64,000 nt of DNA from Phreatobacter sp. (GTDB lineage: Bacteria > Pseudomonadota > Alphaproteobacteria > Rhizobiales > Phreatobacteraceae). The stretch is taken from assembly GCF_022843985.1 (NCBI RefSeq), contig NZ_JALHMP010000016.1:1-64000 (forward strand). The letters run 5' to 3'. A program made the position numbers and the translations under genes. Below the pieces are notes generated by a model. That model was not told the origin of the DNA, did no database searches, and saw only the letters and a program-made list of their open reading frames with translations. Positions 1 through 64,000 of this stretch are shown in pieces; positions within the stretch are counted from its first letter, which is position 1, and each line of letters opens with the position of its first letter.

Positions 1-499
1 CGATCCGCAGCGCCGGGGCGGGCGCGGCCAGAGGGCCCGAACGGCCGGCGACCGGGACCTCGACCCAGCGGTTCTCGCCGTTGGCGCAGGTCTGCACGAC
101 GGGAAAGAAGATGCGACCGGCACCGGCCAGCGAGGCGTCGATCTGGCCGACGAAGACGAACTCGTCATAGTGCTCGTTCGGCAGCGAGCCGCCGGACCAG
201 GAGATTTCGGTGACGCCCTCGCGCACCTCGCGGCCGTGATTGACATAGATCCGCTGATAGGGCCGCACGGTTGTCGCCAGCGCCCAGCCGGGCTTCGGCT
301 GCGGCTTGACCGAATGGACACCCTCCGGAATGGTCACGGTCAGCCCGGTTGTCGGTTCCCGGCCGCAGCCGTGCGGCACCCGCAGGATGGCCTTGTAGGA
401 GCCGGGACTGGCCTCGCCGCGCTCCAGGGTGACATGGGCGAAGGCGGGCGGCGCAATCGCCGAGGCGACAAGAAGGCCGGCGAGGATGGCGTGTTTCAT
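1..499 (-). CDS. YcnI/DUF1775-family periplasmic protein (3' end cut by window)
   Basis: Starts at ATG 497-499 and reads off the left edge, so about 166 residues are visible. A signal peptide (MKHAILAGLLVASAIAPPAFA) ends just before a His residue (AHVTLERGEA), which would become the mature N-terminus. The sequence then follows the YcnI/DUF1775 pattern: PGSYKAILRVPHGCG near residues 34-48, then LTVTIPEGVHSVKPQPKPGW. This family binds copper through its N-terminal His; that is family knowledge and was not tested here. It is the last visible gene of a minus-strand run with TonB, a TonB-dependent receptor and DUF2946, with a 13-base gap to tonB. A PCuAC or Sco-type gene might follow outside the window (inference). 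Confidence 0.85.
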   Translation of the reverse strand, partial: MKHAILAGLLVASAIAPPAFAHVTLERGEASPGSYKAILRVPHGCGREPTTGLTVTIPEGVHSVKPQPKPGWALATTVRPYQRIYVNHGREVREGVTEISWSGGSLPNEHYDEFVFVGQIDASLAGAGRIFFPVVQTCANGENRWVEVPVAGRSGPLAAPAPALRI

Positions 500-512
500 C
501 GGGAAATCTCGG

Positions 513-1637
513 TCAGCGGAAGTTGATGGGAACTGTCAGGGGCATCGAGGCCGGCCCGTATTCGGCCGGCAGGGGCGGGAAGGGCGCGGCGCGCCGGACC
601 ATGGCGAGGGCGGCCTGGTCGATCGCCGGATTGCCCGACGAGGCGGCGAGGCCGATGCCGGCCGCCGCGCCGGAACGCTGGATGGAAAAACGCACCACGG
701 CGCGACCCTGCTGGCCCGATCCCGCCGGCTTGGCGCGGTGGAGCTGGGCCATGACGCTCCCGAGATAGCTCGGGGGTGGCGTCACCGTACGCGCCGACGC
801 CTGCGCGCTCACGCCGCGACCCTCCGAGGCCGCCGAAGGGGGGCGAGCGCTCGGCGGCGGCTGGCGCCTGGGGGGCTGGCGCTCGCTCTGCTGGCGCTGG
901 ACGGGCGGTCGTGCCTGGTCCCGCCGCACCGGTGGCGCGGCCTGCGGCGGCGGTACCGGCTCGACCCGCGGGATCTCGTCACGGCGCGGCGGCGGCATCA
1001 GCTCGGCGGGCAGGGGAAGGTCGGCGACCGGTGGTGGATCGATGGTGACGGTGGCAGGGTCGATGGCCGGCCGTTCCGGCGGCAGCAGCTCCGCCGGCAG
1101 TGGCGGCGTCTCGAGGTCCGGCGGCGGCAGGTCGATCGGCGGTGGTTCGGCCGCTGCGACAGGCTCGGGCGGGATCAGTTCGGCGGGAAGCGGGAGGTCT
1201 TCGACCGGCGGCAGGGCGATCTCGACCGGTGGCGTCTCGACAGGCGCCGTCTCGGCCGGTGGTTCCGGAGCCGCGGCCGCCGGCGGTGGCTCGGCATCAG
1301 GCTGGACCAGCTCGACCTCGACGGAGGGCTGATCGGACCGCGGCAGGGTCGGGACGGCGAAGGCGAGGAAGCCGGCGAGCGCTGCGCCGTGCAGCAGGAT
1401 GGAGACGAGGTTCGTCGCCGGTGCGAGCCAGCGGTTCCCCGGCTGCAGTGGTCTCTCCGGCGGCACAGGCACGAGGCCGAGTGGCGGTGGGGCGCCGGCC
1501 TGGCCGGTACGGATCAGCACCGGCGGGGCCTGGTGCAGCGCCGGCTGCTCCACCGGCCGCAGCAACGGAGCATGCGGAAACGGCCCGCCGTCCGGCGGGT
1601 CGCCACATCTCTCGCGGATGGCGCTGTCGAGCAGCAT
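513..1637 (-). CDS. TonB-family energy transducer, proline-rich
   Basis: Inner-membrane/periplasmic protein expected to pass proton-motive force from ExbB/ExbD to the neighbouring outer-membrane receptor. There is a cytoplasmic stretch of about 75 residues, unusually long for TonB, then one membrane helix (about 76-97, LVSILLHGAALAGFLAFAV). A Pro/Glu/Ala-rich spacer contains three copies of PLPAEL(I/L/M)PP, and a C-terminal TonB domain ends in PASMPLTVPINFR. I chose ATG 1637; an in-frame TTG at 1670 would add 11 residues. No exbBD genes are visible nearby. The transmembrane and TonB C-terminal assignments are firm; the metal specificity rests only on the neighbours. Confidence 0.85.
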   Translation of the reverse strand: MLLDSAIRERCGDPPDGGPFPHAPLLRPVEQPALHQAPPVLIRTGQAGAPPPLGLVPVPPERPLQPGNRWLAPATNLVSILLHGAALAGFLAFAVPTLPRSDQPSVEVELVQPDAEPPPAAAAPEPPAETAPVETPPVEIALPPVEDLPLPAELIPPEPVAAAEPPPIDLPPPDLETPPLPAELLPPERPAIDPATVTIDPPPVADLPLPAELMPPPRRDEIPRVEPVPPPQAAPPVRRDQARPPVQRQQSERQPPRRQPPPSARPPSAASEGRGVSAQASARTVTPPPSYLGSVMAQLHRAKPAGSGQQGRAVVRFSIQRSGAAAGIGLAASSGNPAIDQAALAMVRRAAPFPPLPAEYGPASMPLTVPINFR

Positions 1638-1711
1638 GGGCCTTCGGGGCTCAGCACGGGTTGGCGGCAACGGCCGGGCCCGAAGGCCCGGCCATATGTA
1701 ACATCATAACA

Positions 1712-3832
1712 TCAGAACTTCATACGCAGGCCGCCATAGATGCTGCGGCCTGTGCCTGGAAAGAAACTCGTGGTCGTGGCCGCATTGTAGAGCACCACCG
1801 GTCCGAAATCGGAGATGTACCGCTTGTCGGCGATGTTGCGCAGATCGACGAAGGCCTCGCCGCCATTAGGCAGCCTGGCCGCCGCGCTGACATTGAACAG
1901 GGCATAGCCCGGCACGCGGAACGTGTTGCGGTAGTCGACGAAGGCGCCCTGCGGGACGATGTCGACCGACGGTGTGATCGAGAACCCGGCGGGATGCGCA
2001 TAGGTCAGCGAGGTCCGCAGCACATGCTCCGGTGCCAGCGGCAGGCGGTTATTGCCATAGATGGGGTCACGCACGAAGCGGAAGTCCGACCAGGTCCAGA
2101 CCTGCTTGAGGGTGAGGCGATCGCCATGGCCGGTGAGATCGCGTGCCAGATCGACGCTGCCGGCGAGTTCGACACCCTGCAGCTGCGTCCGGGCGGCGTT
2201 GAAGGTGGCGGCGGGGATGCCGACGCCGGTATTGAACTGCAGCATCTGGTTGCGCAGGTCGGCCCGGTAAGCCGTCGCCTCCCAGGAGAAGACGCCCCAG
2301 CGGCCGCGCGTGCCGATCTCGAAGGTCGTGCCGGTCTGCGCCTTCAGCGGCACGAAGGCGGTGGTCGCCGCCGCCGTCTGCGTCAGATCGGAGAAGTCGG
2401 GCACGTCGGAGGAGCGGGTGACGTTGGCGAAGAGCTGCACGTCGCGGATCGGCTCCCACAGGAGGCCGAGGCGCGGATTGACGCCGGAATAGGTCACGCC
2501 CGTATCGACGGTGACCGGTGCGGTGTTCATGTTGAGCCGGCCGGCGAAGTCGCGCTTCGCCACATAGGCCTTGAGGCCCGCGGTCAAGGCGAGTTGCGGC
2601 AGGATGAAGAACCGGTTCTCGAACCAGGCCTCGTAATTGGTGGCGACTTGGCGGGCGTTCACCGTCTGGGCGCCGCGCACTGCATTGCCGACATTGACGA
2701 ACTGCAGGGCCTGGTTGTTGCCGGCGAAGATGCGGGCGCCGACGATCAGGTCGTTCCGGTAGCCGCCGAGATTGAACGAGCCGGTGAAGCGCGGCGAGAT
2801 GCCGTAGGTCCAGCCGTCCTGGTCCAGCACCTGGAAGATCGGATGGTTGAGGTGCTTGTGGATGACCCAGGAGGTGATGTCGAGCTGGCCGATGTCCAAC
2901 TTGATGCTCGTCACATTGGCAAGGCGCTGCACATAGGTGTTACGGGCCTGGTCGCCGGTGACGGCCGCCGTCGCGGCCTGGCGGGGATTGGTCATGGCCG
3001 CGCTAAAAGTGAGCGAGCCCGGCAGTTTCACGTCGGTGTAATAGGCGCCGAAATAGAAGCGCGTCTCCACACGGTCGGAGATGCGCCGGCCGACATTGGC
3101 GTTGAATTGGCCGAGCGTCTGCTGCTCATGGGCGCGCCAGCCGTCGGAATGCGTCACCGTCCCCGAGGCATGGAAGTCCCAGTCGCCCATGACGCGCGAC
3201 ACCGAGCCGTGGCCGCGGATCGTGCCGAAGGAGCCGGCCTCGAGGCTGAAGACGTTCGGGGCCGTCGCCGTATGGGCGGTCGGCGTGACGAAATTGATGG
3301 CCCCGCCAAGGGTCGATGAGCCGAAGGGCAGGGCATTGCCGCCGCGGAACACCTCGATGGCGCGCAGCGCCAGGGGGTCGATCTGGTAGAAATCGCCGGA
3401 CCCGTCGGCGAGATTGGTCGGCACGCCGTCCTGCAGGATCTCGATACCGCGGGTGTGGAAGGCGCGGGCAAGGCCCGATCCGCGGATCGAGAGGCGCACC
3501 TCCTGGCTGTAGCGGTTCTGCACCAGGATGCCCGGCGTATCCTGCAGCACGTCGCGCAGGTTGGTCGCATAGATGTTGCGGGTGGTCTCGGCGTCAATGT
3601 GGGTGACCGAGCCGGCGGTGCTGTTCACCGCACGGCGCTGTTCGGCCACCGGCGGAGAGGTGAGCGTGCCGCCGCCCTGTCCGGCTGGGGCCGGCCGGCC
3701 CTCGACGGTGATGGTGGGAAGCTGGGTGGTCTGGGCCATGGCCGTGGCGATGGCGAAAGGCGAGGCGGCGGCAAGGGCGATCAGCCCGGCGCGCGGCAAG
3801 GGAAAGCGGATCATGATGTGGGACTTCGACAC
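1712..3832 (-). CDS. TonB-dependent outer-membrane receptor
   Basis: A 706-residue FecA/OprC-size receptor. It has an N-terminal signal (MIRFPLPRAGLIALAAASP... AMA), a short TonB-box-like stretch (LPTITVEG), a plug domain (about 55-190, with DVLQDTPGILVQNR and GAINFV) and a 22-strand-type barrel ending in the aromatic residue of GGLRMKF. The given start is GTG 3832; ATG 3814 starts directly at the signal peptide and is a good alternative. It sits between DUF2946 and tonB on the same strand. The ligand is not readable from the sequence; copper is inferred from the YcnI and DUF2946 neighbours, and a siderophore remains possible. Confidence 0.9.
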   Translation of the reverse strand: MSKSHIMIRFPLPRAGLIALAAASPFAIATAMAQTTQLPTITVEGRPAPAGQGGGTLTSPPVAEQRRAVNSTAGSVTHIDAETTRNIYATNLRDVLQDTPGILVQNRYSQEVRLSIRGSGLARAFHTRGIEILQDGVPTNLADGSGDFYQIDPLALRAIEVFRGGNALPFGSSTLGGAINFVTPTAHTATAPNVFSLEAGSFGTIRGHGSVSRVMGDWDFHASGTVTHSDGWRAHEQQTLGQFNANVGRRISDRVETRFYFGAYYTDVKLPGSLTFSAAMTNPRQAATAAVTGDQARNTYVQRLANVTSIKLDIGQLDITSWVIHKHLNHPIFQVLDQDGWTYGISPRFTGSFNLGGYRNDLIVGARIFAGNNQALQFVNVGNAVRGAQTVNARQVATNYEAWFENRFFILPQLALTAGLKAYVAKRDFAGRLNMNTAPVTVDTGVTYSGVNPRLGLLWEPIRDVQLFANVTRSSDVPDFSDLTQTAAATTAFVPLKAQTGTTFEIGTRGRWGVFSWEATAYRADLRNQMLQFNTGVGIPAATFNAARTQLQGVELAGSVDLARDLTGHGDRLTLKQVWTWSDFRFVRDPIYGNNRLPLAPEHVLRTSLTYAHPAGFSITPSVDIVPQGAFVDYRNTFRVPGYALFNVSAAARLPNGGEAFVDLRNIADKRYISDFGPVVLYNAATTTSFFPGTGRSIYGGLRMKF

Positions 3833-3885
3833 GAGATGACGACGGGCGCAGGCCGTCGGGCCATGCGCCGGGGGAAGGGTCGTGA

Positions 3886-4284
3886 TCAGCTGGCGAAGGG
3901 GGGAGCTCGCGGGGATCGCGTGCCAAGCCAGCCCTCGAAGGCATGGGCCGGCAGGAGCGGATCATAGCTGTGAACGGGGGACCGCGGCGCGGCTGGGGTC
4001 TCCACCGGCGCACCGACGGCGGACACCATGCGCGATGGGTCCCAGGGCGTGACGTTGCACAGACCACAATGATGCGCGGCGGCGGCCTTGGTCGCCGGCG
4101 GCGATCCATCATGGGCGATGGACTGGCCCTCGACGGTGCAGATGACGACGAAGCCGGACGATTCGAGCCCGCCGGCAGCCCGCGCGACCGAGCCCAAGAG
4201 GCCCGTGGCGGCGATCACATAGACCAGCGTCGCAGCGAGAATGCTGCGCGCCGTCCGGAAATGATCGCTACGGAAAAGCCCCAT
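3886..4284 (-). CDS. DUF2946-family small membrane/periplasmic protein
   Basis: 132 residues with a hydrophobic N-terminal segment (about 13-35, SILAATLVYVIAATGLLGS) that serves as a signal or anchor. An exported portion carries a HHCGLC motif near residues 71-76, typical of DUF2946 proteins and a plausible metal-binding site. Members of this family are often encoded beside TonB-dependent copper receptors (family knowledge). It lies 53 bases upstream of the receptor on the same strand and probably opens the operon. The exact role is unknown. Confidence 0.8.
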   Translation of the reverse strand: MGLFRSDHFRTARSILAATLVYVIAATGLLGSVARAAGGLESSGFVVICTVEGQSIAHDGSPPATKAAAAHHCGLCNVTPWDPSRMVSAVGAPVETPAAPRSPVHSYDPLLPAHAFEGWLGTRSPRAPPFAS

Positions 4285-4445
4285 GCGGTTCAGCTACCGC
4301 TGGGAGCTGGACCGAGTCAATTCTGCCGCAAGGTCAAGATTGCGGCTGTGGGGAGAAGCGCAGGAACCGGCGCTCGAACAGCCATTGCGCGATGATCACG
4401 CAGAGCGAGCGAATGCCCTGGCGGCAAGGGCTGATCAATCGTCCT
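4285..4445 (-). promoter_or_regulatory. Intergenic region, probable promoter of the metal-uptake operon
   Basis: 161 bases between the COG0523 gene stop and the DUF2946 start, both on the minus strand. This is the only gap large enough to hold a promoter for the four-gene metal-uptake operon. I see no riboswitch-like fold and no convincing Fur/Zur-type palindrome. The region is assigned by position only. Confidence 0.3.
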
Positions 4446-5384
4446 TCAGCCTTCCACGCAGGCGGCTAGCGCCGCCCGCATCGCTTCCGGCGCGATACGC
4501 CCCATCTCGCCGATCAAGACAAGCCGCACCGCCTCGCCGCGTGCCACCGCCGGCGCGGGGCCGAGCGTCGCGCGCTCCCCCACAAGCTGGAACAGCATCG
4601 GCTGGTCCGGCTGGCCGGAGAAGGTCACGAAACCCTTGGCCCGCACCAGTTGCGGCGCCAGCCGGCCGATGGCCGCCTGGAAGGTCGCCAGGACGAAGGG
4701 GCGACCCGCCGTGAAGGTCGTTGTCGCGAAGCGCGGCGTCGCAAAGCGTGCCCGCGCTGCGGCGCGCGGATCGGCGACCCTGGGTTCGTGTCCTCCGCCG
4801 GCGAAGGCGAGTTCCGGGGCGATGCGGCCCTCCGCTGCGGGGAAGATCACCCGCTCCGGCTTCAGCGCCGCCACGGCGCGGCGCGCCGCCGCCAGCTCGG
4901 CCTCACCCACCAGATCCGCCTTGTTCAGCACGACAATGTCGGCGCTGGCGAGCTGCGACCGGCAGAGCGCGTCGTCGAGCAGCGCCGGATCGTCGGAGAG
5001 GGCCCGGGCATCGGCCACCGCGATGACGGTCTCCAGCGCCGCATCCCGCCAGATCACGGGATCGAGCAGGCTCCGCACGATCTCCGCCGGGTCCGAAACG
5101 CCGCTCGTCTCGATGACGATGCCCTCGGGCGGCGGCATCCGCCGGAGGAGGTTCGACAGGGTTCGCAGGAGGTCGCCCTGCAGCGAGCAGCAGATGCAGC
5201 CATTGGCGAGGCTCACCACGCCGTCGGCCTGCTCGGCGATCAGCTCGGCGTCGATATTGATGGCGCCGAAATCATTGACGACGGCCGCGAGTCGCCGGCC
5301 GCCATTGGCGGTGAGGAGGTGGTTGATCAGCGTCGTCTTGCCCGCCCCGAGAAAGCCGGTGACGAGGATGACCGGAATGCTCAT
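4446..5384 (-). CDS. COG0523 (CobW/YjiA/ZNG) metallochaperone GTPase
   Basis: A G3E-family GTPase of 312 residues that uses GTP hydrolysis to hand a metal to a client. Walker A is GFLGAGKT (10-17), the metal-binding CxCC motif is GCICC (62-66), and the specificity motif is NKAD. A CobW C-terminal domain follows (about 215-300). There is no His-rich tail, unlike zinc-starvation members. I used the ATG at 5384; a longer ORF exists upstream but overlaps the preceding gene. It lies 7 bases after the amidohydrolase, so the two are probably co-transcribed, which suggests supply of metal to that enzyme (inference). No cobalamin genes are nearby, so I avoid the name cobW. Confidence 0.9.
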   Translation of the reverse strand: MSIPVILVTGFLGAGKTTLINHLLTANGGRRLAAVVNDFGAINIDAELIAEQADGVVSLANGCICCSLQGDLLRTLSNLLRRMPPPEGIVIETSGVSDPAEIVRSLLDPVIWRDAALETVIAVADARALSDDPALLDDALCRSQLASADIVVLNKADLVGEAELAAARRAVAALKPERVIFPAAEGRIAPELAFAGGGHEPRVADPRAAARARFATPRFATTTFTAGRPFVLATFQAAIGRLAPQLVRAKGFVTFSGQPDQPMLFQLVGERATLGPAPAVARGEAVRLVLIGEMGRIAPEAMRAALAACVEG

Positions 5385-5391
5385 GGCCGGG

Positions 5392-6906
5392 TCACGCCGC
5401 CTTGACCGGCCGGCGCACCGGCCGGCCCGGCCGCGCGGCATGCACGAGTTCGCCATCGGCGATCACCGCCTCGCCGTTGACGATGACATGGCGCATGCCG
5501 TCCGAGGCACGGTTCATCGCCTTGAACTCGGCCCGGTCGGTCAGACTGTCGTAGTCGAAGACGACGATGTCGGCATCGGCGTCGACCTTGAGGCGCCCCT
5601 TCGCCCGCATGGCCGGCGTGCTCTCGGCCAGGATCTCGGCGGGAATGAGCGTGCATTTGGCGAGGCCGTCGATGAGCGGCAGCATCGCGCGCTCGCGCAC
5701 ATACTGGCGCAGGAACCGCGTGAACGTGCCGGACGAACGCGGATGCGAGCTCGAGCCCTCCGGCAGCGGCCAGTCGGCGCCGTCATAGACGGAGCCATCG
5801 GGATTGGTCCAGGGCATGGCATCGGAGGCGATGGCCCCGCCCGGATAGAGGACCGAGATGTCGAGGAGGTCGCGGTGGCGCGGATTGGCCTCGACGTCGA
5901 GGAAATGCCAGAGCACCAGCGAGCCCGGATCCTGCGCCTGTGCCGCCAGCAATTCGTCGCGGTTGTGGAAGGTGCGCCCGGTGTCGACCATCTCGATGGA
6001 TTCGTAGGGACCGCCGGTGCGCTCGGTAAAGCCGGGATCGGCGAAGAAGGTGGCGCCCAGCACCGTCGAGCCGGTGCCGTAGGGATAGGCCTCCACGGTG
6101 ATCTTGAGGCCGAGCTCCTGGGCCTTGCGGACCAGCGCCGCGGCGCGCTCCACGTCCTGCAGGCTGGTGCTGTTGAAATGGCAGATATGCATATGCGCGC
6201 CGGTCGAGCCGGCATAACCGACGAGCCGCGTATAGGCCTCGATCGAGCTCCTGGGGTCGATGTTCGAGGCATAGGCCACATGGGTATAGGTCGGCACGGC
6301 ATAGTCAGCGGCCAGCGAGCAGACGGCCGACATCTCCTTCACGCCGGCGCCTGGCGCATAGGCGTTGAGGATGCCGATGCCGATGCCGCCCTCGTCCAGG
6401 CCCTGCCGCAGGCGTCGCAGGATCTCGGCCATCTCCGCATCGGTCGCGACATTGTCGATCCAGCGCTTGTCCTTGGCATGGCGCCCCATGAAGCCGAGAT
6501 CGGCCTCCGGTTCGACGCCGATCATCGCCGCGATCCGGGCAAAGGCCCAGTTCGCCGCGGTGCCGTAATTGAGCACCCGGCCCTTCCTGGCCTGGTTCTC
6601 GTACCAGAGCGCCACCGGCAGCACGCCGGCCTCCAGCTCCAGCGTCGTGGTGACGCCGTCAAAGGCCTGCATCCGGTCGGCGGCGACCGTCTGGCCATGG
6701 GCGTGGAGATCGACGAAGCCGGGAGCAACCACCAGACCACGGGCATCGATCTCGCGGGCCCCCGGACCCGAGACCGCGCCGACGGCGGCGATGCGGCCCT
6801 TCGTCACGGCAAGATCGCAGACTTCGTCGCGCCGGCTGTCCGGATCGACGACACGGCCACCGCGGATCACGAGGTCGAAAGGGCCGGCGGCAGCGACGGA
6901 GGTCAT
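5392..6906 (-). CDS. Amidohydrolase, N-acyl-D-amino-acid deacylase (D-aminoacylase) type
   Basis: A 504-residue metal-dependent amidohydrolase. The N-terminal composite beta-sandwich (DLVIRGGRVVDPDS) leads into the metal site VDLHAHG (H68 and H70). Later conserved segments are EAYPYGTGS, LVLWHFLD and SDAMPWTNPDG, then a C-terminal beta-sandwich return (GRLKVDADADIVVFD). This arrangement matches D-aminoacylases and N-acyl-D-glutamate deacylases, which hydrolyse N-acyl-D-amino acids using zinc. The substrate cannot be read from the sequence. It is the first gene of a two-gene unit with the COG0523 GTPase and has no signal peptide, so it is cytoplasmic. Confidence 0.85.
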   Translation of the reverse strand: MTSVAAAGPFDLVIRGGRVVDPDSRRDEVCDLAVTKGRIAAVGAVSGPGAREIDARGLVVAPGFVDLHAHGQTVAADRMQAFDGVTTTLELEAGVLPVALWYENQARKGRVLNYGTAANWAFARIAAMIGVEPEADLGFMGRHAKDKRWIDNVATDAEMAEILRRLRQGLDEGGIGIGILNAYAPGAGVKEMSAVCSLAADYAVPTYTHVAYASNIDPRSSIEAYTRLVGYAGSTGAHMHICHFNSTSLQDVERAAALVRKAQELGLKITVEAYPYGTGSTVLGATFFADPGFTERTGGPYESIEMVDTGRTFHNRDELLAAQAQDPGSLVLWHFLDVEANPRHRDLLDISVLYPGGAIASDAMPWTNPDGSVYDGADWPLPEGSSSHPRSSGTFTRFLRQYVRERAMLPLIDGLAKCTLIPAEILAESTPAMRAKGRLKVDADADIVVFDYDSLTDRAEFKAMNRASDGMRHVIVNGEAVIADGELVHAARPGRPVRRPVKAA

Positions 6907-7094
6907 GGCAGGTCTCGATGCGGAACACGAACGGAGGCAAGGTGATCTTACGGAGCACGTCCCCTGTGTCGAGCCGCCGCCGCGGGGATCAGCTGCCCAT
7001 CGGTCGCGCCGGGAACCTTGTGATTGACGCCAGACTTGATCCCGTGCCGTTCTCCGCCACCCTGTAGGCTGTGTGCCCCAGTTCCGGATCGCCG

Positions 7095-8372
7095 ATGCTT
7101 CGCCTGTTTCTCGTCGTCACCGCCCTGATCGCCGCGCCCGCCGCCGCCCAGGAACTCAGGGGCCATGGCGGCCCGGTCCGCGCCCTCGCGGCGGCGCCGG
7201 ACGGGCGTGTCGCCCTTTCCGGCTCGTTCGATACGTCTGCAATCCTGTGGGATATCGAGCGCGGCCTGGCCATGGCCGTGCTGCGCGGCCATGAAAGCTC
7301 GGTCAATGCGGTGCTGGCGCTGCCCGACGGGCGCTTCGTCACCGGCGGCGAGGACGGCCGCATCCTCCTCTGGCGCGCGGGCCGCCCCGAGCCGGAAGGG
7401 CGCATCGAGGGCCATACCGGACCGATCGCGGGCCTTGCCCTGTCGCCGGACGGACGGTTCCTTGCCTCCGCCGCCTGGGATGGCACGGCGCGGGTGACGC
7501 CGCTGGCGGGTGGAGAGGCCAGGGTCTTTTCCGGCCATCGTGGGCCCGTGAACACGGTCGCCTTCACGCCCGACGGACGCGCCATCGTCACCGGCGGCCA
7601 CGACGCCACGCTGCGGGTCACGCCGCTCGACGGCGCGACGCCCCGCAGCATCGATCTCGGTCTTCCCGTGGCCAGTCTTGTTGTCGCGACCGATGGCGAG
7701 ATCGTTGCCGGCGGCGCCGATGGCCGGTTGCGCATCCTCTTTGCCGACGGCACCCGGGTCGGCGAGATCGCGGCGGCTGAAACGCCCATCGTCGCGGTTG
7801 CACTGTCGCCCGACGGCCAGCGGATCGCCGCGGCCGGGATTCGCGGATCGGTGGCGCTGGTCGACCGGGCGTCGCGCCGGATCGAACGCGTGCTGGTCGG
7901 CCCGGGGCTGCCGGTCTGGTCGCTCGCCTTCCGTCCGGGGACCGACGAAGTGATGACCGGTGGTGGCGACCGGCTGGTGCGCCGCTGGCTGGCGACGACC
8001 GGCGAACATCTCGGCGCGGTGGTGCTGGCGCGACCGTCCGACCGTGTCGCCCGCCTCGCCGACCATCCCGGGGCCGAGGTCTTCCGCGCCTGTTCGGCCT
8101 GCCACACCCTCGATCCCGACGACGGCAACCGCGCCGGTCCGACGCTCCACGGCGTCATCGGCCGGCGCATTGGCACCGCCCCCGGTTACGACTTTTCGCC
8201 GGCTTTGCGCGGCATGGACATCGTCTGGACCAAGGAGACCATCGCCCGCCTCTTCGAGATCGGGCCCAACGCCTATACGCCGGGCACCAAGATGCCGGAG
8301 CAGCAGGTGACCGATCCCGACGATCTCAAGGCGCTCGTCGACTTCATCGCCAAGGCGACGGGCGCCGAATAG
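7095..8372 (+). CDS. Exported WD40-repeat/cytochrome c fusion protein
   Basis: The ATG at 7095 places a clean signal peptide first (MLRLFLVVTALIAAPAAAQ); the longer reading from 7071 would bury it. Residues about 20-320 are WD40-type beta-propeller repeats (repeated GH..PV..LA..PDGR..SGS.D). Residues 325-425 are a class I cytochrome c with heme motif CSACH (333-337) and a probable axial Met400 in GTKMPEQ. It is therefore a periplasmic heme protein with a propeller scaffold, probably an electron carrier or redox sensor. Its 3' end lies one base from the convergent Fe-S protein of the formate dehydrogenase region, which suggests but does not prove a role there. Confidence 0.88.
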   Translation: MLRLFLVVTALIAAPAAAQELRGHGGPVRALAAAPDGRVALSGSFDTSAILWDIERGLAMAVLRGHESSVNAVLALPDGRFVTGGEDGRILLWRAGRPEPEGRIEGHTGPIAGLALSPDGRFLASAAWDGTARVTPLAGGEARVFSGHRGPVNTVAFTPDGRAIVTGGHDATLRVTPLDGATPRSIDLGLPVASLVVATDGEIVAGGADGRLRILFADGTRVGEIAAAETPIVAVALSPDGQRIAAAGIRGSVALVDRASRRIERVLVGPGLPVWSLAFRPGTDEVMTGGGDRLVRRWLATTGEHLGAVVLARPSDRVARLADHPGAEVFRACSACHTLDPDDGNRAGPTLHGVIGRRIGTAPGYDFSPALRGMDIVWTKETIARLFEIGPNAYTPGTKMPEQQVTDPDDLKALVDFIAKATGAE

Positions 8373-8373
8373 T

Positions 8374-10398
8374 TCAGTGCAGCCCGTCCTTGCCGGCCTT
8401 CGCCTCGGCAAGATAGTCCTCGGCCGTGCGCACCCGTGGGCGCGGCTGCGCCGCATAGGGGTCGAAGCCCTCGTTGACGACGCGCTCGACGCGGCAGTCC
8501 TCGCACATGAACAGCGCCTCGCGCCGCCCCGCATTGGCGCCGGAGAACATCCAGTGTCCTTCGAGCTTGGCGGCGATCCGCTCGATGGTGGATTTCGTGC
8601 CGAAAGCCTTGTTGCAGGTGGTGCAGTGGAACGGTTCCTCCTCCTTCACGATCCGCCGGGGCTCCTGCCAGGCGACGAAGTCGAGTTGCGGAATGAGGGC
8701 GATGGCGTCCTCCGGGCAGGTCTGCTCGCAGAGCCCGCACTGGACGCACAGGCTCTCGGTGAAGCGCAGCATGGGCTTGTCCGGATTGTCGGACAGCGCC
8801 GCCGTCGGGCAGGCCGAGACACAGGCCAGGCACAGGGTGCAAGCCGCGAGATCGACCTCGGCCTTGCCGAAGGGCGCCCCCTTGGCGAGGGCGATCCGTT
8901 CGACCGGGGCGGGTGCCGCCGCATGCAGTTCCAGGAACGACAGTTCCAACAGGCCGCGCTTCGTCCCCATCGGCAGGAAGGTCGAAGGCTTGGGCGACGG
9001 GGTGCCGGTGAAGGGCAGGGCGAGTGCCTCCGCCAGCGTGTCGGGATCGTCTGTCTCGATCAGCCGCACCACGCCAGCGCCGTAGCCCAGCGCCTGGGTG
9101 ATAGTGCGCGTCGTCTCCAGCGTCCGCGTCAGCCCGAGGAGATCGTGCTTCGGCTTGGCGCGGCCCAGCACCGCCACGCCCGCCGCGCCATAGGCGAGGG
9201 CGGCGGCGAAGACCTCCGGCCCGGCCTGGGTGATCTCGTTGACCTGTAGCGGCAGGACATGGGCCGGCAGCCCGGCGCCGAACCGCGCCACCGCGTCGAT
9301 CAGCGGCAGGCCGTGGTCGCCGTCATGGATCAGCAGGACGGCGCCCGCCCCGCCGGCCGCGGCATAGGTCGTCAGCAGGGTCCGCAAGCGGCGCAACAGC
9401 GCGTCGACCGGCGGCAGCGCATAGGCTGCGGCGCCCGTCGGGCAGGCCGCGGCACATTGGCCGCAGCCGGCGCAGACCGCGGGATCGATGGCGACATGGT
9501 CGCCGTCGGGGATGATCGCTCCGGTCGGGCACAGATCGAGGCAGCGCGTGCAGCCGGTAATCTGGTTGCGCGAATGGGCGCAGAGATCGGCCGTGAAGGT
9601 GACGAATCGCGGCTTGTCGAAGGTGCCGACGAGGCCGCTCGCCTCGCCGATCAGGCGTTCGACGGCTGCGGGATCGCGCGGGTCGGCGCGCAGATAGCCC
9701 GGTCGCAGCTCATGCGCCGGGAAGAGCGGCAACCCGCCTGACAGGTCGATGACGATATCCGAGGTGGAGGAGGCACCGTTGCGGGGCACCTGCCAGACAT
9801 AGGTGCGCCGCGACGACGGCGAGGCGAGAGCATAGTCGTCGACGTCCAAGGAGAAGGCGCCGAGATGGCCGTGGGCGGCGATGATCGTCCCCTTGACCAC
9901 CGGAAAGGCGGTTTCCCGCGGCGGCGTCACCTCGCCGGGCCGGGTGAGAAGGACGGTGACGTCGAGCGTCGCCGCGAGGCGGCGCGCCACCTGGATCGCC
10001 TCCTCGTCGCGGCCATAGATCAGCGCCACGCCCTTGGAGGTCAGCGACACCGCCTGGATCGGTGGCATGTCCTCGGCTGCCGCGGCGAGGAGCGCGGCGG
10101 TCTTCGGCCCGGTCCTTTGCGCCTCGGCCGACCATCCCGCCTGTTCGCGCACATTGGCGAAGGACAGGCGGCCGGCATGGCCGAGATCTTCCGCCACCTC
10201 CGAAAACAGCGGTGCCTCCTGGGTGCAGGCGACGGTCACATCACCGCCCTGAGCGACCACCGCCTTGAAGAAATCGAGCTCCTTGCGACAGAGCTGGTCG
10301 GCCGTGCGGACCTTGGTCCGGCACGCCTTCGCCACCGTCTCCCCATGCAAGGGCATGGTTTCCTCGCAGGAGCAGAGGAACGTGGTGCCTGCCGTCAT
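8374..10398 (-). CDS. Multi-cluster 4Fe-4S ferredoxin-type protein of the FDH cluster
   Basis: 674 residues from ATG 10398; an open frame continues upstream but is antisense to another gene. The N-terminus has CSCEETMPLHG and a NAD/redox-like domain of about 270 residues. Bacterial ferredoxin motifs follow: CTRCLDLCP with CAGCGQCAAACP near 290-325, and CTLCLACVSACP with CVQCGLCEQTCP near 525-570. The C-terminus has two further Cys pairs (CTTC and CEDC), possibly a zinc or rubredoxin-like site. Proteins of this layout are commonly encoded beside alphaproteobacterial formate dehydrogenases (family knowledge). It is cytoplasmic, with no signal, and is probably an electron-transfer or sulfur-transfer accessory factor. 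It is divergent from the accessory operon at 10507. Confidence 0.85.
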   Translation of the reverse strand: MTAGTTFLCSCEETMPLHGETVAKACRTKVRTADQLCRKELDFFKAVVAQGGDVTVACTQEAPLFSEVAEDLGHAGRLSFANVREQAGWSAEAQRTGPKTAALLAAAAEDMPPIQAVSLTSKGVALIYGRDEEAIQVARRLAATLDVTVLLTRPGEVTPPRETAFPVVKGTIIAAHGHLGAFSLDVDDYALASPSSRRTYVWQVPRNGASSTSDIVIDLSGGLPLFPAHELRPGYLRADPRDPAAVERLIGEASGLVGTFDKPRFVTFTADLCAHSRNQITGCTRCLDLCPTGAIIPDGDHVAIDPAVCAGCGQCAAACPTGAAAYALPPVDALLRRLRTLLTTYAAAGGAGAVLLIHDGDHGLPLIDAVARFGAGLPAHVLPLQVNEITQAGPEVFAAALAYGAAGVAVLGRAKPKHDLLGLTRTLETTRTITQALGYGAGVVRLIETDDPDTLAEALALPFTGTPSPKPSTFLPMGTKRGLLELSFLELHAAAPAPVERIALAKGAPFGKAEVDLAACTLCLACVSACPTAALSDNPDKPMLRFTESLCVQCGLCEQTCPEDAIALIPQLDFVAWQEPRRIVKEEEPFHCTTCNKAFGTKSTIERIAAKLEGHWMFSGANAGRREALFMCEDCRVERVVNEGFDPYAAQPRPRVRTAEDYLAEAKAGKDGLH

Positions 10399-10506
10399 TG
10401 TGCTCTCCGGTCCGCGGCTCTTCCCGCCACGGCTATTCTCCATATATTGGAAGGAGTCAAAAGAACCAGTCCGGCCTGTCGCCGCTCCCCCGAAACAAGG
10501 GACTCC
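10399..10506. promoter_or_regulatory. Divergent promoter region of FDH accessory genes
   Basis: 108 bases between the Fe-S protein and the lipoate-ligase-like gene, transcribed away from each other. It contains an AT-richer core near 10433-10462 with the near-palindrome TCCATATATTGGA (TCCA-N5-TGGA, around 10439-10451) followed by GGAAGGAG. Both promoters must lie here; a binding protein cannot be named. Confidence 0.35.
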
Positions 10507-11256
10507 ATGGCCCTCGTCACGCTCCGCGCCCCTTCGACCCTCGACTTGCCCCCCGGCTTTCGGGCCGTCCCGCTGCGCGAATCCGGGGATGCCTTCGCCC
10601 ATGCCTGCCGGATCGCAGCCGAGGACGGTGCCGGCACGCTCGTGTGGGTGCGGCGTTTCGACCTCGCCGAGTTCGCCGTGATCCTCGAGCCCGATCAGCC
10701 GCTGGCCGAGGCGCGCAAGGCCTTCTTCATCGGCATGAACGCTGCCGCCGACGCCATCGCCGCGCTCTGCCCGCCCGAGCGCAGCGTCTCCTTTGGCTTC
10801 CCCGACGCCATCCGCTTCGACGGTGGTCTGGTTGGTGGCGGCCGGCTCGGCTGGCCCAAGCGCTGCGGCGAGGACGAGGTTCCCGCCTGGATGGTCTTTT
10901 CGGCGAGCATCCGGGTCGCCTTTTCGGGTCTGGTTGAGCCCGGGCAGGCACCCACCGCCGCAGCCCTTGACGAGGAGGGTTTCGAGGGCGTCGGCCCCTC
11001 CATGCTGATCGAGAGCTTCGCCCGCTTCTTCCTGCGGCTCGTCGATGTCTTCCAGCATCAGGGCTTCGCACCGATCCTCGCCGATTATGTGCAGCGCCTT
11101 GCCAAGGACAGGCCCGGCGACACCCTGGCGCTCTCGCCCGCCGGCGACCTCATGATCCGCCCGGCCGTCGGCGACATGGAGCGCCGCCTCGGCTTTCTCG
11201 ACGGGCTGAAGGCCGCTGCCTGGCTCGACCGCGAGACGGGAGGGCCGAAGCTTTGA
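10507..11256 (+). CDS. Biotin/lipoate ligase-like protein (BPL_LplA_LipB_2 type), catalytic Lys absent
   Basis: 249 residues from ATG 10507. The fold signature is that of lipoate/biotin ligases: GTLVWVRRFDLAEFAVILEP (43-62), LAEARKAFF and PPERSVSFGFPDAIRFDG. In true ligases this last region reads KWPND...RK-(L/V)-(A/G)-G with an essential lysine. Here it is GFPDA (97-101) and GGLVGG, with Leu108 in the lysine position. This suggests a non-ligase role (inference from motif alignment by eye). It begins a tightly overlapping operon (next start TGATG) of FDH accessory proteins. No lipoylated substrate is encoded nearby. Confidence 0.75.
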   Translation: MALVTLRAPSTLDLPPGFRAVPLRESGDAFAHACRIAAEDGAGTLVWVRRFDLAEFAVILEPDQPLAEARKAFFIGMNAAADAIAALCPPERSVSFGFPDAIRFDGGLVGGGRLGWPKRCGEDEVPAWMVFSASIRVAFSGLVEPGQAPTAAALDEEGFEGVGPSMLIESFARFFLRLVDVFQHQGFAPILADYVQRLAKDRPGDTLALSPAGDLMIRPAVGDMERRLGFLDGLKAAAWLDRETGGPKL

Positions 11257-11807
11257 TGATGCTGCGCACCATCCGCCTCGACCCTTCCGACACCTTCGTC
11301 TTCCCCAGGGCGGCCGAACCCGGCGAATGGGCGGTGACCGGAACGTTCCTGTTCTGGGGCCGCGATGTCGCCGGCCTCGCCGGCAAGGAGCGCGCCGCCT
11401 TCCGCTCGGGCTTCGTCGGTGTCGCCTCGCTCGGCTTCTCGACACTCGTCGTCGCGCAGCCGATCCGGCCGGAGGAGCGCACCGCCGCGATCGACTGCCT
11501 TGCCCGCCACCTGGTCGACAAGCTCGGCGCGCCCGACATCGAGGCGGCCCGGGCCGCGGCGGCGGAGGAGATCGCCTTCGCTGCATCCCTCGCCGAGCAT
11601 GACGAGGGCACGCTGGTGGCCATGCACCGCGCCCTCGACGACGGCGAGATCCGCGAGCAGTTCCGCACCCTCACCGCCCGCGAAAAGACCGCCGGTGCCG
11701 ACAGCCTGCATGCGACGGCCCGCGCCTTCACCTTTCACGAGATCGTGGAGGACGATGGACCCGAAGAGCGGGTCGACCTGATCGACATGATGGCAGCCCG
11801 CAAATGA
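11256..11807 (+). CDS. DUF6505-family FDH accessory protein
   Basis: 183 residues; ATG 11256 overlaps the previous TGA stop (TGATG), showing translational coupling. A TTG at 11253 is a weaker alternative. The sequence opens with LRTIRLDPSDTFVFPRAAEPGEWAVTG and has no cysteine cluster, membrane segment or signal, so it is a soluble cytoplasmic protein. It matches what I know of DUF6505 proteins, found only in this gene neighbourhood. Function unknown; co-translation with the lipoate-ligase-like protein suggests a complex. Confidence 0.75.
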   Translation: MMLRTIRLDPSDTFVFPRAAEPGEWAVTGTFLFWGRDVAGLAGKERAAFRSGFVGVASLGFSTLVVAQPIRPEERTAAIDCLARHLVDKLGAPDIEAARAAAAEEIAFAASLAEHDEGTLVAMHRALDDGEIREQFRTLTAREKTAGADSLHATARAFTFHEIVEDDGPEERVDLIDMMAARK

Positions 11808-12844
11808 CCACCGAAACGCGCACCGTCACTGAATTCTGGGTCTCCTCCGGCCATCACATGACGCGCCGGGTCGAAGGCGGCGGCCTAGCCGTTACCGACG
11901 AGATGATTCTGGCCTATCTCGCCCGCCCGGAACTGATCCCGCCTGCCGAGGCCTGCGATGCCGAGCGCGCGCTGCACGCCGACCTGATGCGCGACCCGCG
12001 CCGCCCGGTGACCGCCGCCATGATTGCCGCCGTCGCGGACGAGGATGCCCGTGAGAACTGGCAGTTCATGATCGGCTTCCGCGACAAGCTGATGGCCCAT
12101 CCCAGCATCGAGGCGGCCTATCTCGCCATCGTCCGCCAGGGCGCCAGGGGCGTGCCGCCGCTCTTTCTCAACCAGCTCGTCCATCTCGTCTTGCGCAATG
12201 CGCTGGACGGCTGCGAGGACCCCTTTGTGCTGCGCGCGGCGGAACTCTTCTTCCGCCCTCAGAAGGGCTCGCTGAAGGACGGAACCCTGCTCCTGGCGGA
12301 CCAGGAGCTCATCGAGGCCTACGAGGCGGAGCGCCAGGCCTTGCTGCAAACCTCGCCGCTGGCCGCCATGATGGGCACCGACGGCCTGGGCGATCTGGAG
12401 ATCATGACGGACGAGACCGCGCCGACCTACTGGTCGCGCTCCGATGCCTTCTCGATGGTCTTCAACGTCGGCGGCGACCCGCGCTCCCGCGAGGCGCTGT
12501 GCCGGGCGCTGGAAACATGGATCGCCCATATGCTCGGGGTCGAGACGACCATCGTTCCCGTCGATCGCATCGAGGATGCCGATTGGCGCTGGTTCGTCGG
12601 CCTTGATGCCGAGGCCACTGCCCTCGGCAACCGGCTGTGGCGCGGCGAGGCGATCGATCCGGCCGACCAGAGCCGCGTCTGTGGCCTGTTCCGTCTCGTT
12701 TTCGCCGATGCCCGCATGGTCGACCCGAAGCTTGCGGGCAAGCCGGTCTATCTCATCATGGCGCTGACCGAGGACATGATCCTCCGGATCAAGCCGCAGA
12801 ACCTGATCGTCGGCCTGCCGATCGTTGGCCGGCAGGCGGCCTGA
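11804..12844 (+). CDS. DUF6352-family FDH accessory protein
   Basis: 346 residues; ATG 11804 overlaps the preceding stop by ATGA. It begins TETRTVTEFWVSSGHHMTRR, a His-containing N-terminus typical of this family, followed by a mostly helical protein with no cofactor motif visible. The C-terminus (MILRIKPQNLIVGLPIVG) is hydrophobic but not membrane-spanning. Homologs accompany DUF3305/DUF3306 near formate dehydrogenase genes (family knowledge). The biochemical role is unknown. Confidence 0.75.
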   Translation: MTTETRTVTEFWVSSGHHMTRRVEGGGLAVTDEMILAYLARPELIPPAEACDAERALHADLMRDPRRPVTAAMIAAVADEDARENWQFMIGFRDKLMAHPSIEAAYLAIVRQGARGVPPLFLNQLVHLVLRNALDGCEDPFVLRAAELFFRPQKGSLKDGTLLLADQELIEAYEAERQALLQTSPLAAMMGTDGLGDLEIMTDETAPTYWSRSDAFSMVFNVGGDPRSREALCRALETWIAHMLGVETTIVPVDRIEDADWRWFVGLDAEATALGNRLWRGEAIDPADQSRVCGLFRLVFADARMVDPKLAGKPVYLIMALTEDMILRIKPQNLIVGLPIVGRQAA

Positions 12845-12855
12845 GGGAGACATCC

Positions 12856-13374
12856 ATGCCCGTCCAGATCGTCACCGTCGGCATCGTCGCCGTGAAGCGC
12901 AAGCTGACCAATCCCTGGGTTGATTTCGAATGGCTCCCCGAGGCCGTGCTGCCGGGCCTGCCGGCGGTGGCGCCGGGCACGCTCATCAGCGCCGAGGGCA
13001 GCGTCGAGCGCTGGTATCTGGGCCCGGCGGAGCTGACCTTCCATTCCGGTGAGACCGCCCATTACCGCGACAATCTCCTGTCCGCCCGGCCTGCCGTCTG
13101 GGTGGCCCTGCGCGAAGGCGCAGAGGGCGGCTGGTTCGTGGCGGGAGCCACCGTCGACCCCTACGAGGGAGAGGCCTTCGTCGATGTGGTGTCGGACAAG
13201 GTCGAACCTCTTGCCATGCCGCACGAGATCGCCGTCGAACTGCAAGCCTTCGTCGATGCGCACCATGTCGATGCGCCCTTCTTCAAGCGCAAGCGCGACC
13301 GCAAGGATCCTCATGCCGAGCCCGAATTCGGTCTCGGACATCCGGGGCGTCAGGCCCCGGGGAGGCGCTCGTGA
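12856..13374 (+). CDS. DUF3305-domain FDH accessory protein
   Basis: 172 residues from ATG 12856, preceded by GGGAGA at a fitting distance; the longer open frame upstream overlaps DUF6352 and is ignored. The family pattern is clear: VTVGIVAVKRKLTNPWVDFEWLPEAVLPG, then TLISAEGSVERWYLGPAELTFHSGET and RPAVWVALRE. The C-terminal half ends in a basic, charged tail (FFKRKRDRKDPHAEPEFG). It is cytoplasmic and of unknown function. Its stop overlaps the GTG start of the DUF3306 gene, and the two families almost always occur as a pair. Confidence 0.85.
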   Translation: MPVQIVTVGIVAVKRKLTNPWVDFEWLPEAVLPGLPAVAPGTLISAEGSVERWYLGPAELTFHSGETAHYRDNLLSARPAVWVALREGAEGGWFVAGATVDPYEGEAFVDVVSDKVEPLAMPHEIAVELQAFVDAHHVDAPFFKRKRDRKDPHAEPEFGLGHPGRQAPGRRS

Positions 13375-14057
13375 GCCGCAGCCATGAAGGGTTCATCGCA
13401 CGCTGGTCGCGGCTGAAGCGCGAGCCCGAGCCGGCTGCGGCCCCGGCTGAGCAGCCCGCCGGCGAGGCACCGCCGCCGGCCCTTCCCGAGGGCCGGACGC
13501 TGGACGACCTCCTGGCGGAACTTCCGAAGCTCGAGCACCTCGTGCCCGGCCAGAGCCTGGCCGCTTTCATGCAGCCCTGGGTGCCGACCGGTCTGCGCAA
13601 CGCCGCGCTGCAGCGCATGTGGCTGCTCGATCCGGCTATCCGCGACTATGTCAGCCCGGCGTTGGACTACGCCTACGATTACAATACGCCGGGCGCCGCG
13701 CCGGGCTTCGGCCCCATCGAGACGGGCCGGGACGCCATCCGCGAAGTGGCCGAGATGTTCGACCGGGCGCTCGCGCGCGACGCGGCGGGGGAACCGGTCG
13801 GCAAATCCGGCGACGACGACAATGTGTCGCAAGCGCCGGCCGACCCAGCACCGGAACATGCTGCATTGCAACAAGTCCCACCCGCCGTGCGGGTTTCCGG
13901 GAGCCCGGGAGCCGGGGAGTCCGGCGATGACGCGGATAAGCCACGCCAGACCGGTGTTGAATCGGGTTCCGGTCGTGCTGCAACGCACAACAATGCCAGC
14001 GATACGAATGACTTGCGGCCTGTCGCACGGCGTCACGGCAGCGCGCTGCCGGGCTGA
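13371..14057 (+). CDS. DUF3306-domain FDH accessory protein with a low-complexity tail
   Basis: 228 residues from GTG 13371 (GTGA overlap with DUF3305). The conserved core covers about 1-125: FIARWSRLKRE, a Pro/Ala linker, LDDLLAELPKLE, then LRNAALQRMWLLDPAIRDYV and the G-rich PGFGPIETG stretch. Residues from about 145 on are low-complexity, Asp/Ala/Ser-rich, and use codons less GC-biased than the rest. A CCCGC-cgt-GCGGG hairpin followed by TTT lies inside this tail (13881-13896). The tail may be a recent extension by frameshift into former intergenic DNA, or simply disordered. Function unknown. Confidence 0.8.
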   Translation: MSRSHEGFIARWSRLKREPEPAAAPAEQPAGEAPPPALPEGRTLDDLLAELPKLEHLVPGQSLAAFMQPWVPTGLRNAALQRMWLLDPAIRDYVSPALDYAYDYNTPGAAPGFGPIETGRDAIREVAEMFDRALARDAAGEPVGKSGDDDNVSQAPADPAPEHAALQQVPPAVRVSGSPGAGESGDDADKPRQTGVESGSGRAATHNNASDTNDLRPVARRHGSALPG

Positions 14058-14090
14058 CAAGCGCTTGCCAAGCGGGCCCATAGCTTGTAC

Positions 14091-14129
14091 CTATTCTAAG
14101 GCAAATGTAGAAAGCCTATGGCCTAAGGC
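14091..14129. promoter_or_regulatory. Candidate operator: direct repeats before the HTH-TorD gene
   Basis: Between DUF3306 and the HTH-TorD gene an AT-richer stretch carries CTAAGGC twice (14096-14102 and 14123-14129), 27 bases apart start to start. A partly inverted GCCTA copy lies between them. The gene downstream encodes a helix-turn-helix domain, so autoregulation is a natural hypothesis. The repeats could be coincidence. Confidence 0.3.
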
Positions 14130-14171
14130 GCGCCGACAAGCGCCGGCCAAGAGCGAGAAACGGGCACAACA

Positions 14172-14981
14172 GTGCGTGAGCGGGGACTAGAGGAAGCGAT
14201 CAAGGCGGTCGGCGGGGTTGGTGCCCTGGCGCGTGCGCTTGGCATTTCGCAGCCTTCTGTTTCGAGCTGGAGCCGTGTGCCGCCCGAACGAGTGATCGCG
14301 GTCGAGAAAATCTCCGGTGTTGGACGCCACGTGCTGCGCCCCGATCTCTATCCCGAGAGCCGGTCCAGCATCGCCGTTGCCATGGAGGCGGCCCAGGATC
14401 GCGCCGCCGTCGACGAGATGGACAGGCTGCGGTCGGCCGAATACGGCCTTCTGGCCTTGCTTCTGTTCCGCGTTCCGACCGCCGATGTGCTCCGCCGCGT
14501 CGCCGCGCTCAAGGGCGATGCCTCGCCGCTTGGCATGGCCCATCTGGCCCTCGCCAAAGCTGCCGGCGAGGTCTCGGTCGAGGCGGTCAACCGCGAGTTC
14601 TTCGACCTTTTCATCGGCGTCGGTCGTGGTGAGCTCCTGCCTTACGCCTCCTATTATCTGACGGGGTTCCTGCACGAGCGGCCGCTGGCCGCGGTGCGCC
14701 AGTCCTTCGTCGACCTCGGCATCATCCGCGAGGACGATTCGCGCGAGCCGGAAGACCACATTGCCCTGCTGTTCGACGTGATGGCGAATCTCGCCTCCCG
14801 TGAGATCGGTCAGGGCTACGAGACGGAGAAGGCCTTCTTCGAGGCGCATCTGAAGCCTTGGGCCGGCCGTTTCTTCGCCGATCTGGAATCAATGACGAGC
14901 AGACCCTTCTACGCCGCCGTCGGCGCGGTCGGTCGCCTGTTCGTCGCCATTGAAGACGAGGCTTTCTCCTTCGACGCCTGA
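14172..14981 (+). CDS. Helix-turn-helix/TorD-type chaperone fusion
   Basis: 269 residues from GTG 14172. Residues about 5-60 form a YdaS/Cro-like helix-turn-helix (AVGGVGALARALGISQPSVSSWSRVP, then an R-rich YPE-type end). Residues about 70-260 are an all-helical TorD/DmsD-type chaperone domain (EYGLLALLLFRVPTADVLRR, YYLTGFLHERPLAAVR, EPEDHIALLFDVM). TorD proteins bind the Tat signal of a molybdoenzyme until the cofactor is inserted. The first Tat-signal genes start 30 and 267 bases downstream. The fused DNA-binding domain would let chaperone occupancy control transcription (inference). Confidence 0.85.
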   Translation: MRERGLEEAIKAVGGVGALARALGISQPSVSSWSRVPPERVIAVEKISGVGRHVLRPDLYPESRSSIAVAMEAAQDRAAVDEMDRLRSAEYGLLALLLFRVPTADVLRRVAALKGDASPLGMAHLALAKAAGEVSVEAVNREFFDLFIGVGRGELLPYASYYLTGFLHERPLAAVRQSFVDLGIIREDDSREPEDHIALLFDVMANLASREIGQGYETEKAFFEAHLKPWAGRFFADLESMTSRPFYAAVGAVGRLFVAIEDEAFSFDA

Positions 14982-15011
14982 GGCGCGAGGGACGAACGGG
15001 AGGACGCGACC

Positions 15012-15236
15012 ATGTCGGGTAGTGCCAAGAACCAAGGAAACGCCGCCGCTCCGGCCCGCCGCGATTTCCTCAAGGCGATGACGGGGGCGTCAGTCGTCAC
15101 CGCCGCCGCTGTTGTCGGCGCCGCGCCGGCCGAAGCCCAAACAGCCACGCGCGAAAGCCGGAACGAACGCACTAAGGCCCGCTATCAGGCCAATTCTGCG
15201 TATGTCCAGGCCTTCTACCGCACCAACCGCTACTGA
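15012..15236 (+). CDS. Small twin-arginine signal protein of the FDH region
   Basis: 74 residues with a Tat signal (ARRDFLKAMTGASVV, RR about 17-18) and cleavage near AEAQ. A short polar mature part follows (RNERTKARYQANSAYVQAFYRTNRY). It corresponds to the family described as formate dehydrogenase region TAT target. It sits 12 bases before the catalytic subunit. The role is unknown; a small structural subunit or assembly helper of the exported FDH is plausible. Confidence 0.85.
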   Translation: MSGSAKNQGNAAAPARRDFLKAMTGASVVTAAAVVGAAPAEAQTATRESRNERTKARYQANSAYVQAFYRTNRY

Positions 15237-15248
15237 GAGGCGTTCCCC

Positions 15249-18200
15249 ATGCTCATCAAGCGAAAGTCCCAGGACGCCTCCCGCACCCGCCTCGCCGGCC
15301 TTGCCGGTGGCCTGACCTCCGGGGTGATGGATCGCCGCACCTTCCTCGCCCGCTCCGGTCTCACCGCCGCCGGCGCGATCGCCGTCGGCTCGCTGACCCT
15401 CGGCGCGGTCCGTCGCGCTGAGGCCGTCGCTGCGCCCCAGCCGGGTGTCGCGATCACGGTGAAGAAGAACATGTGCACCCATTGCTCGGTGGGCTGCACG
15501 GTGAAGGCCGAGGTGCAGAACGGCGTCTGGACCGGTCAGGAGCCGGCCTGGGAGAGCCCGATCAACCGCGGCACCCATTGCGCCAAGGGCGCCGCCTCGC
15601 GGGAGCTCGTGTTCGGTGAGCGCCGCGTCAAATATCCGATGAAGCTTGTCGGCGGCCAGTGGCAGCGCATCTCGTGGGACCAGGCGTTCAACGAGATCGG
15701 CGACAAGATGATGGAGATCCGCGGCAAGTCCGGCGCCGATTCCGTCTATATGCTCGGCTCGGCCAAGTTCACCAACGAGGCGGCCTATCTGTTCCGCAAG
15801 TTCGCCGCCTTCTGGGGCACGAACAACGTCGACCACCAGGCCCGCATCTGCCACTCCACCACGGTGGCCGGCGTCGCCAACACCTGGGGCTACGGCGCCC
15901 AGACGAACTCCTACAATGACATCCGCAATGCCAAAACCATGATCATCATGGGCGGCAACCCCGCGGAGGCGCATCCCGTCTCGCTGCAGCACGTGCTGGT
16001 CGGCAAGGAGATGAACCGCGCCAACATGATCGTGATCGATCCGCGGATGACCCGCACCGCCGCCCATGCGACGGAATATGTGCGTATCCGCTCCGGCACC
16101 GACATTCCGGTGATGTGGGGCATCATGTGGCACATCGTGAAGAACGGCTGGGAGGACAAGGAGTTCCTCGCCAAGCGCGTGTTCGGCATGAACGAGGTGC
16201 TGAAGGAAGTCGAGAAGTGGGACCCGAAGACTGTCGAGGACGTCTCCGGCGTTCCCGGCGCCCAGCTTGAGAAGGTCGCCAAGCTTTTCGCCACTGAAAA
16301 GCCCTCGACCCTGATCTGGTGCATGGGCGCGACCCAGCACACGGTCGGCACGGCCAATGTGCGCGCCTACTGCAATCTGCTGCTGCTCACCGGCAATGTC
16401 GGCGGAGCGGGCAATGGCGCCAACATCTTCCGCGGCCACACCAACGTCCAGGGCGCCACCGATCTGGGCCTCGATGTCGGCAACCTGCCGCTCTATTACG
16501 GCCTGGTAGAGGGTGCCTGGCGCCATTGGTCGCGCGTCTGGGATGTGCCCTACGACTACTTCGTGTCGCGCTTCGACGACGTGCCGGCCAAGGGTGGCCG
16601 CGCCGCCCGCACCGGCAAGCAGAACATGGAGGTCTCGGGCATCCCTTCGACTCGCTGGTTCGACGCCGCCCTTCTGCCCGGCGAGCAGGTGGACCAGAAG
16701 GACAACGTCAAGGCGATGTTCGTCATGGGGCACGGTGGCAACACCATCCCGCGCGTCCCGGGGGCCGTTGAGGGCCTCGGCAAGCTCGAGCTGCTGGTTG
16801 TGGTCGACCCGCATCCGACAAACTTCGTGTCGCTGCACAACCGGCGAGACGGCACCTATGTCCTGCCGGCCTGCACCAATTTCGAGTGTGACGGCTCGCG
16901 GACCGCGTCCAACCGCTCGGTCCAGTGGGGCGAGAAGGTGGTCGAGCCGATCTTCGAATCGGCGACCGATTACTGGATCATCTACAAGTTCGCCCAGAAG
17001 CTCGGTTTCGCCGCCGAGATGTTCAAGAACTACACGATGATTAAGGGCAAGTACGGCGACGAGCCCCAGGCCGAATCCATTCTCCGCGAGATCAACCGCG
17101 GTGGCTGGTCGACCGGCTATACCGGCCAGTCGCCGGAGCGCATCAAGGCGCACATGGCGAACCAGGACAAGTTCGACATCGTCACCCTGCGTGCGCCGAA
17201 GGAACTGGCTGACGTCGGCGGTGACTTCTACGGCCTGCCCTGGCCCTGCTGGGGCAAGCCCGAACTGCGCCACCCCGGCACGCATATCCTCTACAACACC
17301 AATGTCACCATCAAGGATGGCGGCGGAACCTTCCGCCCGCGCTTCGGTCTGGAGCGTAACGGCGAGACGCTTCTGGCGCAGAATTCCTGGAGCCTCGACT
17401 CAGCAATCCAGGACGGCTATCCGGAGTTCACCTATGCCATCTTCCAGCGGCTCGGCTGGGACGCGGTGCTGACTCCCGAGGAGAAGGCGCAGATCGAGCG
17501 TCAGGGTGGAGCCAATCCCGGCGCCGTTTCCTGGGCGACCGACCTCTCCGGCGGCATCCAGCGGGTCTGCCTCGAGAAGAACGTCTGCCCCTTCGGCAAC
17601 GGCAAGGCCCGCGCCATCGCCTGGAACCTACCCGATCCGGTGCCGATCCATCGCGAGCCGATCTACACGCCGCGCACCGACCTCGTTGCCAAATATCCGG
17701 CCCGCGCGGACGAGCGCACGCTGCGCATGCCCAACCTCCACACGACCTATCAGAAGGGCGCCGTGGACAAGGGGATCGCCCGGCAGTTCCCGATCATCCT
17801 CACCTCCGGCCGTCTGGTCGAATATGAAGGTGGCGGCGAAGAGACCCGGTCGAACAAGTGGCTCGCCGAGCTGCAGCAGGACATGTTCGTCGAGATCAAC
17901 CCCCGTGACGCGGCCCAGCGGAACATCGCCGATGGCGGTTGGGTCTGGGTCGCGGGTCCCGAGGGCGGTCGTGCCCGCGTCAAGGCGCTGGTCACCGAGC
18001 GTGTCGGGCCCGGCGTCGCCTGGATGCCCTACCACTTCGGTGGCTGGTACCAGGGCGTCGACCAGCGCCGCAATTATCCGCAGGGGACGGATCCGATCGT
18101 CCTCGGCGAGAGCGTCAACACCGTGACCACCTACGGCTATGACCCGGTGACGGGCATGCACGAAGGCAAGGCCACGCTCTGCCAGATCCAGGCAGCGTGA
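15249..18200 (+). CDS. fdhA: Formate dehydrogenase, catalytic alpha subunit (Cys-dependent, Tat-exported)
   Basis: 983 residues; oxidises formate to CO2 at a Mo/W bis-MGD centre. The Tat motif is DRRTFLARSG (RR 29-30). The Fe-S site is CTHCSVGC (76, 79, 83) plus Cys111. The active-site segment is QARICHS, with Cys201 and His202 in the position of selenocysteine-histidine in E. coli FdnG; the codon is TGC, so no selenium is needed. Molybdopterin-oxidoreductase domains follow, with a dinucleotide-binding domain at the end (ILTSGRLVEYEGGGEETRS, AWMPYHFGGWYQG). The size fits the unsplit FdnG-like subunit. It is followed after 17 bases by the beta subunit. Confidence 0.95.
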   Translation: MLIKRKSQDASRTRLAGLAGGLTSGVMDRRTFLARSGLTAAGAIAVGSLTLGAVRRAEAVAAPQPGVAITVKKNMCTHCSVGCTVKAEVQNGVWTGQEPAWESPINRGTHCAKGAASRELVFGERRVKYPMKLVGGQWQRISWDQAFNEIGDKMMEIRGKSGADSVYMLGSAKFTNEAAYLFRKFAAFWGTNNVDHQARICHSTTVAGVANTWGYGAQTNSYNDIRNAKTMIIMGGNPAEAHPVSLQHVLVGKEMNRANMIVIDPRMTRTAAHATEYVRIRSGTDIPVMWGIMWHIVKNGWEDKEFLAKRVFGMNEVLKEVEKWDPKTVEDVSGVPGAQLEKVAKLFATEKPSTLIWCMGATQHTVGTANVRAYCNLLLLTGNVGGAGNGANIFRGHTNVQGATDLGLDVGNLPLYYGLVEGAWRHWSRVWDVPYDYFVSRFDDVPAKGGRAARTGKQNMEVSGIPSTRWFDAALLPGEQVDQKDNVKAMFVMGHGGNTIPRVPGAVEGLGKLELLVVVDPHPTNFVSLHNRRDGTYVLPACTNFECDGSRTASNRSVQWGEKVVEPIFESATDYWIIYKFAQKLGFAAEMFKNYTMIKGKYGDEPQAESILREINRGGWSTGYTGQSPERIKAHMANQDKFDIVTLRAPKELADVGGDFYGLPWPCWGKPELRHPGTHILYNTNVTIKDGGGTFRPRFGLERNGETLLAQNSWSLDSAIQDGYPEFTYAIFQRLGWDAVLTPEEKAQIERQGGANPGAVSWATDLSGGIQRVCLEKNVCPFGNGKARAIAWNLPDPVPIHREPIYTPRTDLVAKYPARADERTLRMPNLHTTYQKGAVDKGIARQFPIILTSGRLVEYEGGGEETRSNKWLAELQQDMFVEINPRDAAQRNIADGGWVWVAGPEGGRARVKALVTERVGPGVAWMPYHFGGWYQGVDQRRNYPQGTDPIVLGESVNTVTTYGYDPVTGMHEGKATLCQIQAA

Positions 18201-18217
18201 GAGGGAGGACCTGATCC

Positions 18218-18814
18218 ATGGCCCGTATGAAATTCCTCTGCGACGCTGATCGCTGCATCGAGTGCAACGCTTGCGTCACCGCCTGCAAGAACGAGCACGA
18301 CGTGCCCTGGGGCATCAACCGTCGTCGCGTCGTCACGCTCAATGACGGCAAGCCCGGCGAGCGCTCCATCTCCATGGCCTGCATGCACTGCACCGACGCG
18401 CCCTGCGCGGCGGTCTGCCCGGTGAACTGCTTCTACACCACCGCGGACGCCGTGGTGCTCCACTCCAAGGAGCTCTGCATCGGCTGCGGCTACTGCTTCT
18501 ACGCCTGCCCCTTTGGCGCGCCGCAATATCCCCGCGTCAGCAACTTCGGCACGCGCGGCAAGATGGACAAGTGCACCTACTGCGCCGGTGGTCCGCTGGC
18601 TGACGGCTCGGCGGCTGAATATGCCTCCTACGGGGCCAACCGCCTCGCCGAGGGCAAGCTGCCGCTCTGCGCCGAGATGTGCTCGACCAAGGCCCTCCTG
18701 GCGGGTGACAGCGACATGATCGCGACCATCTACAAGGAGCGTGTGCTGAAGCGTGGCTACGGCTCAGGCGCCTGGGGCTGGCAGACGGCCTACAAGGAAA
18801 CGATCGCCATCTGA
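18218..18814 (+). CDS. fdhB: Formate dehydrogenase, Fe-S beta subunit
   Basis: 198 residues carrying four Cys groups for 4Fe-4S clusters: CIECNACVTACKNEH, CMHCTDAPCAAVCP, CIGCGYCFYACP and CTYC with a distal CAEMC. It conducts electrons from the alpha subunit to the membrane cytochrome. It has no own signal, as usual for subunits exported as a Tat complex with alpha. Compared with E. coli FdnH (about 290 residues) it lacks the C-terminal membrane helix, so anchoring must come from the gamma subunit alone. RBS GGGAGGA precedes ATG 18218. Confidence 0.95.
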   Translation: MARMKFLCDADRCIECNACVTACKNEHDVPWGINRRRVVTLNDGKPGERSISMACMHCTDAPCAAVCPVNCFYTTADAVVLHSKELCIGCGYCFYACPFGAPQYPRVSNFGTRGKMDKCTYCAGGPLADGSAAEYASYGANRLAEGKLPLCAEMCSTKALLAGDSDMIATIYKERVLKRGYGSGAWGWQTAYKETIAI

Positions 18815-18904
18815 CCCGCTGCGGCGGCGGGTTCGCCCGCCGCCCTCATCGCCGTCAATTCCGGATGACCGCAGGCGCGGTCCATTCGCAGGGAGGACCA
18901 TCCG

Positions 18905-19924
18905 ATGCGCTTCTCGCTTCGGTCTCTCGTTGCCACCTTTGCGGTTGCAATGGCCCTATTCGCCGCTGTGCCGGCCTTTGCCCAGCAGCCAAGCTCGGTC
19001 AATCCGACCGCGTCCGCCGTGCAGGAGCGCCAGCTTCTCGATGCACTGCGCGCGGGGACGCCGGGCCAGGGCACGACACTGTCGGGCCGCATCACCATCC
19101 CCGACGCCAGCGCCGGCAATCTCATCCAGCCGCAGGGCCAGGCCTGGCGGGTCTTCCACCAGGGCGCCATGCACTGGATAGGTGCCATCGCCATTCTCGG
19201 CATGCTGGTCCTTCTAGTCGTGTTCTACATGACGCGCGGCCGCATCATGATCGAAGCTGGCCGGTCCGGCGCCACGATCCTGCGTTTCTCCACCTTCGAG
19301 CGCTTCATCCACTGGCTGACCGCTGGCTGCTTCATCATCCTGGCGCTGTCGGGACTGAACGTAACCTTCGGCAAGTTCGTCCTGGCGCCGCTCTTCGGCG
19401 AGGACGCCTTCGCCGCCATGTCGCAATGGGCCAAATATGCCCATAACTTCCTCGCATGGCCGTTCATGCTGGGTCTGGTGTTCATGTTCGTCACCTGGGT
19501 TGTCCACAACCTCCCGGACAGCACGGACGTCAACTGGATCAAGAAGGGCGGCGGTCTGGTCGGCAGCGAGCATCCGCCGGCGAAGAAGTTCAACGCCGGC
19601 CAGAAGGTCATCTTCTGGTCCGTGATCATCGGCGGTGGCCTTCTGTCGCTCTCGGGTGTCTATCTCCTGTTCCCTGAATGGGCGGGCGGGGTTCTCGCCC
19701 TGCAGTTCTGGAACATCATCCACGGGATCGTTGCCGTTCTGCTGATCGCTGCCATGATCGCTCACATCTATATCGGCTCGATCGGCATGGAGGGCGCGGC
19801 GGATGCCATGACCTCCGGCGAGGTCGATCTCAACTGGGCCAAGGAGCATCATTCGCTCTGGGTCGAGGAGAAGATGGGCAAAGGGTCAATTCATCCTCAC
19901 GCCGCAGCCCAGCCCGCCGAGTAA
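18905..19924 (+). CDS. fdhC: Formate dehydrogenase, cytochrome b gamma subunit
   Basis: 339 residues; a membrane cytochrome b556-type subunit that passes electrons from formate to quinone. It has a cleavable signal (about 1-26, ending AFAQ), then a soluble segment of about 50 residues (27-78) not found in E. coli FdnI. Hydrophobic segments follow at MHWIGAIAILGMLVLLVVF, FIHWLTAGCFIILALSG, NFLAWPFMLGLVFMFVTWVV, VIFWSVIIGGGLLSLSGVY and IIHGIVAVLLIAAMIAHIYI. Histidines in these segments (FIHWL, HNFLAW, IIHGI, AHIYIG) are the candidate heme ligands. A terminator follows the gene. Confidence 0.93.
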   Translation: MRFSLRSLVATFAVAMALFAAVPAFAQQPSSVNPTASAVQERQLLDALRAGTPGQGTTLSGRITIPDASAGNLIQPQGQAWRVFHQGAMHWIGAIAILGMLVLLVVFYMTRGRIMIEAGRSGATILRFSTFERFIHWLTAGCFIILALSGLNVTFGKFVLAPLFGEDAFAAMSQWAKYAHNFLAWPFMLGLVFMFVTWVVHNLPDSTDVNWIKKGGGLVGSEHPPAKKFNAGQKVIFWSVIIGGGLLSLSGVYLLFPEWAGGVLALQFWNIIHGIVAVLLIAAMIAHIYIGSIGMEGAADAMTSGEVDLNWAKEHHSLWVEEKMGKGSIHPHAAAQPAE

Positions 19925-19950
19925 ACCTATCCGTCAGGTGATGCGATGCG

Positions 19951-19977
19951 CGCCCGGCCGAAAGGTCGGGCGTCTTT
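19951..19977 (+). terminator. Rho-independent-type terminator after the FDH operon
   Basis: GCCCGGCC-GAAA-GGTCGGGC stem-loop (19952-19971, one G-T pair, stable GAAA loop) followed by GTCTTT. It lies 27 bases after the gamma-subunit stop and before mobB. Confidence 0.7.
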
Positions 19978-20064
19978 GCGTCAGGGGCTGGCGCCAGCGC
20001 GGCCGACACCCTAGTTTCCCGCGGTCGCCGGGACCTTGCCCGGGCGCGGGCCGCGGGAGCGTTC

Positions 20065-20640
20065 ATGAAGGTCGTCGGACTTGCCGGGTGGAGTGGGGCG
20101 GGCAAGACCACGCTGCTCGCCCGCGTCATTCCTGTCCTGACCGGCCAGGGAGTCACTGTTTCGACAGTCAAGCACGCCCATCATGCGTTCGACATCGATC
20201 AGCCCGGCAAGGATTCCCACGCCCATCGCACGGCAGGCGCCACCGAGGTTCTGGTCGCCTCCGGCCGACGCTGGGCCCTGATGCACGAACTGCGCACAGC
20301 CGAGGAGCCGCGCCTGGCCGAACTCCTCACGCGGCTCTCCCCCGTTGACCTCGTCATCGTCGAGGGCTTCAAGCGCGAGGCCCATCCCAAGATCGAGATC
20401 CATCGCGCCGCCAACGGCAAACCCTGGCTCTTTCCCGACATCTCCCATGTCCATGGGCTGATCTGCGATGCCGATCCACCGCAGTGGAGCGGTCCCCGGG
20501 TCAGCCTGGACGCCGCCGAAGCGGCTGCCGGCCTGCTGCTGGATGCCGCCGAGCCGCTCGCTGACGTCATCGCGCGCCTGATGGCCACCCCGCCGCTGGA
20601 ACTGGCGCGCCAGCCGCGCAAGGCATCACGGACGGGATAG
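20065..20640 (+). CDS. mobB: Molybdopterin-guanine dinucleotide biosynthesis adaptor MobB
   Basis: 191 residues. P-loop GWSGAGKT (8-15) and the conserved STVKHAHHAFDID and VIVEGFKREAHPKIE stretches identify MobB, a GTP-binding helper that assists MobA in attaching GMP to molybdopterin. It starts at ATG 20065 and is followed after 2 bases by moeA. The last 15 or so residues are basic and variable. The location beside an MGD-dependent enzyme fits the function. Confidence 0.95.
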   Translation: MKVVGLAGWSGAGKTTLLARVIPVLTGQGVTVSTVKHAHHAFDIDQPGKDSHAHRTAGATEVLVASGRRWALMHELRTAEEPRLAELLTRLSPVDLVIVEGFKREAHPKIEIHRAANGKPWLFPDISHVHGLICDADPPQWSGPRVSLDAAEAAAGLLLDAAEPLADVIARLMATPPLELARQPRKASRTG

Positions 20641-20642
20641 CC

Positions 20643-21911
20643 ATGGCCCAGCTTTCCTCCGACCAGTTCGCCTTCGGCGGCCAGCTTCTGTCCGTCGAGG
20701 CGGCGCTGTCCCGTGTCGGAGCGGGCCTCGCTCCTGTCGCCGAGACAGAAGAGGTCCCCCTGCTTGAGGCCGACGGCCGCATCCTCGCCCGCGACATCGT
20801 TGCGCCCGTCAGCCTGCCCCCCTTCTTCAACTCCGCGGTCGACGGCTATGCCGTCCGCTTCGCCGACCTGACACCCGGGGCCGAGACGCGCCTCGCCGTC
20901 GGCTCGCGCGTTGCCGCCGGGGCCGTTGCCGCCGCCTCCCGGTCGGCGGAGGCGGTGCGCATCTTCACCGGTGCGCCGATGCCGGAGGGCTGCGACACCG
21001 TCTTCATGCAGGAGGATGTCCGGGTTGAAGGCGACGCCGTCGTTCTCCCGCCGGGCCTTGCCGCCGGAGCCAATTGCCGCCCGGCGGGTGAGGACCTGCC
21101 GGCAGGGGGTCTGGCCCTGGCCGCCGGCCGGCTGATGGCACCGGAAACCATCGCGCTGGCGGCCGCCCTTGGCCTGACCCAGATCACGGTCCGCCGCCGG
21201 GTCCGCGTCGCGGTCTTCTCGACGGGCAACGAGATCGTCTCGCCGGGCACGCCGCTTGGACCCGCCCAGCTCTATGATTCCAACCGGTTCATGCTTCAGG
21301 CCCTGCTCCGCCGCCTCGGCGTCGCCGTGACTGATCTCGGCATCCTCGGCGACGACCGGACGGTGATCGCCGCCGCGCTGCGCGCGGCTGCCGCGGACCA
21401 TGACCTCATCCTGACCTCCGGAGGGGTCTCCACCGGCGAGGAGGATCACGTCAAGACGGCAGTGGAGGCCGTCGGCAGCCTCACATTCTGGCGCCTCGCC
21501 ATCAAGCCCGGTCGCCCTGTCGCCATGGGCGTGATCCCCTCGGAGAGGCCCGGCCAGGCCGCCGCCTTCATCGGCCTCCCAGGCAATCCCGTCGCCGTCT
21601 TCGTTACCTTCGCCCATGTGGTCCGGCCGTTCCTGGCCGTTCTGGCAGGCGGCACGCCCGCTGCGCCCATGGCGCTGCCGGTGCGCGCTGCCTTCCCCTA
21701 CAGGAAGAAGGCCGGCCGGCGGGAATATGTCCGTGTCGCCCTGCGTCGCGGCGGCGATGGGATGATGGAAGCGGTGAAACATCCCCGCGACGGCGCCGGG
21801 GTCATCACCTCGCTGACCGAGACCGACGGCCTGATCGAACTGCCCGAACCGGTGGAGCGCGTCGCCGCCGGCGATACCGTTGCCTTCCTTGCCTATGGCC
21901 TGCTGCGCTGA
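20643..21911 (+). CDS. moeA: Molybdopterin molybdotransferase MoeA
   Basis: 422 residues; inserts molybdate (or tungstate) into adenylylated molybdopterin. The typical layout is visible: N-terminal VDGYAV with PFFNSAVDGYAVR, then FTGAPMPEGCDTVFMQED. The catalytic molybdopterin-binding domain has FSTGNEIVSPG, YDSN and SGGVSTGEEDH, followed by GLPGNPVAVFVTF and a C-terminal beta-barrel domain. All expected motifs are present, so this is the functional copy among three MoeA-family genes here. It converges with mobA with only 3 bases between the stops. Confidence 0.95.
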   Translation: MAQLSSDQFAFGGQLLSVEAALSRVGAGLAPVAETEEVPLLEADGRILARDIVAPVSLPPFFNSAVDGYAVRFADLTPGAETRLAVGSRVAAGAVAAASRSAEAVRIFTGAPMPEGCDTVFMQEDVRVEGDAVVLPPGLAAGANCRPAGEDLPAGGLALAAGRLMAPETIALAAALGLTQITVRRRVRVAVFSTGNEIVSPGTPLGPAQLYDSNRFMLQALLRRLGVAVTDLGILGDDRTVIAAALRAAAADHDLILTSGGVSTGEEDHVKTAVEAVGSLTFWRLAIKPGRPVAMGVIPSERPGQAAAFIGLPGNPVAVFVTFAHVVRPFLAVLAGGTPAAPMALPVRAAFPYRKKAGRREYVRVALRRGGDGMMEAVKHPRDGAGVITSLTETDGLIELPEPVERVAAGDTVAFLAYGLLR

Positions 21912-21914
21912 ACC

Positions 21915-22541
21915 CTAGGCCTCGGGAAAGCGGGCGAGGATCGCCTCGGCCTCAGCCAGATCCTCCGGGCTGTTGGCGTTGAAGAAGGGGTCATAGGGCA
22001 AGGTCGGCCAGGCGGCCTCGGCGATGCCGTGGCGCGCCGTCCAGTGGTCGATCTTGCGCATGTCCTCGACCACCAGGGCGTGGCGGAGGTCGGCGGCCAG
22101 CGATACCGGCCAGAGCCCGACCACCGGGTGGACCTGGTCGCCGGAGCGGGCGCAGGCGAGCGCCGCTCCCGCCGCCGCGCGCGCCGCATGCAATTGCGGC
22201 ACGAGATCGGCCGGCAGGAATGGCGAATCCGTCGGGATCGACACGAGCCAGTCCATCCCGGGCCGCTGCGCGGCCATCCATTCGAGGGCTGCCAGAATGC
22301 CGGCGAGTGGTCCCGCGAACCCTTCCACCGTGTCCGCCACGACCGGCAGGCCGAGACCGGCGAAGCGCGCCGGGTCGCCATTGGCGTTGACGATGAGACC
22401 GTCGCATTGCGGGCCGATGCGGGCCACGGCGCGATCGAGGAGGGTCACACCCCCGACGCTGCGCAGCGGCTTGTCGCCGCCGCCCATGCGGCGGGCGAGG
22501 CCGCCGGCCAGAAGCACGCCGAGGGTTTCGGGATGGTTCAC
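21915..22541 (-). CDS. mobA: Molybdenum cofactor guanylyltransferase MobA
   Basis: 208 residues from GTG 22541; transfers GMP from GTP to molybdopterin to give MGD. The nucleotidyl-transferase signature [17 protein letters not shown] (about 9-25) is intact. [15 protein letters not shown] carries the metal-binding Asp, and [14 protein letters not shown] is the usual C-terminus. It starts 3 bases after the fdhD stop, so the two are co-transcribed. An ATG does not exist at the right place, so GTG is the most likely start. Confidence 0.93.
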
Positions 22542-22544
22542 GCC

Positions 22545-23417
22545 TCAGTCCTCCGCGCCCTTGCGCCGGTGACGGGCGCTCTCGTCCGCGACATAGGCGA
22601 GGTCCTGATCGAAGACGATTCGATCCTCGCCGGCCAGCGCCACGAACCGCTTGCCCTTGGCGCGGCCGATCAGGGTGAGCCCGCACTGGCGCGCCAGTTC
22701 CACACCCCAGGCGGTGAAGCCGGAGCGCGAGACGAGAACCGGAATGCCCATCCGTACCGTCTTGATGACCATCTCCGAGGTCAACCGCCCCGTCGTGTAG
22801 AAAATCTTGTCGGCGCCGCTCTCGCCGTGGCGGAACATCCAGCCGGCGATCTTGTCCACCGCATTGTGACGGCCGACATCCTCCATATAGACCAGCGGCT
22901 GGTCTTCGCGGCACAGCACGCAGCCATGGATGGCGCCGGCCTCGAGATAGAGCGAGGGCATGGTGTTGATGGCGTGGGTCAGTCGGTAGAGCCACGACGT
23001 GCGGAACGCGGAGCGGGGCAGGGAGATTTCCGACAGGGCCTCCATCAGGTCGCCGAAGGCCGTGCCCTGGGCGCAGCCCGAGGTCTGGGTCCGCTTCTTC
23101 AGCTTGGCCTCGAAATTGGTGTGCTCTTCCGTGCGCACCACCACCACCTCGAGATCCTCGTCATAATCGACGCCGGTGACCACGTCGGTGGGCTTCAGCA
23201 TGTTCTGGTTGAGCAGATAGCCGATGGCGAGATAGTCGGGATAATCGCCGATCGTCATCATGGTGACGATCTCCTGGGCGTTCAGATAGAGCGTCAGCGG
23301 CCGCTCCACCGTCACCGCGGTCTCGATCCGCTCACCCCTCTCATTGATGCCGGTGACCCTCTCGGTGAGGCGCGGGTCGGCGGGGTTGGGTACGATGAGC
23401 GGGGCGGATTGGGACAT
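22545..23417 (-). CDS. fdhD: Formate dehydrogenase accessory sulfurtransferase FdhD
   Basis: 290 residues from ATG 23417. FdhD moves sulfur from IscS to the bis-MGD cofactor of FDH, which is essential for activity. Family motifs are present: LMTIG-like MMTIGDYPDYLAIGYLL, the loop TSGCAQGTAFG, and MEDVGRHNAVDKI with TTGRLTSEMVIKT. The E. coli CxxC loop (Cys121, Cys124) is reduced here to Cys115-A-Q-Gly118, so only the first cysteine is kept. An additional HGCVLC (Cys166, Cys169) lies before the DVGRHNA motif. It forms an operon with mobA and lies 70 bases downstream of the binding-protein gene. Confidence 0.93.
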   Translation of the reverse strand: MSQSAPLIVPNPADPRLTERVTGINERGERIETAVTVERPLTLYLNAQEIVTMMTIGDYPDYLAIGYLLNQNMLKPTDVVTGVDYDEDLEVVVVRTEEHTNFEAKLKKRTQTSGCAQGTAFGDLMEALSEISLPRSAFRTSWLYRLTHAINTMPSLYLEAGAIHGCVLCREDQPLVYMEDVGRHNAVDKIAGWMFRHGESGADKIFYTTGRLTSEMVIKTVRMGIPVLVSRSGFTAWGVELARQCGLTLIGRAKGKRFVALAGEDRIVFDQDLAYVADESARHRRKGAED

Positions 23418-23487
23418 GGCACCGGGGTCACAATGGAACCCGCGTCCATAGCACGGCGCCGCGGCGCCGTGCCATCGGCCCGGAGCC

Positions 23488-24291
23488 TCACTCCTTCGGC
23501 AGGCCCGGGGCGACGAAGCCGTGCCTTGCGAGAATTTGTTGGCCGGGCGGGGACAGGACGAACAGGGCCAGCCGGTAAGCGGCGGGCGAGGCGCTGGCGA
23601 TGACGGTGATGCCATAATCGGCGCCGACCGCCAGGGTCTCGGGCAGATGCACCATCCGGATGCCGGGTTGCTCGCGCCCGATCGGACCCGCATTGGTGCA
23701 ATAGGCCAGGAAGAGGTCGGCCTTGCCCTCGGCCAGGACATGGCCGTAGGCATTGCGACCGGCCGGGACCGGCGCGCTGGTCGGTCCTCCCGTCAGTTGC
23801 AGGGCCTTGGCCTCCAATGCCGCCCGCGCCCCCGCCCGCACCGCCTCGGCCCGGGCGAAGACCTGGTAGGCATAGTCGCCAGCCGGATCGGCCCGCGGCG
23901 TCGAGGTGCCGAGCTTGATCGCCGGGTCGAGCATGCGGTCGAGCAGGGTGGCCGGTGACACCTCGATCCCCGGCCGCACGAAGGCGCAGAGCGCATTGCG
24001 CGCGAAGAGGACCACCGGCCCCGCCTTGCCTGCGCTCGCCAAGGCCTGGGGATGGGTCATGTTGGCGGAGGCGAAGACCTCCGCGCGCTCGCCGCCGGCG
24101 ATGGCCTCGCGGATCAGCCCCGAAGGGCGATAGACCTGCGTCACCTTCGGCCCGCCCGCCGCCACGAAGGCCGACGAGACCTCCGTCAGGGCGCCACGCA
24201 GGCTCCCCGCCGCGTGCAGGAGGACTGTCTCCTGGGCCAGGGCCGAACCTGTGCTCAATGCCAGGACAGCCGCAATGATCAGCGTCCGCAT
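23488..24291 (-). CDS. ModA-like molybdate/oxyanion ABC substrate-binding protein
   Basis: 267 residues from ATG 24291 with a signal peptide (MRTLIIAAVLALSTGSALA). The mature protein begins LLHAAGSLRGALTEVSSAF, the ModA-type AAGSL motif for oxyanion binding, with later LGTSTPRADPAGDYAYQVF and FLAYCTNAG. It lies one base after the tupA stop, inside an operon whose permease and ATPase are the tungstate type. The transporter may therefore use two receptors. Molybdate is the most likely ligand, but specificity cannot be read from sequence. Confidence 0.85.
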   Translation of the reverse strand: MRTLIIAAVLALSTGSALAQETVLLHAAGSLRGALTEVSSAFVAAGGPKVTQVYRPSGLIREAIAGGERAEVFASANMTHPQALASAGKAGPVVLFARNALCAFVRPGIEVSPATLLDRMLDPAIKLGTSTPRADPAGDYAYQVFARAEAVRAGARAALEAKALQLTGGPTSAPVPAGRNAYGHVLAEGKADLFLAYCTNAGPIGREQPGIRMVHLPETLAVGADYGITVIASASPAAYRLALFVLSPPGQQILARHGFVAPGLPKE

Positions 24292-24292
24292 C

Positions 24293-25168
24293 TCAAGCCC
24301 CCGTATCCGAGGCATTGGCGAAGAAAAGCTGCTGACCGTTGATCTTGTAGTCGGCAATGGCCTTCTGGCCCTCCGGGCTGACGATCCAGTCGATGAAAGT
24401 CTGGCCGTCCGCCTGTTTCACATGAGGGTGACGCTGCGGGTTCACCAGCATGATGCCGTACTGGTTGAACAGACGGCGGTCGCCCTCGACGAGGATGTCG
24501 AGATCGCCGCGGTTGCGGAACGACAGCCAGGTGGCGCGGTCGGACAGGACATAGGCATTCATGCCGCCCGCCGTGTTGAGGGCGGCGCCCATACCCTGGC
24601 CGATCTCGCGGTACCAGGTCCCACGCGTGGCGGCGAGATCGATGCGGGCCGCCTGCCACAGGGCGAGTTCGGCCTGATGCGTGCCGGAGCGGTCGCCGCG
24701 CGACACGAAGGGCGCCGCCTTGGTCTGGATGGCGGTCAGGGCGGCGGCGATGTCGCGCGAGCCCTTGATACCGGCCGGGTCGCTCTTCGGACCGATGAGC
24801 ACGAAGTCGTTGTACATGACCGGGCGGCGCGGGCCGCCATGGCCGTCGGCGACGAATTTCTCCTCCGCCGCGCGCGCATGCACGAAGACGACATCCGCAT
24901 CGCCCCGCCGCCCGGTGTCGAGGGCCTGGCCGGTGCCCTGGCTGATGACCCGGACGTCGATGCCGGTCTTCGCCCTGAACAGCGGCAGCAGATGGTTGAA
25001 CAGGCCGGAATCGACGGTCGACGTGGTCGAGGCCACCGTGATGAACCGGGTGCCTGCCTGAGCCGGTGTCGCTGCCGTCGCTGCGGGACGGGCGTCCTGG
25101 GCCAGCGCCGCGGCGCCGAAGGCCAGCAACGCCGTCGTGGCGCCCAGCAGATGTCTCTTGGTCAGCAT
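24293..25168 (-). CDS. tupA: TupA-type tungstate ABC substrate-binding protein
   Basis: 291 residues from ATG 25168, preceded by GGAGAC; signal MLTKRHLLGATTALLAFGAAALAQ. The TupA hallmark is seen in VASTTSTVDSGLFNHLLPLF and SQGTGQALDTGRRGDADVVF, with DFVLIGPKSDPAGI and FVSRGDRSGTHQAEL further on. TupA proteins bind tungstate with high affinity and prefer it to molybdate (family knowledge). It is third in the operon after permease and ATPase. Confidence 0.9.
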   Translation of the reverse strand: MLTKRHLLGATTALLAFGAAALAQDARPAATAATPAQAGTRFITVASTTSTVDSGLFNHLLPLFRAKTGIDVRVISQGTGQALDTGRRGDADVVFVHARAAEEKFVADGHGGPRRPVMYNDFVLIGPKSDPAGIKGSRDIAAALTAIQTKAAPFVSRGDRSGTHQAELALWQAARIDLAATRGTWYREIGQGMGAALNTAGGMNAYVLSDRATWLSFRNRGDLDILVEGDRRLFNQYGIMLVNPQRHPHVKQADGQTFIDWIVSPEGQKAIADYKINGQQLFFANASDTGA

Positions 25169-25197
25169 GGTTGTCTCCTCAGGTTTGTCGGACCGGA

Positions 25198-25935
25198 TCA
25201 CCAGACGAGGTCACCGGCGATGAAAGCGCGGGCCTCGGGGCTGGCCGGACCGGCGAAGAAGGGTGCGGCCGCGGCGTCCTCGCCGAGGCGGCCGCGGTTG
25301 AGGAACAGCACCCGGTCGGCGAGCCGCCGCGCCTGCCCCATGTCGTGGGTGGCCATGACCAGCGTCATGCCCTCGCCCCTGAGCGCCATCAGCATCTCCT
25401 CGATCTGGCGCGTGGCGCCGGGATCGAGCTGCGAGGTCGGCTCGTCGAGGAACAGGACCTGCGGGCGCAGCGCCCAGGCCCGGGCAATGGCGAGGCGTTG
25501 CTGCTCGCCGCCCGACATGAGCCGCGCCGGACGCTCGGCGAGGCCGGCGAGCCCGAAGCGCTCGAGCGCCTCCGCGCAGCGCGTCGCCCTCTCGCTGCGC
25601 GACAGGCCGAAGGCGGCCAGCGCGTGCAGCATGTTGGCGCGGGCCGAGCGACGCAGCATGACCGGCTTCTGGAACACCATGGCATGACGTTTCACGCCAC
25701 CGACGACCCCATCAGCCGCCGCCCACGAGACGACCCCGGAGGTCGGCGTCAGCAGGCCGTGGCAGAGCCGCAGGGTCAGCGACTTGCCCGACCCGTTGGG
25801 CCCGATCAGCACCGTCAGACCGCCCTTCGGCAGGGTGAAGCCGATGCCATCCACCAGAGGGCGCCCGCCGGCCGCAAAGACCAGATCGGTGACCGTCAGC
25901 GGCAGGACGGAGAGGGTGTCGCGCATGTCGCTCAT
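25198..25935 (-). CDS. tupC: Tungstate-type ABC transporter ATP-binding protein
   Basis: 245 residues. Walker A GPNGSGKS (45-52), Q-loop MVFQKPVMLRR, signature MSGGEQQRLAIARA, Walker B VLFLDEPTSQLDP and the switch His in ATHDMGQ are all complete. It energises the TupB permease. Its start overlaps the tupB stop by ATGA. It lacks the C-terminal TOBE oxyanion-sensing domain of ModC, consistent with the Tup type. Confidence 0.92.
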   Translation of the reverse strand: MSDMRDTLSVLPLTVTDLVFAAGGRPLVDGIGFTLPKGGLTVLIGPNGSGKSLTLRLCHGLLTPTSGVVSWAAADGVVGGVKRHAMVFQKPVMLRRSARANMLHALAAFGLSRSERATRCAEALERFGLAGLAERPARLMSGGEQQRLAIARAWALRPQVLFLDEPTSQLDPGATRQIEEMLMALRGEGMTLVMATHDMGQARRLADRVLFLNRGRLGEDAAAAPFFAGPASPEARAFIAGDLVW

Positions 25936-26633
25936 CCCGCGAAGCGCGCGCCGACACGGCTCGCGCCATAGGTGACGGCATTGATGGCGAGGGTCAGCAG
26001 GATGAGCACGATGCCGAGGCCGAGCGCCAGCGGCAGGTCGCCTTTGGAGGTCTCCAGCGCGATGGCGGTCGTCATCGTGCGGGTATAGCCGGCGATATTG
26101 CCGCCGACGATGAGCACGGCGCCGACCTCAGCGCTGGCCCGGCCGAACCCGGCGAGGATGGCGGTGGCGAGGGCGAAACGCCCGTCCCAGAGCAGGGTGG
26201 GAATGGCGCTGATGCCAGTCAGCCCGATCGAGGCCAGGTGCTCGCGATACTCACCGTGGAGATCCTCGGTGAGTTGCCGGGTGATGGCGATGACGATAGG
26301 CAGGACCAGCAGCGTCTGCGCCGCCACCATTGCGGTCGGGGTGAACAGCAGGCCGAGCGGCCCGAGCGGTCCCGAGCGCGACAGCAGCAGGAAGACGAGG
26401 AGCCCGGCGACCACGGGCGGCAGGCCCATCAGCGCATTGACCAGCACGATGACCGCGCCGCGGCCGGGAAATCGCGCGAGCGCCAGCAGCGCACCGAGCG
26501 GCAGGCCGATGAGCGCGGCGATGGCCACGGCGGACAGCGTCACGGTCAGCGACAGGCCGACAATGGCGAGGAAGGCCGGGTCGCCGCCGAGGATGAGCCC
26601 GATGGCGGCCGCGAAGGACTGGGAGATGTCCAA
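25932..26633 (-). CDS. tupB: Tungstate-type ABC transporter permease
   Basis: 233 residues, a polytopic inner-membrane protein with about five to six hydrophobic segments (FLAIVGLSLTVTLSAVAIAALIG, VIVLVNALMGLPPVVAGLLVF, TLLVLPIVIAI). The EAA loop is EYREHLASIGLTGISAIPTLL and the end is LGIVLILLTLAINAV. No ATG is available; the start is TTG 26633 because an in-frame stop lies shortly upstream. It is the first gene of the tupBCA-modA-like unit, reading away from the regulator gene. Confidence 0.9.
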   Translation of the reverse strand: MDISQSFAAAIGLILGGDPAFLAIVGLSLTVTLSAVAIAALIGLPLGALLALARFPGRGAVIVLVNALMGLPPVVAGLLVFLLLSRSGPLGPLGLLFTPTAMVAAQTLLVLPIVIAITRQLTEDLHGEYREHLASIGLTGISAIPTLLWDGRFALATAILAGFGRASAEVGAVLIVGGNIAGYTRTMTTAIALETSKGDLPLALGLGIVLILLTLAINAVTYGASRVGARFAG

Positions 26634-26733
26634 GGGAGGATAAGATCCAGTGTCGGAGGCAAACTATTGCGAACTCTACAAAAAATGCATAGGAATAGGC
26701 AAATATGGAATCAATGCACTTAAGGGCATGTTT
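26634..26733. promoter_or_regulatory. Divergent promoter region between tup operon and its regulator
   Basis: About 100 strikingly AT-rich bases compared with both neighbours, holding the promoters of the tup operon (minus) and of the HTH regulator (plus). It contains a direct repeat ATAGGAATAGG (26690-26700) and the palindrome ATGCAT. TTGCCT and TAGAGT on the minus strand, 18 bases apart, could be weak -35 and -10 elements. The operator is not identified with confidence. Confidence 0.4.
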
Positions 26734-27624
26734 ATGCAGGATGATGTCTTCCTGACCACGGACGAAGCGGCAGTCTATCTCCGCATGAAGGAGCGCAAGC
26801 TCTATGAGCTTGTGGCCAATGGCGCGGTGCCCTGTTCGAAGGTCAGCGGCAAATGGCTGTTTCCCCGTGCGGCGCTCGACCGCTGGGTGGCCGCCGGTCT
26901 CGCCCGGCCCGACGGTTTTGTTGCCGAGCCGGCCCCGCCCATCGTCGGGGGCAGCCACGATCCCCTGCTCGAATGGGCTCTGCGCCAGTCGGGATCGGGC
27001 CTGGCGCTTCTCGCCGAGGGGTCCGAGGCGGGTCTCGACCGGCTGGAACGCAACGAGGTCGCCGCCGCCGCCATTCACCTGCACGACTCCGGCGACGACG
27101 CGGCTGCGAACCGTTCCGGCGTCATCGCCCGGGCGGGCCTTCACGACGCCGTGGTGATTGGTTTCGCCCGTCGCGAGCAGGGCTTTCTCGTCGCTCCCGG
27201 GAACCCGCTGGCCATCGGTACGCTCGATGACGTGGCCCGGCGCGAGGCGCGCATCGGGCTGCGCCCGGCCGGCGCCGGCGCCCAATTGCTGCTGGCGGCC
27301 GTGGCGGCGCGATCCGGCATGGCCCTCGACCGTCTCCGGCACGCGCCGGTACCCTATCCGACGGGGCCGGACCTCGCTCTTGCCATCCGGGGTGACGAGA
27401 TCGATTGCGGCATCGCCACCCGCGCCGTCGCCGCCCTGCATGGTCTCGGCTTCGTGCCCCTGGTCTGGGAAACCTTTGATCTCGTGCTGCGCCGTCGCAC
27501 CTATTTCGAGCCTCCGGCCCAGCGGCTCTTCGCCTTTTTGCGCGAGCCGGTCTTCGCCCGCCGCGCCGAGGCCCTGGGTGGATATGACGTGGCGCCAGCG
27601 GGCATCGTAAAGCTCAACCGGTGA
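26734..27624 (+). CDS. HTH/periplasmic-binding-protein-like transcriptional regulator (probable Mo/W sensor)
   Basis: 296 residues. An N-terminal excisionase/MerR-like helix-turn-helix (VFLTTDEAAVYLRMKERKLYELVANGAVPCSKVSGKW, about 4-45) is followed by a PF12727-type domain (about 80-290) resembling the ModA/TupA fold, with [14 protein letters not shown] and AIRGDEIDCGIATRA. Such one-component regulators sense molybdate or tungstate in the cytoplasm. The start chosen is ATG 26734 behind AAGGG. ATG 26728 and GTG 26650 (behind GGGAGGA) are in frame, but 26650 would leave no promoter space. It is divergent from the transporter it probably controls. Confidence 0.85.
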   Translation: MQDDVFLTTDEAAVYLRMKERKLYELVANGAVPCSKVSGKWLFPRAALDRWVAAGLARPDGFVAEPAPPIVGGSHDPLLEWALRQSGSGLALLAEGSEAGLDRLERNEVAAAAIHLHDSGDDAAANRSGVIARAGLHDAVVIGFARREQGFLVAPGNPLAIGTLDDVARREARIGLRPAGAGAQLLLAAVAARSGMALDRLRHAPVPYPTGPDLALAIRGDEIDCGIATRAVAALHGLGFVPLVWETFDLVLRRRTYFEPPAQRLFAFLREPVFARRAEALGGYDVAPAGIVKLNR

Positions 27625-27645
27625 CATGAACGGCGCGCGCCCCAT

Positions 27646-28683
27646 ATGAACCTCATGTCCAGCGGTCCCACGCTCACGCCCCTCGGCGATGCCCTCGCCC
27701 GCCTTCTCGCCGGTCTCGCGCCCGTGGCGGCCGAAACCGTGCCTGTGGGCGCGGCGATCGGATGGGTCGCGGCCGGGACGGTGCGGGCCGCGAGGGCCCT
27801 GCCTGCCCGGTCGGTCGCGCTGCGGAGCGGCATTGCGGTGGCCAGCGCCGACCTCGTCGGCGCCTCACCCTATACCCCTGCCCTGATGGCCTCGGCGCCG
27901 CGCCGGCTGTTCCATGGCGATGACCTTCCTGACGGCGCCGATGCGGTGCTTCCCGCCGATGCCGTCACCGTTTCGGGATCGGTCCACGAGATCGGCCAGG
28001 CGGCCTATCCCGGCGAAGGCGCGGCGCTGGCCGGAAGCGACCTGGCGCAGGACGCGGTGCTCGTCGCCGGCGGCGTCACGATCACCGCCGAGATGGCCCT
28101 GGCGCTGGCCTTGTCCGGCATCACCACCGTGGCCATCCGCCGCCCGTGCATCGCCGTGACCGGCGACAGCGCTGGTGGTGAAGCGGCCTGGCTCGCTGCG
28201 CGGCTGTCGGCGGCAGGCTGCGCCGTCGTCACCGCACCGCCCGCCGATCTCACCCTGCACCTGGCGGCGGACCCGGCCGGGATCACGGTGGACCTGTCCG
28301 GCATCGCCGTCCGTCCGGGCGGCGACATGGCGCTGTCCGGCGATGCCGCCGGCCGGATGCTCGTCCTCGCGCCGCGTTTCGATGCCGTCGTCACGGGCTT
28401 CTATGCCCTCGTTCTGCCTTTCGTCGCAGGCGCCACGGCGCGGCGGCCCCGCCTTGTCTCCCGTCCGCTCACCCGCAAGATCGTTTCGCAGGTGGGTCTT
28501 GCCGACATCGCCTTGCTGCGCCACACCGGTGATGCCTTCGAACCTCTCGGCATCGGCCGTGTCACCCTGTCGGCCCTGCTCGCCGCCGATGCGGTCGCTA
28601 TCCTCGATCCGGCGAGCGAGGGTGCCGCGGCCGGCGCGCCGCTCGCCGCGATCCCCGTCACGGAGCCTTTCGAACCGCTATGA
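27646..28683 (+). CDS. Degenerate MoeA-like protein
   Basis: 345 residues, recognisable as MoeA-derived by its N-terminal half (LTPLGDALARLLAGLAPVAAETVPVGAAIGWVAA and LFHGDDLPDGADAVLPADAV), which matches MoeA domains. The catalytic molybdopterin-binding motifs are missing. Where MoeA has FSTGNE..YDSN..SGGVSxGE, this protein has VTGDSAGGEAAWLAARLSAAG and no GGVS segment. It is therefore probably a pseudo-enzyme acting as a partner or regulator. ATGA overlap with the next gene implies co-translation with the MoeA-fusion protein. Confidence 0.75.
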   Translation: MNLMSSGPTLTPLGDALARLLAGLAPVAAETVPVGAAIGWVAAGTVRAARALPARSVALRSGIAVASADLVGASPYTPALMASAPRRLFHGDDLPDGADAVLPADAVTVSGSVHEIGQAAYPGEGAALAGSDLAQDAVLVAGGVTITAEMALALALSGITTVAIRRPCIAVTGDSAGGEAAWLAARLSAAGCAVVTAPPADLTLHLAADPAGITVDLSGIAVRPGGDMALSGDAAGRMLVLAPRFDAVVTGFYALVLPFVAGATARRPRLVSRPLTRKIVSQVGLADIALLRHTGDAFEPLGIGRVTLSALLAADAVAILDPASEGAAAGAPLAAIPVTEPFEPL

Positions 28684-30626
28684 CCCCGAATGCCGCCATC
28701 GTTCAGGACCAGTTCCTGACAGTCCTGTCCCGCGACGAGGCCATCGCCCGATTCCGCGCGGCGCTCGACCTCACGCCGCTCGGGGCGGAGCCGGTGGCCC
28801 TCGACGGGCTGGTGGGACGTGTCCTCGCCGAAACCATCGCCGCCCCGGTCGACGCGCCGCCCTTCGACCGTTCGGTGGTCGACGGCTTCGCCCTGCGCGC
28901 CGCCGATGTGCCGACCGCGTCCGAGGCGGCCCCGGTCTGGCTGCAGCTGAACGCCGAGACCATCGCCTGCGGAACCCCGCCCGGTCTCGCCGTGGCCGCC
29001 GGCACGGCCACGCCCATCGCGACGGGCGGTCCCATCCCGCGCGGCGCCGATGCGGTGGTGATGATCGAGCATACCGCCTTTGAGCCGGGGCGGGGCCTGT
29101 CCGTCCAGCGGGCCGTCGCGCCGGGGCAGAACATCGCCTTCGCCGGTTCCGACATCGCCCGTGGCGAAACCCTCCTGCGCCGCGGCACGGTGATCGGCTC
29201 GCGAGAGATCGGCATGCTCGCGGCGGTCGGTGCCGCGGCGGCCCCCGTCTGGCGCAAGCCGCGGGTCGCGGTCATTTCCACCGGCGACGAACTGGTGGCG
29301 CCGGGCGACGCACTAAGGCCCGCCGCCATCTACGATTCCAACGGCCCCATCGTCGCCGCTGCCCTGGAGGAGAACGGCTGCACCCCGATCCGCTTCGGCG
29401 CCATCCCCGATGTCGCAGCGGCGCTTGAGGCGGCCATTCGGCAAGCCCATGCCACCTGCGATGCCGTGATCCTGTCCGGGGGCACCTCGAAGGGCGCCGG
29501 CGACCTCACCTACCGCATCGTCGAGAAGCTCGGCGCGCCGGGCATCGTTGCCCATGGCGTCGCCCTGAAGCCGGGCAAGCCGCTCTGCCTCGCCGTCTGC
29601 GAGGGCAAGCCGGTGGTTATCCTGCCGGGCTTCCCGACCTCGGCCATGTTCACCTTCCACGACATCGTCGCCCCGGTCCTGCGCCTTCTGGCAGGTCTGC
29701 CGGAGCGGGCGGAAATCGGTGTCACGGCGCGCGCCGCGGCGCGCATTCCCTCCGATCTCGGCCGGACCGAATTCGTCATGGTGGCGCTCTCACAAGGCCC
29801 CGAGGGCCTTGCCGCCTATCCCGTCGGCAAGGGCTCGGGAGCGGTCACCGCCTTCAGCCAGGCGGACGGGTTTCTCACCATCGATGCGCTGAGTGAAGCC
29901 ATGGCGCCGGGCGCCGAGACCAGCGTCACGCTCTTCGCCCCCCATATCGCCGCGCCCGACCTCACCATCATGGGCAGCCACTGCACCGGCCTTGACGCGG
30001 TGATCGAGCGTCTGGCGGATAGCGGCGTTACGGCACGCTCCCATGCCCTGGGAAGTCTCGGCGGTCTCGCCGCCCTCAGGCGGGGTGAATGCGACATCGC
30101 GCCGATCCACCTCCTCGATGCCGCCAGTTCCCGTTACAACGCGCCCTTCCTGACGGATGGCATGCGCCTCGTTCCAGGCTGGCGCCGCATGCAGGGCCTT
30201 GTCTATCGCCCCGGCGACAGCCGTTTCGATGGCCACACCGTGCCCGAGGCGGCTCTGGCGGCGGCCGTGGCCGATCCCGACTGCCTGATGGTCAACCGCA
30301 ATACCGGTGCCGGTACGCGGGTGCTCCTGGACGGGCTCCTCGCCGGCCGCAAGCCGCCAGGCTACTGGAACCAGCCGCGCTCCCACAATGCGGTGGTGGC
30401 CGCAATCGCCCAGGGCCGGGCCGATTGGGGCCTTGCCATCGCGCCGGCCGCCGCCGCCCTCGGTCTCGGCTTCATCCCGCTCGGCCTGGAACACTACGAT
30501 TTCGCCGTCGCTGCCGTGCCGCGACGCCCGGCGGCTCTCGTCCGCTTCGAGGCGGCGCTGGCGGCAGCCGCTCCGGCGCTGGTCGGTCTCGGCTTCACCC
30601 CAGCCGGTGAGCCCCGGGACGCCTGA
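28680..30626 (+). CDS. MoeA/oxyanion-binding-domain fusion protein
   Basis: 648 residues. Residues about 15-410 are a complete MoeA: PPFDRSVVDGFALRA, ATGGPIPRGADAVVMIEH, ISTGDELVAPG, YDSN, LSGGTSKGAGD (GGTS replaces GGVS) and LPGFPTSAMFTF. Residues about 415-640 are a PF12727-type binding-protein domain (MGSHCTGLDAVIERLADSG, MVNRNTGAGTRVLLDG, QGRADWGLAIAPAA). The same domain occurs in the regulator at 26734. The fusion suggests that cytoplasmic molybdate or tungstate is captured and handed directly to the insertion site. The start overlaps the degenerate MoeA stop. Confidence 0.9.
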   Translation: MTPNAAIVQDQFLTVLSRDEAIARFRAALDLTPLGAEPVALDGLVGRVLAETIAAPVDAPPFDRSVVDGFALRAADVPTASEAAPVWLQLNAETIACGTPPGLAVAAGTATPIATGGPIPRGADAVVMIEHTAFEPGRGLSVQRAVAPGQNIAFAGSDIARGETLLRRGTVIGSREIGMLAAVGAAAAPVWRKPRVAVISTGDELVAPGDALRPAAIYDSNGPIVAAALEENGCTPIRFGAIPDVAAALEAAIRQAHATCDAVILSGGTSKGAGDLTYRIVEKLGAPGIVAHGVALKPGKPLCLAVCEGKPVVILPGFPTSAMFTFHDIVAPVLRLLAGLPERAEIGVTARAAARIPSDLGRTEFVMVALSQGPEGLAAYPVGKGSGAVTAFSQADGFLTIDALSEAMAPGAETSVTLFAPHIAAPDLTIMGSHCTGLDAVIERLADSGVTARSHALGSLGGLAALRRGECDIAPIHLLDAASSRYNAPFLTDGMRLVPGWRRMQGLVYRPGDSRFDGHTVPEAALAAAVADPDCLMVNRNTGAGTRVLLDGLLAGRKPPGYWNQPRSHNAVVAAIAQGRADWGLAIAPAAAALGLGFIPLGLEHYDFAVAAVPRRPAALVRFEAALAAAAPALVGLGFTPAGEPRDA

Positions 30627-30705
30627 CGCCCCTTGGCGTGGCAACAGATGGTTTAGGTCTGATTAAGACATCTGCGGCATCCTGCGATCCCAAAGGTTGT
30701 GGTGG

Positions 30706-31662
30706 ATGACAGCGCAATTCGACGAAGCCCTGAAGCCGATCAATTCGATGATCGGCGCTCTCGCGCCCAAGCTGCGCGGAGCGCTGGTGGAGGAGCTTGT
30801 CGACGAAATCTCCCGCGAGCGGCTGAATGCGGATTCGCGCAAGGCGCTGGTGCTCGACAATATAGTCGCCGAGGCGCTGCGGGACGCGCCGATGTCCAGC
30901 CGCGTCCGCGCCTCTCCACGTCTCGCCCGCTGCGCGGCCAGCCTGCCGGAAGCGTCCACGACTCTCGCCTGCGACGTGATCACCGTCGCCGAAGCCATTC
31001 TCAACGCGCCCGACCTGCCCGACGAGATCATGCTGCGTGTCTGCGCCTCGGACCGCCAGGAGCATATGCAGATCATTGCCAAGCGGCAGAAGGTCTCTGC
31101 GCTGATCTCGCGGGCCATCGTCGAGAACGGGGAGGCCGCCACCGTCCTGACGCTGGTGCGCAATGCAGGCGCGCACCTCACCTCGGAAGGTTTCGCCGAG
31201 ATCGTGGCGCGCCACGGGGCCGATCCCGCGGTCCGTTCCATGCTCACCCAGCGTCCCGACTGTCCGGTCGATCTGGCGACGAAATTCGGCGCCGCCACTT
31301 CGCGGGACATCCCGACCGGCGAGGAGCTTCTGGAACAGTTGCAGCAACTCTCCGAAGAGCGGCAGATCGTTCCCGCGGTGGACCTGCTGATGCGCTGCAT
31401 CGGTCGCGACCGTGATGCCGGCCGGAAGATCCTTGAGCGTGACGACGAGAAGGCGCTGGGCGCCATCTGCCATATCGCCGGGGTCGATGCGGAGACCTAC
31501 GAGATGTTGGTCACCGCTTGGCGCGTCACCGCCGGCAAACCCATGACCGACGTTCACAAGGCGCCGGTGCGGTTCCGGCTGATGCGTCCCGCCGAGATCG
31601 ACCGGGTCATCTCCCGCCTGCCGCTAGCCCGCATGCGCACCACCGAGGTGGTGTCCGCCTGA
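30706..31662 (+). CDS. DUF2336-domain protein
   Basis: 318 residues from ATG 30706, with AAAGG 9 bases upstream (the frame is open a little further, to a TTG). Entirely helical with HEAT-like character: repeated APDLPDEIMLRVC-type and RPDCPVDLATKFG-type units, as in DUF2336 proteins of alphaproteobacteria. No signal, membrane helix or catalytic motif is seen. Some DUF2336 proteins occur with signalling genes (family knowledge). Function unknown. It converges with hemA. Confidence 0.85.
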   Translation: MTAQFDEALKPINSMIGALAPKLRGALVEELVDEISRERLNADSRKALVLDNIVAEALRDAPMSSRVRASPRLARCAASLPEASTTLACDVITVAEAILNAPDLPDEIMLRVCASDRQEHMQIIAKRQKVSALISRAIVENGEAATVLTLVRNAGAHLTSEGFAEIVARHGADPAVRSMLTQRPDCPVDLATKFGAATSRDIPTGEELLEQLQQLSEERQIVPAVDLLMRCIGRDRDAGRKILERDDEKALGAICHIAGVDAETYEMLVTAWRVTAGKPMTDVHKAPVRFRLMRPAEIDRVISRLPLARMRTTEVVSA

Positions 31663-31673
31663 GTGGCAGCGGC

Positions 31674-32903
31674 CTATTCGGCGGCTGCCTGATATCGCTG
31701 GACCGGCAGGCCGAGATCCAGCCAGACCTGCAGCAGGGCGCCGGCCAGATCGTCGATCATCGCATCGGTATGGGCCGGGCCTGGCGTGATCCTCAGGCGC
31801 TCGGTTCCCTTGGGCACGGTCGGGTAGTTGATGGGCTGGATGTAGATGCCGTGATCGGCCAGCAGCCGGTCGCTTGCCGCCTTGCAGCGCTCCGCGTCCC
31901 CCACCAGGACCGGCACGATATGGGTGTCGGACACCATGACGGGCAGGCCCGCGAGCGCCAGCACGCGCTTGGTCCGGGCTGCCTGACGCTGCTGCATGTC
32001 GCGCTCGATGGCTGAGCCCTTCAGGTGACGGATGGCGGCGGCCGCGGCACTGGCAATGGCCGGCGGCAGGGCGGTGGTGAAGATGAAACCCGGCGCATGG
32101 CAGCGCACCGCGTCGATCACCGCCGCCGATCCCGCGATATAGCCGCCCATGACGCCGAAGGCCTTGCCGAGCGTGCCTTCGATGACGTCGAGCCGGTTCA
32201 TCTGTCCGTCGCGTTCGGCGACGCCCGCGCCCCGTGGCCCGTACATGCCCACGGCATGGACCTCGTCGATATAGGTCATGGCGCGGTGGCGCGCGGCGAG
32301 ATCGCAGATCGCGGCGATCGGTGCGATGTCGCCGTCCATCGAATAGACGCTCTCGAAGACGATCAGCTTGTTGCGGGCGGGGCCCGCCGCGATCAGCAGC
32401 TCTTCCAGGTGGGCGAGGTCGTTATGGCGGAAGATGACGCGTTCGCAGCCGGATTGACGGACACCCTCGATCATCGAATTGTGGTTGAGGGCATCCGACA
32501 GGATGAGGCAATCGGGCAGCAGCTTGGCGATGGTCGAGATGCCGGCCTGGTTGGAAATGTAGCCGGATGTGAAGACCAGAGCTGCTTCCTTGCCGTGGAG
32601 ATCGGCGAGTTCGCGCTCCAGCTCGACGATCGGATGCGACGTGCCGGAAATGTTGCGCGTGCCACCGGCGCCCGCGCCCATGGAGCGGGCGGTCTCGGCC
32701 ATGGCCTCCACCACCTTGGGGTGGTGGCCCATGCCGAGATAGTCGTTGGAACACCAGATGACGACATCGCGCGGGCCGGCCGGAGAATGCCAGATGGCTT
32801 GCGGAAACTGGCCGACCTTGCGTTCGAGGTCGGCGAAGACCCGGTAGCGGCGTTCGTCCTTCAGCCGCGAGACGGCCTGCTCGAAAAAATGCGCGTAGGT
32901 CAT
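31674..32903 (-). CDS. hemA: 5-aminolevulinate synthase
   Basis: 409 residues; condenses glycine and succinyl-CoA to 5-aminolevulinate, the first heme step in alphaproteobacteria (Shemin pathway). Typical ALAS sequence: [55 protein letters not shown] and [14 protein letters not shown], with pyridoxal-phosphate lysine at about 247. Full family length. An FNR/FixK-type box lies 76-89 bases upstream of the start, indicating oxygen-responsive control. Confidence 0.96.
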
Positions 32904-32978
32904 GGCTCGTCGATCCGTGCGAGCCCCGGCGACAGGTCGGGGGATGTCAGAATGTGCCGAAGCACGTCCGTTTCGGCC

Positions 32979-32992
32979 TTGACGTTGATCAA
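32979..32992 (-). promoter_or_regulatory. FNR/FixK-type box upstream of hemA
   Basis: TTGACGTTGATCAA matches the half-sites TTGAc-N4-ATCAA used by FNR, FixK and Dnr-type CRP-family regulators. It is 76-89 bases before the hemA ATG and no other gene starts in this gap. hemA of Rhodobacter and Bradyrhizobium is known to be controlled by such proteins. Confidence 0.65.
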
Positions 32993-33056
32993 GGACCGCG
33001 CACGCTGATTAGCACCGTTCCAAACTGGTCCGCCATGCACCGATGGTCGCGGGCCG

Positions 33057-33779
33057 TCACAAACCGTTGATCCGCATCAGCGCCTGGAAATGCTTGGTCG
33101 CCTGGTAGTCTAGGACCTGCATCCACTCCCGCGCCGTCTGCCGCGCCTGCTCGTCGGGGATGATCTTCAGCGGCAGTCCGGTCGACAGGGCCAGAACCTG
33201 CTGTCGGCAGGCACGTTCCAGGTAATAGAGATCGTCGAAGGCGACCGCGACCGTCGGCCCGCCAATGGTCACGCCGTGATGTTCGAGGAAGATCACGTCG
33301 GCATGGGGATTATCCTTCTGCGCCTGGGCGATGCGTTCTCCCTCATCGGCGTTGAGCGCCACGCCACCGAAGCCCTGATAGGCGGTCCGGCCGAGGAAGC
33401 GGCAGGCCGTCTGGTGCGCCATTTCCAACCGGCCGCCCTCCACCATGGTGAGGGCGGTGGCATGGGGCATGTGCACGTGGAGGATCGCCTGGTGGCGCGG
33501 ATTGGCGCGGTGGCCGGCGACGTGGATGTTGCGGGCGGTCGCCTCCACCTCGCCCCAGCCCTGGTGGATCGTGCCCTCGCCGTCGATCAGCAGCAGGTCG
33601 TCGGGGCGCATCTCACCCCAGTGGATGCCGTAGGGATTGATCAGGTAGCGCTCGTCCGCGCCGGGCACCACGACGGAGAAGTGGTTGCAGATGCCCTCGT
33701 TGAGGTCGAACCGTGCGGCCAGCCGCAGCGCTGCCGCGAGGTCGCGCCGCAAGGTCCCGATATCGGCGGTGGCGGACAT
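33057..33779 (-). CDS. Class II aldolase/adducin-family protein
   Basis: 240 residues with the zinc-binding histidines of the class II aldolase head domain: ILHVHMPHATALTM and FLEHHGVTIGG, plus NEGICNHFSVVVPG at the N-terminus and LINPYGIHWGEM. Enzymes of this family cleave sugar phosphates (fuculose-1-phosphate, ribulose-5-phosphate epimerisation), but many alphaproteobacterial members have no known substrate. No sugar genes adjoin it. It follows infC on the same strand, but the infC terminator lies between them. Confidence 0.88.
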   Translation of the reverse strand: MSATADIGTLRRDLAAALRLAARFDLNEGICNHFSVVVPGADERYLINPYGIHWGEMRPDDLLLIDGEGTIHQGWGEVEATARNIHVAGHRANPRHQAILHVHMPHATALTMVEGGRLEMAHQTACRFLGRTAYQGFGGVALNADEGERIAQAQKDNPHADVIFLEHHGVTIGGPTVAVAFDDLYYLERACRQQVLALSTGLPLKIIPDEQARQTAREWMQVLDYQATKHFQALMRINGL

Positions 33780-33820
33780 GCCTGTCTCCCGGATCTGATG
33801 TGCTCGGGCTGATCCCGAAA

Positions 33821-33850
33821 CGAAAACGCCTGCGATCGGATCGCAGGCGT
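33821..33850 (-). terminator. Rho-independent terminator of infC
   Basis: Perfect 11-bp inverted repeat ACGCCTGCGAT / ATCGCAGGCGT with a 3-base loop (33826-33850). On the minus strand it is followed by TTTTCGTTT. It begins 38 bases after the infC stop. Confidence 0.9.
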
Positions 33851-33888
33851 CGGTGACAATGCAGGGTCGCGCCGGAGGCCGGCAAGCC

Positions 33889-34428
<540 letters not shown>

Positions 34429-34445
34429 GGGGGCGTCTCCTTGCC
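34429..34445 (-). promoter_or_regulatory. Ribosome-binding site that decides the infC start
   Basis: Minus-strand AAGGAG (34437-34442) followed by ACGCCCCC and then ATT at 34426-34428. The 8-base spacing is ideal for ATT and much too long for the downstream ATG. Confidence 0.75.
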
Positions 34446-34657
34446 ACGTTTCTGGGACCGGATCGCCGCAGGCCGCGCCCCTGCCGACGGGGAAAGACGC
34501 ATACCCACCTGCGGATCATCCGGAGGCTGGGGAAGATCGGGAGAAACGCCGCGAAAGTCAATGGTTGCCGGCGTTTTGTGCGCCTGTCTTGCCTCCGGGG
34601 CGCGCGGCCGGGTAGTCAGGACCGCCCCCGGCTTTCCCGTTTCGGAGATATGCCACC

Positions 34658-35419
34658 GTGATCACCCTCCCCGAACCGGATTTCCTGACGGTCGGAACTG
34701 GCGCTGCCGCCCGCCGCATCGCCTGGCGCCATGTTCCGGGGCGGGAACCGACCATCGTCTGGCTGGGCGGCTTCAAGTCCGACATGAAGGGCACCAAGGC
34801 CGAGGCGCTCGCTGCTTTCGCCGCGCGGACGGGCCGGGCCTTCCTCCGCTTCGACTATTCCGGCCACGGCGAATCGGAAGGTTCCTTCCAGGAGGGGACC
34901 ATCTCCCGCTGGTCCGAGGAAGCCGCCGCCATGGTCGCGCGGGCCGGACCGCGACCGGTCCTCGTCGGCTCCTCCATGGGCGGCTGGATCGCTCTCCTGG
35001 TCGCCCGTCGCATGGCCATCCCCCCTACCGCCATGGTGCTGATCGCCCCCGCTCCGGACTTCACCGAGGCGCTGATGTGGCCGTCCTTCCCCGAGGAGGT
35101 CCGGCGGACGATCATGGCCGAGGGCTGCTGGATCCGTCCCTCAGCCTATGATCCGGGCGGCTATCCCATCACCCGGGCCCTGATCGAGGACGGGCGCCGC
35201 AACCTCGTCCTCGGCGGCCTGGTGGAGACGGGCTGCCCTGTCCACATCCTGCAGGGCATGCAGGATCCGGACGTGCCCTGGCGCCACGCCATGCTGCTCG
35301 CCGAAAAGATAGCCCGCGACGACGTGGTGCTGACGCTGGTCAAGGACGGCGACCATCGCCTGTCCCGCGACGAGGACATCGCGAGGCTCGAAGAGGCGGT
35401 CGCCGCCATGGCGCCATAG
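34658..35419 (+). CDS. Alpha/beta hydrolase
   Basis: 253 residues from GTG 34658. Alpha/beta hydrolase fold with oxyanion segment IVWLGGFKSDMKG, FDYSGHGESEG, nucleophile elbow GSSMGG (Ser near 110), acid in QGMQDPDVPW and catalytic His in KDGDHRLS. It resembles the ABHD10-like esterases that often lie divergent from infC in related genomes. It is cytoplasmic, with no signal. The substrate, probably a carboxylic or thioester, is unknown. Confidence 0.88.
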   Translation: MITLPEPDFLTVGTGAAARRIAWRHVPGREPTIVWLGGFKSDMKGTKAEALAAFAARTGRAFLRFDYSGHGESEGSFQEGTISRWSEEAAAMVARAGPRPVLVGSSMGGWIALLVARRMAIPPTAMVLIAPAPDFTEALMWPSFPEEVRRTIMAEGCWIRPSAYDPGGYPITRALIEDGRRNLVLGGLVETGCPVHILQGMQDPDVPWRHAMLLAEKIARDDVVLTLVKDGDHRLSRDEDIARLEEAVAAMAP

Positions 35420-35435
35420 GCGCCGGCCATCGTTG

Positions 35436-35453
35436 ATTCCATTATCCGGGAAT
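35436..35453. promoter_or_regulatory. Candidate operator before the XRE-cupin regulator
   Basis: ATTCC-N8-GGAAT inverted repeat in an AT-richer stretch, 15 bases upstream of the regulator ATG. It overlaps where its promoter must be, so autoregulation is plausible. Confidence 0.35.
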
Positions 35454-35467
35454 GATACTCTCGGAAC

Positions 35468-36067
35468 ATGGACAGCGCCGCGGATTCGACCGACCACCTC
35501 GACCAGATCGTCGCCCAGCGCGTGCGCGATCTGCGGGCCGCCAAGGGCCTGACCCTGGATCAGCTGGCGGCCCTGTCGGGCGTGTCCCGTGCCATGATCT
35601 CGCGGATCGAGCGCGCCGAGGCGAGCGCCACGGCGGTTCTCCTGGTCAAGCTCGGTGCGGCCCTCGGCGTTACCCTCGGGGCGCTTTTCGAAAGGCCGCA
35701 GCCGCGGCCTGATCCGGTCCGCCGTGCCGCCAGCTCGGCCGTGCGCACCGACCCCGAAACCGGCTACACCCGCCGCAATGTCGCCCCGCCCAATGCCTCC
35801 GGCACCGATATCGTCGAGGTCATGCTGCCGCCGGGCAAACGTGTCGCCTATGACAACATCGTCGTCATCCCGGTCGAGCAGTTCGTCTGGGTCTTCGCGG
35901 GGACGCTGACCCTGACCTATGACGGCCTGACCACCGACCTCGGACCCGGTGATTGCCGGGTGATGCGGCTCGACACCCCACTGGTCTTCGAGAATCGCAC
36001 CGATGCGCCGGCGCGCTACTGCGTCGTGCTGGTGTCCCATGCCGCGCCTCCGGGACTGCGCCGATGA
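35468..36067 (+). CDS. XRE-family regulator with C-terminal cupin
   Basis: 199 residues: an XRE helix-turn-helix at about 15-70 (RVRDLRAAKGLTLDQLAALSG, MISRIERAEASATAVLL), then a cupin domain at about 110-195 (VMLPPGKRVAYDN, EQFVWVFAGTLTLTYDG, GDCRVMRLDTPLVFEN). The histidines that bind metal in enzyme cupins are not obvious here, so the cupin is probably a ligand sensor. Its stop overlaps the start of the double acetyltransferase gene (ATGA), a common arrangement for this regulator type. Confidence 0.9.
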   Translation: MDSAADSTDHLDQIVAQRVRDLRAAKGLTLDQLAALSGVSRAMISRIERAEASATAVLLVKLGAALGVTLGALFERPQPRPDPVRRAASSAVRTDPETGYTRRNVAPPNASGTDIVEVMLPPGKRVAYDNIVVIPVEQFVWVFAGTLTLTYDGLTTDLGPGDCRVMRLDTPLVFENRTDAPARYCVVLVSHAAPPGLRR

Positions 36068-37095
36068 TCACGATCGAAACGCTCGATGCCGCGGCGATCA
36101 GGCACCACCGGCCGGACCTGGCGGCGGTTCTGGTCGACTGTGTCACCCATGGGGCCTCGGTCAGTTTCATGAAGCCCTTCGGCCAGGCGGAAGGCGAAGC
36201 CTTTTTCGGGCGCGTCGCCGACAGCGTCGCCGCCGGGGATACCGTTCTCGTCGCCGCCTTTCTCGGCGACCGCGTCATTGGCACCGCCCAGCTCGGGCTC
36301 GACATGCCGCCGAACCAGCCCCATAGGGCCGAGGTGAAGAAGATGCTTGTCCATTCCCATGGGCGCCGTCAGGGCATTGCCGGTTCGATGCTGCGGCGTG
36401 TCGAGGAGGAGGCGCTGTCACGCGGCCGCCATCTCCTGATCCTCGATACTGCGAGCGAGGAGGCCAGGCGCGTCTACGAGCGTGGCGGCTGGTCGCGTTT
36501 CGGCTTCGTGCCCGACTTCGCGCTGCTGCCGGATGGCGGCTTCTGCGACACCACCTACTATCTGAAGGACCTGTCACCGCCGCGCGGGACGCCCGTCTCG
36601 GCGGCAAGCGTGCGCGACGCGACCGCGGCGGACATGCCGGCCATCCTCGCCATCGTCAACCACGCCATCGCCACCAGCACCGCCATCTGGTCGGACGAGC
36701 CGGTGGATCTCGCCAGCCGCCAGGCCTGGCTGCGCGACCGCCTGGCAACAGGCAGTCCGGTGCTGGTCGCGGAGGACGACGGCGCCGTTGTGGGCTTCGG
36801 CTCCTACCTGCAGTTTCGCGCCTGGTCTGGCTACCGCAATGCCGTCGAGCATTCCGTCTATGTGCGCGACGACCGGCGTGGCTCCGGCGTCGGCTCGGTG
36901 CTGCTCGCGGGCCTGCTCGCGCGCGCCAAGGCCGCCGGCAAGCATGTGATGATCGGCGGGATCGAGGGCCGGAACACCGCCTCGCTGCGGCTGCATCGGC
37001 GCGCCGGCTTCATCGAGGTCGGCCGCATGCCGGGCATCGGCGAGAAGTTCGGCCGCAAGCTCGATCTCGTCTTCGTGCAGAAGCAGATCGCCTGA
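36064..37095 (+). CDS. Two-domain GNAT acetyltransferase
   Basis: 343 residues from ATG 36064. The first GNAT domain is about 1-170 (VKKMLVHSHGRRQGIAGSML is the acetyl-CoA site, then YERGGWSRFGFVPDF). The second is about 178-343 and is phosphinothricin-acetyltransferase-like (VRDATAADMPAILAIVNHAI, VEHSVYVRDDRRGSGVGSVLL, LHRRAGFIEVGRM). Both keep the (Q/R)xxGxG/A motif, so both may be active. Usually these are separate genes. Co-translation with the XRE-cupin regulator suggests control by a small-molecule amine or toxin, but the substrate is unknown. Confidence 0.87.
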   Translation: MITIETLDAAAIRHHRPDLAAVLVDCVTHGASVSFMKPFGQAEGEAFFGRVADSVAAGDTVLVAAFLGDRVIGTAQLGLDMPPNQPHRAEVKKMLVHSHGRRQGIAGSMLRRVEEEALSRGRHLLILDTASEEARRVYERGGWSRFGFVPDFALLPDGGFCDTTYYLKDLSPPRGTPVSAASVRDATAADMPAILAIVNHAIATSTAIWSDEPVDLASRQAWLRDRLATGSPVLVAEDDGAVVGFGSYLQFRAWSGYRNAVEHSVYVRDDRRGSGVGSVLLAGLLARAKAAGKHVMIGGIEGRNTASLRLHRRAGFIEVGRMPGIGEKFGRKLDLVFVQKQIA

Positions 37096-37119
37096 GCGGC
37101 CCGCCCGCGGTGCCGCTCA
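37093..37119. terminator. Inverted repeat spanning two convergent stop codons
   Basis: TGAGCGGC (37093-37100) and GCCGCTCA (37112-37119) form a perfect 8-bp stem. Each arm contains the stop codon of one of the two converging genes. No T-run follows, so it may be a weak bidirectional terminator or an mRNA-end stabiliser. Confidence 0.45.
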
Positions 37120-37854
37120 ATCCGCCCCGTAGCGGTGCAGGGTCGCCCCATTGCTGCGCAGCCAGGCCTTGGCCGCGTCCATGCCGGGACACAGATCCCG
37201 GACGATCCGCCAGAACCGCGCCGAATGGTTCATCTCCCGGAGATGGGCCACCTCATGCGCGGCCAGATAGTCGACCACGAAGGGCGGGGCGAGGATCAGG
37301 CGCCAGGAATAATTGATCGCCCCCGACGAGGAGGCCGAGCCCCAGCGGCTCGCCTGGTCGCGGATGCCGATGCGGGTCACCTTGACGCCGAGCCGCTTGG
37401 CATAGTGCCGCGTCGCCGCCTCGAGGTCCTTACGGGCCTCGCGCTTGAGGAAGTCCTGCACGCGGCGGGACAGGAAGGCCGCATCGCCCGAAACGAGGAT
37501 GGCGCCTTCCTCCACCGAAACCGTGCCGCGTCGTTCCGGGCTGTGGACGACCGTGTGGGGCACGCCGCGGAGCGGCACCACGGCGCCGTGGGCGAAGCCG
37601 AGTGCCTCGGGAATGCGGTTGAGCCGGGTGGCGATCCAGGCGCCATGCCGCTCGGCGAAGCCGATGGCGTCGGCGAGCCTGGCCCGCGCCGGCATGGAGA
37701 GCACGGCGTCGCGGCTCGCGGCGCGCACCCTGAGGGTGAAACGGCGCGCCTGCGGCAGGCGGCGCAGTTCCACCGCATAGGGCACACCCTCATGCGAGAC
37801 GGTGATCGCCTGCGGATCGGGCTCGCGCTGGAACAGCCTGCGGATGATCGACAT
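37117..37854 (-). CDS. YgjP/SprT-like zinc metallopeptidase
   Basis: 245 residues with the zinc motif HEVAH (200-204) in DYLAAHEVAHLREMNHS, and the family pattern RWGSASSSGAINYSWRLILAP before it. YgjP/DUF45 (M48-like) proteins are cytoplasmic metallopeptidases; one is an accessory factor for restriction systems, but most have unknown targets. No restriction genes are visible here. The third zinc ligand is expected about 10 residues downstream (NHSARFW). Confidence 0.88.
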   Translation of the reverse strand: MSIIRRLFQREPDPQAITVSHEGVPYAVELRRLPQARRFTLRVRAASRDAVLSMPARARLADAIGFAERHGAWIATRLNRIPEALGFAHGAVVPLRGVPHTVVHSPERRGTVSVEEGAILVSGDAAFLSRRVQDFLKREARKDLEAATRHYAKRLGVKVTRIGIRDQASRWGSASSSGAINYSWRLILAPPFVVDYLAAHEVAHLREMNHSARFWRIVRDLCPGMDAAKAWLRSNGATLHRYGAD

Positions 37855-37979
37855 GCGATCAGATTAACCGAGTCGGCTGTGCGGAGGCCAGCCGCGAAGA
37901 CGGGGCCGTCCGGACACCGCCACGGTCTGCTGCCAGCCCGGAGCGGGAATACGCGACCGGCGGATCCCGTCCGCCGGGG

Positions 37980-39317
37980 TCAGTCGCCCTTCGCCGCGTC
38001 CGCGGTGCGCCCGCCGTGGATCATCTTGAGCACCGTCGCCTTGGCGGACGGCTTGTCCTTGGCGGGAGCCTTGGCGGCCTGGGCCTTGCGATAGGCATGG
38101 GTGCGCATGAAATCCATCACGCGGGGGGCGATGTCGGCCCGGAAACGCGAGCCGTTGAAGACGCCGTAATGTCCGACCGCCGGTTGCAGGTGGTGATGGC
38201 GCATGTCCTCGGGAATCGAGGTGGCGAGCCCGTGGGCCGCCAGCGTCTGTCCGCCGCCGGTGATGTCGTCCTTCTCGCCTTCGACCGTCAGCAGCGCGAC
38301 GCGCTTGATCGCCTTGGGATCGACCCGCTGGCTGCGATGCATCATCGTGCCGCGCGGCAGGTGATGCTCGACGAAGACCCGCTCGATGGTCTGCAGGTAG
38401 AATTCGGCGGTGAGGTCCATCACCGCCAGATATTCGTCGTAGAATCCACGGTGCTTCTGCGCGTTGTCGCCGTCGCCCTTGACGAGGTTGTGGAACATTT
38501 CGCGATGGGCGTCGACATGGCGGTCGAGATTCATCGACATGAAGCCGTTGATCTGCAGGAAGCCCGGATAGACCGGCCGCATCATACCGGGATGCGGGAA
38601 CGGCACGGTGGTGATGACGTTGCGCCGGAACCAGTCGGTGCCGCGCTCCTCGGCGAGCTTGTTGACCGCGGTGGGGTTGGACCGGGTGTCGATCGGGCCG
38701 CCCATCAGGGTCAGCGTCGTCGGGACATAGGGATCGTCCTCGGCCTCCATGCGCGCCACGGCCATGAAGACCGGCACCGCCGGCTGGCAGACCGCCATGA
38801 CATGGGTGTCCGGGCCGAGAAAATGCAGCATCGAGATGACGTAGTCGACATAGTCGTCGAGGTCGAAGCGCCCGTCCGCCAGCGGCACCATGCGGGCGTC
38901 GAGCCAGTCGGTGATGTAGACCTCGTGGTTCGGCAGGAAGGCCTCGACCGTGCCGCGCAGCAGCGTCGCGTAATGGCCCGACATCGGGGCGACGATCAGC
39001 ACCTTGGGGTCTGGCCGGCGACGCGCCGGAACCGCGCGCTGGAAATGAACCAGGTCGCAGAAGGGCCGCTTCCATACGACGGTCTCGGTCACCGCGACGC
39101 GTTCGCCGCCGACAAGCGCCGTCGGCAGATCGAAACCCGGCTTGCCGTAGCGCCGGGTGGCGCGCTCGAACATTTCCGCGCCGGCGGCCATCTGCTTGGC
39201 CATCGGCATGTGCGAGAAGGGATTGACCGGGCTGTTCAGGGCCAGCTTGGTGGCGTCGGCCATGGCCCGATAGGGCGACAGCATGGCGTGGGTGGCTTCG
39301 TACCAGTGGTAAAGCAC
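37980..39317 (-). CDS. phaZ: Intracellular polyhydroxyalkanoate depolymerase
   Basis: 445 residues; hydrolyses stored poly-3-hydroxybutyrate granules. The start is GTG 39317 with GGAGG 7 bases upstream. The N-terminal MLYHWYEATHAMLSPYRAMAD is characteristic of the i-PhaZ family. The catalytic elbow has cysteine in place of serine (MAVCQPAVPVF, Cys177), as known for this family. LTVEGEKDDITGGGQT carries the acid and PAVGHYGVFNG the histidine. The C-terminus is a Lys/Ala-rich tail of about 45 residues. Confidence 0.93.
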   Translation of the reverse strand: MLYHWYEATHAMLSPYRAMADATKLALNSPVNPFSHMPMAKQMAAGAEMFERATRRYGKPGFDLPTALVGGERVAVTETVVWKRPFCDLVHFQRAVPARRRPDPKVLIVAPMSGHYATLLRGTVEAFLPNHEVYITDWLDARMVPLADGRFDLDDYVDYVISMLHFLGPDTHVMAVCQPAVPVFMAVARMEAEDDPYVPTTLTLMGGPIDTRSNPTAVNKLAEERGTDWFRRNVITTVPFPHPGMMRPVYPGFLQINGFMSMNLDRHVDAHREMFHNLVKGDGDNAQKHRGFYDEYLAVMDLTAEFYLQTIERVFVEHHLPRGTMMHRSQRVDPKAIKRVALLTVEGEKDDITGGGQTLAAHGLATSIPEDMRHHHLQPAVGHYGVFNGSRFRADIAPRVMDFMRTHAYRKAQAAKAPAKDKPSAKATVLKMIHGGRTADAAKGD

Positions 39318-39560
39318 GCAAATGCCTCCGGGGACGGGGAGGATTGGGGCAGGTCGCTTCAGTCCGGTCGGGCGACCTGTCGGGTCTTGGCGTCAGAAAA
39401 AGGCCCACAAACCCGCACAGTTCCAATCTCGATTGCTGCACTGCCAAAATTTGTAACGGACTTGCTCCAGCCCAGGCAACCTGAAGCGTGCAGGGTCAGG
39501 CGTTAACCCGCAATGAACGTGGTATTCGAGTGACATCAGACGAAAGACGAAGTGCGGCCG
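39318..39560. promoter_or_regulatory. Intergenic region with a hairpin upstream of phaZ
   Basis: 243 bases between phaZ and the ABC permease gene, containing the phaZ promoter and leader. A perfect 8-bp inverted repeat CAGGTCGC / GCGACCTG (39350-39379) lies about 35-60 bases before the GTG, within the probable leader. The part near 39440-39530 is AT-richer. I see no tRNA or other gene here. Confidence 0.4.
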
Positions 39561-40358
39561 TCACTCGCCGCTGGACAAGAGGGTTCCAGCGTCCCGCGCG
39601 CTATCCAGCAGGGCTGCGAAGGCGAAGGAGGCCGCGACGATCCACAGCACGTTGAGCGCGGCGGCGGCCACCAGCAGGTCGAGGCGCAGCACGCCCTCCG
39701 ACAGCACCGCTCGCATGCCCTCGAAGACATGGGTCGGCGGCAACGCCAGGGCGAAGGGCTTCAGCCAGGCCGGCAGCACGCTCAGGGGATAATAGACGCA
39801 GCAGAGCGGCCAGAAGACGAACATAATGGTCCAGGCGAGGCTCTCCGCGCCGAGACCGTGGCGCAGGATCAGGCCGCAGACGACGAGCCCGACCGCCCAG
39901 CCGGTGACGACGAGCAGCGCGAAGAAGGCGGCGAAGCCGATTCCCAGCCGCGCCAGGTCGAAGCCGAAGAAGGCGATGGCGAGGATGGTCGCCGGGATCA
40001 TGCCGACCGCGAGCCGGGCGAGGCTCATCACCATCAGGGCGGCGACGAACTCGGCCGGCCGCAGCGGGCTCATCAGAAGATTGCCGAGATTGCGCGACCA
40101 GACCTCCTCGAGGAACGAGATCGAGAAGCCGATCTGTCCGCGGAAAAGCACCTCCCAAAGTAGCAGGCCCGATACCAGCGCCCCGCCGACGAACAGCGTG
40201 CTGTTGGTCGCGCTCATGGCATAGGTCTGCAGGAACCCCCAGGTCAGGAGATTGAGCACCGGCCAGTAGACAAGTTCGAGAAGCCGCGGCCAGGACGAGG
40301 CGAGGAGATAGATGTAGCGCAGGCAGAGCGCGCCGACGCGCTGGATGGAAAAGCTCAT
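39561..40358 (-). CDS. ABC-2 type transporter permease
   Basis: 265 residues from ATG 40358, with about six membrane segments (STLFVGGALVSGLLLWEVLF, FAAFFALLVVTGWAVGLVVCGLIL, LLVAAAALNVLWIVAASFAFAALL) and the ABC-2 motif PLSVLPAWLKPFALALPPTHVFEGMR. It would form an exporter with the ATPase encoded two genes upstream. The start overlaps the TrpF-like stop by ATGA. The substrate is unknown. Confidence 0.9.
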   Translation of the reverse strand: MSFSIQRVGALCLRYIYLLASSWPRLLELVYWPVLNLLTWGFLQTYAMSATNSTLFVGGALVSGLLLWEVLFRGQIGFSISFLEEVWSRNLGNLLMSPLRPAEFVAALMVMSLARLAVGMIPATILAIAFFGFDLARLGIGFAAFFALLVVTGWAVGLVVCGLILRHGLGAESLAWTIMFVFWPLCCVYYPLSVLPAWLKPFALALPPTHVFEGMRAVLSEGVLRLDLLVAAAALNVLWIVAASFAFAALLDSARDAGTLLSSGE

Positions 40359-41014
40359 GCAGCCCTCACCGCCGCCATGAAGGCGGCGAGCTTTTCCGGG
40401 TCGAGATGGCCGTCGGTCCTGACCCCCGTGCACAGGTCGACGCCGAAGGGCGCCACTTTTGCGATCGCTTCGCCGACATTGGCCGGCGTCAGGCCACCGG
40501 CGAGGAAGACCGGCCGGCGCGTTGCCCGGACGAAGGCGCGGCTGACGTCCCAGTCATGGGTCCGGCCGGTCCCGCCGAGTTCGCGCATCGTGCCGCCCGG
40601 CTTGCCCGAATCCAGCAGGAAGGCATGGACATAGGGCTCGTAGCGCGGGATCAGGTCGAGCGCTGCCGGGCCGTCGACATGAATGACCTGGACCCGGCGG
40701 ATGGCGGGCAGGGACACGGCGAGGACGGCGATCTCGGCAGGATCGATATGGTCGACGATCTGGATCGTGCTGGCACCGCAATGCCGCACGTGCTCTGCGA
40801 TTTCGAGCCCGGTCAACCGCGAACTGAGGAGGAACGTCGCGATCGGCGGCGGTACCTCCGCGGTGATCGCCCGGATGGTCGCATCATCGACCATGCCCGA
40901 TCCCGGCGGCGTGGCGGCGACCATGCCGAGCGCATCGGCGCCGGCGGCGATCGCCATCTCGGCCTCGGCCAGCGAGGAAATGCAGCAGATCTTGATGCGG
41001 GTGCGGGCACTCAT
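40355..41014 (-). CDS. Phosphoribosylanthranilate isomerase (TrpF)-like protein in an ABC operon
   Basis: 219 residues with a (beta/alpha)8 fold typical of TrpF. The base Cys is retained in RIKICCISS (KICG in normal TrpF), the acid Asp in HAFLLDSGKPGG, and GGTGRTHDW and FLAGGLTPANVGEAI are present. The phosphate-binding end differs (DLCTGVRTDG instead of DVSSGVE). It is wedged between the ATPase and permease genes with ATGA overlaps at both ends, and no trp genes are near. It is probably a paralog with a changed substrate, perhaps making or modifying the exported compound (inference). Confidence 0.8.
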   Translation of the reverse strand: MSARTRIKICCISSLAEAEMAIAAGADALGMVAATPPGSGMVDDATIRAITAEVPPPIATFLLSSRLTGLEIAEHVRHCGASTIQIVDHIDPAEIAVLAVSLPAIRRVQVIHVDGPAALDLIPRYEPYVHAFLLDSGKPGGTMRELGGTGRTHDWDVSRAFVRATRRPVFLAGGLTPANVGEAIAKVAPFGVDLCTGVRTDGHLDPEKLAAFMAAVRAA

Positions 41015-41760
41015 GCGGCATTCTCCCGGCGGCCACGCGCCACGTCGAGGAAGACCTCCTCGAGGCTGCTGCGGCCGTAGCGGCGGATGAGGTCGGTGGG
41101 CGACGCGTCGTCCTCGATGCGCCCCTGTTTCAGCATGATCACGCGGTCGCAGAGCCGTTCGACCTCGCCCATGTTGTGCGACGCCAGGAGGATCGCCGCG
41201 CCGCGCCGGTCGCGGTAGCGCTCCAGATGGCCGCGGATCCAGTCGGCCGTATCCGGGTCGAGCGAGGCTGTCGGTTCGTCCAGCAGCATGACCTCCGGTT
41301 CGTTGATGAGGGCCTTGGCGAGGGCCACCCGCGTCTTCTGTCCGGCCGAGAGCTTACCCGAAGGCCGGTCAAGCAGGGCGGTAAGGTCGAGTTCGTCGGC
41401 CAGCCTCGCGATACTGGCGGACAGGTCCGGCACACCGTAGAGCATGCCGAAGACCTGGAGATTCTGCCGGACGGTCAGCCGGTGCGGCATGTCCACATAG
41501 GGGCTCTCGAAATTCATCCGGTGCAGCACGTCGTGGCGTCGCCGCACCATGTCCGTCCCGAGCACGCGGACCGTGCCGGATGTCGGCAGGACGAGCCCCA
41601 TGATCATGCCGATCGTCGTCGACTTGCCGGCCCCGTTGCCGCCGAGCAGCGCCGTCGTCGAGCCGCCGGCCACGGCAAAACTCAGCCCGGCGACGGCCCT
41701 GACGGGTCCGTAATCCTTGATCAGGTTCTCGACCTCAATGGCGGCGGTAGGAGGGCTCAT
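41011..41760 (-). CDS. ABC-2 transporter ATP-binding protein
   Basis: 249 residues. Walker A GGNGAGKST (40-48), Q-loop near FESPYVDMP, signature KLSAGQKTRVALAKAL, Walker B VMLLDEPTASLDP and H-loop ASHNMGE. CcmA/DrrA-type exporter ATPase. It is the first gene of a three-gene overlapping operon with the TrpF-like protein and the permease. The signature LSAGQ replaces the usual LSGGQ, a common variant. Confidence 0.92.
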   Translation of the reverse strand: MSPPTAAIEVENLIKDYGPVRAVAGLSFAVAGGSTTALLGGNGAGKSTTIGMIMGLVLPTSGTVRVLGTDMVRRRHDVLHRMNFESPYVDMPHRLTVRQNLQVFGMLYGVPDLSASIARLADELDLTALLDRPSGKLSAGQKTRVALAKALINEPEVMLLDEPTASLDPDTADWIRGHLERYRDRRGAAILLASHNMGEVERLCDRVIMLKQGRIEDDASPTDLIRRYGRSSLEEVFLDVARGRRENAA

Positions 41761-41907
41761 GACGGTTCACATGGGGCGGTTGCCCGGTCAGGGCAAATGA
41801 AAAGCGGTGATGGACGTCCCGCAGCGTGCAAGGCCGCCCTGCTTCCATCGGCTTGACCCTGTCCCGGCCGCGGCGCAAGCCTTGGTTCCCTGCTGCCCCC
41901 GCCCGTC

Positions 41908-42849
41908 ATGATCATCGTCTTCGGTTCCATCAACATCGACCTGGTCGCCCGCGTCCCGGCCCTCCCGCGCGCGGGCGAGACCGTGGCGGGATCCGATTAT
42001 GCCCTGATCCCCGGCGGCAAGGGCGCCAACCAGGCCCTCGCGGCGCGACGGGCCGGCGCCGCGGTCGCGCTGGTCGGAGCGGTGGGCAGGGACGGCTTCG
42101 CCGCGCCGGCGCTCTCCCTCCTCGCAGCGGCAGGCGTCGATCTGTCCGCCGTCGCCCCGGTCGATGCGGCGACCGGCGTTGCCTTCATCGCGGTCGACGC
42201 CGCGGGCGAGAACCAGATCGTCGTCGCCGCCGGGGCCAATGCCGCCGTCCGGGCGACGGCGCTCGAACGCCTCGCGCCGGCCGCGCGCGACACGCTCCTC
42301 CTGCAATGGGAAGTGCCCGAGGCGGAAATCCTCGCCGCGGCGCGCTGGGCCCGCGCGCGCGACCTGCGCGTCATCCTCAACCGCGCGCCGGCGGGGCCGG
42401 TCTCGCCGGACCTGGCAGCCCTCGTCGACGTGATCGTCGTCAATGCCCACGAGGTGCTGGCGCTGGGCACCGGCTTCGGCCTTGTCGACGGCGGCGCGGA
42501 TGGCGTCGCCGCGGAGATCTCGGCGCGCCATGGCCTCGCCGTCGCCGTCACGCTTGGCGCGGAGGGCGCCATCTGCTGGGCCGACGGCATCCGCCACGAA
42601 TCCCCGGCCTATCCGGTCGCGGTGGTCGACACGACCGCCGCCGGCGACACGTTCTGCGGTGCGCTCGCCGCGGCGCTCGACCGCCGCCGCGGCCTGGAAA
42701 CCGCCCTCGAATTCGCCGCGGCCGCAGGCTCGCTCGCCTGCAGCCGGCCCGGCGCCCAGACGAGCATCCCCGATCTCGCCGCCATCGATGCGGCAGCTGC
42801 CATCCTGGCGGAACAGAGAAACCCGCCAAACCGGAGGACGACCCCATGA
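41908..42849 (+). CDS. rbsK: Ribokinase
   Basis: 313 residues, PfkB family. FGSINIDLVARVPALPRAGETV and PGGKGANQALAARRAGAAV are the ribokinase N-terminal signature (sugar binding, GGKGANQ). DTTAAGDTFCGAL at the C-terminal signature has catalytic Asp near 247. It phosphorylates ribose (or a related pentose) at O5. No ribose transporter adjoins. Its stop overlaps the aldolase start, so the two are co-translated. Confidence 0.88.
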   Translation: MIIVFGSINIDLVARVPALPRAGETVAGSDYALIPGGKGANQALAARRAGAAVALVGAVGRDGFAAPALSLLAAAGVDLSAVAPVDAATGVAFIAVDAAGENQIVVAAGANAAVRATALERLAPAARDTLLLQWEVPEAEILAAARWARARDLRVILNRAPAGPVSPDLAALVDVIVVNAHEVLALGTGFGLVDGGADGVAAEISARHGLAVAVTLGAEGAICWADGIRHESPAYPVAVVDTTAAGDTFCGALAAALDRRRGLETALEFAAAAGSLACSRPGAQTSIPDLAAIDAAAAILAEQRNPPNRRTTP

Positions 42850-43625
42850 CCCGCAACCGCGTCAAGCGCCGCGCCCTGGCGGGCGAGAAACTTCTTGGCG
42901 CCTGGGTTTTCTCCGGCGCGCCGGCGGTCTGCGAGACCTATGCGCTGGCCGGTTATGACATCGTTTTGATCGACGCCGAGCATACGCCGATCGATATGGC
43001 GGAGACGCTGGCTTGCGTGCGCGCGGTCGAGGCTGGCGGTGGCGATGCCATGGTGCGTGTGCCGAGCCACGATTCCGGCATGTTCAAACGGATGCTCGAT
43101 GCTGGCATCCATTCGCTGATGGTCCCGATGATCGACACCGTGGACCAGGCGCAGGGCATCATCGCCTCTTGCCTCTATCCGCCGCGCGGCCGCCGCGGCT
43201 ACTCCGCCTCCGTCGCCCGCTCGGGGCTCTATGGCTTCGCCGAGGACTACATCGACACCGCCCATGAGGACACGTTCCTCGCCCTCCAGGTGGAGAGCGA
43301 CCTCGCCTCGCGGAATGCCGCGGCGATGGCCGGGCTGCCGGGCGCCGACTGCCTGTTCATTGGCGCCAACGACCTCGCCGGCTCGCTCGGCAAGCTTGGA
43401 CGCCTGACCGAGCCGGATGTGCTGGCGAGCATCGACCGGGCAGCGGACGCGACGCTCAAGGCCGGCAAGGTTCTGGGGACGATCCCGATCCCCGGCCGCG
43501 ACCCGCTCATGCTCGCCGAGCGCGGCTACGGCATCGTCATCGGCGAATGTGACATGGCTGCGGTGCGGGCCGGCGCCCTCGCCGATCTCGCCCGCAACAG
43601 GGCGCGGTTCCCCGGCCGGCGCTGA
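42846..43625 (+). CDS. HpcH/HpaI-family aldolase
   Basis: 259 residues with the family pattern LGAWVFSGAPAVCETYALAGYDIVLIDAEHTPIDM, DAMVRVPSHDSGMFKRMLDAG, PPRGRRGYSASVARSG, and LQVESDLASRN with SGANDLAGSLG-like IGANDLAGSLG. The metal-binding Glu and Asp are in VES and GAND. These enzymes cleave 2-keto-3-deoxy aldonates or similar acids to pyruvate and an aldehyde; the true substrate is unknown. Paired with ribokinase by ATGA overlap, it may belong to a sugar-acid pathway. Confidence 0.87.
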   Translation: MTRNRVKRRALAGEKLLGAWVFSGAPAVCETYALAGYDIVLIDAEHTPIDMAETLACVRAVEAGGGDAMVRVPSHDSGMFKRMLDAGIHSLMVPMIDTVDQAQGIIASCLYPPRGRRGYSASVARSGLYGFAEDYIDTAHEDTFLALQVESDLASRNAAAMAGLPGADCLFIGANDLAGSLGKLGRLTEPDVLASIDRAADATLKAGKVLGTIPIPGRDPLMLAERGYGIVIGECDMAAVRAGALADLARNRARFPGRR

Positions 43626-43627
43626 CC

Positions 43628-44166
43628 TCAGGCCGCAAGGCAGGCGAGGATCGCCGCGACGATCGCTTCCGGATCGTCTTCGATGGGGACGGTCACGGCC
43701 TTCTCGTCGGGCGCCGGCGCTTCCAGCGTCGCGAACTGGCTCTCCAGCAGGCTCGGCGGCATGAAATGGTCGCGCCGCGCCCGCATGCGCCCGCCGATCA
43801 GGTCGAATGAGCCGTCGAGATGGACGAAGCGCAGCCGCGCGCCGCCGGCCCTGAGCCGGTCGCGATAGGCGCGCTTCAGCGCCGAACAGGCGATGACCAC
43901 ATGGCCGCCGCCGTCCTCCAGCCCCGCGACGTGGCGGCCGATGGCGTCGAGCCAGGGCCAGCGGTCGTCATCGGTCAGCGGCGCGCCGGAGCGCATTTTC
44001 GCGACATTGGCGGGCGGGTGGAAGCTGTCGCCGTCGCGGAAGTCCCAGCCGAGCGCCCGTGCCAGGCCGAGGCCAATGGTCGACTTGCCCGAGCCCGACA
44101 CGCCCATGACGATCAGTGCCGTGGCAAGGGGCGGATGTGCGGCTGCCGCTGCCGAAAGGCCGGCCT

Positions 44167-44170
<4 letters not shown>
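43628..44170 (-). CDS. gntK: Gluconokinase
   Basis: 180 residues; phosphorylates gluconate to 6-phosphogluconate. P-loop GVSGSGKST (23-31), [30 protein letters not shown] and [16 protein letters not shown] are diagnostic. The start overlaps the gnd stop by ATGA. The pair forms an oxidative pentose-phosphate shunt for gluconate. Confidence 0.93.
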
Positions 44171-45141
<971 letters not shown>

Positions 45142-45272
45142 CCACGTCCTCCGCGCCCGTCTTTTTCTTCCCGTCGAAGCAACCGAACTTCGCCGAGAAG
45201 TCAATGGCGCGCCGTTGCCGGATGGCGCCCCAGCGTGTAGAGGGCGCCAGAGTTTCGCCGCGAGAGCCCTTC

Positions 45273-46274
45273 ATGTCCCAGACCCGCTACGACGTCGCCG
45301 GAATCGGCAATGCCATCGTCGATGTGCTCGCCCGCACCGAGGACGATGTCCTCGCCCGCCTCGGCGTCCCGAAAGGCGCCATGATGCTGATCGACGAGCC
45401 GCGGGCCGAGGCGATCTATGCGGCCATGGCCCAGACGATCGAGATGTCAGGGGGGTCGGCCGCCAACACCATCGCCGGCATCGGCGTGCTCGGCCTGAAG
45501 CCGGCCTTTCTCGGCAAGGTGCGCAACGACCATCTCGGAGCCTCCTTCCGCCACGGGATGAAGGCCGCCGGCATCCACTTTCCCACCGCCGATGCGACTG
45601 AGGGTCCGGCCACCGCCCGCTCCTTCATCCTGGTAACGCCGGACGGCGAGCGCACCATGAACACCTATCTCGGCGCGGCCCAGAACCTCGCTCCCGCCGA
45701 CGTCGACGCCGAGACCATCGCCGCTTCGGGCATCACCTATCTCGAGGGCTATCTCTGGGATCCGCCGGAGGCCAAGAAGGCCTTCCTGAAGGCCTCCGAG
45801 ATCGCCCATGGCGCCGGCCGCAAGGTGGCGCTCACCCTCTCGGACGCCTTCTGCGTCGACCGCTATCGCGACGAGTTCCTCGGCCTGATCAAGGCGAAGA
45901 CCGTCGACATCGTCTTCGCCAACGAGAGCGAGCTGAAGTCGCTCTACCAGACCGCCGATTTCGCCACGGCGCTCGACGCGCTACGCGCCGATGCCGCTCT
46001 CGCCGTCGTCACCCGGTCGGAGCAGGGCGCCGTCGCCGTCGAGGGCGCCACCCTCGTCGCCGCGCCGGCCGTCCCGGTCGACAAGGTGGTGGACACGACG
46101 GGTGCCGGCGACCTCTTCGCCGCCGGTTTCCTCGCCGGCCTGTCCCGTGGTCTGCCGCACGAGACCTCGCTGCGCCTCGGCGCGCTCTGCGCCGCCGAGA
46201 TCATCAGCCATATGGGCGCCCGCCCCGAGGCCAATCTCAAGGCCCTCGCCGCCGAGAACGGCTTCGCGCTCTAG
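45273..46274 (+). CDS. Adenosine kinase (PfkB family)
   Basis: 333 residues from ATG 45273. PfkB signature DTTGAGDLFAAGFL with catalytic Asp near 280, and the substrate-binding GNAIVDVLA and SGGSAANTIAGIGVLGLKPAFLGKV. This type is annotated as adenosine kinase in alphaproteobacteria, phosphorylating adenosine to AMP for purine salvage. Sugar kinases of the same fold remain possible. The open frame upstream of 45273 is antisense to gnd. Confidence 0.88.
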   Translation: MSQTRYDVAGIGNAIVDVLARTEDDVLARLGVPKGAMMLIDEPRAEAIYAAMAQTIEMSGGSAANTIAGIGVLGLKPAFLGKVRNDHLGASFRHGMKAAGIHFPTADATEGPATARSFILVTPDGERTMNTYLGAAQNLAPADVDAETIAASGITYLEGYLWDPPEAKKAFLKASEIAHGAGRKVALTLSDAFCVDRYRDEFLGLIKAKTVDIVFANESELKSLYQTADFATALDALRADAALAVVTRSEQGAVAVEGATLVAAPAVPVDKVVDTTGAGDLFAAGFLAGLSRGLPHETSLRLGALCAAEIISHMGARPEANLKALAAENGFAL

Positions 46275-46291
46275 GCGCACGAGGCCGCCGC

Positions 46292-47602
46292 TCAGAGGAT
46301 GAAGCGGCTGAGGTCGGCGTTCCGCGCGAGGTCGCCGACCGTCTTGCGCACATAGGCGCCGTTGATCGTCACGGTCTCGCCGGCCCGGTCGGCGGCGGTG
46401 AAGGAGATGTCGTCGAGCACCCGCTCGATGATCGTCTGCAGCCGCCGCGCACCGATATTCTCCACCGAGGCGTTCACCTCCACCGCGAGATCGGCAATGG
46501 CGTCGACGGCGTCGTCGGTGAGCACGAGGTCGACACCCTCCGTCTTCATCATGGCGATGGACTGCCGCGTGAGGCTCGCCTCGGTCTCGGTGAGGATCGA
46601 GCGCAGATCCTCCCGCGTCAGCGGCTTCAGCTCGACGCGGATCGGCAGACGGCCCTGCAGTTCCGGCAGCAGGTCTGAGGGTTTGGCGACGTGGAAGGCG
46701 CCCGAGGCGATGAACAGGATATGGTCCGACTTCACCGGCCCGTGCTTGGTCGCCACCGTCGTGCCCTCGATCAGCGGCAAGAGGTCGCGCTGCACGCCTT
46801 CTCTGGATACCTCGCCACCGCGATTGCCCTCGCGGGCGCAGATCTTGTCGATCTCGTCGAGGAAGACGATGCCGTTGTTCTCGACGAGGTGGATCGCCTC
46901 CTGCACCAGGTTGTCCTGGTCCACCAGCTTGTCGGCCTCCTCCTGCACCAGCGGGTCGTAGGCCTCCTTCACGGTGGTGCGGCGCTGCTTGGTGCGCCCG
47001 CCCATCATCTTGCCGAGCATGTCGTTGAGGTTGGCGATGCCGATCTGGCCGCCCGGCATGCCGGGAATGTCCATCATCGGCAGGCCCTGCGGATTGCCCG
47101 CCGCCACCTCGATGTCGATCTCCTTGTCGTCCATCTCGCCGTCGCGCAGCTTCTTGCGGAAGCTCTCGCGGGTGGCGGGCGAGGCGGTCTTGCCGACCAG
47201 GGCGTCGAGCACGCGCTCTTCGGCGCCCAGATGCGCCTTGGCCTGCACGTCCTTGCGCTTGCCCTCGCGCACCAGCCCGATGCCGACCTCGACGAGGTCG
47301 CGGACGATCTGCTCGACGTCGCGGCCGACATAGCCGACCTCGGTGAACTTGGTCGCCTCGACCTTCAGGAAGGGGGCATGGGCCAGCTTCGCCAGGCGGC
47401 GGGAGATCTCCGTCTTGCCGACCCCCGTCGGGCCGATCATCAGGATGTTCTTCGGCAGCACCTCCTCGCGAAGGCTCTCGTCCAGCTGCAGGCGGCGCCA
47501 GCGGTTGCGCAGGGCAATGGCCACGGCGCGCTTGGCGTCCTTCTGGCCGATAATGTGCCGATCGAGCTCGGAGACGATTTCGCGGGGGGAAAAGTCGGTC
47601 AT
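46292..47602 (-). CDS. hslU: ATP-dependent protease ATPase subunit HslU
   Basis: 436 residues from ATG 47602. ClpX-type AAA+ unfoldase that feeds substrates to HslV. Walker A GPTGVGKT (57-64), Walker [15 protein letters not shown], pore motif GYVGRD, an I-domain (about 110-240) and sensor 2 in [18 protein letters not shown]. The C-terminus DLSRFIL fits the activating tail that docks into HslV. The DUF2585 gene lies between hslV and hslU. Confidence 0.97.
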
Positions 47603-47673
47603 CGGGACCTTGGGCTGAGGGGCTTGGACGAGCGGAGAGATGGCGATTGTCGCCCGCCGATCAAGGACTGGCG

Positions 47674-48315
47674 CTAACCGCCACCCTGCTGCCACAGCCG
47701 GATCGCCTCGACCGGATGGACCAGCATGATGATATTGAGGATGAGGTTGTCACGGATCACCGCCGCGAGGCCCACCTCCAGCGCGATCGCGAGGCCGAGC
47801 GTCGCCCAGGCGGGCAGCAGCGCGGCGACGAGGAAGCCCGCGACCATGGCGAGCGTGTCGGCGATCGAATTGACAATGGTGTCACCGTTGTACCCGAGCG
47901 AGATGGTGGTCGCCCGGTAGCGCTCGATGATCATCGGCGTGTTCTCGGCGATCTCCCAGGCGCCTTCGATCACGACGGCGAGCACCAGCCGGGTCCATAG
48001 CGAGCTTTTCGGCAGCACCAGCCAGGCGAGGAAATAGAACAGGAAGCCGTGGACCACGTGGCTGAACGTGTACCAGTCGGCGAGGTGCTGCGAGTTCTCC
48101 GAACTCAGGACGAGGCCGTGCCAGAGCTTGATGCTGCCGCAGGCGCAGATCGGCAGGCGCCCCATGGCGTAGAGCACGCCGGCCTGGATCGCCAGGAGAA
48201 GCAGGATCAGCGGCAGCGCCTGCCACCAGGGGAAGCCGCCGGCCGGTCCGCTCGAACGATGGGACGAGCCAGGGGACGCAGAGATCGGCTGGAAGGGGGA
48301 GGATGTCATCGTCAT
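47674..48315 (-). CDS. DUF2585 (UPF0314) membrane protein
   Basis: 213 residues with about four to five membrane segments ([74 protein letters not shown]). Conserved polar residues lie within ([40 protein letters not shown]). Function unknown. It sits between hslV and hslU on the same strand and may be part of their operon. ATG 48309 is an alternative start. Confidence 0.85.
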
Positions 48316-48404
48316 GGAGAGAGCCTAGCCGCCGGCGCGTCGCAAGTCATGACGTGACGGGGACGCAAAAGCGCGTGGCCCGAACATCCCTGTGTCGAAT
48401 GCTG

Positions 48405-48959
48405 TCAGCCGATGCTCTCGAGCACGAGGTTGCCGTTGGTGTAGACGCAGATCTCCGCGGCGATGGTCATCGCCTTGCGGACGATGGCCTCGGCGTCCTG
48501 GTCGGTATCGGCCAGCGCTTTTGCCGCTGCAAGGGCGTAATTGCCGCCCGACCCGATGGCGGCGATGCCGTTCTCCGGCTCCAGCACGTCGCCGGTGCCG
48601 GTGAGGATCAGCGACACGTCCTTGTCGGCGACGATCATCATCGCCTCCAGCCGCCGGAGATAGCGGTCGGTGCGCCAGTCCTTGGCAAGCTCCACCGCCG
48701 CGCGGGTGAGCTGGCCGGGAAACTGCTCGAGCTTGGCCTCCAGCCGCTCGAACAGGGTGAAGGCGTCGGCGGTGGCGCCGGCGAAGCCCGAGATCACGTC
48801 GCCGCGGCCGAGCCGGCGCACCTTCCTGGCATTGGCCTTGATGACGGTCTGGCCGAGGCTGACCTGGCCGTCGCCGCCGATCACCACCTTTCCGCCCTTG
48901 CGGACGGTGCAGATGGTCGTGGCGTGCCAGCCGGGAAAGGCGTCGTTCTGCGAAGACAT
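48405..48959 (-). CDS. hslV: ATP-dependent protease peptidase subunit HslV
   Basis: 184 residues from ATG 48959; the proteasome-like peptidase of the HslUV complex. [29 protein letters not shown] places the catalytic N-terminal threonine at Thr14 after removal of a short propeptide; [20 protein letters not shown] and [14 protein letters not shown] are family segments. It diverges from hisB across 134 bases, a conserved arrangement in Hyphomicrobiales. Confidence 0.97.
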
Positions 48960-49093
48960 GGAACCTCCGGAAAGCACGAGATGTAGGCCGAACGCGGCGC
49001 GGCGCAAGGCGGGCTCCGCCGCCCGCCGGACCGCTCCGCCTTTCAAACCGCCGCCGCCGCTGTTAGAAGTCCGGCCAACCGCCGGAGAAAGCC

Positions 49094-49681
49094 ATGCGCA
49101 AGGGCCAGATCACCCGCACCACCAAGGAAACGGACATCACGGTGTCCGTGGATCTCGACGGCTCCGGCCGCGCCGAGGTCGCGACCGGTGTCGGCTTCTT
49201 CGACCACATGCTCGACCAGATCGCGCGTCATGGGATGATCGACATCTCCATCCGCGCAAAAGGTGACCTGCATATCGACGACCACCACACGGTGGAGGAC
49301 GTCGGCATCGCCTTGGGACAGGCGGTGCGCCAGGCCCTCGGCGACATGAAAGGCATCACCCGCTACGCCGACGTCCATCTGCCCATGGACGAGACGCTGA
49401 CCCGCGTTGCGGTGGACGTCTCCGGTAGGCCCTTCCTCGTCTTCCGCACAGAGTTCCTGCGTCACAAGATCGGCACCTTCGACACCGAACTGGTGCGCGA
49501 GTTCTTTCAGGCCTTCGCCATGAATGCCGGCATCACCCTGCATGTCGAGACGCTCTACGGCGACAATGCCCACCATGTCGCCGAGAGCTGCTTCAAGGGT
49601 CTCGCGCGCGCGCTACGCGCCGCCTTCACCATCGATGCCCGGCGGGCGACCGAGATCCCCTCCACCAAGGGAGTGCTCTGA
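49094..49681 (+). CDS. hisB: Imidazoleglycerol-phosphate dehydratase
   Basis: 195 residues, the single-function (plant/alphaproteobacterial) HisB without a phosphatase domain. Metal-binding repeats [13 protein letters not shown] and [14 protein letters not shown] in the first half and [18 protein letters not shown] in the second. It catalyses the sixth step of histidine synthesis. Its TGA stop shares a base with the next ATG. Confidence 0.97.
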
Positions 49682-50184
49682 TGGCGCGCCAGACGAGCTA
49701 CACCGTCCATCTCCCCCCGGCGGGACGGACCGGCGACGACGCCGTCCAGTTCGTGCCGGATTCCTTCGCGCCGCTCGCCTTCCTGTTTCCCTGGGCGTGG
49801 TTTCCGCTGCAGCGCATGTGGCTGGTGACGCTGGCCTATCTCGCGCTGCTGGGTCTGACGCTGCTGGCGCTGTCCTTTGCCGGCCTGTCGCCGCTGCTGC
49901 GGACGATGATCACGACCGCCCTGAGCCTGCTGATCGGGCTCGAGGCGACCAACCTGAAACGCTGGACGCTGCGCCGCCGCGGCTGGCGCGAGGTGGCGGT
50001 GGTCGTCGCCGGATCGCAGGACGAGGCCGAGCGGCGCTATTTCGCCGAGCGCGGAACCGTTCCCCCCGCCCGCCCGGAACCGCTCTTCGCGGCATCGCAG
50101 CCGGCGGTCGCCGCCCCCATGGGCCCGCAGCCCGTTCTCGGCCTCTTTCCGGAGGCCGATCCGAGCGTGCGGGGCCGGCGGTGA
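49681..50184 (+). CDS. DUF2628 membrane protein inside the his operon
   Basis: 167 residues: a soluble start ([37 protein letters not shown]), about two to three membrane segments ([37 protein letters not shown]), then a Pro-rich soluble end. The family is DUF2628. It is translationally coupled to hisB (TGATG) and hisH (GTGA) and is found in this position in many Hyphomicrobiales (family knowledge). The link to histidine synthesis is unexplained. Confidence 0.88.
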
Positions 50185-50831
50185 GCGTCGCCATCGTCGA
50201 TTACGGCTCGGGCAACCTTCATTCGGCCCAGAAGGCCTGCGAGCGCATGGCCCGTGAGCGCGGCCTCAATGTTCCGGTTCTGGTGACCGCCGACCCCGAC
50301 AGCGTGCGCCGGGCCGATCGCATCGTCCTGCCCGGCGTCGGCGCCTTCGCCGACTGCAAGGCCGGCCTCGCCGGTGTCCCCGGCATGATCGAGGCCCTGA
50401 CGGAAGCGGTGCGCGGCCGCGGCCGTCCCTTCCTCGGGATCTGTGTCGGTATGCAGCTTATGGCCGGCCGTGGCCTGGAAAAGGACACGACGGCAGGCCT
50501 CGGCTGGGTGCCGGGTGATATCGACCTGATCCGTCCGGCCGATCCCGCCCTGAAGATCCCGCATATGGGCTGGAACACGCTGAACGTGACGCGCGACCAC
50601 CCGGTTCTTGCCGGCATTCCCACCGGCCCGGACGGTCTCCACGCCTATTTCGTCCATTCCTATCACCTCACCGCGACGGCCGATGACGTGGTCCTCGCCG
50701 AGGCCGATTACGGCGCGAGGGTCACGGCCATGATCGCCCGCGACACGATGGTCGGCACGCAGTTCCATCCCGAGAAGAGCCAGACCCTGGGTCTGGCTCT
50801 CATCGGCAACTTCCTGGAGTGGCGGCCGTGA
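50181..50831 (+). CDS. hisH: Imidazole glycerol phosphate synthase, glutaminase subunit
   Basis: 216 residues from GTG 50181 (GTGA overlap). Class I glutaminase: nucleophile Cys88 in [11 protein letters not shown], His196 and Glu198 in QFHPEKSQ, oxyanion strand PGVGAF. It supplies ammonia to HisF. Confidence 0.97.
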
Positions 50832-50886
50832 CCGGGCCTGCCCAGCCGGCGCGACCTGTCCTTCACCTTTCTGCCGGGACCCCATC

Positions 50887-51624
50887 ATGAGGCTCTTCCC
50901 CGCCATCGACCTGAAGGACGGCCGCTGCGTGCGCCTGCGCCAGGGCGACATGGCCCAGGCCACCATCTATGCCGACGATCCCGCCGCCCAGGCCCGCGCC
51001 TTCGAGGCCCAGGGCTTCGATTATCTCCACGTCGTCGATCTCGACGGCGCCTTTGCCGGCAAGCCGGTCAATGCGGCGGCGGTGGAGGCCATCCGCGCGG
51101 CGACCGCCTTCCCGGTCCAGCTCGGCGGCGGCATCCGCGACATGAAGACGGTCGAGGGCTGGCTGGCCAAGGGCGTCTCCCGGGTCATCATCGGCACAGC
51201 TGCGGTACGAGATCCTGATTTCGTCAGGACAGCCGCCAAGGCCTTTGCCGGGCAGGTGGCGGTGGGCATCGATGCCCGCGACGGCTGGGTCGCGGTGGAG
51301 GGCTGGGCCGAGACCTCGACGCTCGCCGCCCATGATCTCGCCCGCCGCTTCGAGGATGCCGGCGTCGCCGCCATTGTCTACACCAACATCGCCCGCGACG
51401 GCATGCTGACCGGCATCGACTGGGACGGCACGGTCGCGCTGGCCGAGGCCGTCGCCATCCCCGTCATCGCCTCCGGCGGCCTCGCCTCCCTCGACGACGT
51501 GCGCCAGTTGATCACGCCGCGCGCCGCGAGGCTTGCGGGCGCCATCACCGGCAAGGCGCTCTATGACGGCCGGCTCGATCCCGCCGAAGCCATGGCCCTG
51601 ATCCGCGGAGCGCGCGCCGCATGA
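50887..51624 (+). CDS. hisA: ProFAR isomerase HisA
   Basis: 245 residues; a TIM-barrel isomerase. [20 protein letters not shown] carries the catalytic Asp8, then [26 protein letters not shown] and a second Asp in [14 protein letters not shown]. The gap to hisH is 55 bases; the start of hisF overlaps the stop (ATGA). Confidence 0.97.
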
Positions 51625-52409
51625 GCTTCAAGGTCCGCATCATCCCCTGCCTCGACGTCAAGGACGGCCGGGTCGTCAAGGGCGTCCAGTTCGTCGACCT
51701 CATCGATGCCGGCGATCCCGTCGAGGCCGCCAGGGCCTATGACGCGGCCGGCGCCGATGAACTCACCTTTCTCGACATCACCGCGAGTTCCGACGACCGC
51801 CGCACCATGTTCGACGTGGTAACGCGCACGGCGGAAGCCTGTTTCATGCCGCTGACCGTCGGCGGTGGGGTCCGGACCGTCGAGGACATCCGCGCGCTGC
51901 TCGTCTCCGGTGCCGACAAGGTGTCGATCAACACCGCGGCGGTGAACGACCGCGCCTTTGTCGGCCGCGCCGCCGACAAGTTCGGCAACCAGTGCATCGT
52001 TGTGGCCATCGACGCCAAGCGTGTGTCTGCAGCGGGCGAAGCGGAGCGCTGGGAGATCTTCACCCATGGCGGCCGCAAGCCGACCGGCATCGACGCGGTG
52101 GCCTATGCCCGCGAGGTGGTGGCGCTGGGGGCGGGCGAGATCCTCCTCACGTCGATGGACCGCGACGGGACCAAGTCGGGCTTCGACCTCATGCTCACCC
52201 GCGCCGTCGCCGATGCGGTGCCGGTGCCGGTCATCGCCTCGGGCGGTGTCGGCACGCTCGATCATTTCGTCGACGGCGTCGCCAGGGGCGGCGCCACCGG
52301 CGTTCTCGCCGCTTCGGTCTTCCATTTCGGTACCTTCACCATCGGAGAGGTGAAGCGCCACATGCAGGCCGCGGGCCTGCCCATCCGCATGGATGGGATC
52401 GCGGGCTGA
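51621..52409 (+). CDS. hisF: Imidazole glycerol phosphate synthase, cyclase subunit
   Basis: 262 residues; a TIM barrel that closes the imidazole ring. [20 protein letters not shown] with Asp12, [30 protein letters not shown], and [13 protein letters not shown] with the second catalytic Asp are all intact. The usual downstream hisE is not present; a LysE-type gene follows instead. Confidence 0.97.
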
Positions 52410-52490
52410 ACGCCGCCTTGTCGCCCTGCCCGGGACAAGCCCGACCATGACGGATAGGGTGCCGCGCGAAATGCCCAGGCAACGGACACC

Positions 52491-53114
52491 ATGTCGCCCG
52501 CCGATACCCTCCTCGCCCTTGCCGGCCTCTGGCTCGTCGCCGTCCTGACGCCCGGCCCGAACATGATCCTGTTCATGGCGGTGGGCCTGTCCTCGCCGGC
52601 CGCGTCCATCCTTGCCGTGGCGGCCGCCATCGTGCTAGGCACGTTCCTCTGGGGGCTCGCCGGGCTCTTCGGCCTGTTCTGGCTGTTCGAGCTCTTTCCC
52701 GCCGCCGCCAAGGCGGTGAAGGTCGCCGGCGGGCTCTATCTCGCCTGGATGGGCTTCGGACTGATCCGGCGAAACCTCGCCCCGTCACCGGACACCGCGC
52801 GCGAGCCTGCGGCGATGCTGACGCCGCGGCGGGCCTTCCTCACCGGCCTCGCCACCGCCCTCGGCAACCCGAAGAGCCTCGTATTCGTCTCTTCGCTCTT
52901 CGCGGTGACACGCCTCGCCGAGCAGCCGCTGGCGATCGGTCTCGCCGGCGTCGGCGTGATGATCGCCATGTCGACCCTCTACTATGTCGTTCTCGGCGTG
53001 GCGCTCCGGACCCTGCCCTTCGCCCGCCGACCCGGCGCCACGGGACGCGTGCTCGCCATGGGAACGGGTCTCGTCATGATGGCCTATGGCGGCAAGATGG
53101 CCTGGGAGCGTTAG
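52491..53114 (+). CDS. LysE/RhtB-family exporter
   Basis: 207 residues with about five to six membrane segments. The family signature near the N-terminus is LAGLWLVAVLTPGPNMILFMAVG, with GNPKSLVFVSSLFAV in the middle. It exports amino acids or related compounds; the substrate is unknown. It follows hisF after 81 bases with a weak CTTGTC/GACAAG hairpin between. Its stop overlaps the stop of the convergent M15 peptidase gene by 4 bases. Confidence 0.9.
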   Translation: MSPADTLLALAGLWLVAVLTPGPNMILFMAVGLSSPAASILAVAAAIVLGTFLWGLAGLFGLFWLFELFPAAAKAVKVAGGLYLAWMGFGLIRRNLAPSPDTAREPAAMLTPRRAFLTGLATALGNPKSLVFVSSLFAVTRLAEQPLAIGLAGVGVMIAMSTLYYVVLGVALRTLPFARRPGATGRVLAMGTGLVMMAYGGKMAWER

Positions 53115-53881
53115 GCCCCGTCGATCAGTTCCGGCCGATATTCGAAATGCATGGTGTCGTAATGATACCATTTACCGCCCCAGATGAAGCGCTGCGCCTC
53201 GAAGACCTCGGCGATCGCGAAGGGAATGCGGTTGCGATAGCGGATGTCGCCGCGTGCCCGTGCCCAGGACCAGTAGTCGGAATGGGCGACGGCGATGTCG
53301 ACGGCCGCGGCATAGGCATGCATGCTGAGGAGCCCGGTATCGGCCACGGTCCGGCAGTTGAACGTGCCGGCTGATGGGACGAGATAAGCCTTCAGCCGGT
53401 CAGGCAGGCGCTCGAGTTCGGCGATGACGCGCTCCAGCCGCGTCGCGACGTCGTTATCCATGGTCACCGGCAGGGGCTGGGGCCGCGTCTGCGGCATCCA
53501 GGTGACGGTGCGGTGGCGTCTGCCTGCGCCGCCCCTTCGGCAGTCGCCATACATCTTGACGAAGAAGGCGGTGCTTCGGATCCGGCCCGGGCTGTGGTTT
53601 CGGCCGGGCGGCCCCGCCGGAGGGCCGGCCGGATAGGCCTGGCGCAACTGGTCGGCAAGGGTCGCGTCGCGCAGCATGACGTCGAAAGGCCGCTCCGGGC
53701 GGCCCGCCCCGGTTTCCATGCGCGTGCCGTCGGTCCAGACGAGGACGTCGCCGTCCAGCCCGGCGAGATGGTCCGGATAGGCGGCGACGAGGCGGGCAAG
53801 GCCCGCTTCCGCAGCTGCAGGACGCGGCAGGATGACCGGCGCCAGCACAGCGCCGAGGACGGTGCGCCGCGAGACAGCCAC
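53111..53881 (-). CDS. M15-type (D-Ala-D-Ala carboxypeptidase-like) peptidase with Tat-type signal
   Basis: 256 residues from GTG 53881. An SRRTVLGAVLAPVILP twin-arginine-like signal leads to an exported protein. Residues about 150-250 form an M15 fold: MHAYAAAVDIAV (His and Asp zinc ligands) and WYHYDTMHFEYRPEL (third ligand His). It may hydrolyse peptidoglycan stem peptides. The region about 85-135 is low in homology. A YARHG gene lies 5 bases upstream on the same strand, so they are probably co-expressed. Confidence 0.8.
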   Translation of the reverse strand: MAVSRRTVLGAVLAPVILPRPAAAEAGLARLVAAYPDHLAGLDGDVLVWTDGTRMETGAGRPERPFDVMLRDATLADQLRQAYPAGPPAGPPGRNHSPGRIRSTAFFVKMYGDCRRGGAGRRHRTVTWMPQTRPQPLPVTMDNDVATRLERVIAELERLPDRLKAYLVPSAGTFNCRTVADTGLLSMHAYAAAVDIAVAHSDYWSWARARGDIRYRNRIPFAIAEVFEAQRFIWGGKWYHYDTMHFEYRPELIDGA

Positions 53882-53886
53882 GGCCG

Positions 53887-54192
53887 TCAGTCTGTGCAGC
53901 CGTTGAACCGTTCCGCCCGGACGATGGCCTGGATGATGCGGCGCTGGGTGTTCGACAGCGGCACGTCACCCTGCCGGTCATAGACGCAGCCGGCATTGCC
54001 GAAGGTGCGGATGGCGCGCGGCGTGGAGAAGCAATAGCCGGCATCCTTGTAGATCTGGTTGCGCTCCATCCAGAGATCGCGACAGGACCATCCGCGATAG
54101 TCCTGGGCGGCGAGGCTGGCCGTCGATGCGGCGAGGATGATCGCGGCGGCAGCGATCTTTGAAGGGGCGACCCGTGGTGACGCAGCGAACAT
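53887..54192 (-). CDS. Secreted YARHG-domain protein
   Basis: 101 residues: signal peptide (about 1-28, ending SLAAQ) and a YARHG-type domain with WSCRDLWMERNQIYKDAGYCF, then TPRAIRTFGNAGCVYD and PLSNTQRRIIQAI. Four cysteines could form disulfides. This small extracytoplasmic domain is often found with peptidoglycan-active proteins (family knowledge). Function unknown. Encoded directly before the M15 peptidase. Confidence 0.85.
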   Translation of the reverse strand: MFAASPRVAPSKIAAAAIILAASTASLAAQDYRGWSCRDLWMERNQIYKDAGYCFSTPRAIRTFGNAGCVYDRQGDVPLSNTQRRIIQAIVRAERFNGCTD

Positions 54193-54278
54193 GGCGATCC
54201 CTGATGATTCAGACGGGTGAACGCCGCCACCCTAGGGCAGCGGCGTGCGGCAATCTATGAGGGATGCTGCGGAGTGTT

Positions 54279-54938
54279 TCAGCGCGCCGCGTGGGTGGCG
54301 CGCGACAGATGGGTGGCGGCGCCGTCCGGCACGCCACGCACCGGCATCCGCGCACTGGCTTCGTGAGCGGTGATGAAAGTGGCGATCGCCTGGGTGCGGC
54401 GCTCCACGCCGAGCTTCCTCAGGATCGAGGAGACATGCGACTTGACCGTGCCCTCGGAGATCCCGAGGTCATAGGCGATCTGCTTGTTGAGCCGGCCGCG
54501 GCTCATCAGGTCGAGCACCTTGAACTGCTGGCCCGACAGGGCGTCGAGCTTGCGCGACGACGACAGGTCGCCGTCGGGGTCCACGGCGGTCACGACCGGC
54601 CACCACGAGCGGGCAGACAGGACGCTCGCCAGGGCGGCGCGCAGATGGTCGGCGGGAAGATCCAGCGGAATGGCCGCCACGGCGCCGCGGGCGCGGGCCT
54701 CCTGGACCGGCCGCCGGTCGGCGTGGTCGATGAGGACGACGACGCGCGTCCCCTCGGCGAGGTCGAGGCCGTCGAGATCGGCGAGGGTGGCGATGACCAG
54801 GCTCGCCTTGCCCGGATCAGTCGCCAGGGCGCCGGGATGGCTGGCGCGGACCAGCGCCTCGACCGTCTCGGCGACGATGGGGAAGGCGTGGCGCACGGCG
54901 AACGGCAGGGGGTCGCGGTCGGAGCTTTCGGCAGTCAT
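54279..54938 (-). CDS. LuxR/NarL-family response-regulator-like protein
   Basis: 219 residues from ATG 54938. The C-terminal LuxR helix-turn-helix (about 148-200) is clear: LSGQQFKVLDLMSRGRLNKQIAYDLGISEGTVKSH. The N-terminal part resembles a receiver domain, but the acidic pocket is poorly conserved and the phospho-acceptor Asp is not evident. It may be an atypical receiver regulated without phosphorylation. No sensor kinase is adjacent. Divergent from the ScfR-type regulator. Confidence 0.82.
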   Translation of the reverse strand: MTAESSDRDPLPFAVRHAFPIVAETVEALVRASHPGALATDPGKASLVIATLADLDGLDLAEGTRVVVLIDHADRRPVQEARARGAVAAIPLDLPADHLRAALASVLSARSWWPVVTAVDPDGDLSSSRKLDALSGQQFKVLDLMSRGRLNKQIAYDLGISEGTVKSHVSSILRKLGVERRTQAIATFITAHEASARMPVRGVPDGAATHLSRATHAAR

Positions 54939-55026
54939 GTTCGGTTCCTCCAAGTGCCATCTGGCGCGTCGGTTGTTCCGATCTTGCTTGGGACAGACGC
55001 TAGCACCGGGTTTGCCGGCGTCAAAA

Positions 55027-55064
55027 TGCGAAACGTCATGCTGCGAAATTGCAAAATTTTTGCA
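55027..55064. promoter_or_regulatory. Repeated TGCRAAA operator upstream of the ScfR-type regulator
   Basis: Four related elements in 38 bases: TGCGAAA (55027-55033), TGCGAAA (55042-55048), TTGCAAA (55049-55055) and inverted TTTTTGCA (55057-55064). PccR/RamB-type regulators of this family bind TTTGCAAA palindromes (family knowledge), so the cluster is a strong candidate binding site. It sits in the 189-base gap between two divergent genes and could control both. Confidence 0.6.
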
Positions 55065-55127
55065 TCTACACCTAATGGCCAATGTGGTTTAGGCTAAGCC
55101 GAAAGATCAGTCCTCCCGGGTGGGCTC

Positions 55128-56555
55128 ATGTCGCGGAAAGTCTTTGTCGGTCCGGCGCTGCGCAGATTGCGCGAGGAGACCCGCCTCACGCAAACCGCCT
55201 TCTCCCAGCGGCTCGGCCTGTCCGTCAGCTATCTCAACCAGATCGAGAACAACCAGCGGCCGGTGACGGCGAGTGTCCTCGTCGCGCTCGGCCAGACCTT
55301 CGGCGTCGACCTCGCGACCTTCGCTACCGACGACACCGACCGCCTCGTCACCGACCTGCGCGAGGCTGCCGCCGACCCCCTTCTCGCCGATACCACGCCC
55401 AGCCTGCAGGATCTCAAGCGCGTCGCTTCCGACAGTCCCGCCTTCGCGCGGGCCTTCCTGAGGATGCACCAGACCGCACGGCGGCTTGGCGAACGCCTGC
55501 AGGCGGCCGGGGACACGCCGATCCTGCCGCCGTCGGGGGTGGAGACGGCCGGCGCCCTGCTGCCCTATGAGGAAGTGCGGGACTATTTCCACTACGTCGA
55601 CAATTATGTCGATGATCTCGACCGAGCCGCCGAGGACCTCGCGGAGCGGCTCGGGCTCGCCGCCGCCAGCGACCGCTTGCAGGTGCTCGCCGGCTATCTC
55701 GCCGCCCGCCATGGGCTCAATGTCGACGCCAATGCCAGTCTCGGGGACGATACCCTCGAGCGCTATGAGGCGGGCCCCAATGTCGTCGCCCTCGACGGCT
55801 CGCTCGATCCCTCCACGCGGGCCTTCCTGCTCGCCAACCGCATCGCCCGGCTGGAACAGGCGGACACCATGTCCGCGATCGTCTCGGCATCGGGTTTCCG
55901 CTCCCGCGCCGCGGCGGATATCGGGCGCGTCGCGCTCGCAAATTACTTCGCCGGGGCGCTGCTGCTGCCCTATCGCCGCTTCCTCGCCGCCGCCAAGGAG
56001 ACGCGCCACGATCTCGACTGGCTCGGCCGCATGTTCGGGGCGAGCCTCGAACAGGTCTGCCATCGCCTGTCGACGCTGCAGCGCGCCGGCCAGCGCGGCA
56101 TCCCCTTCTACTTCGTCAAGGTCGACCGCGCCGGCAATGTCATCAAGCGCCATTCCGCGACGCGCTTCCAGTTCGCGCGGTTCGGTGGCGCCTGTCCGCT
56201 CTGGAACGTCCACGAGGCCTTCGAACAGGCGGGGCGCACCTTCGTCCAGGTCGCCGAGATGCCCGACGGTACGCGCTATCTCTCGCTCGCCCGCGCCGTC
56301 ACCAAGGGCGCCGCCCATTGGCGGGCGCCGGTCAGGCGCTACGCCTTCGGTCTTGGCTGCGAGATCTCCTATGCTGGCGAGATCGTCTATTCCGAGGGAA
56401 TCGACCTGAAGGCCGAGGCCAATGTCGCCAAGATCGGCGTCTCCTGCCGGATCTGCGAGCGTACCAACTGCCACCAGCGGGCGGTCCCGCCCATCGACCG
56501 CGAGATTCGCGTGCCGACCGACCGGCGCAAAGTGGTCCCCTTCGATCTCAGCTGA
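55128..56555 (+). CDS. ScfR-type (short-chain acyl-CoA responsive) XRE regulator
   Basis: 475 residues: XRE helix-turn-helix (LRRLREETRLTQTAFSQRLGLSVSYLNQIENNQRPVTA, about 11-48), a long middle region with an IrrE-like segment (LLPYRRFLAAAKETRHDLDWL), and a C-terminal DUF2083-type domain. That domain ends in GVSCRICERTNCHQRAVPP-like cysteines (CRICERTNC). Members such as PccR, MccR and RamB sense short-chain acyl-CoAs and control propionyl-CoA or glyoxylate genes. Here the next genes are glpK/glpD, so a glycerol link is possible but not shown. Confidence 0.88.
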   Translation: MSRKVFVGPALRRLREETRLTQTAFSQRLGLSVSYLNQIENNQRPVTASVLVALGQTFGVDLATFATDDTDRLVTDLREAAADPLLADTTPSLQDLKRVASDSPAFARAFLRMHQTARRLGERLQAAGDTPILPPSGVETAGALLPYEEVRDYFHYVDNYVDDLDRAAEDLAERLGLAAASDRLQVLAGYLAARHGLNVDANASLGDDTLERYEAGPNVVALDGSLDPSTRAFLLANRIARLEQADTMSAIVSASGFRSRAAADIGRVALANYFAGALLLPYRRFLAAAKETRHDLDWLGRMFGASLEQVCHRLSTLQRAGQRGIPFYFVKVDRAGNVIKRHSATRFQFARFGGACPLWNVHEAFEQAGRTFVQVAEMPDGTRYLSLARAVTKGAAHWRAPVRRYAFGLGCEISYAGEIVYSEGIDLKAEANVAKIGVSCRICERTNCHQRAVPPIDREIRVPTDRRKVVPFDLS

Positions 56556-56571
56556 GGCGCGGCGTGGCCCG

Positions 56572-58083
56572 TCACCGCCGCGTTAGCGTGCGCGCCACGG
56601 CATCCTTCCAACGGGCGAGCTTGTCCTGCCGGACCGTTGCATCCATGGCGGGCGTGAAGCGACGCTCCAGGGCCCAGCTGCGGGCGAAGTCGGTGGGCGG
56701 CGGACAGACACTCCGGGACAGGCCGGCCAGATAGGCGGCGCCGAGTGCCGTCGTCTCAGGTATCTTCGGCCGGTCGACCGGCGCGTCGAGTAGATCGGCG
56801 AGGCGCTGCATGGTCCAGTCGGAGGCGACCATGCCGCCGTCGACGCGCAGCACCGTGCCCGAGGCGCACGCGCCCGGCCAGTCCGCCTTCATGGCGCCGA
56901 GCAGGTCGGCGGTCTGGAAACAGACGCTCTCAAGGGCCGCCCGCGCCATTTCCTTCGGGCCGGTCGCCCGTGTCAGGCCGAAGATGGCACCGCGGCAATC
57001 GGCGTCCCAATAGGGCGCGCCGAGGCCGACGAAAGCCGGGACGAGGATGACCTCCTGATTTGGATCGGAGGCAGCGGCGAGCGCCCCCGTCTCGCCGGCC
57101 AACCTGACGAGTCCCAGTCCGTCGCGCAGCCATTGCACCGCCGCCCCCGCGACGAAGATGGAGCCCTCGAGCGCATAGGTGCGCCGGCCGTCGAGCTGAT
57201 AGGCAATGGTGGTGAGCAGCTTGTTGCGGGAGACGACGGCCTCGGTGCCCGTATTGAGCAGGGCGAAGCAGCCGGTGCCGTAGGTGGACTTCATCATGCC
57301 CGGTGCGAAACAGGCCTGGCCGACCGTCGCCGCCTGCTGGTCGCCGGCCATGCCGCCGATGGCGATGGCGCCGCCGAACAGGCCGGGCTCCGTCGTGCCG
57401 AAGGCGGCGGCGCAGTCCATCACCGTCGGCAGCAGGGCCATCGGCACGTCCAGAAGCCGGCAAAGATCGGCGTCCCAGACGCCGCGGTGGATGTCGAACA
57501 GCATGGTGCGCGCGGCGTTGGTCGCATCCGTCGCGTGAACCGTGCCGCCGGTCAGCCGCCAGAGCAGGAAGGAATCGATGGTGCCGAAGGCGAGTTCGCC
57601 GCGTTCCGCCCGCCCCCGCGCGCCAGGGACATGGTCAAGGATCCAGGCGAGCTTGGTGCCGGAAAAATAGGGATCGATGACGAGGCCGGAGCGGGCCTGC
57701 ACCAGCGCCTCGTGGCCTTCGCCGCGGAGGCGGGCGCAGACAGCCGCCGTGCGCCGGTCCTGCCAGACGATGGCGCGATGGATCGGCTCGCCAGTGGCCC
57801 GGTCCCAGACCACGACGGTCTCCCGCTGGTTGGTGATGCCGATGCCGGCGACGGCGGCGGCGGTGACGCCAGCCTTCGCCAGCGCCTCGCGCGTCGTCTC
57901 AACCACGCCGGACCAGATCTCCTCCGGATCGTGCTCGACCCAGCCCGAGGCAGGGAAGTGCTGGGTGAACTCCCGCTGGGCGACGGCGACCACCTCCAGC
58001 CGCTGGCTGAAGACGATGGCACGGGAGGACGTGGTGCCCTGGTCGATCGCGACGATCACGGGCGGGTGCCGGTCGGAGGGCAT
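56572..58083 (-). CDS. glpK: Glycerol kinase
   Basis: 503 residues from ATG 58083; phosphorylates glycerol to glycerol-3-phosphate. FGGY family: [13 protein letters not shown] (11-22), [13 protein letters not shown], the [20 protein letters not shown] loop and [19 protein letters not shown] near the end. Full length. It diverges from glpD over 126 bases, so a shared promoter region is likely. Confidence 0.97.
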
Positions 58084-58209
58084 GCGCGTTTCCTCATGCA
58101 AGGCGCGGCTCGGCCGCTGCCGGATTGGGTCCACTGTGCCACCGTGCAGCCTTGCGGCGGAAGCCAAAAGGCGTCAGACGGAGGGCTGACGCGGCACTTG
58201 GGGAATAGC
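58084..58209. promoter_or_regulatory. Divergent glpK/glpD promoter region
   Basis: 126 bases between the two glycerol genes, reading apart. It is GC-rich with no obvious GlpR half-site repeat that I trust. Assigned by position. Confidence 0.35.
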
Positions 58210-59709
58210 ATGTCCGGGACGACGGTCGACCTTCTGGTGGTCGGCGGAGGAATCAACGGAGCCGGCATCGCGCGCGATGCCGCCGGCCGCGGCGTCTCCG
58301 TCATGCTGGTCGAGCAGGACGATCTCGCCAGCGCCACCTCATCCTGGTCGACCAAGTTGATTCACGGCGGCCTGCGCTACCTTGAGCACTACGAGTTCCG
58401 CCTGGTGCGGGAGGCCCTGATCGAGCGCGAGGTGCTCTGGGGCATCGCGCCGCACATCATCCGGCCACTGCGCTTCGTTCTGCCGCATCACGCGGGCCTG
58501 CGGCCGGCCTGGCTGCTGCGCCTCGGCCTGTTCCTCTACGACCATCTCGGCGGCCGCAAGCGTCTGTGGGCGACCCGCACGCTCGACCTGGCGACTGACG
58601 CTGCCGGCAAGCCCCTGAAGGCCGGCTTTGGCAAGGCCTTCGAATATTCCGACTGCCGCGTCGACGATTCGCGCCTCGTCGTCCTCAACGCCCGCGACGC
58701 CGCCGATCGTGGCGCCGTCATCCGCACGCGGACGCGGGCCGTCGCGGCGACACGGGTGGACGGTCTCTGGCATGTCACGCTCATAGACCGGATCAGCGGT
58801 GCCACCGAAACGGTCTCGGCCAGGGCACTGGTCAATGCCGCCGGCCCCTGGGTCGAGAGCTTCCTCACCGGGGTCGCGAAGGCACCCACGCCGGCGCGGG
58901 TCCGGTTGGTCCAGGGCTCGCACATCGTCGTGCCCAAGCTCTTCGATCACGACCGGGCCTATATCTTCCAGAACGCCGATGCCCGCATCGTCTTCGCCAT
59001 CCCCTATGAGCGCGACTTCACCCTGATCGGCACGACCGACCAGGACTATGGCGGCGACCCCGCGGCGGTGACCGCCAGCGCGGCCGAGATCGCCTATCTC
59101 TGTGCGGCGGCGAGTGAGTATTTCCGCGATCCGGTGACGCCGGCGGACGTCGTCTGGACCTATTCCGGCGTCCGCCCGCTCTATGACGACGGCGCCAGCG
59201 CCGCCCAGGAGGCGACGCGCGACTACGTGCTGCACAAGGACGGCGGCGGCGCGGTCCCGCCGCTTCTCTCCATTTTCGGCGGCAAGATCACGACCTATCG
59301 CCGGCTGGCGATCAGCGCCCTTGACGAACTTGTCGCCGACCTGCCGGCGCTGGGCGGGGGTATCGGCTGGACGGCGAAGGCCGCACTGCCCGGCGGCGAC
59401 ATCGCCCCCGATGCGCCGGTCAGCCTTGCCGAGAGCCTGCGCCGTTCCCATCCCTTCCTCGATCCCCAGGTCGCCACCCGTCTCGCCGCGGCGTACGGGA
59501 CCCGGGCCGCGGTCATCCTCGCGGGCGCAACCGCGATGACCGATCTCGGTCGCGACTTCGGCGCCGGTCTCACCGAGGCCGAGATCGCCTATCTCAGGCG
59601 CGAGGAATGGGCCCTGACCGCCGACGACGTGCTGTGGCGCCGCTCCAAGCTCGGGCTGCGGCTCGATGCCGCGCAGCGGGCGGCTGTGGCGGCCCATTGC
59701 GGCGAATGA
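58210..59709 (+). CDS. glpD: Glycerol-3-phosphate dehydrogenase, FAD-dependent
   Basis: 499 residues from ATG 58210; oxidises glycerol-3-phosphate to dihydroxyacetone phosphate and passes electrons to quinone at the membrane surface. VVGGGINGAGIARDAAGRG (10-28) is the FAD motif, WSTKLIHGGLRYLEHYEFRLV the family signature, then QGSHIVVP, GTTDQDYGGDP, YSGVRPLYDD and GGKITTYRRLA. Full length. Its stop overlaps the start of the next oxidoreductase (ATGA). Confidence 0.97.
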   Translation: MSGTTVDLLVVGGGINGAGIARDAAGRGVSVMLVEQDDLASATSSWSTKLIHGGLRYLEHYEFRLVREALIEREVLWGIAPHIIRPLRFVLPHHAGLRPAWLLRLGLFLYDHLGGRKRLWATRTLDLATDAAGKPLKAGFGKAFEYSDCRVDDSRLVVLNARDAADRGAVIRTRTRAVAATRVDGLWHVTLIDRISGATETVSARALVNAAGPWVESFLTGVAKAPTPARVRLVQGSHIVVPKLFDHDRAYIFQNADARIVFAIPYERDFTLIGTTDQDYGGDPAAVTASAAEIAYLCAAASEYFRDPVTPADVVWTYSGVRPLYDDGASAAQEATRDYVLHKDGGGAVPPLLSIFGGKITTYRRLAISALDELVADLPALGGGIGWTAKAALPGGDIAPDAPVSLAESLRRSHPFLDPQVATRLAAAYGTRAAVILAGATAMTDLGRDFGAGLTEAEIAYLRREEWALTADDVLWRRSKLGLRLDAAQRAAVAAHCGE

Positions 59710-60950
59710 CCCGGCCGCCAGCCGTCATCGTCGTCGGGGCCGGTCCGGCCGGGCTCTTTGCTGCCGAGCGTCTGGCAGCAGCGGGAGCGGTGGTGACGGT
59801 CTGTGACCGGATGCCGTCACCTGCCCGCAAGCTGCTCCTCGCTGGCCGCGGCGGCCTCAACCTCACCCATTCCGAGCCGCGCGCGGCCTTTCGCGCCCGC
59901 TACGCGACCCTGCCGCCACATCTGGCGGCGGCGCTGGACGCTTTTCCGCCGTCGGCCCTGCGCGCCTGGGCGGCCGGGCTCGGGGAGCACACCTTCGTCG
60001 GTACCTCCGGGCGCGTCTTCCCCCAGGCCTTCAAGGCCTCGCCGCTCGTGCGCGCCTGGCTCGCGCGTCTCGCCCGCCTTGGCGTCAGCCTGGTGATGCG
60101 CCATCGCCTCGTCGGGATTGCAGCGGCGGGCGGCCTCACCTTCGAAGGGCCGCAGGGGCGGGTCGACATGCCCTGCGATGCGGCACTTCTGGCGCTCGGC
60201 GGCGCCAGCTGGCCGCGCATGGGCTCGGATGGCAGCTGGACGTCGCTGCTGGAGGCGCGCGGCATCGCGCTCACCGCCCTGCGCCCGTCCAATATGGGCA
60301 TCGAAATGGCATGGACGGCGGATTTCGCCCGGCGCTTCGCCGGTCAGCCGCTCAAGTCCGTCGCCCTCCACATCGATGGCCGCAGCGCACACGGCGAGGT
60401 GATGATCACCGCGCAGGGGCTCGAAGGGGGGGCGATCTACGCGCTGTCGGCCGTCATCCGCGAGAGCCTCGCGGCGCAGGGTTCGGCAAGGCTTTGCCTC
60501 GACCTCAAGCCGGACCTCGACGGCGCTGCGATCGCCCGGCGTCTCGCCGGCGCGCGACCGAAGGATTCGCTGTCCGCGACCTTGCGAAAGTCGCTCTCCC
60601 TCAGCGCCCAGGCGGTCGCGCTGCTGCGCGAAGCGGCGGGCGGCCCGCTGCCGCGCGATCCCGTCGCGCTCGCCGCCCGGATCAAGGACGTCGCCCTGCC
60701 GGTGACGGGCGTGCGGCCGCTCGATCGGGCGATCTCGACGGCGGGCGGGGTGCGTTTCGATGCGCTGCGGGAGGGGTTCGAGCTTGCGCGCCTGCCCGGC
60801 ATCTTCGTCGCCGGCGAGATGCTCGACTGGGAGGCGCCCACCGGCGGCTATCTGCTGCAGGCAACTTTCGCCACTGCCGCCGCCGCGGCCGCCGCCATGG
60901 CGACACGGCTCGGTCTGCCGCCGCCGGTCCGCGATTCAGAAGGCTGGTAG
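59706..60950 (+). CDS. HI0933/BaiN-type flavoprotein (TIGR03862-like)
   Basis: 414 residues from ATG 59706. FAD-binding VVGAGPAGLFAAERLA (9-24), then KLLLAGRGGLNLTHSE, the HI0933-family signature, with VGTSGRVFPQAFKASPLVRAWL and GGASWPRMGSDGSW. The C-terminus ends in the second FAD motif (GIFVAGEMLDWEAPTGGYLLQATFA). Substrate unknown; the BaiN group has been linked to bile-acid and other reductions. Co-translated with glpD. Confidence 0.9.
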   Translation: MTRPPAVIVVGAGPAGLFAAERLAAAGAVVTVCDRMPSPARKLLLAGRGGLNLTHSEPRAAFRARYATLPPHLAAALDAFPPSALRAWAAGLGEHTFVGTSGRVFPQAFKASPLVRAWLARLARLGVSLVMRHRLVGIAAAGGLTFEGPQGRVDMPCDAALLALGGASWPRMGSDGSWTSLLEARGIALTALRPSNMGIEMAWTADFARRFAGQPLKSVALHIDGRSAHGEVMITAQGLEGGAIYALSAVIRESLAAQGSARLCLDLKPDLDGAAIARRLAGARPKDSLSATLRKSLSLSAQAVALLREAAGGPLPRDPVALAARIKDVALPVTGVRPLDRAISTAGGVRFDALREGFELARLPGIFVAGEMLDWEAPTGGYLLQATFATAAAAAAAMATRLGLPPPVRDSEGW

Positions 60951-60951
60951 G

Positions 60952-61560
60952 TCAGATGCAGCCGGCGCCCTGGCTTGGCGCCCGGCTCACCGACTCGCCG
61001 ATGCGTGGACGGGTATAGAGCCGGTCGGAGAGAAGGATCGAGCCCGAGATGAGATAGGCCACCGTCGGCGTATAGGTGTATTTCACCTCAGCGAGGACAA
61101 GGAACCCGGTCGTGCCGATGGCCGGTTTCAGCTCGGCGGGGACGGTCATCGTCTGGCCGCAGGTATAGCGTGAGGCGTTGCGTGCATCGCTCCACACGGC
61201 CCGCGACACGCCGAGAATATCGGTCTGGATTCCGGTCACGATGATCTGCGCATTGGCGATGGCGAAGGGAGCGATGATATCCGCCGTCGCATCCATGATG
61301 TTGCTCATCTCCGTGTTCGAGATCACGGTTGCCTGGGACGCCAGGTCAGAGAGGGCGCGCGAGGCGAGCGAGACCTTGCGGTCGGCCTGCAGCCCCTGGG
61401 TGGTCTCCACCGTGGCGAGGAACAGGGTCACCATCAATGGCAGGACGAGGGCGAACTCGACGGCCGAGACCCCCCGGCTGTCGCGGCGCAGGGTGCTCAC
61501 GGCGCGGACCGCGCGCCGGATCATGGCGCGGGCGCGGCGGAGGGACGTGACGGCGCTCAT
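60952..61560 (-). CDS. TadE/TadG-like pilus assembly protein
   Basis: 202 residues from ATG 61560. A short N-terminus rich in Arg is followed by RGVSAVEFALVLPLMVTLFLATVETTQG (about 28-55), the pilin-like hydrophobic segment of TadE (GxxAVEFAL, with prepilin-peptidase-type Glu). An extracytoplasmic part of about 140 residues follows, with two cysteines (CGQT near the middle and the C-terminal CI). A minor pseudopilin of the Flp/Tad system. Follows a second TadE-like gene. Confidence 0.88.
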   Translation of the reverse strand: MSAVTSLRRARAMIRRAVRAVSTLRRDSRGVSAVEFALVLPLMVTLFLATVETTQGLQADRKVSLASRALSDLASQATVISNTEMSNIMDATADIIAPFAIANAQIIVTGIQTDILGVSRAVWSDARNASRYTCGQTMTVPAELKPAIGTTGFLVLAEVKYTYTPTVAYLISGSILLSDRLYTRPRIGESVSRAPSQGAGCI

Positions 61561-61571
61561 GTCGGCTCCTC

Positions 61572-62165
61572 TCAGAACGGCTCGTTGCGGAAGGCGGCCG
61601 TCGCCATCAGCAGGCGCTTGCCGTTGGACAGATTGCCCACGGTCAGGCCGAAGGTCGGCATCAGCACGGGCCATTCATAGACGGCCCGAACCACCACGAT
61701 GTCGCCGCCGTTGCCCTGGGAATAGGTCATGCCGGCATAGTTGACCGCCCCGCCACTGACGGGCGAGCTCGTGCCGCCGCTCCCGAAATTCGTGTAGGTG
61801 CGGACGTCCACTGCAATCCCCGCACAGTTCATCAGAGCATTGGTCTTGTTGCAGATCTCGTTCTTGAACGCGGCCTGATTGAAGTTCTGGGACTGTGCCT
61901 GACCAGTCATGATGAGGCGCGATGCATTGGACGTAGCGGTTTCCAGGACCTGGCCGGCAAAGAACACCATCGCCAGTTCGATGATGGCGAAGAGCAGGAA
62001 CAGGAACGGACCGGCAACGAGGGCGAATTCCACCGCTGCGACGCCGTCCTTGTCGCGCTGGAACCGGCGCACGATGCGCGGCTTTGTCATCGCGGCGCGC
62101 AGCATCCCCCGGAAGCCGGAATAGCGCGACCCGACGCGCCGAGAGCTTTCCCACGCAGCAGACAT
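61572..62165 (-). CDS. TadE-like pilus assembly protein
   Basis: 197 residues. DGVAAVEFALVAGPFLFLLFAIIELAMVFFAGQVLETATSNASR (about 39-82) is the TadE pseudopilin segment, followed by an extracytoplasmic domain with Cys pairs (ICNKTNALMNCAG). The N-terminus up to about 25 residues is variable; in-frame ATGs at 62105 and 62090 are alternative starts. The gap to the next TadE-like gene is 11 bases, so the two are an operon. Confidence 0.9.
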   Translation of the reverse strand: MSAAWESSRRVGSRYSGFRGMLRAAMTKPRIVRRFQRDKDGVAAVEFALVAGPFLFLLFAIIELAMVFFAGQVLETATSNASRLIMTGQAQSQNFNQAAFKNEICNKTNALMNCAGIAVDVRTYTNFGSGGTSSPVSGGAVNYAGMTYSQGNGGDIVVVRAVYEWPVLMPTFGLTVGNLSNGKRLLMATAAFRNEPF

Positions 62166-62296
62166 GCCCCAACCTCCAAGGGTCCTGGACGCCGAATGGA
62201 CGTCCCCGGAAGCCTGTCTTAGCGGAAACCTGTTGATGAACCCTTGCCCTGACCGACGGACTTTGTCGCGAAGGTGCGACCAATCGCCTTGCCGCG

Positions 62297-62848
62297 TCAG
62301 CGCGGCGCGGCGCCCCCGGCCGAGGCCGCCCCGTCGCGCGTCCGCGCATTGCCAAGCGCCGTTTCAAAGAACGCCTTGGAATCACCGACCGCGATGGTCC
62401 GCTCGCAGGTGGGCGCGCAGGAATAGGTCTCGCGATCGACGCCGCGATAGACCTGAACCACCGAGTCATGCTGCACGCGCACGCGAATCTGAATGGTCAG
62501 AAGCGGTTCGCCGCGCCCGTCAAGGGCGATGAGATTGGTCGCGCCGACGCTCTTGCCGGTCAGAACCATCAAGCCGCCGCGCTGAACGGAGGCGTCGGCG
62601 ATCAGCGGATTGCCGATGACGAGGGTCGATACATTGGCCGGCAGGCGGAGCACGCGCGCCTGATCCATCGTTACGGTCATGCCCTGTGCAACGACGCCGG
62701 CAAGATCCGCGGAGAGGGCACCGGCGAGCGGGGTTTCCGCTGCCCGCGCGGTCCCAGCGGGGATCAGTACCATCAGGGCCGCAGCCGCCATCACGACGCT
62801 GCGCGCGTAAAGAGGGATCGAGTCGGTGAGCCTGACCATCGTTTTCAT
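62297..62848 (-). CDS. Pilus N-domain protein (CpaC-like secretin N-terminal domain only)
   Basis: 183 residues from ATG 62848: signal peptide (about 1-36, ending ARAAE), then the T2SS-T3SS_pil_N domain (about 48-125: TMDQARVLRLPANVSTLVIGNPLIADASVQRGGLMVLTGKSVGATNLIALDGRG). Only the N-terminal domain of CpaC-type secretins is present and the barrel is missing, which is a known family of short homologs. It is likely periplasmic and part of the Tad pilus. It faces the Flp pilins across 525 bases. Confidence 0.87.
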   Translation of the reverse strand: MKTMVRLTDSIPLYARSVVMAAAALMVLIPAGTARAAETPLAGALSADLAGVVAQGMTVTMDQARVLRLPANVSTLVIGNPLIADASVQRGGLMVLTGKSVGATNLIALDGRGEPLLTIQIRVRVQHDSVVQVYRGVDRETYSCAPTCERTIAVGDSKAFFETALGNARTRDGAASAGGAAPR

Positions 62849-63253
62849 CGAAGCTCTCGTTCGGGGCGGTCCAACGTGTTCCTGCAGAAAAACAGAAAAT
62901 GGTGAACGAATTGCCAATGGCCCGGACGCCGAACTGTCGCAGTGCACCGTGCCCCTGCCGCGCCGGGTCTGCCCAAATGTCCTGCGACCTGTTTCTTGTC
63001 GTATCCACGGCTGCGGTTGCGATTCACCGGCGGCGAAAAAACAATGAAAGTCGGTTGTCCAGGAGTCGCGGGAGCTTATCATGCGAGATACTTATGTAAA
63101 ACGTCAATAAAAACGTTCAACTCGTGAAAAAATAAACAAATCTATGTAAATATTATAATTTTCGCTATGAATTAGCCGAAAATTTATTTTATATTCCGAT
63201 TAAATGACTATTTAACCACATAAAATACGTTACGGAAATTCATGTATTGACGA
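62849..63253. promoter_or_regulatory. Long intergenic region with AT-rich segment before the pilins
   Basis: Part of the 525-base gap between the pilus N-domain gene and the first pilin. Its right half (about 63085-63253) is extremely AT-rich for this genome (runs such as AAAAAATAAACAAA and TTTATTTTATATT) and has no open frame worth calling. It likely carries the pilin promoter and binding sites for nucleoid-type regulators. TTGACG at 63247-63252 could be a -35 element. No second gene is seen. Confidence 0.45.
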
Positions 63254-63442
63254 TTTGGATTTAACGATGCGGCAACGGGTGGTCGCTAACGTGAGCGCAG
63301 TTCGAACGGATCATAACAACTTGACCGGCGAACAGCGCTCTTTCGGCGCATCGTGGACAACCAGGAGTCAGCCATGAAGAACCTCTTCGCTCGCTTCGCC
63401 CGTGACAACTCGGGCGCCACCGCTATCGAATACGGCCTGATC
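63254..63442 (+). repeat. Copy 1 of a tandem duplicated leader-plus-pilin unit
   Basis: Aligns without gaps to 63812-64000 (offset 558). The leader from CAGTTCGAAC (63298) to the ATG is 76 bases in both copies with about 10 mismatches by eye, including a conserved GCGC...GCGC hairpin. The first 69 coding bases differ at only 4 positions, all synonymous. The duplication continues beyond the window in copy 2. Confidence 0.85.
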
Positions 63443-63538
63443 GCCGCCGGTATCGCTGCCGTCGTCATCACCGCCGTCTACAACCTCGGCAGCAAGGTCA
63501 ACGACACTTTCGTCGGCATCAACAACAACCTGAAATAA
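63374..63538 (+). CDS. flp: Flp/Fap-type pilin (first copy)
   Basis: 54 residues from ATG 63374 behind AGGAG. The major subunit of Flp pili: MKNLFARFARDNSGATAIEYGLIAAGIAAV has the short basic leader, the prepilin-peptidase site before Ala/Thr (G|ATAIEYGL) and the conserved Glu and Tyr, followed by the hydrophobic helix. A short tail (NDTFVGINNNLK) ends the protein. A near-identical second pilin follows; a terminator lies between. Confidence 0.95.
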   Translation: MKNLFARFARDNSGATAIEYGLIAAGIAAVVITAVYNLGSKVNDTFVGINNNLK

Positions 63539-63567
63539 CAGTCTCACGCCATACTTCCGGCGGCCTG

Positions 63568-63615
63568 AACGCCGGCCCTCCACAGATGAGTGGCGGGCCG
63601 GCGTTGTCTTTTTGA
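63568..63615 (+). terminator. Terminator after the first pilin gene
   Basis: Long stem AACGCCGGCCCTCCAC / GTGGCGGGCCGGCGTT (one mismatch) around a 6-base loop (63568-63605), followed by GTCTTTTTG. It begins 30 bases after the pilin stop, so the two pilins are transcribed separately, at least in part. Confidence 0.85.
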
Positions 63616-63811
63616 AAGCTGCCTCGTGTCAGCATCGCAAAATGATGCGGGATTTCCGCAGTCAAAATATTAAAAACGTTGATAGAAATCCAAAAAATAA
63701 AATATTAACTAAACTAAACATAAGAATTAAGCGGAGTAATGCGAATGAAACTGATCCTCAATACGATTTTAACTGAACTGTGATGCATGCTTCGATTGAA
63801 ATTTTGCGAAG
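63616..63811. promoter_or_regulatory. AT-rich intergenic region before the second pilin
   Basis: A second strongly AT-rich stretch (63655-63810, runs such as AAAAAATAAAATATT), analogous in position to that before the first pilin but not alignable base by base. With the terminator at 63568 and the leader at 63812 onwards it fills the 393-base gap between the pilins. No gene is seen. Confidence 0.4.
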
Positions 63812-64000
63812 CTTTGACTTAACGAAGGGGCAAGGGCTTCTCGATAGGGTCCAGTCAGTTCGAACCGTTCATCGCAACTTGACGGGCGAACAGCGCGCTT
63901 CCGGCGCGTCGTGGACATCTAGGAGTCAGCCATGAAGAACCTCTTCGCGCGTTTCGCCCGTGACAATTCGGGCGCCACCGCCATCGAATACGGCCTGATC
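63812..64000 (+). repeat. Copy 2 of the duplicated leader-plus-pilin unit
   Basis: Same block as 63254-63442 at an offset of 558 bases with no insertions. It runs to the end of the window. Confidence 0.85.
63932..64000 (+). CDS. flp: Flp/Fap-type pilin (second copy, cut by window end)
   Basis: Only the first 23 codons are in the window: ATG 63932 behind AGGAG, reading MKNLFARFARDNSGATAIEY then GLI. The peptide is identical to the first pilin, and the four differing bases are all in third codon positions, which points to selection on the protein. The C-terminal part lies outside the window and may differ. Confidence 0.93.
   Translation, partial: MKNLFARFARDNSGATAIEYGLI

Follow-up and report, generated by a model that had tools for sequence, protein, structure and literature searches.

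Alphaproteobacteria commonly possess enzymes of the FDH3 type, which are of potential use for CO2/formate conversion. In Escherichia coli, the formate dehydrogenase (FDH) accessory factors FdhD and FdhE are cytoplasmic and are needed for loading or proofreading of sulfurated bis-MGD (PMC10609526). For the tungsten cofactor of FDH1 in Methylorubrum extorquens, a MoeA1-MobB-MobA-FdhD pathway together with tupBCA has been described (PMC13197769, 2026); a search of that text returns no mention of FDH3 or of the DUF families treated here. Moreover, a DUF3305/DUF3306 pair was noted upstream of dmsD-fdhGHI operons in a study that called its products putative membrane proteins and did not name DUF6505 or DUF6352 (PMC4464133, 2015). 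Here, we analysed a locus in a 64,000-nt window of Phreatobacter sp. (contig NZ_JALHMP010000016.1, forward strand; all coordinates refer to this window), in which both DUF3305 and DUF3306 are part of a group of five genes. Like FdhD and FdhE, the five products are FDH-tied, cytoplasmic-looking proteins, which would likewise remain outside the final enzyme, and FdhD is itself encoded in the same island. However, Pfam assigns none of them to FdhD or FdhE, with no match to PF04216 (FdhE) in any. FdhE occurs in 0 of 20 FDH3-positive genomes as compared to 15 of 130 others, a difference that is not significant (P = 0.10) and leaves an exclusion of FdhE from FDH3-positive genomes suggestive only; in the sampled genomes, FDH3 thus does without FdhE. 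The locus bears on how a periplasmic FDH matures without this factor. The DUF3305/DUF3306 pair holds the same position beside a TorD/DmsD-type chaperone and FDH as in the 2015 study, but here it looks soluble and is tied to FDH3 by genome profiling. Likewise, the kinds of cofactor and transporter genes that serve FDH1 in M. extorquens cluster with FDH3 in the window.

Table 1. Features of the FDH3 island in the window.
Feature	Coordinates	Strand	Evidence
WD40-cytochrome c fusion	7071..8372	+	
Multi-[4Fe-4S] protein (FeS), divergent from block, without export signal	8374..10398	-	
LplA/BirA-like putative pseudo-ligase, accessory set	10507..11256	+	PF16917, E 8e-56
DUF6505, accessory set	11256..11807	+	PF20115, E 9e-56
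DUF6352, accessory set	11804..12844	+	PF19879, E 2e-58
DUF3305, core pair	12856..13374	+	PF11749, E 3e-31
DUF3306, core pair	13371..14057	+	PF11748, E 5e-11
HTH (YdaS/Cro-like)-TorD fusion, Tat-proofreading-type chaperone	14172..14981	+	PF15943/PF14549 + PF02613
Formate dehydrogenase region TAT-target peptide	15012..15236	+	TIGR02811-like, below cut-off
FdhA catalytic subunit	15249..18200	+	profile match; twin-arginine motif DRRTFLARSG
FdhB, FDH3 beta subunit	18218..18814	+	NF038355, 334 bits (cut-off 240)
FdhC, cytochrome b gamma subunit	18905..19924	+	profile match
MobB	20065..20640	+	
MoeA	20643..21911	+	
MobA	21915..22541	-	
FdhD sulfurtransferase	22545..23753	-	
Tungstate-type ABC transporter (TupA-, ABC-, TupB-like)	24293..26543	-	NF041772, 225 bits; NF041773, 148 bits; both below equivalog cut-offs
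HTH-PBP regulator and two MoeA-like proteins	26650..30626	+	

Pfam profile matches place the genes for the LplA-like protein, DUF6505, DUF6352, DUF3305 and DUF3306 in a single same-strand block at 10507–14057 (Table 1). This confirms the initial annotation, made from the sequence alone, which had described one co-oriented block leading into the HTH-TorD and FDH genes and divergent from a multi-cluster Fe-S protein. Its statement that four of the five genes are linked by overlaps needs slight correction, as only three of the four junctions overlap when read from the sequence: the ATG of DUF6505 lies within the preceding stop codon (1 nt, TGATG at 11256), and overlaps of 4 nt join DUF6505 to DUF6352 (ATGA at 11804) and DUF3305 to DUF3306 (GTGA at 13371), whereas DUF6352 and DUF3305 are separated by an 11-nt gap. 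The HTH-TorD gene follows after 114 nt, and no terminator-like site was found in this gap. The FDH itself is of the FDH3 type, its beta subunit scoring above the curated cut-off, and the Tat motif near the FdhA N-terminus is a pattern match only. An additional ORF at 19938–20348 was discarded as an overlapping frame of MobB and is probably no gene. Inspection of 80 related loci, picked by DUF6505 similarity and hence biased toward close relatives, revealed all five genes in 73, with identical order and strand in 73 of 73, so that the arrangement is not due to chance. The FeS gene adjoins the DUF3305-DUF3306 pair at most FDH3 loci read, and the WD40-cytochrome c fusion is frequent there.

To which FDH the families belong emerged from two genome samples. 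Among 150 Pseudomonadota genomes, DUF3305, DUF3306 and the FDH3 beta subunit occupy the identical 20, and these also contain all genomes with DUF6505 (14), DUF6352 (9) or a strong PF16917 subfamily (13). In 289 alphaproteobacteria, FDH3 is present in 28 of 30 genomes carrying DUF6505 (Fisher P = 6e-25) and in 33 of 34 carrying DUF6352 (P = 3e-32), with genomes treated as independent in both tests; three genomes, one of them with an interrupted gene, have a family without the FDH3 beta subunit. The tie to one FDH type proposed in the initial annotation thus holds, including in genomes where the genes are unlinked. In about nine FDH3-positive genomes, DUF6505 is either remote from FDH3 or on a different contig, often still with the LplA-like and DUF6352 genes alongside. 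The same profiling shows that the DUF families and the strong LplA-like subfamily are not common without this FDH, but PF16917 overall is widespread beyond FDH3 genomes, which limits the restriction to the strong subfamily. Neither DUF6505 nor DUF6352 is present in some FDH3-positive alphaproteobacterial genomes (six by our reading), and two have no DUF3305 or DUF3306 gene within ~10 kb; therefore, no family of the five is demonstrably indispensable.

The block could represent one dedicated FDH3 assembly complex of all five proteins, as originally suggested, and the constant gene order as well as the translational coupling of DUF3305 and DUF3306, which overlap by 4 nt in 59 of 66 loci, speak for such a unit. 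However, changes along the FdhA tree are uneven (at least 11 for DUF6505, five for DUF6352 and four for the core), the LplA-like-DUF6505-DUF6352 genes travel without DUF3305-DUF3306 in some genomes, and a gap between DUF6352 and DUF3305 is usual across loci. We consequently consider a single complex improbable. No natural fusion among the five families was detected in 157 loci. It is well supported, on the basis of gene content, that the block comprises two sets: DUF3305-DUF3306 is a near-universal core with FDH3, whereas LplA-like-DUF6505(-DUF6352) is an accessory set that was lost repeatedly, is often unlinked from FDH and has neighbours of its own. An involvement of the five in regulation or Tat quality control, in which they would sense unfilled FdhA and, with HTH-TorD, link maturation to transcription or export, is comparably improbable. 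TorD does adjoin DUF3306 almost always at the FDH3 loci read, 58 of 128 TorD ORFs are HTH-TorD fusions, and FdhE is missing from all 20 FDH3-positive genomes; but the latter is not significant by itself, and the recurrent extra neighbours are cofactor genes rather than regulators.

Even less credit is due to the possibility that the LplA-like protein is an active ligase transferring lipoate, biotin or another acyl group via acyl-AMP onto DUF6505 or an FDH subunit, although it has the BPL/LplA/LipB fold by profile (PF16917; BirA, E 6e-5) and its pairing with DUF6505 is stable. A full-length relative is PDB 3bfm (E 7e-89), the entry title of which, 'biotin protein ligase-like protein of unknown function', assigns no function and does not mention a link to FDH3. 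The position aligned with BirA K183 varies among L, R, V, I and E and is never Lys in 86 sequences (72 scored by pattern, 14 by eye), and a pattern search for the GRGRxGR or RRxGGG substrate/ATP loop gave 0 of 86. Because the BirA fold lacks its catalytic lysine throughout, the protein is probably a pseudo-ligase, and lipoate ligase activity, as implied by the original name, is unlikely. Nor does the AF2 model of DUF6505 support it as an acceptor: it has two long helices, unlike an all-beta lipoyl/biotinyl domain, and none of the scanned neighbours contains a lipoyl domain. That the five are a branch of FDH3 for electron delivery or exit, delivery being the other option in the initial annotation, appears similarly remote. 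The nearby multi-cluster Fe-S protein and WD40-cytochrome c would fit it, but CxxC, the Fe-S/haem-type motif sought, is absent from every sequence of the five family alignments, FdhA bears the Tat motif, and FdhC is the cytochrome b subunit. By hydropathy and Tat pattern, a crude test, no general TM segment or signal was found in the five families (a loose RR pattern matched 14 of 91 DUF3305 sequences, by chance or otherwise), and all five proteins look cytoplasmic and soluble. Since clear export, membrane and CxxC signals are missing and MobA, MobB, MoeA, FdhD and a TupABC-like transporter are encoded in the island, the data speak for maturation of W/Mo-bisMGD and Fe-S in the cytoplasm rather than for electron delivery, gene adjacency not being equivalent to interaction. 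Folds added little: AF2 models of DUF6505 (pLDDT 82) and DUF3305 (pLDDT 85) matched solved structures at noise level (DUF3305 and DUF6505, Foldseek best E 0.24 and 1.2; VIA-align Z ≤ 2.5), so that structure gives no function, which does not make these folds new. Profiles of DUF6352, DUF6505, DUF3305 and DUF3306 found no credible match in the PDB, and hhalign revealed no homology among DUF6352, DUF6505 and DUF3305.

Taken together, our data are best explained by two tiers of cytoplasmic maturation factors for FDH3, a Tat-exported and probably tungsten (or molybdenum) enzyme; we assign this reading a probability of roughly 60%. That the five have an FDH3-specific maturation role as such, for which FDH3 co-occurrence and the surrounding W/Mo-cofactor genes speak in agreement with the initial proposal, is likelier still, while the biochemical steps are conjecture. 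In the first tier, DUF3305-DUF3306, which with TorD and FeS accompany FDH3 nearly everywhere, would together with these take over bis-MGD where the pathway ends with MobA/FdhD and assist its loading onto apo-FdhA ahead of export, a role for which we see even odds. DUF3305 overlaps or abuts MobA, which itself follows FdhD, in four genomes, and the window DUF3305 aligns with the C-terminal part of NF011058, a family of MobA-DUF3305 fusions; in another genome, MobA overlaps the LplA-like gene. In the second tier, the LplA-like pseudo-ligase and DUF6505, often with DUF6352, might form a binding platform that, with an Mrp/NUBPL-type Fe-S carrier, loads or checks the [4Fe-4S] clusters of FdhA/FdhB; this assignment is tentative. 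As many FDH3 lineages lack them, second-tier proteins would be improvers rather than absolute requirements. Unlikely, yet conceivable, is the sharper version in which a pseudoenzyme of biotin-ligase fold, DUF6505, DUF6352 and an Mrp/NUBPL-type NTPase constitute a dedicated FDH3 Fe-S loader, while DUF3305-DUF3306 perform a MobA-to-FdhA hand-off that replaces FdhE in Tat-exported FDHs. If the two-tier reading is true, it provides a testable role for five families that carry a DUF label or a wrong name, corrects the 'lipoate ligase' annotation and supplies a defined list of helper genes for heterologous FDH3 production. As for the putative carrier, no Mrp gene lies beside the accessory set in the window itself, and FDH-linked Mrp genes may be the housekeeping copy in some genomes. 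Elsewhere, LplA-like-DUF6505(-DUF6352) directly follows Mrp (called by PF10609, and in most cases tested also by PF01883), namely in Rhodobacterales-type loci, in the family of genomes G070/G133 and in G255/G334/G400, and in Bradyrhizobium, Afipia and Beijerinckiaceae loci Mrp is found after FeS.

The five genes lie at the positions assigned by the initial annotation, as profile matches and the sequence confirm, and lead, as it had proposed, through an HTH-TorD gene starting 114 nt after DUF3306 into the FDH structural genes, the order being Tat-target peptide, FdhA, FDH3-beta (FdhB, NCBIfam NF038355) and FdhC. The start/stop overlaps said to link the block are present in the window sequence at three of four junctions (1, 4 and 4 nt), whereas an 11-nt gap separates DUF6352 from DUF3305. 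The closest relatives of the window are from Phreatobacter, with DUF6505 sharing 93% identity with its counterpart in the related locus L027, which makes this genus the probable source of the window.

Features in the window
Feature	Position	Strand
WD40 repeat-cytochrome c fusion	7071-8372	
Multi-[4Fe-4S] protein (FeS)	8374-10398	-
LplA-like (PF16917)	10507-11256	+
DUF6505 (PF20115)	11256-11807	+
DUF6352 (PF19879)	11804-12844	+
DUF3305 (PF11749)	12856-13374	+
DUF3306 (PF11748)	13371-14057	+
HTH-TorD	14172-14981	+
W/Mo cofactor island	20065-30626	

Phylogenetic profiling ties all five families to a single FDH type, FDH3, in the case of PF16917 by its strong subfamily (>150 bits) only. Among 150 genomes evenly sampled across Pseudomonadota, FDH3-beta scored above the model cut-off in 20, and DUF3305 and DUF3306 occur in the identical 20 genomes. 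DUF6505 (14 genomes), DUF6352 (9) and strong PF16917 matches (13) were found exclusively within this set; PF16917 as a whole family is common, the weak matches elsewhere presumably representing ordinary biotin/lipoate ligases. Of 289 alphaproteobacterial genomes, 45 carry FDH3-beta; 28 of 30 genomes with DUF6505 above cut-off and 33 of 34 with DUF6352 are FDH3-positive. The exceptions are G240, which has no FdhA relative and a DUF6505 gene interrupted by a stop codon, and G368 and G155, many-contig drafts with other molybdoenzymes, in each of which the gene adjoins a TupA-type gene. Fisher tests of the association are extreme, but take genomes as independent.

Related loci were collected as the 80 best matches to DUF6505 from public genomes, and the sample is therefore mostly Hyphomicrobiales. 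All five genes are present in 73, invariably in the same order and on a single strand (73/73), and FdhA or FdhB falls within the available stretch in 70. Coupling is strongest at DUF3305-DUF3306 (4-nt overlap in 59/66 loci) and DUF6505-DUF6352 (overlap in 38/56), while the DUF6352-DUF3305 junction is mostly gapped. Co-occurrence without linkage is a stronger argument for function than conserved order. In about nine FDH3-positive genomes DUF6505 sits on another contig than FDH3-beta or hundreds of kilobases away from it, so co-occurrence persists after linkage is lost. The unlinked accessory genes frequently still cluster, as LplA-like-DUF6505-DUF6352 (G334, G255, G400, G412, G331) or LplA-like-DUF6352 (G229); single members are scattered in G016 and G019.

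The initial annotation had proposed one five-protein complex, a reading compatible with the conserved order. However, on a quick tree of 58 FdhA proteins DUF6505 presence requires at least 11 changes and DUF6352 presence five, and genomes outside the class (such as G050, G066, G086 and G098) have core, FeS and TorD only. A DUF3305-DUF3306 core plus a dispensable accessory set (LplA-like, DUF6505, DUF6352) therefore fits better than a single complex. The core itself is lacking in the sequence read around five FdhA copies: those of the sister rows G200 and G372, the second copies of G195 and G270, and that of G266. At five outside-class FDH3 loci (L007, L009, L013, L018, L019), FeS, DUF3306, DUF3305 and TorD share one strand, and LplA-like and DUF6505 are absent; FeS, which has a CSC motif at its N-terminus and a CxxC...CxxC pair at its C-terminus, is conserved beside the core, including at loci that lack the accessory set.

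Neighbouring genes hint at separate roles for the two tiers. In four genomes (G184, G248, G270, G327) DUF3305 adjoins or overlaps a MobA gene that is preceded by FdhD, and the C-terminal part of an NCBIfam MobA-DUF3305 fusion model matches the window DUF3305. LplA-like-DUF6505(-DUF6352) immediately follows an Mrp-type protein in seven FDH3-linked loci (L002, L003, L005, L006, L008, L010, L132) and also in three unlinked ones from one genus-level group; this neighbour carries PF10609 and in some cases PF01883. An Mrp-type NTPase also follows FeS in Bradyrhizobium, Afipia and Beijerinckiaceae loci. In G306, MobA, preceded by FdhD, overlaps LplA-like. We propose a two-tier maturation in which DUF3305-DUF3306 would act between MobA/FdhD and apo-FdhA, while the accessory proteins may act on Fe-S loading with the Mrp-type carrier, all before Tat export. 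In some lineages the FDH3-linked Mrp proteins lack PF01883 (L042:6163-7044, L002:3491-4567), as if they were a specialised paralogue.

An active ligase is unlikely, although the LplA-like protein is a full-length relative of 3bfm that also aligns with BirA. BirA chemistry requires K183 and the GRGRxGR loop; none of 86 LplA-like sequences has Lys at that position (72 by pattern, 14 by eye), and the loop was not found in them. An electron branch is an unlikely reading as well: the examined FDH3 loci contain no recurrent extra carrier beyond FeS and the WD40-cytochrome c, a possible periplasmic partner of FDH3 frequent at such loci, and CxxC motifs are absent from all five family alignments. Quality control or regulation is a further alternative to two-tier maturation; the TorD chaperone is fused to a YdaS/Cro-like HTH, as are 58 of the 128 TorD ORFs of related loci, a fusion that perhaps couples maturation to transcription. 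AF2 models of DUF3305 (pLDDT 85) and DUF6505 (pLDDT 82) are confident and matched no solved fold.

FDH-dedicated maturation factors are an already known kind, and the DUF3305-DUF3306 pair was noted near FDH in 2015 (PMC4464133). There both were described as putative membrane proteins, whereas hydropathy and a Tat pattern gave no general export or membrane signal in the five families; the Tat motif is on FdhA. Our literature search found no paper naming DUF6505 or DUF6352, and work on W-FDH maturation of Methylorubrum FDH1 does not mention them (PMC13197769). According to a 2023 review, fdhE is systematically associated with periplasmic FDHs (PMC10609526). The 20 FDH3-positive genomes depart from this, possessing a Tat-type FDH without FdhE (PF04216; 15/150 genomes, 0/20 FDH3-positive), but exclusion is not established since the chance of zero is 0.10. 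The compact cofactor island of the window comprises MobB, MoeA, MobA, FdhD, a Tup-like tungstate transporter, two further MoeA-like proteins (three in total) and an HTH-PBP regulator.
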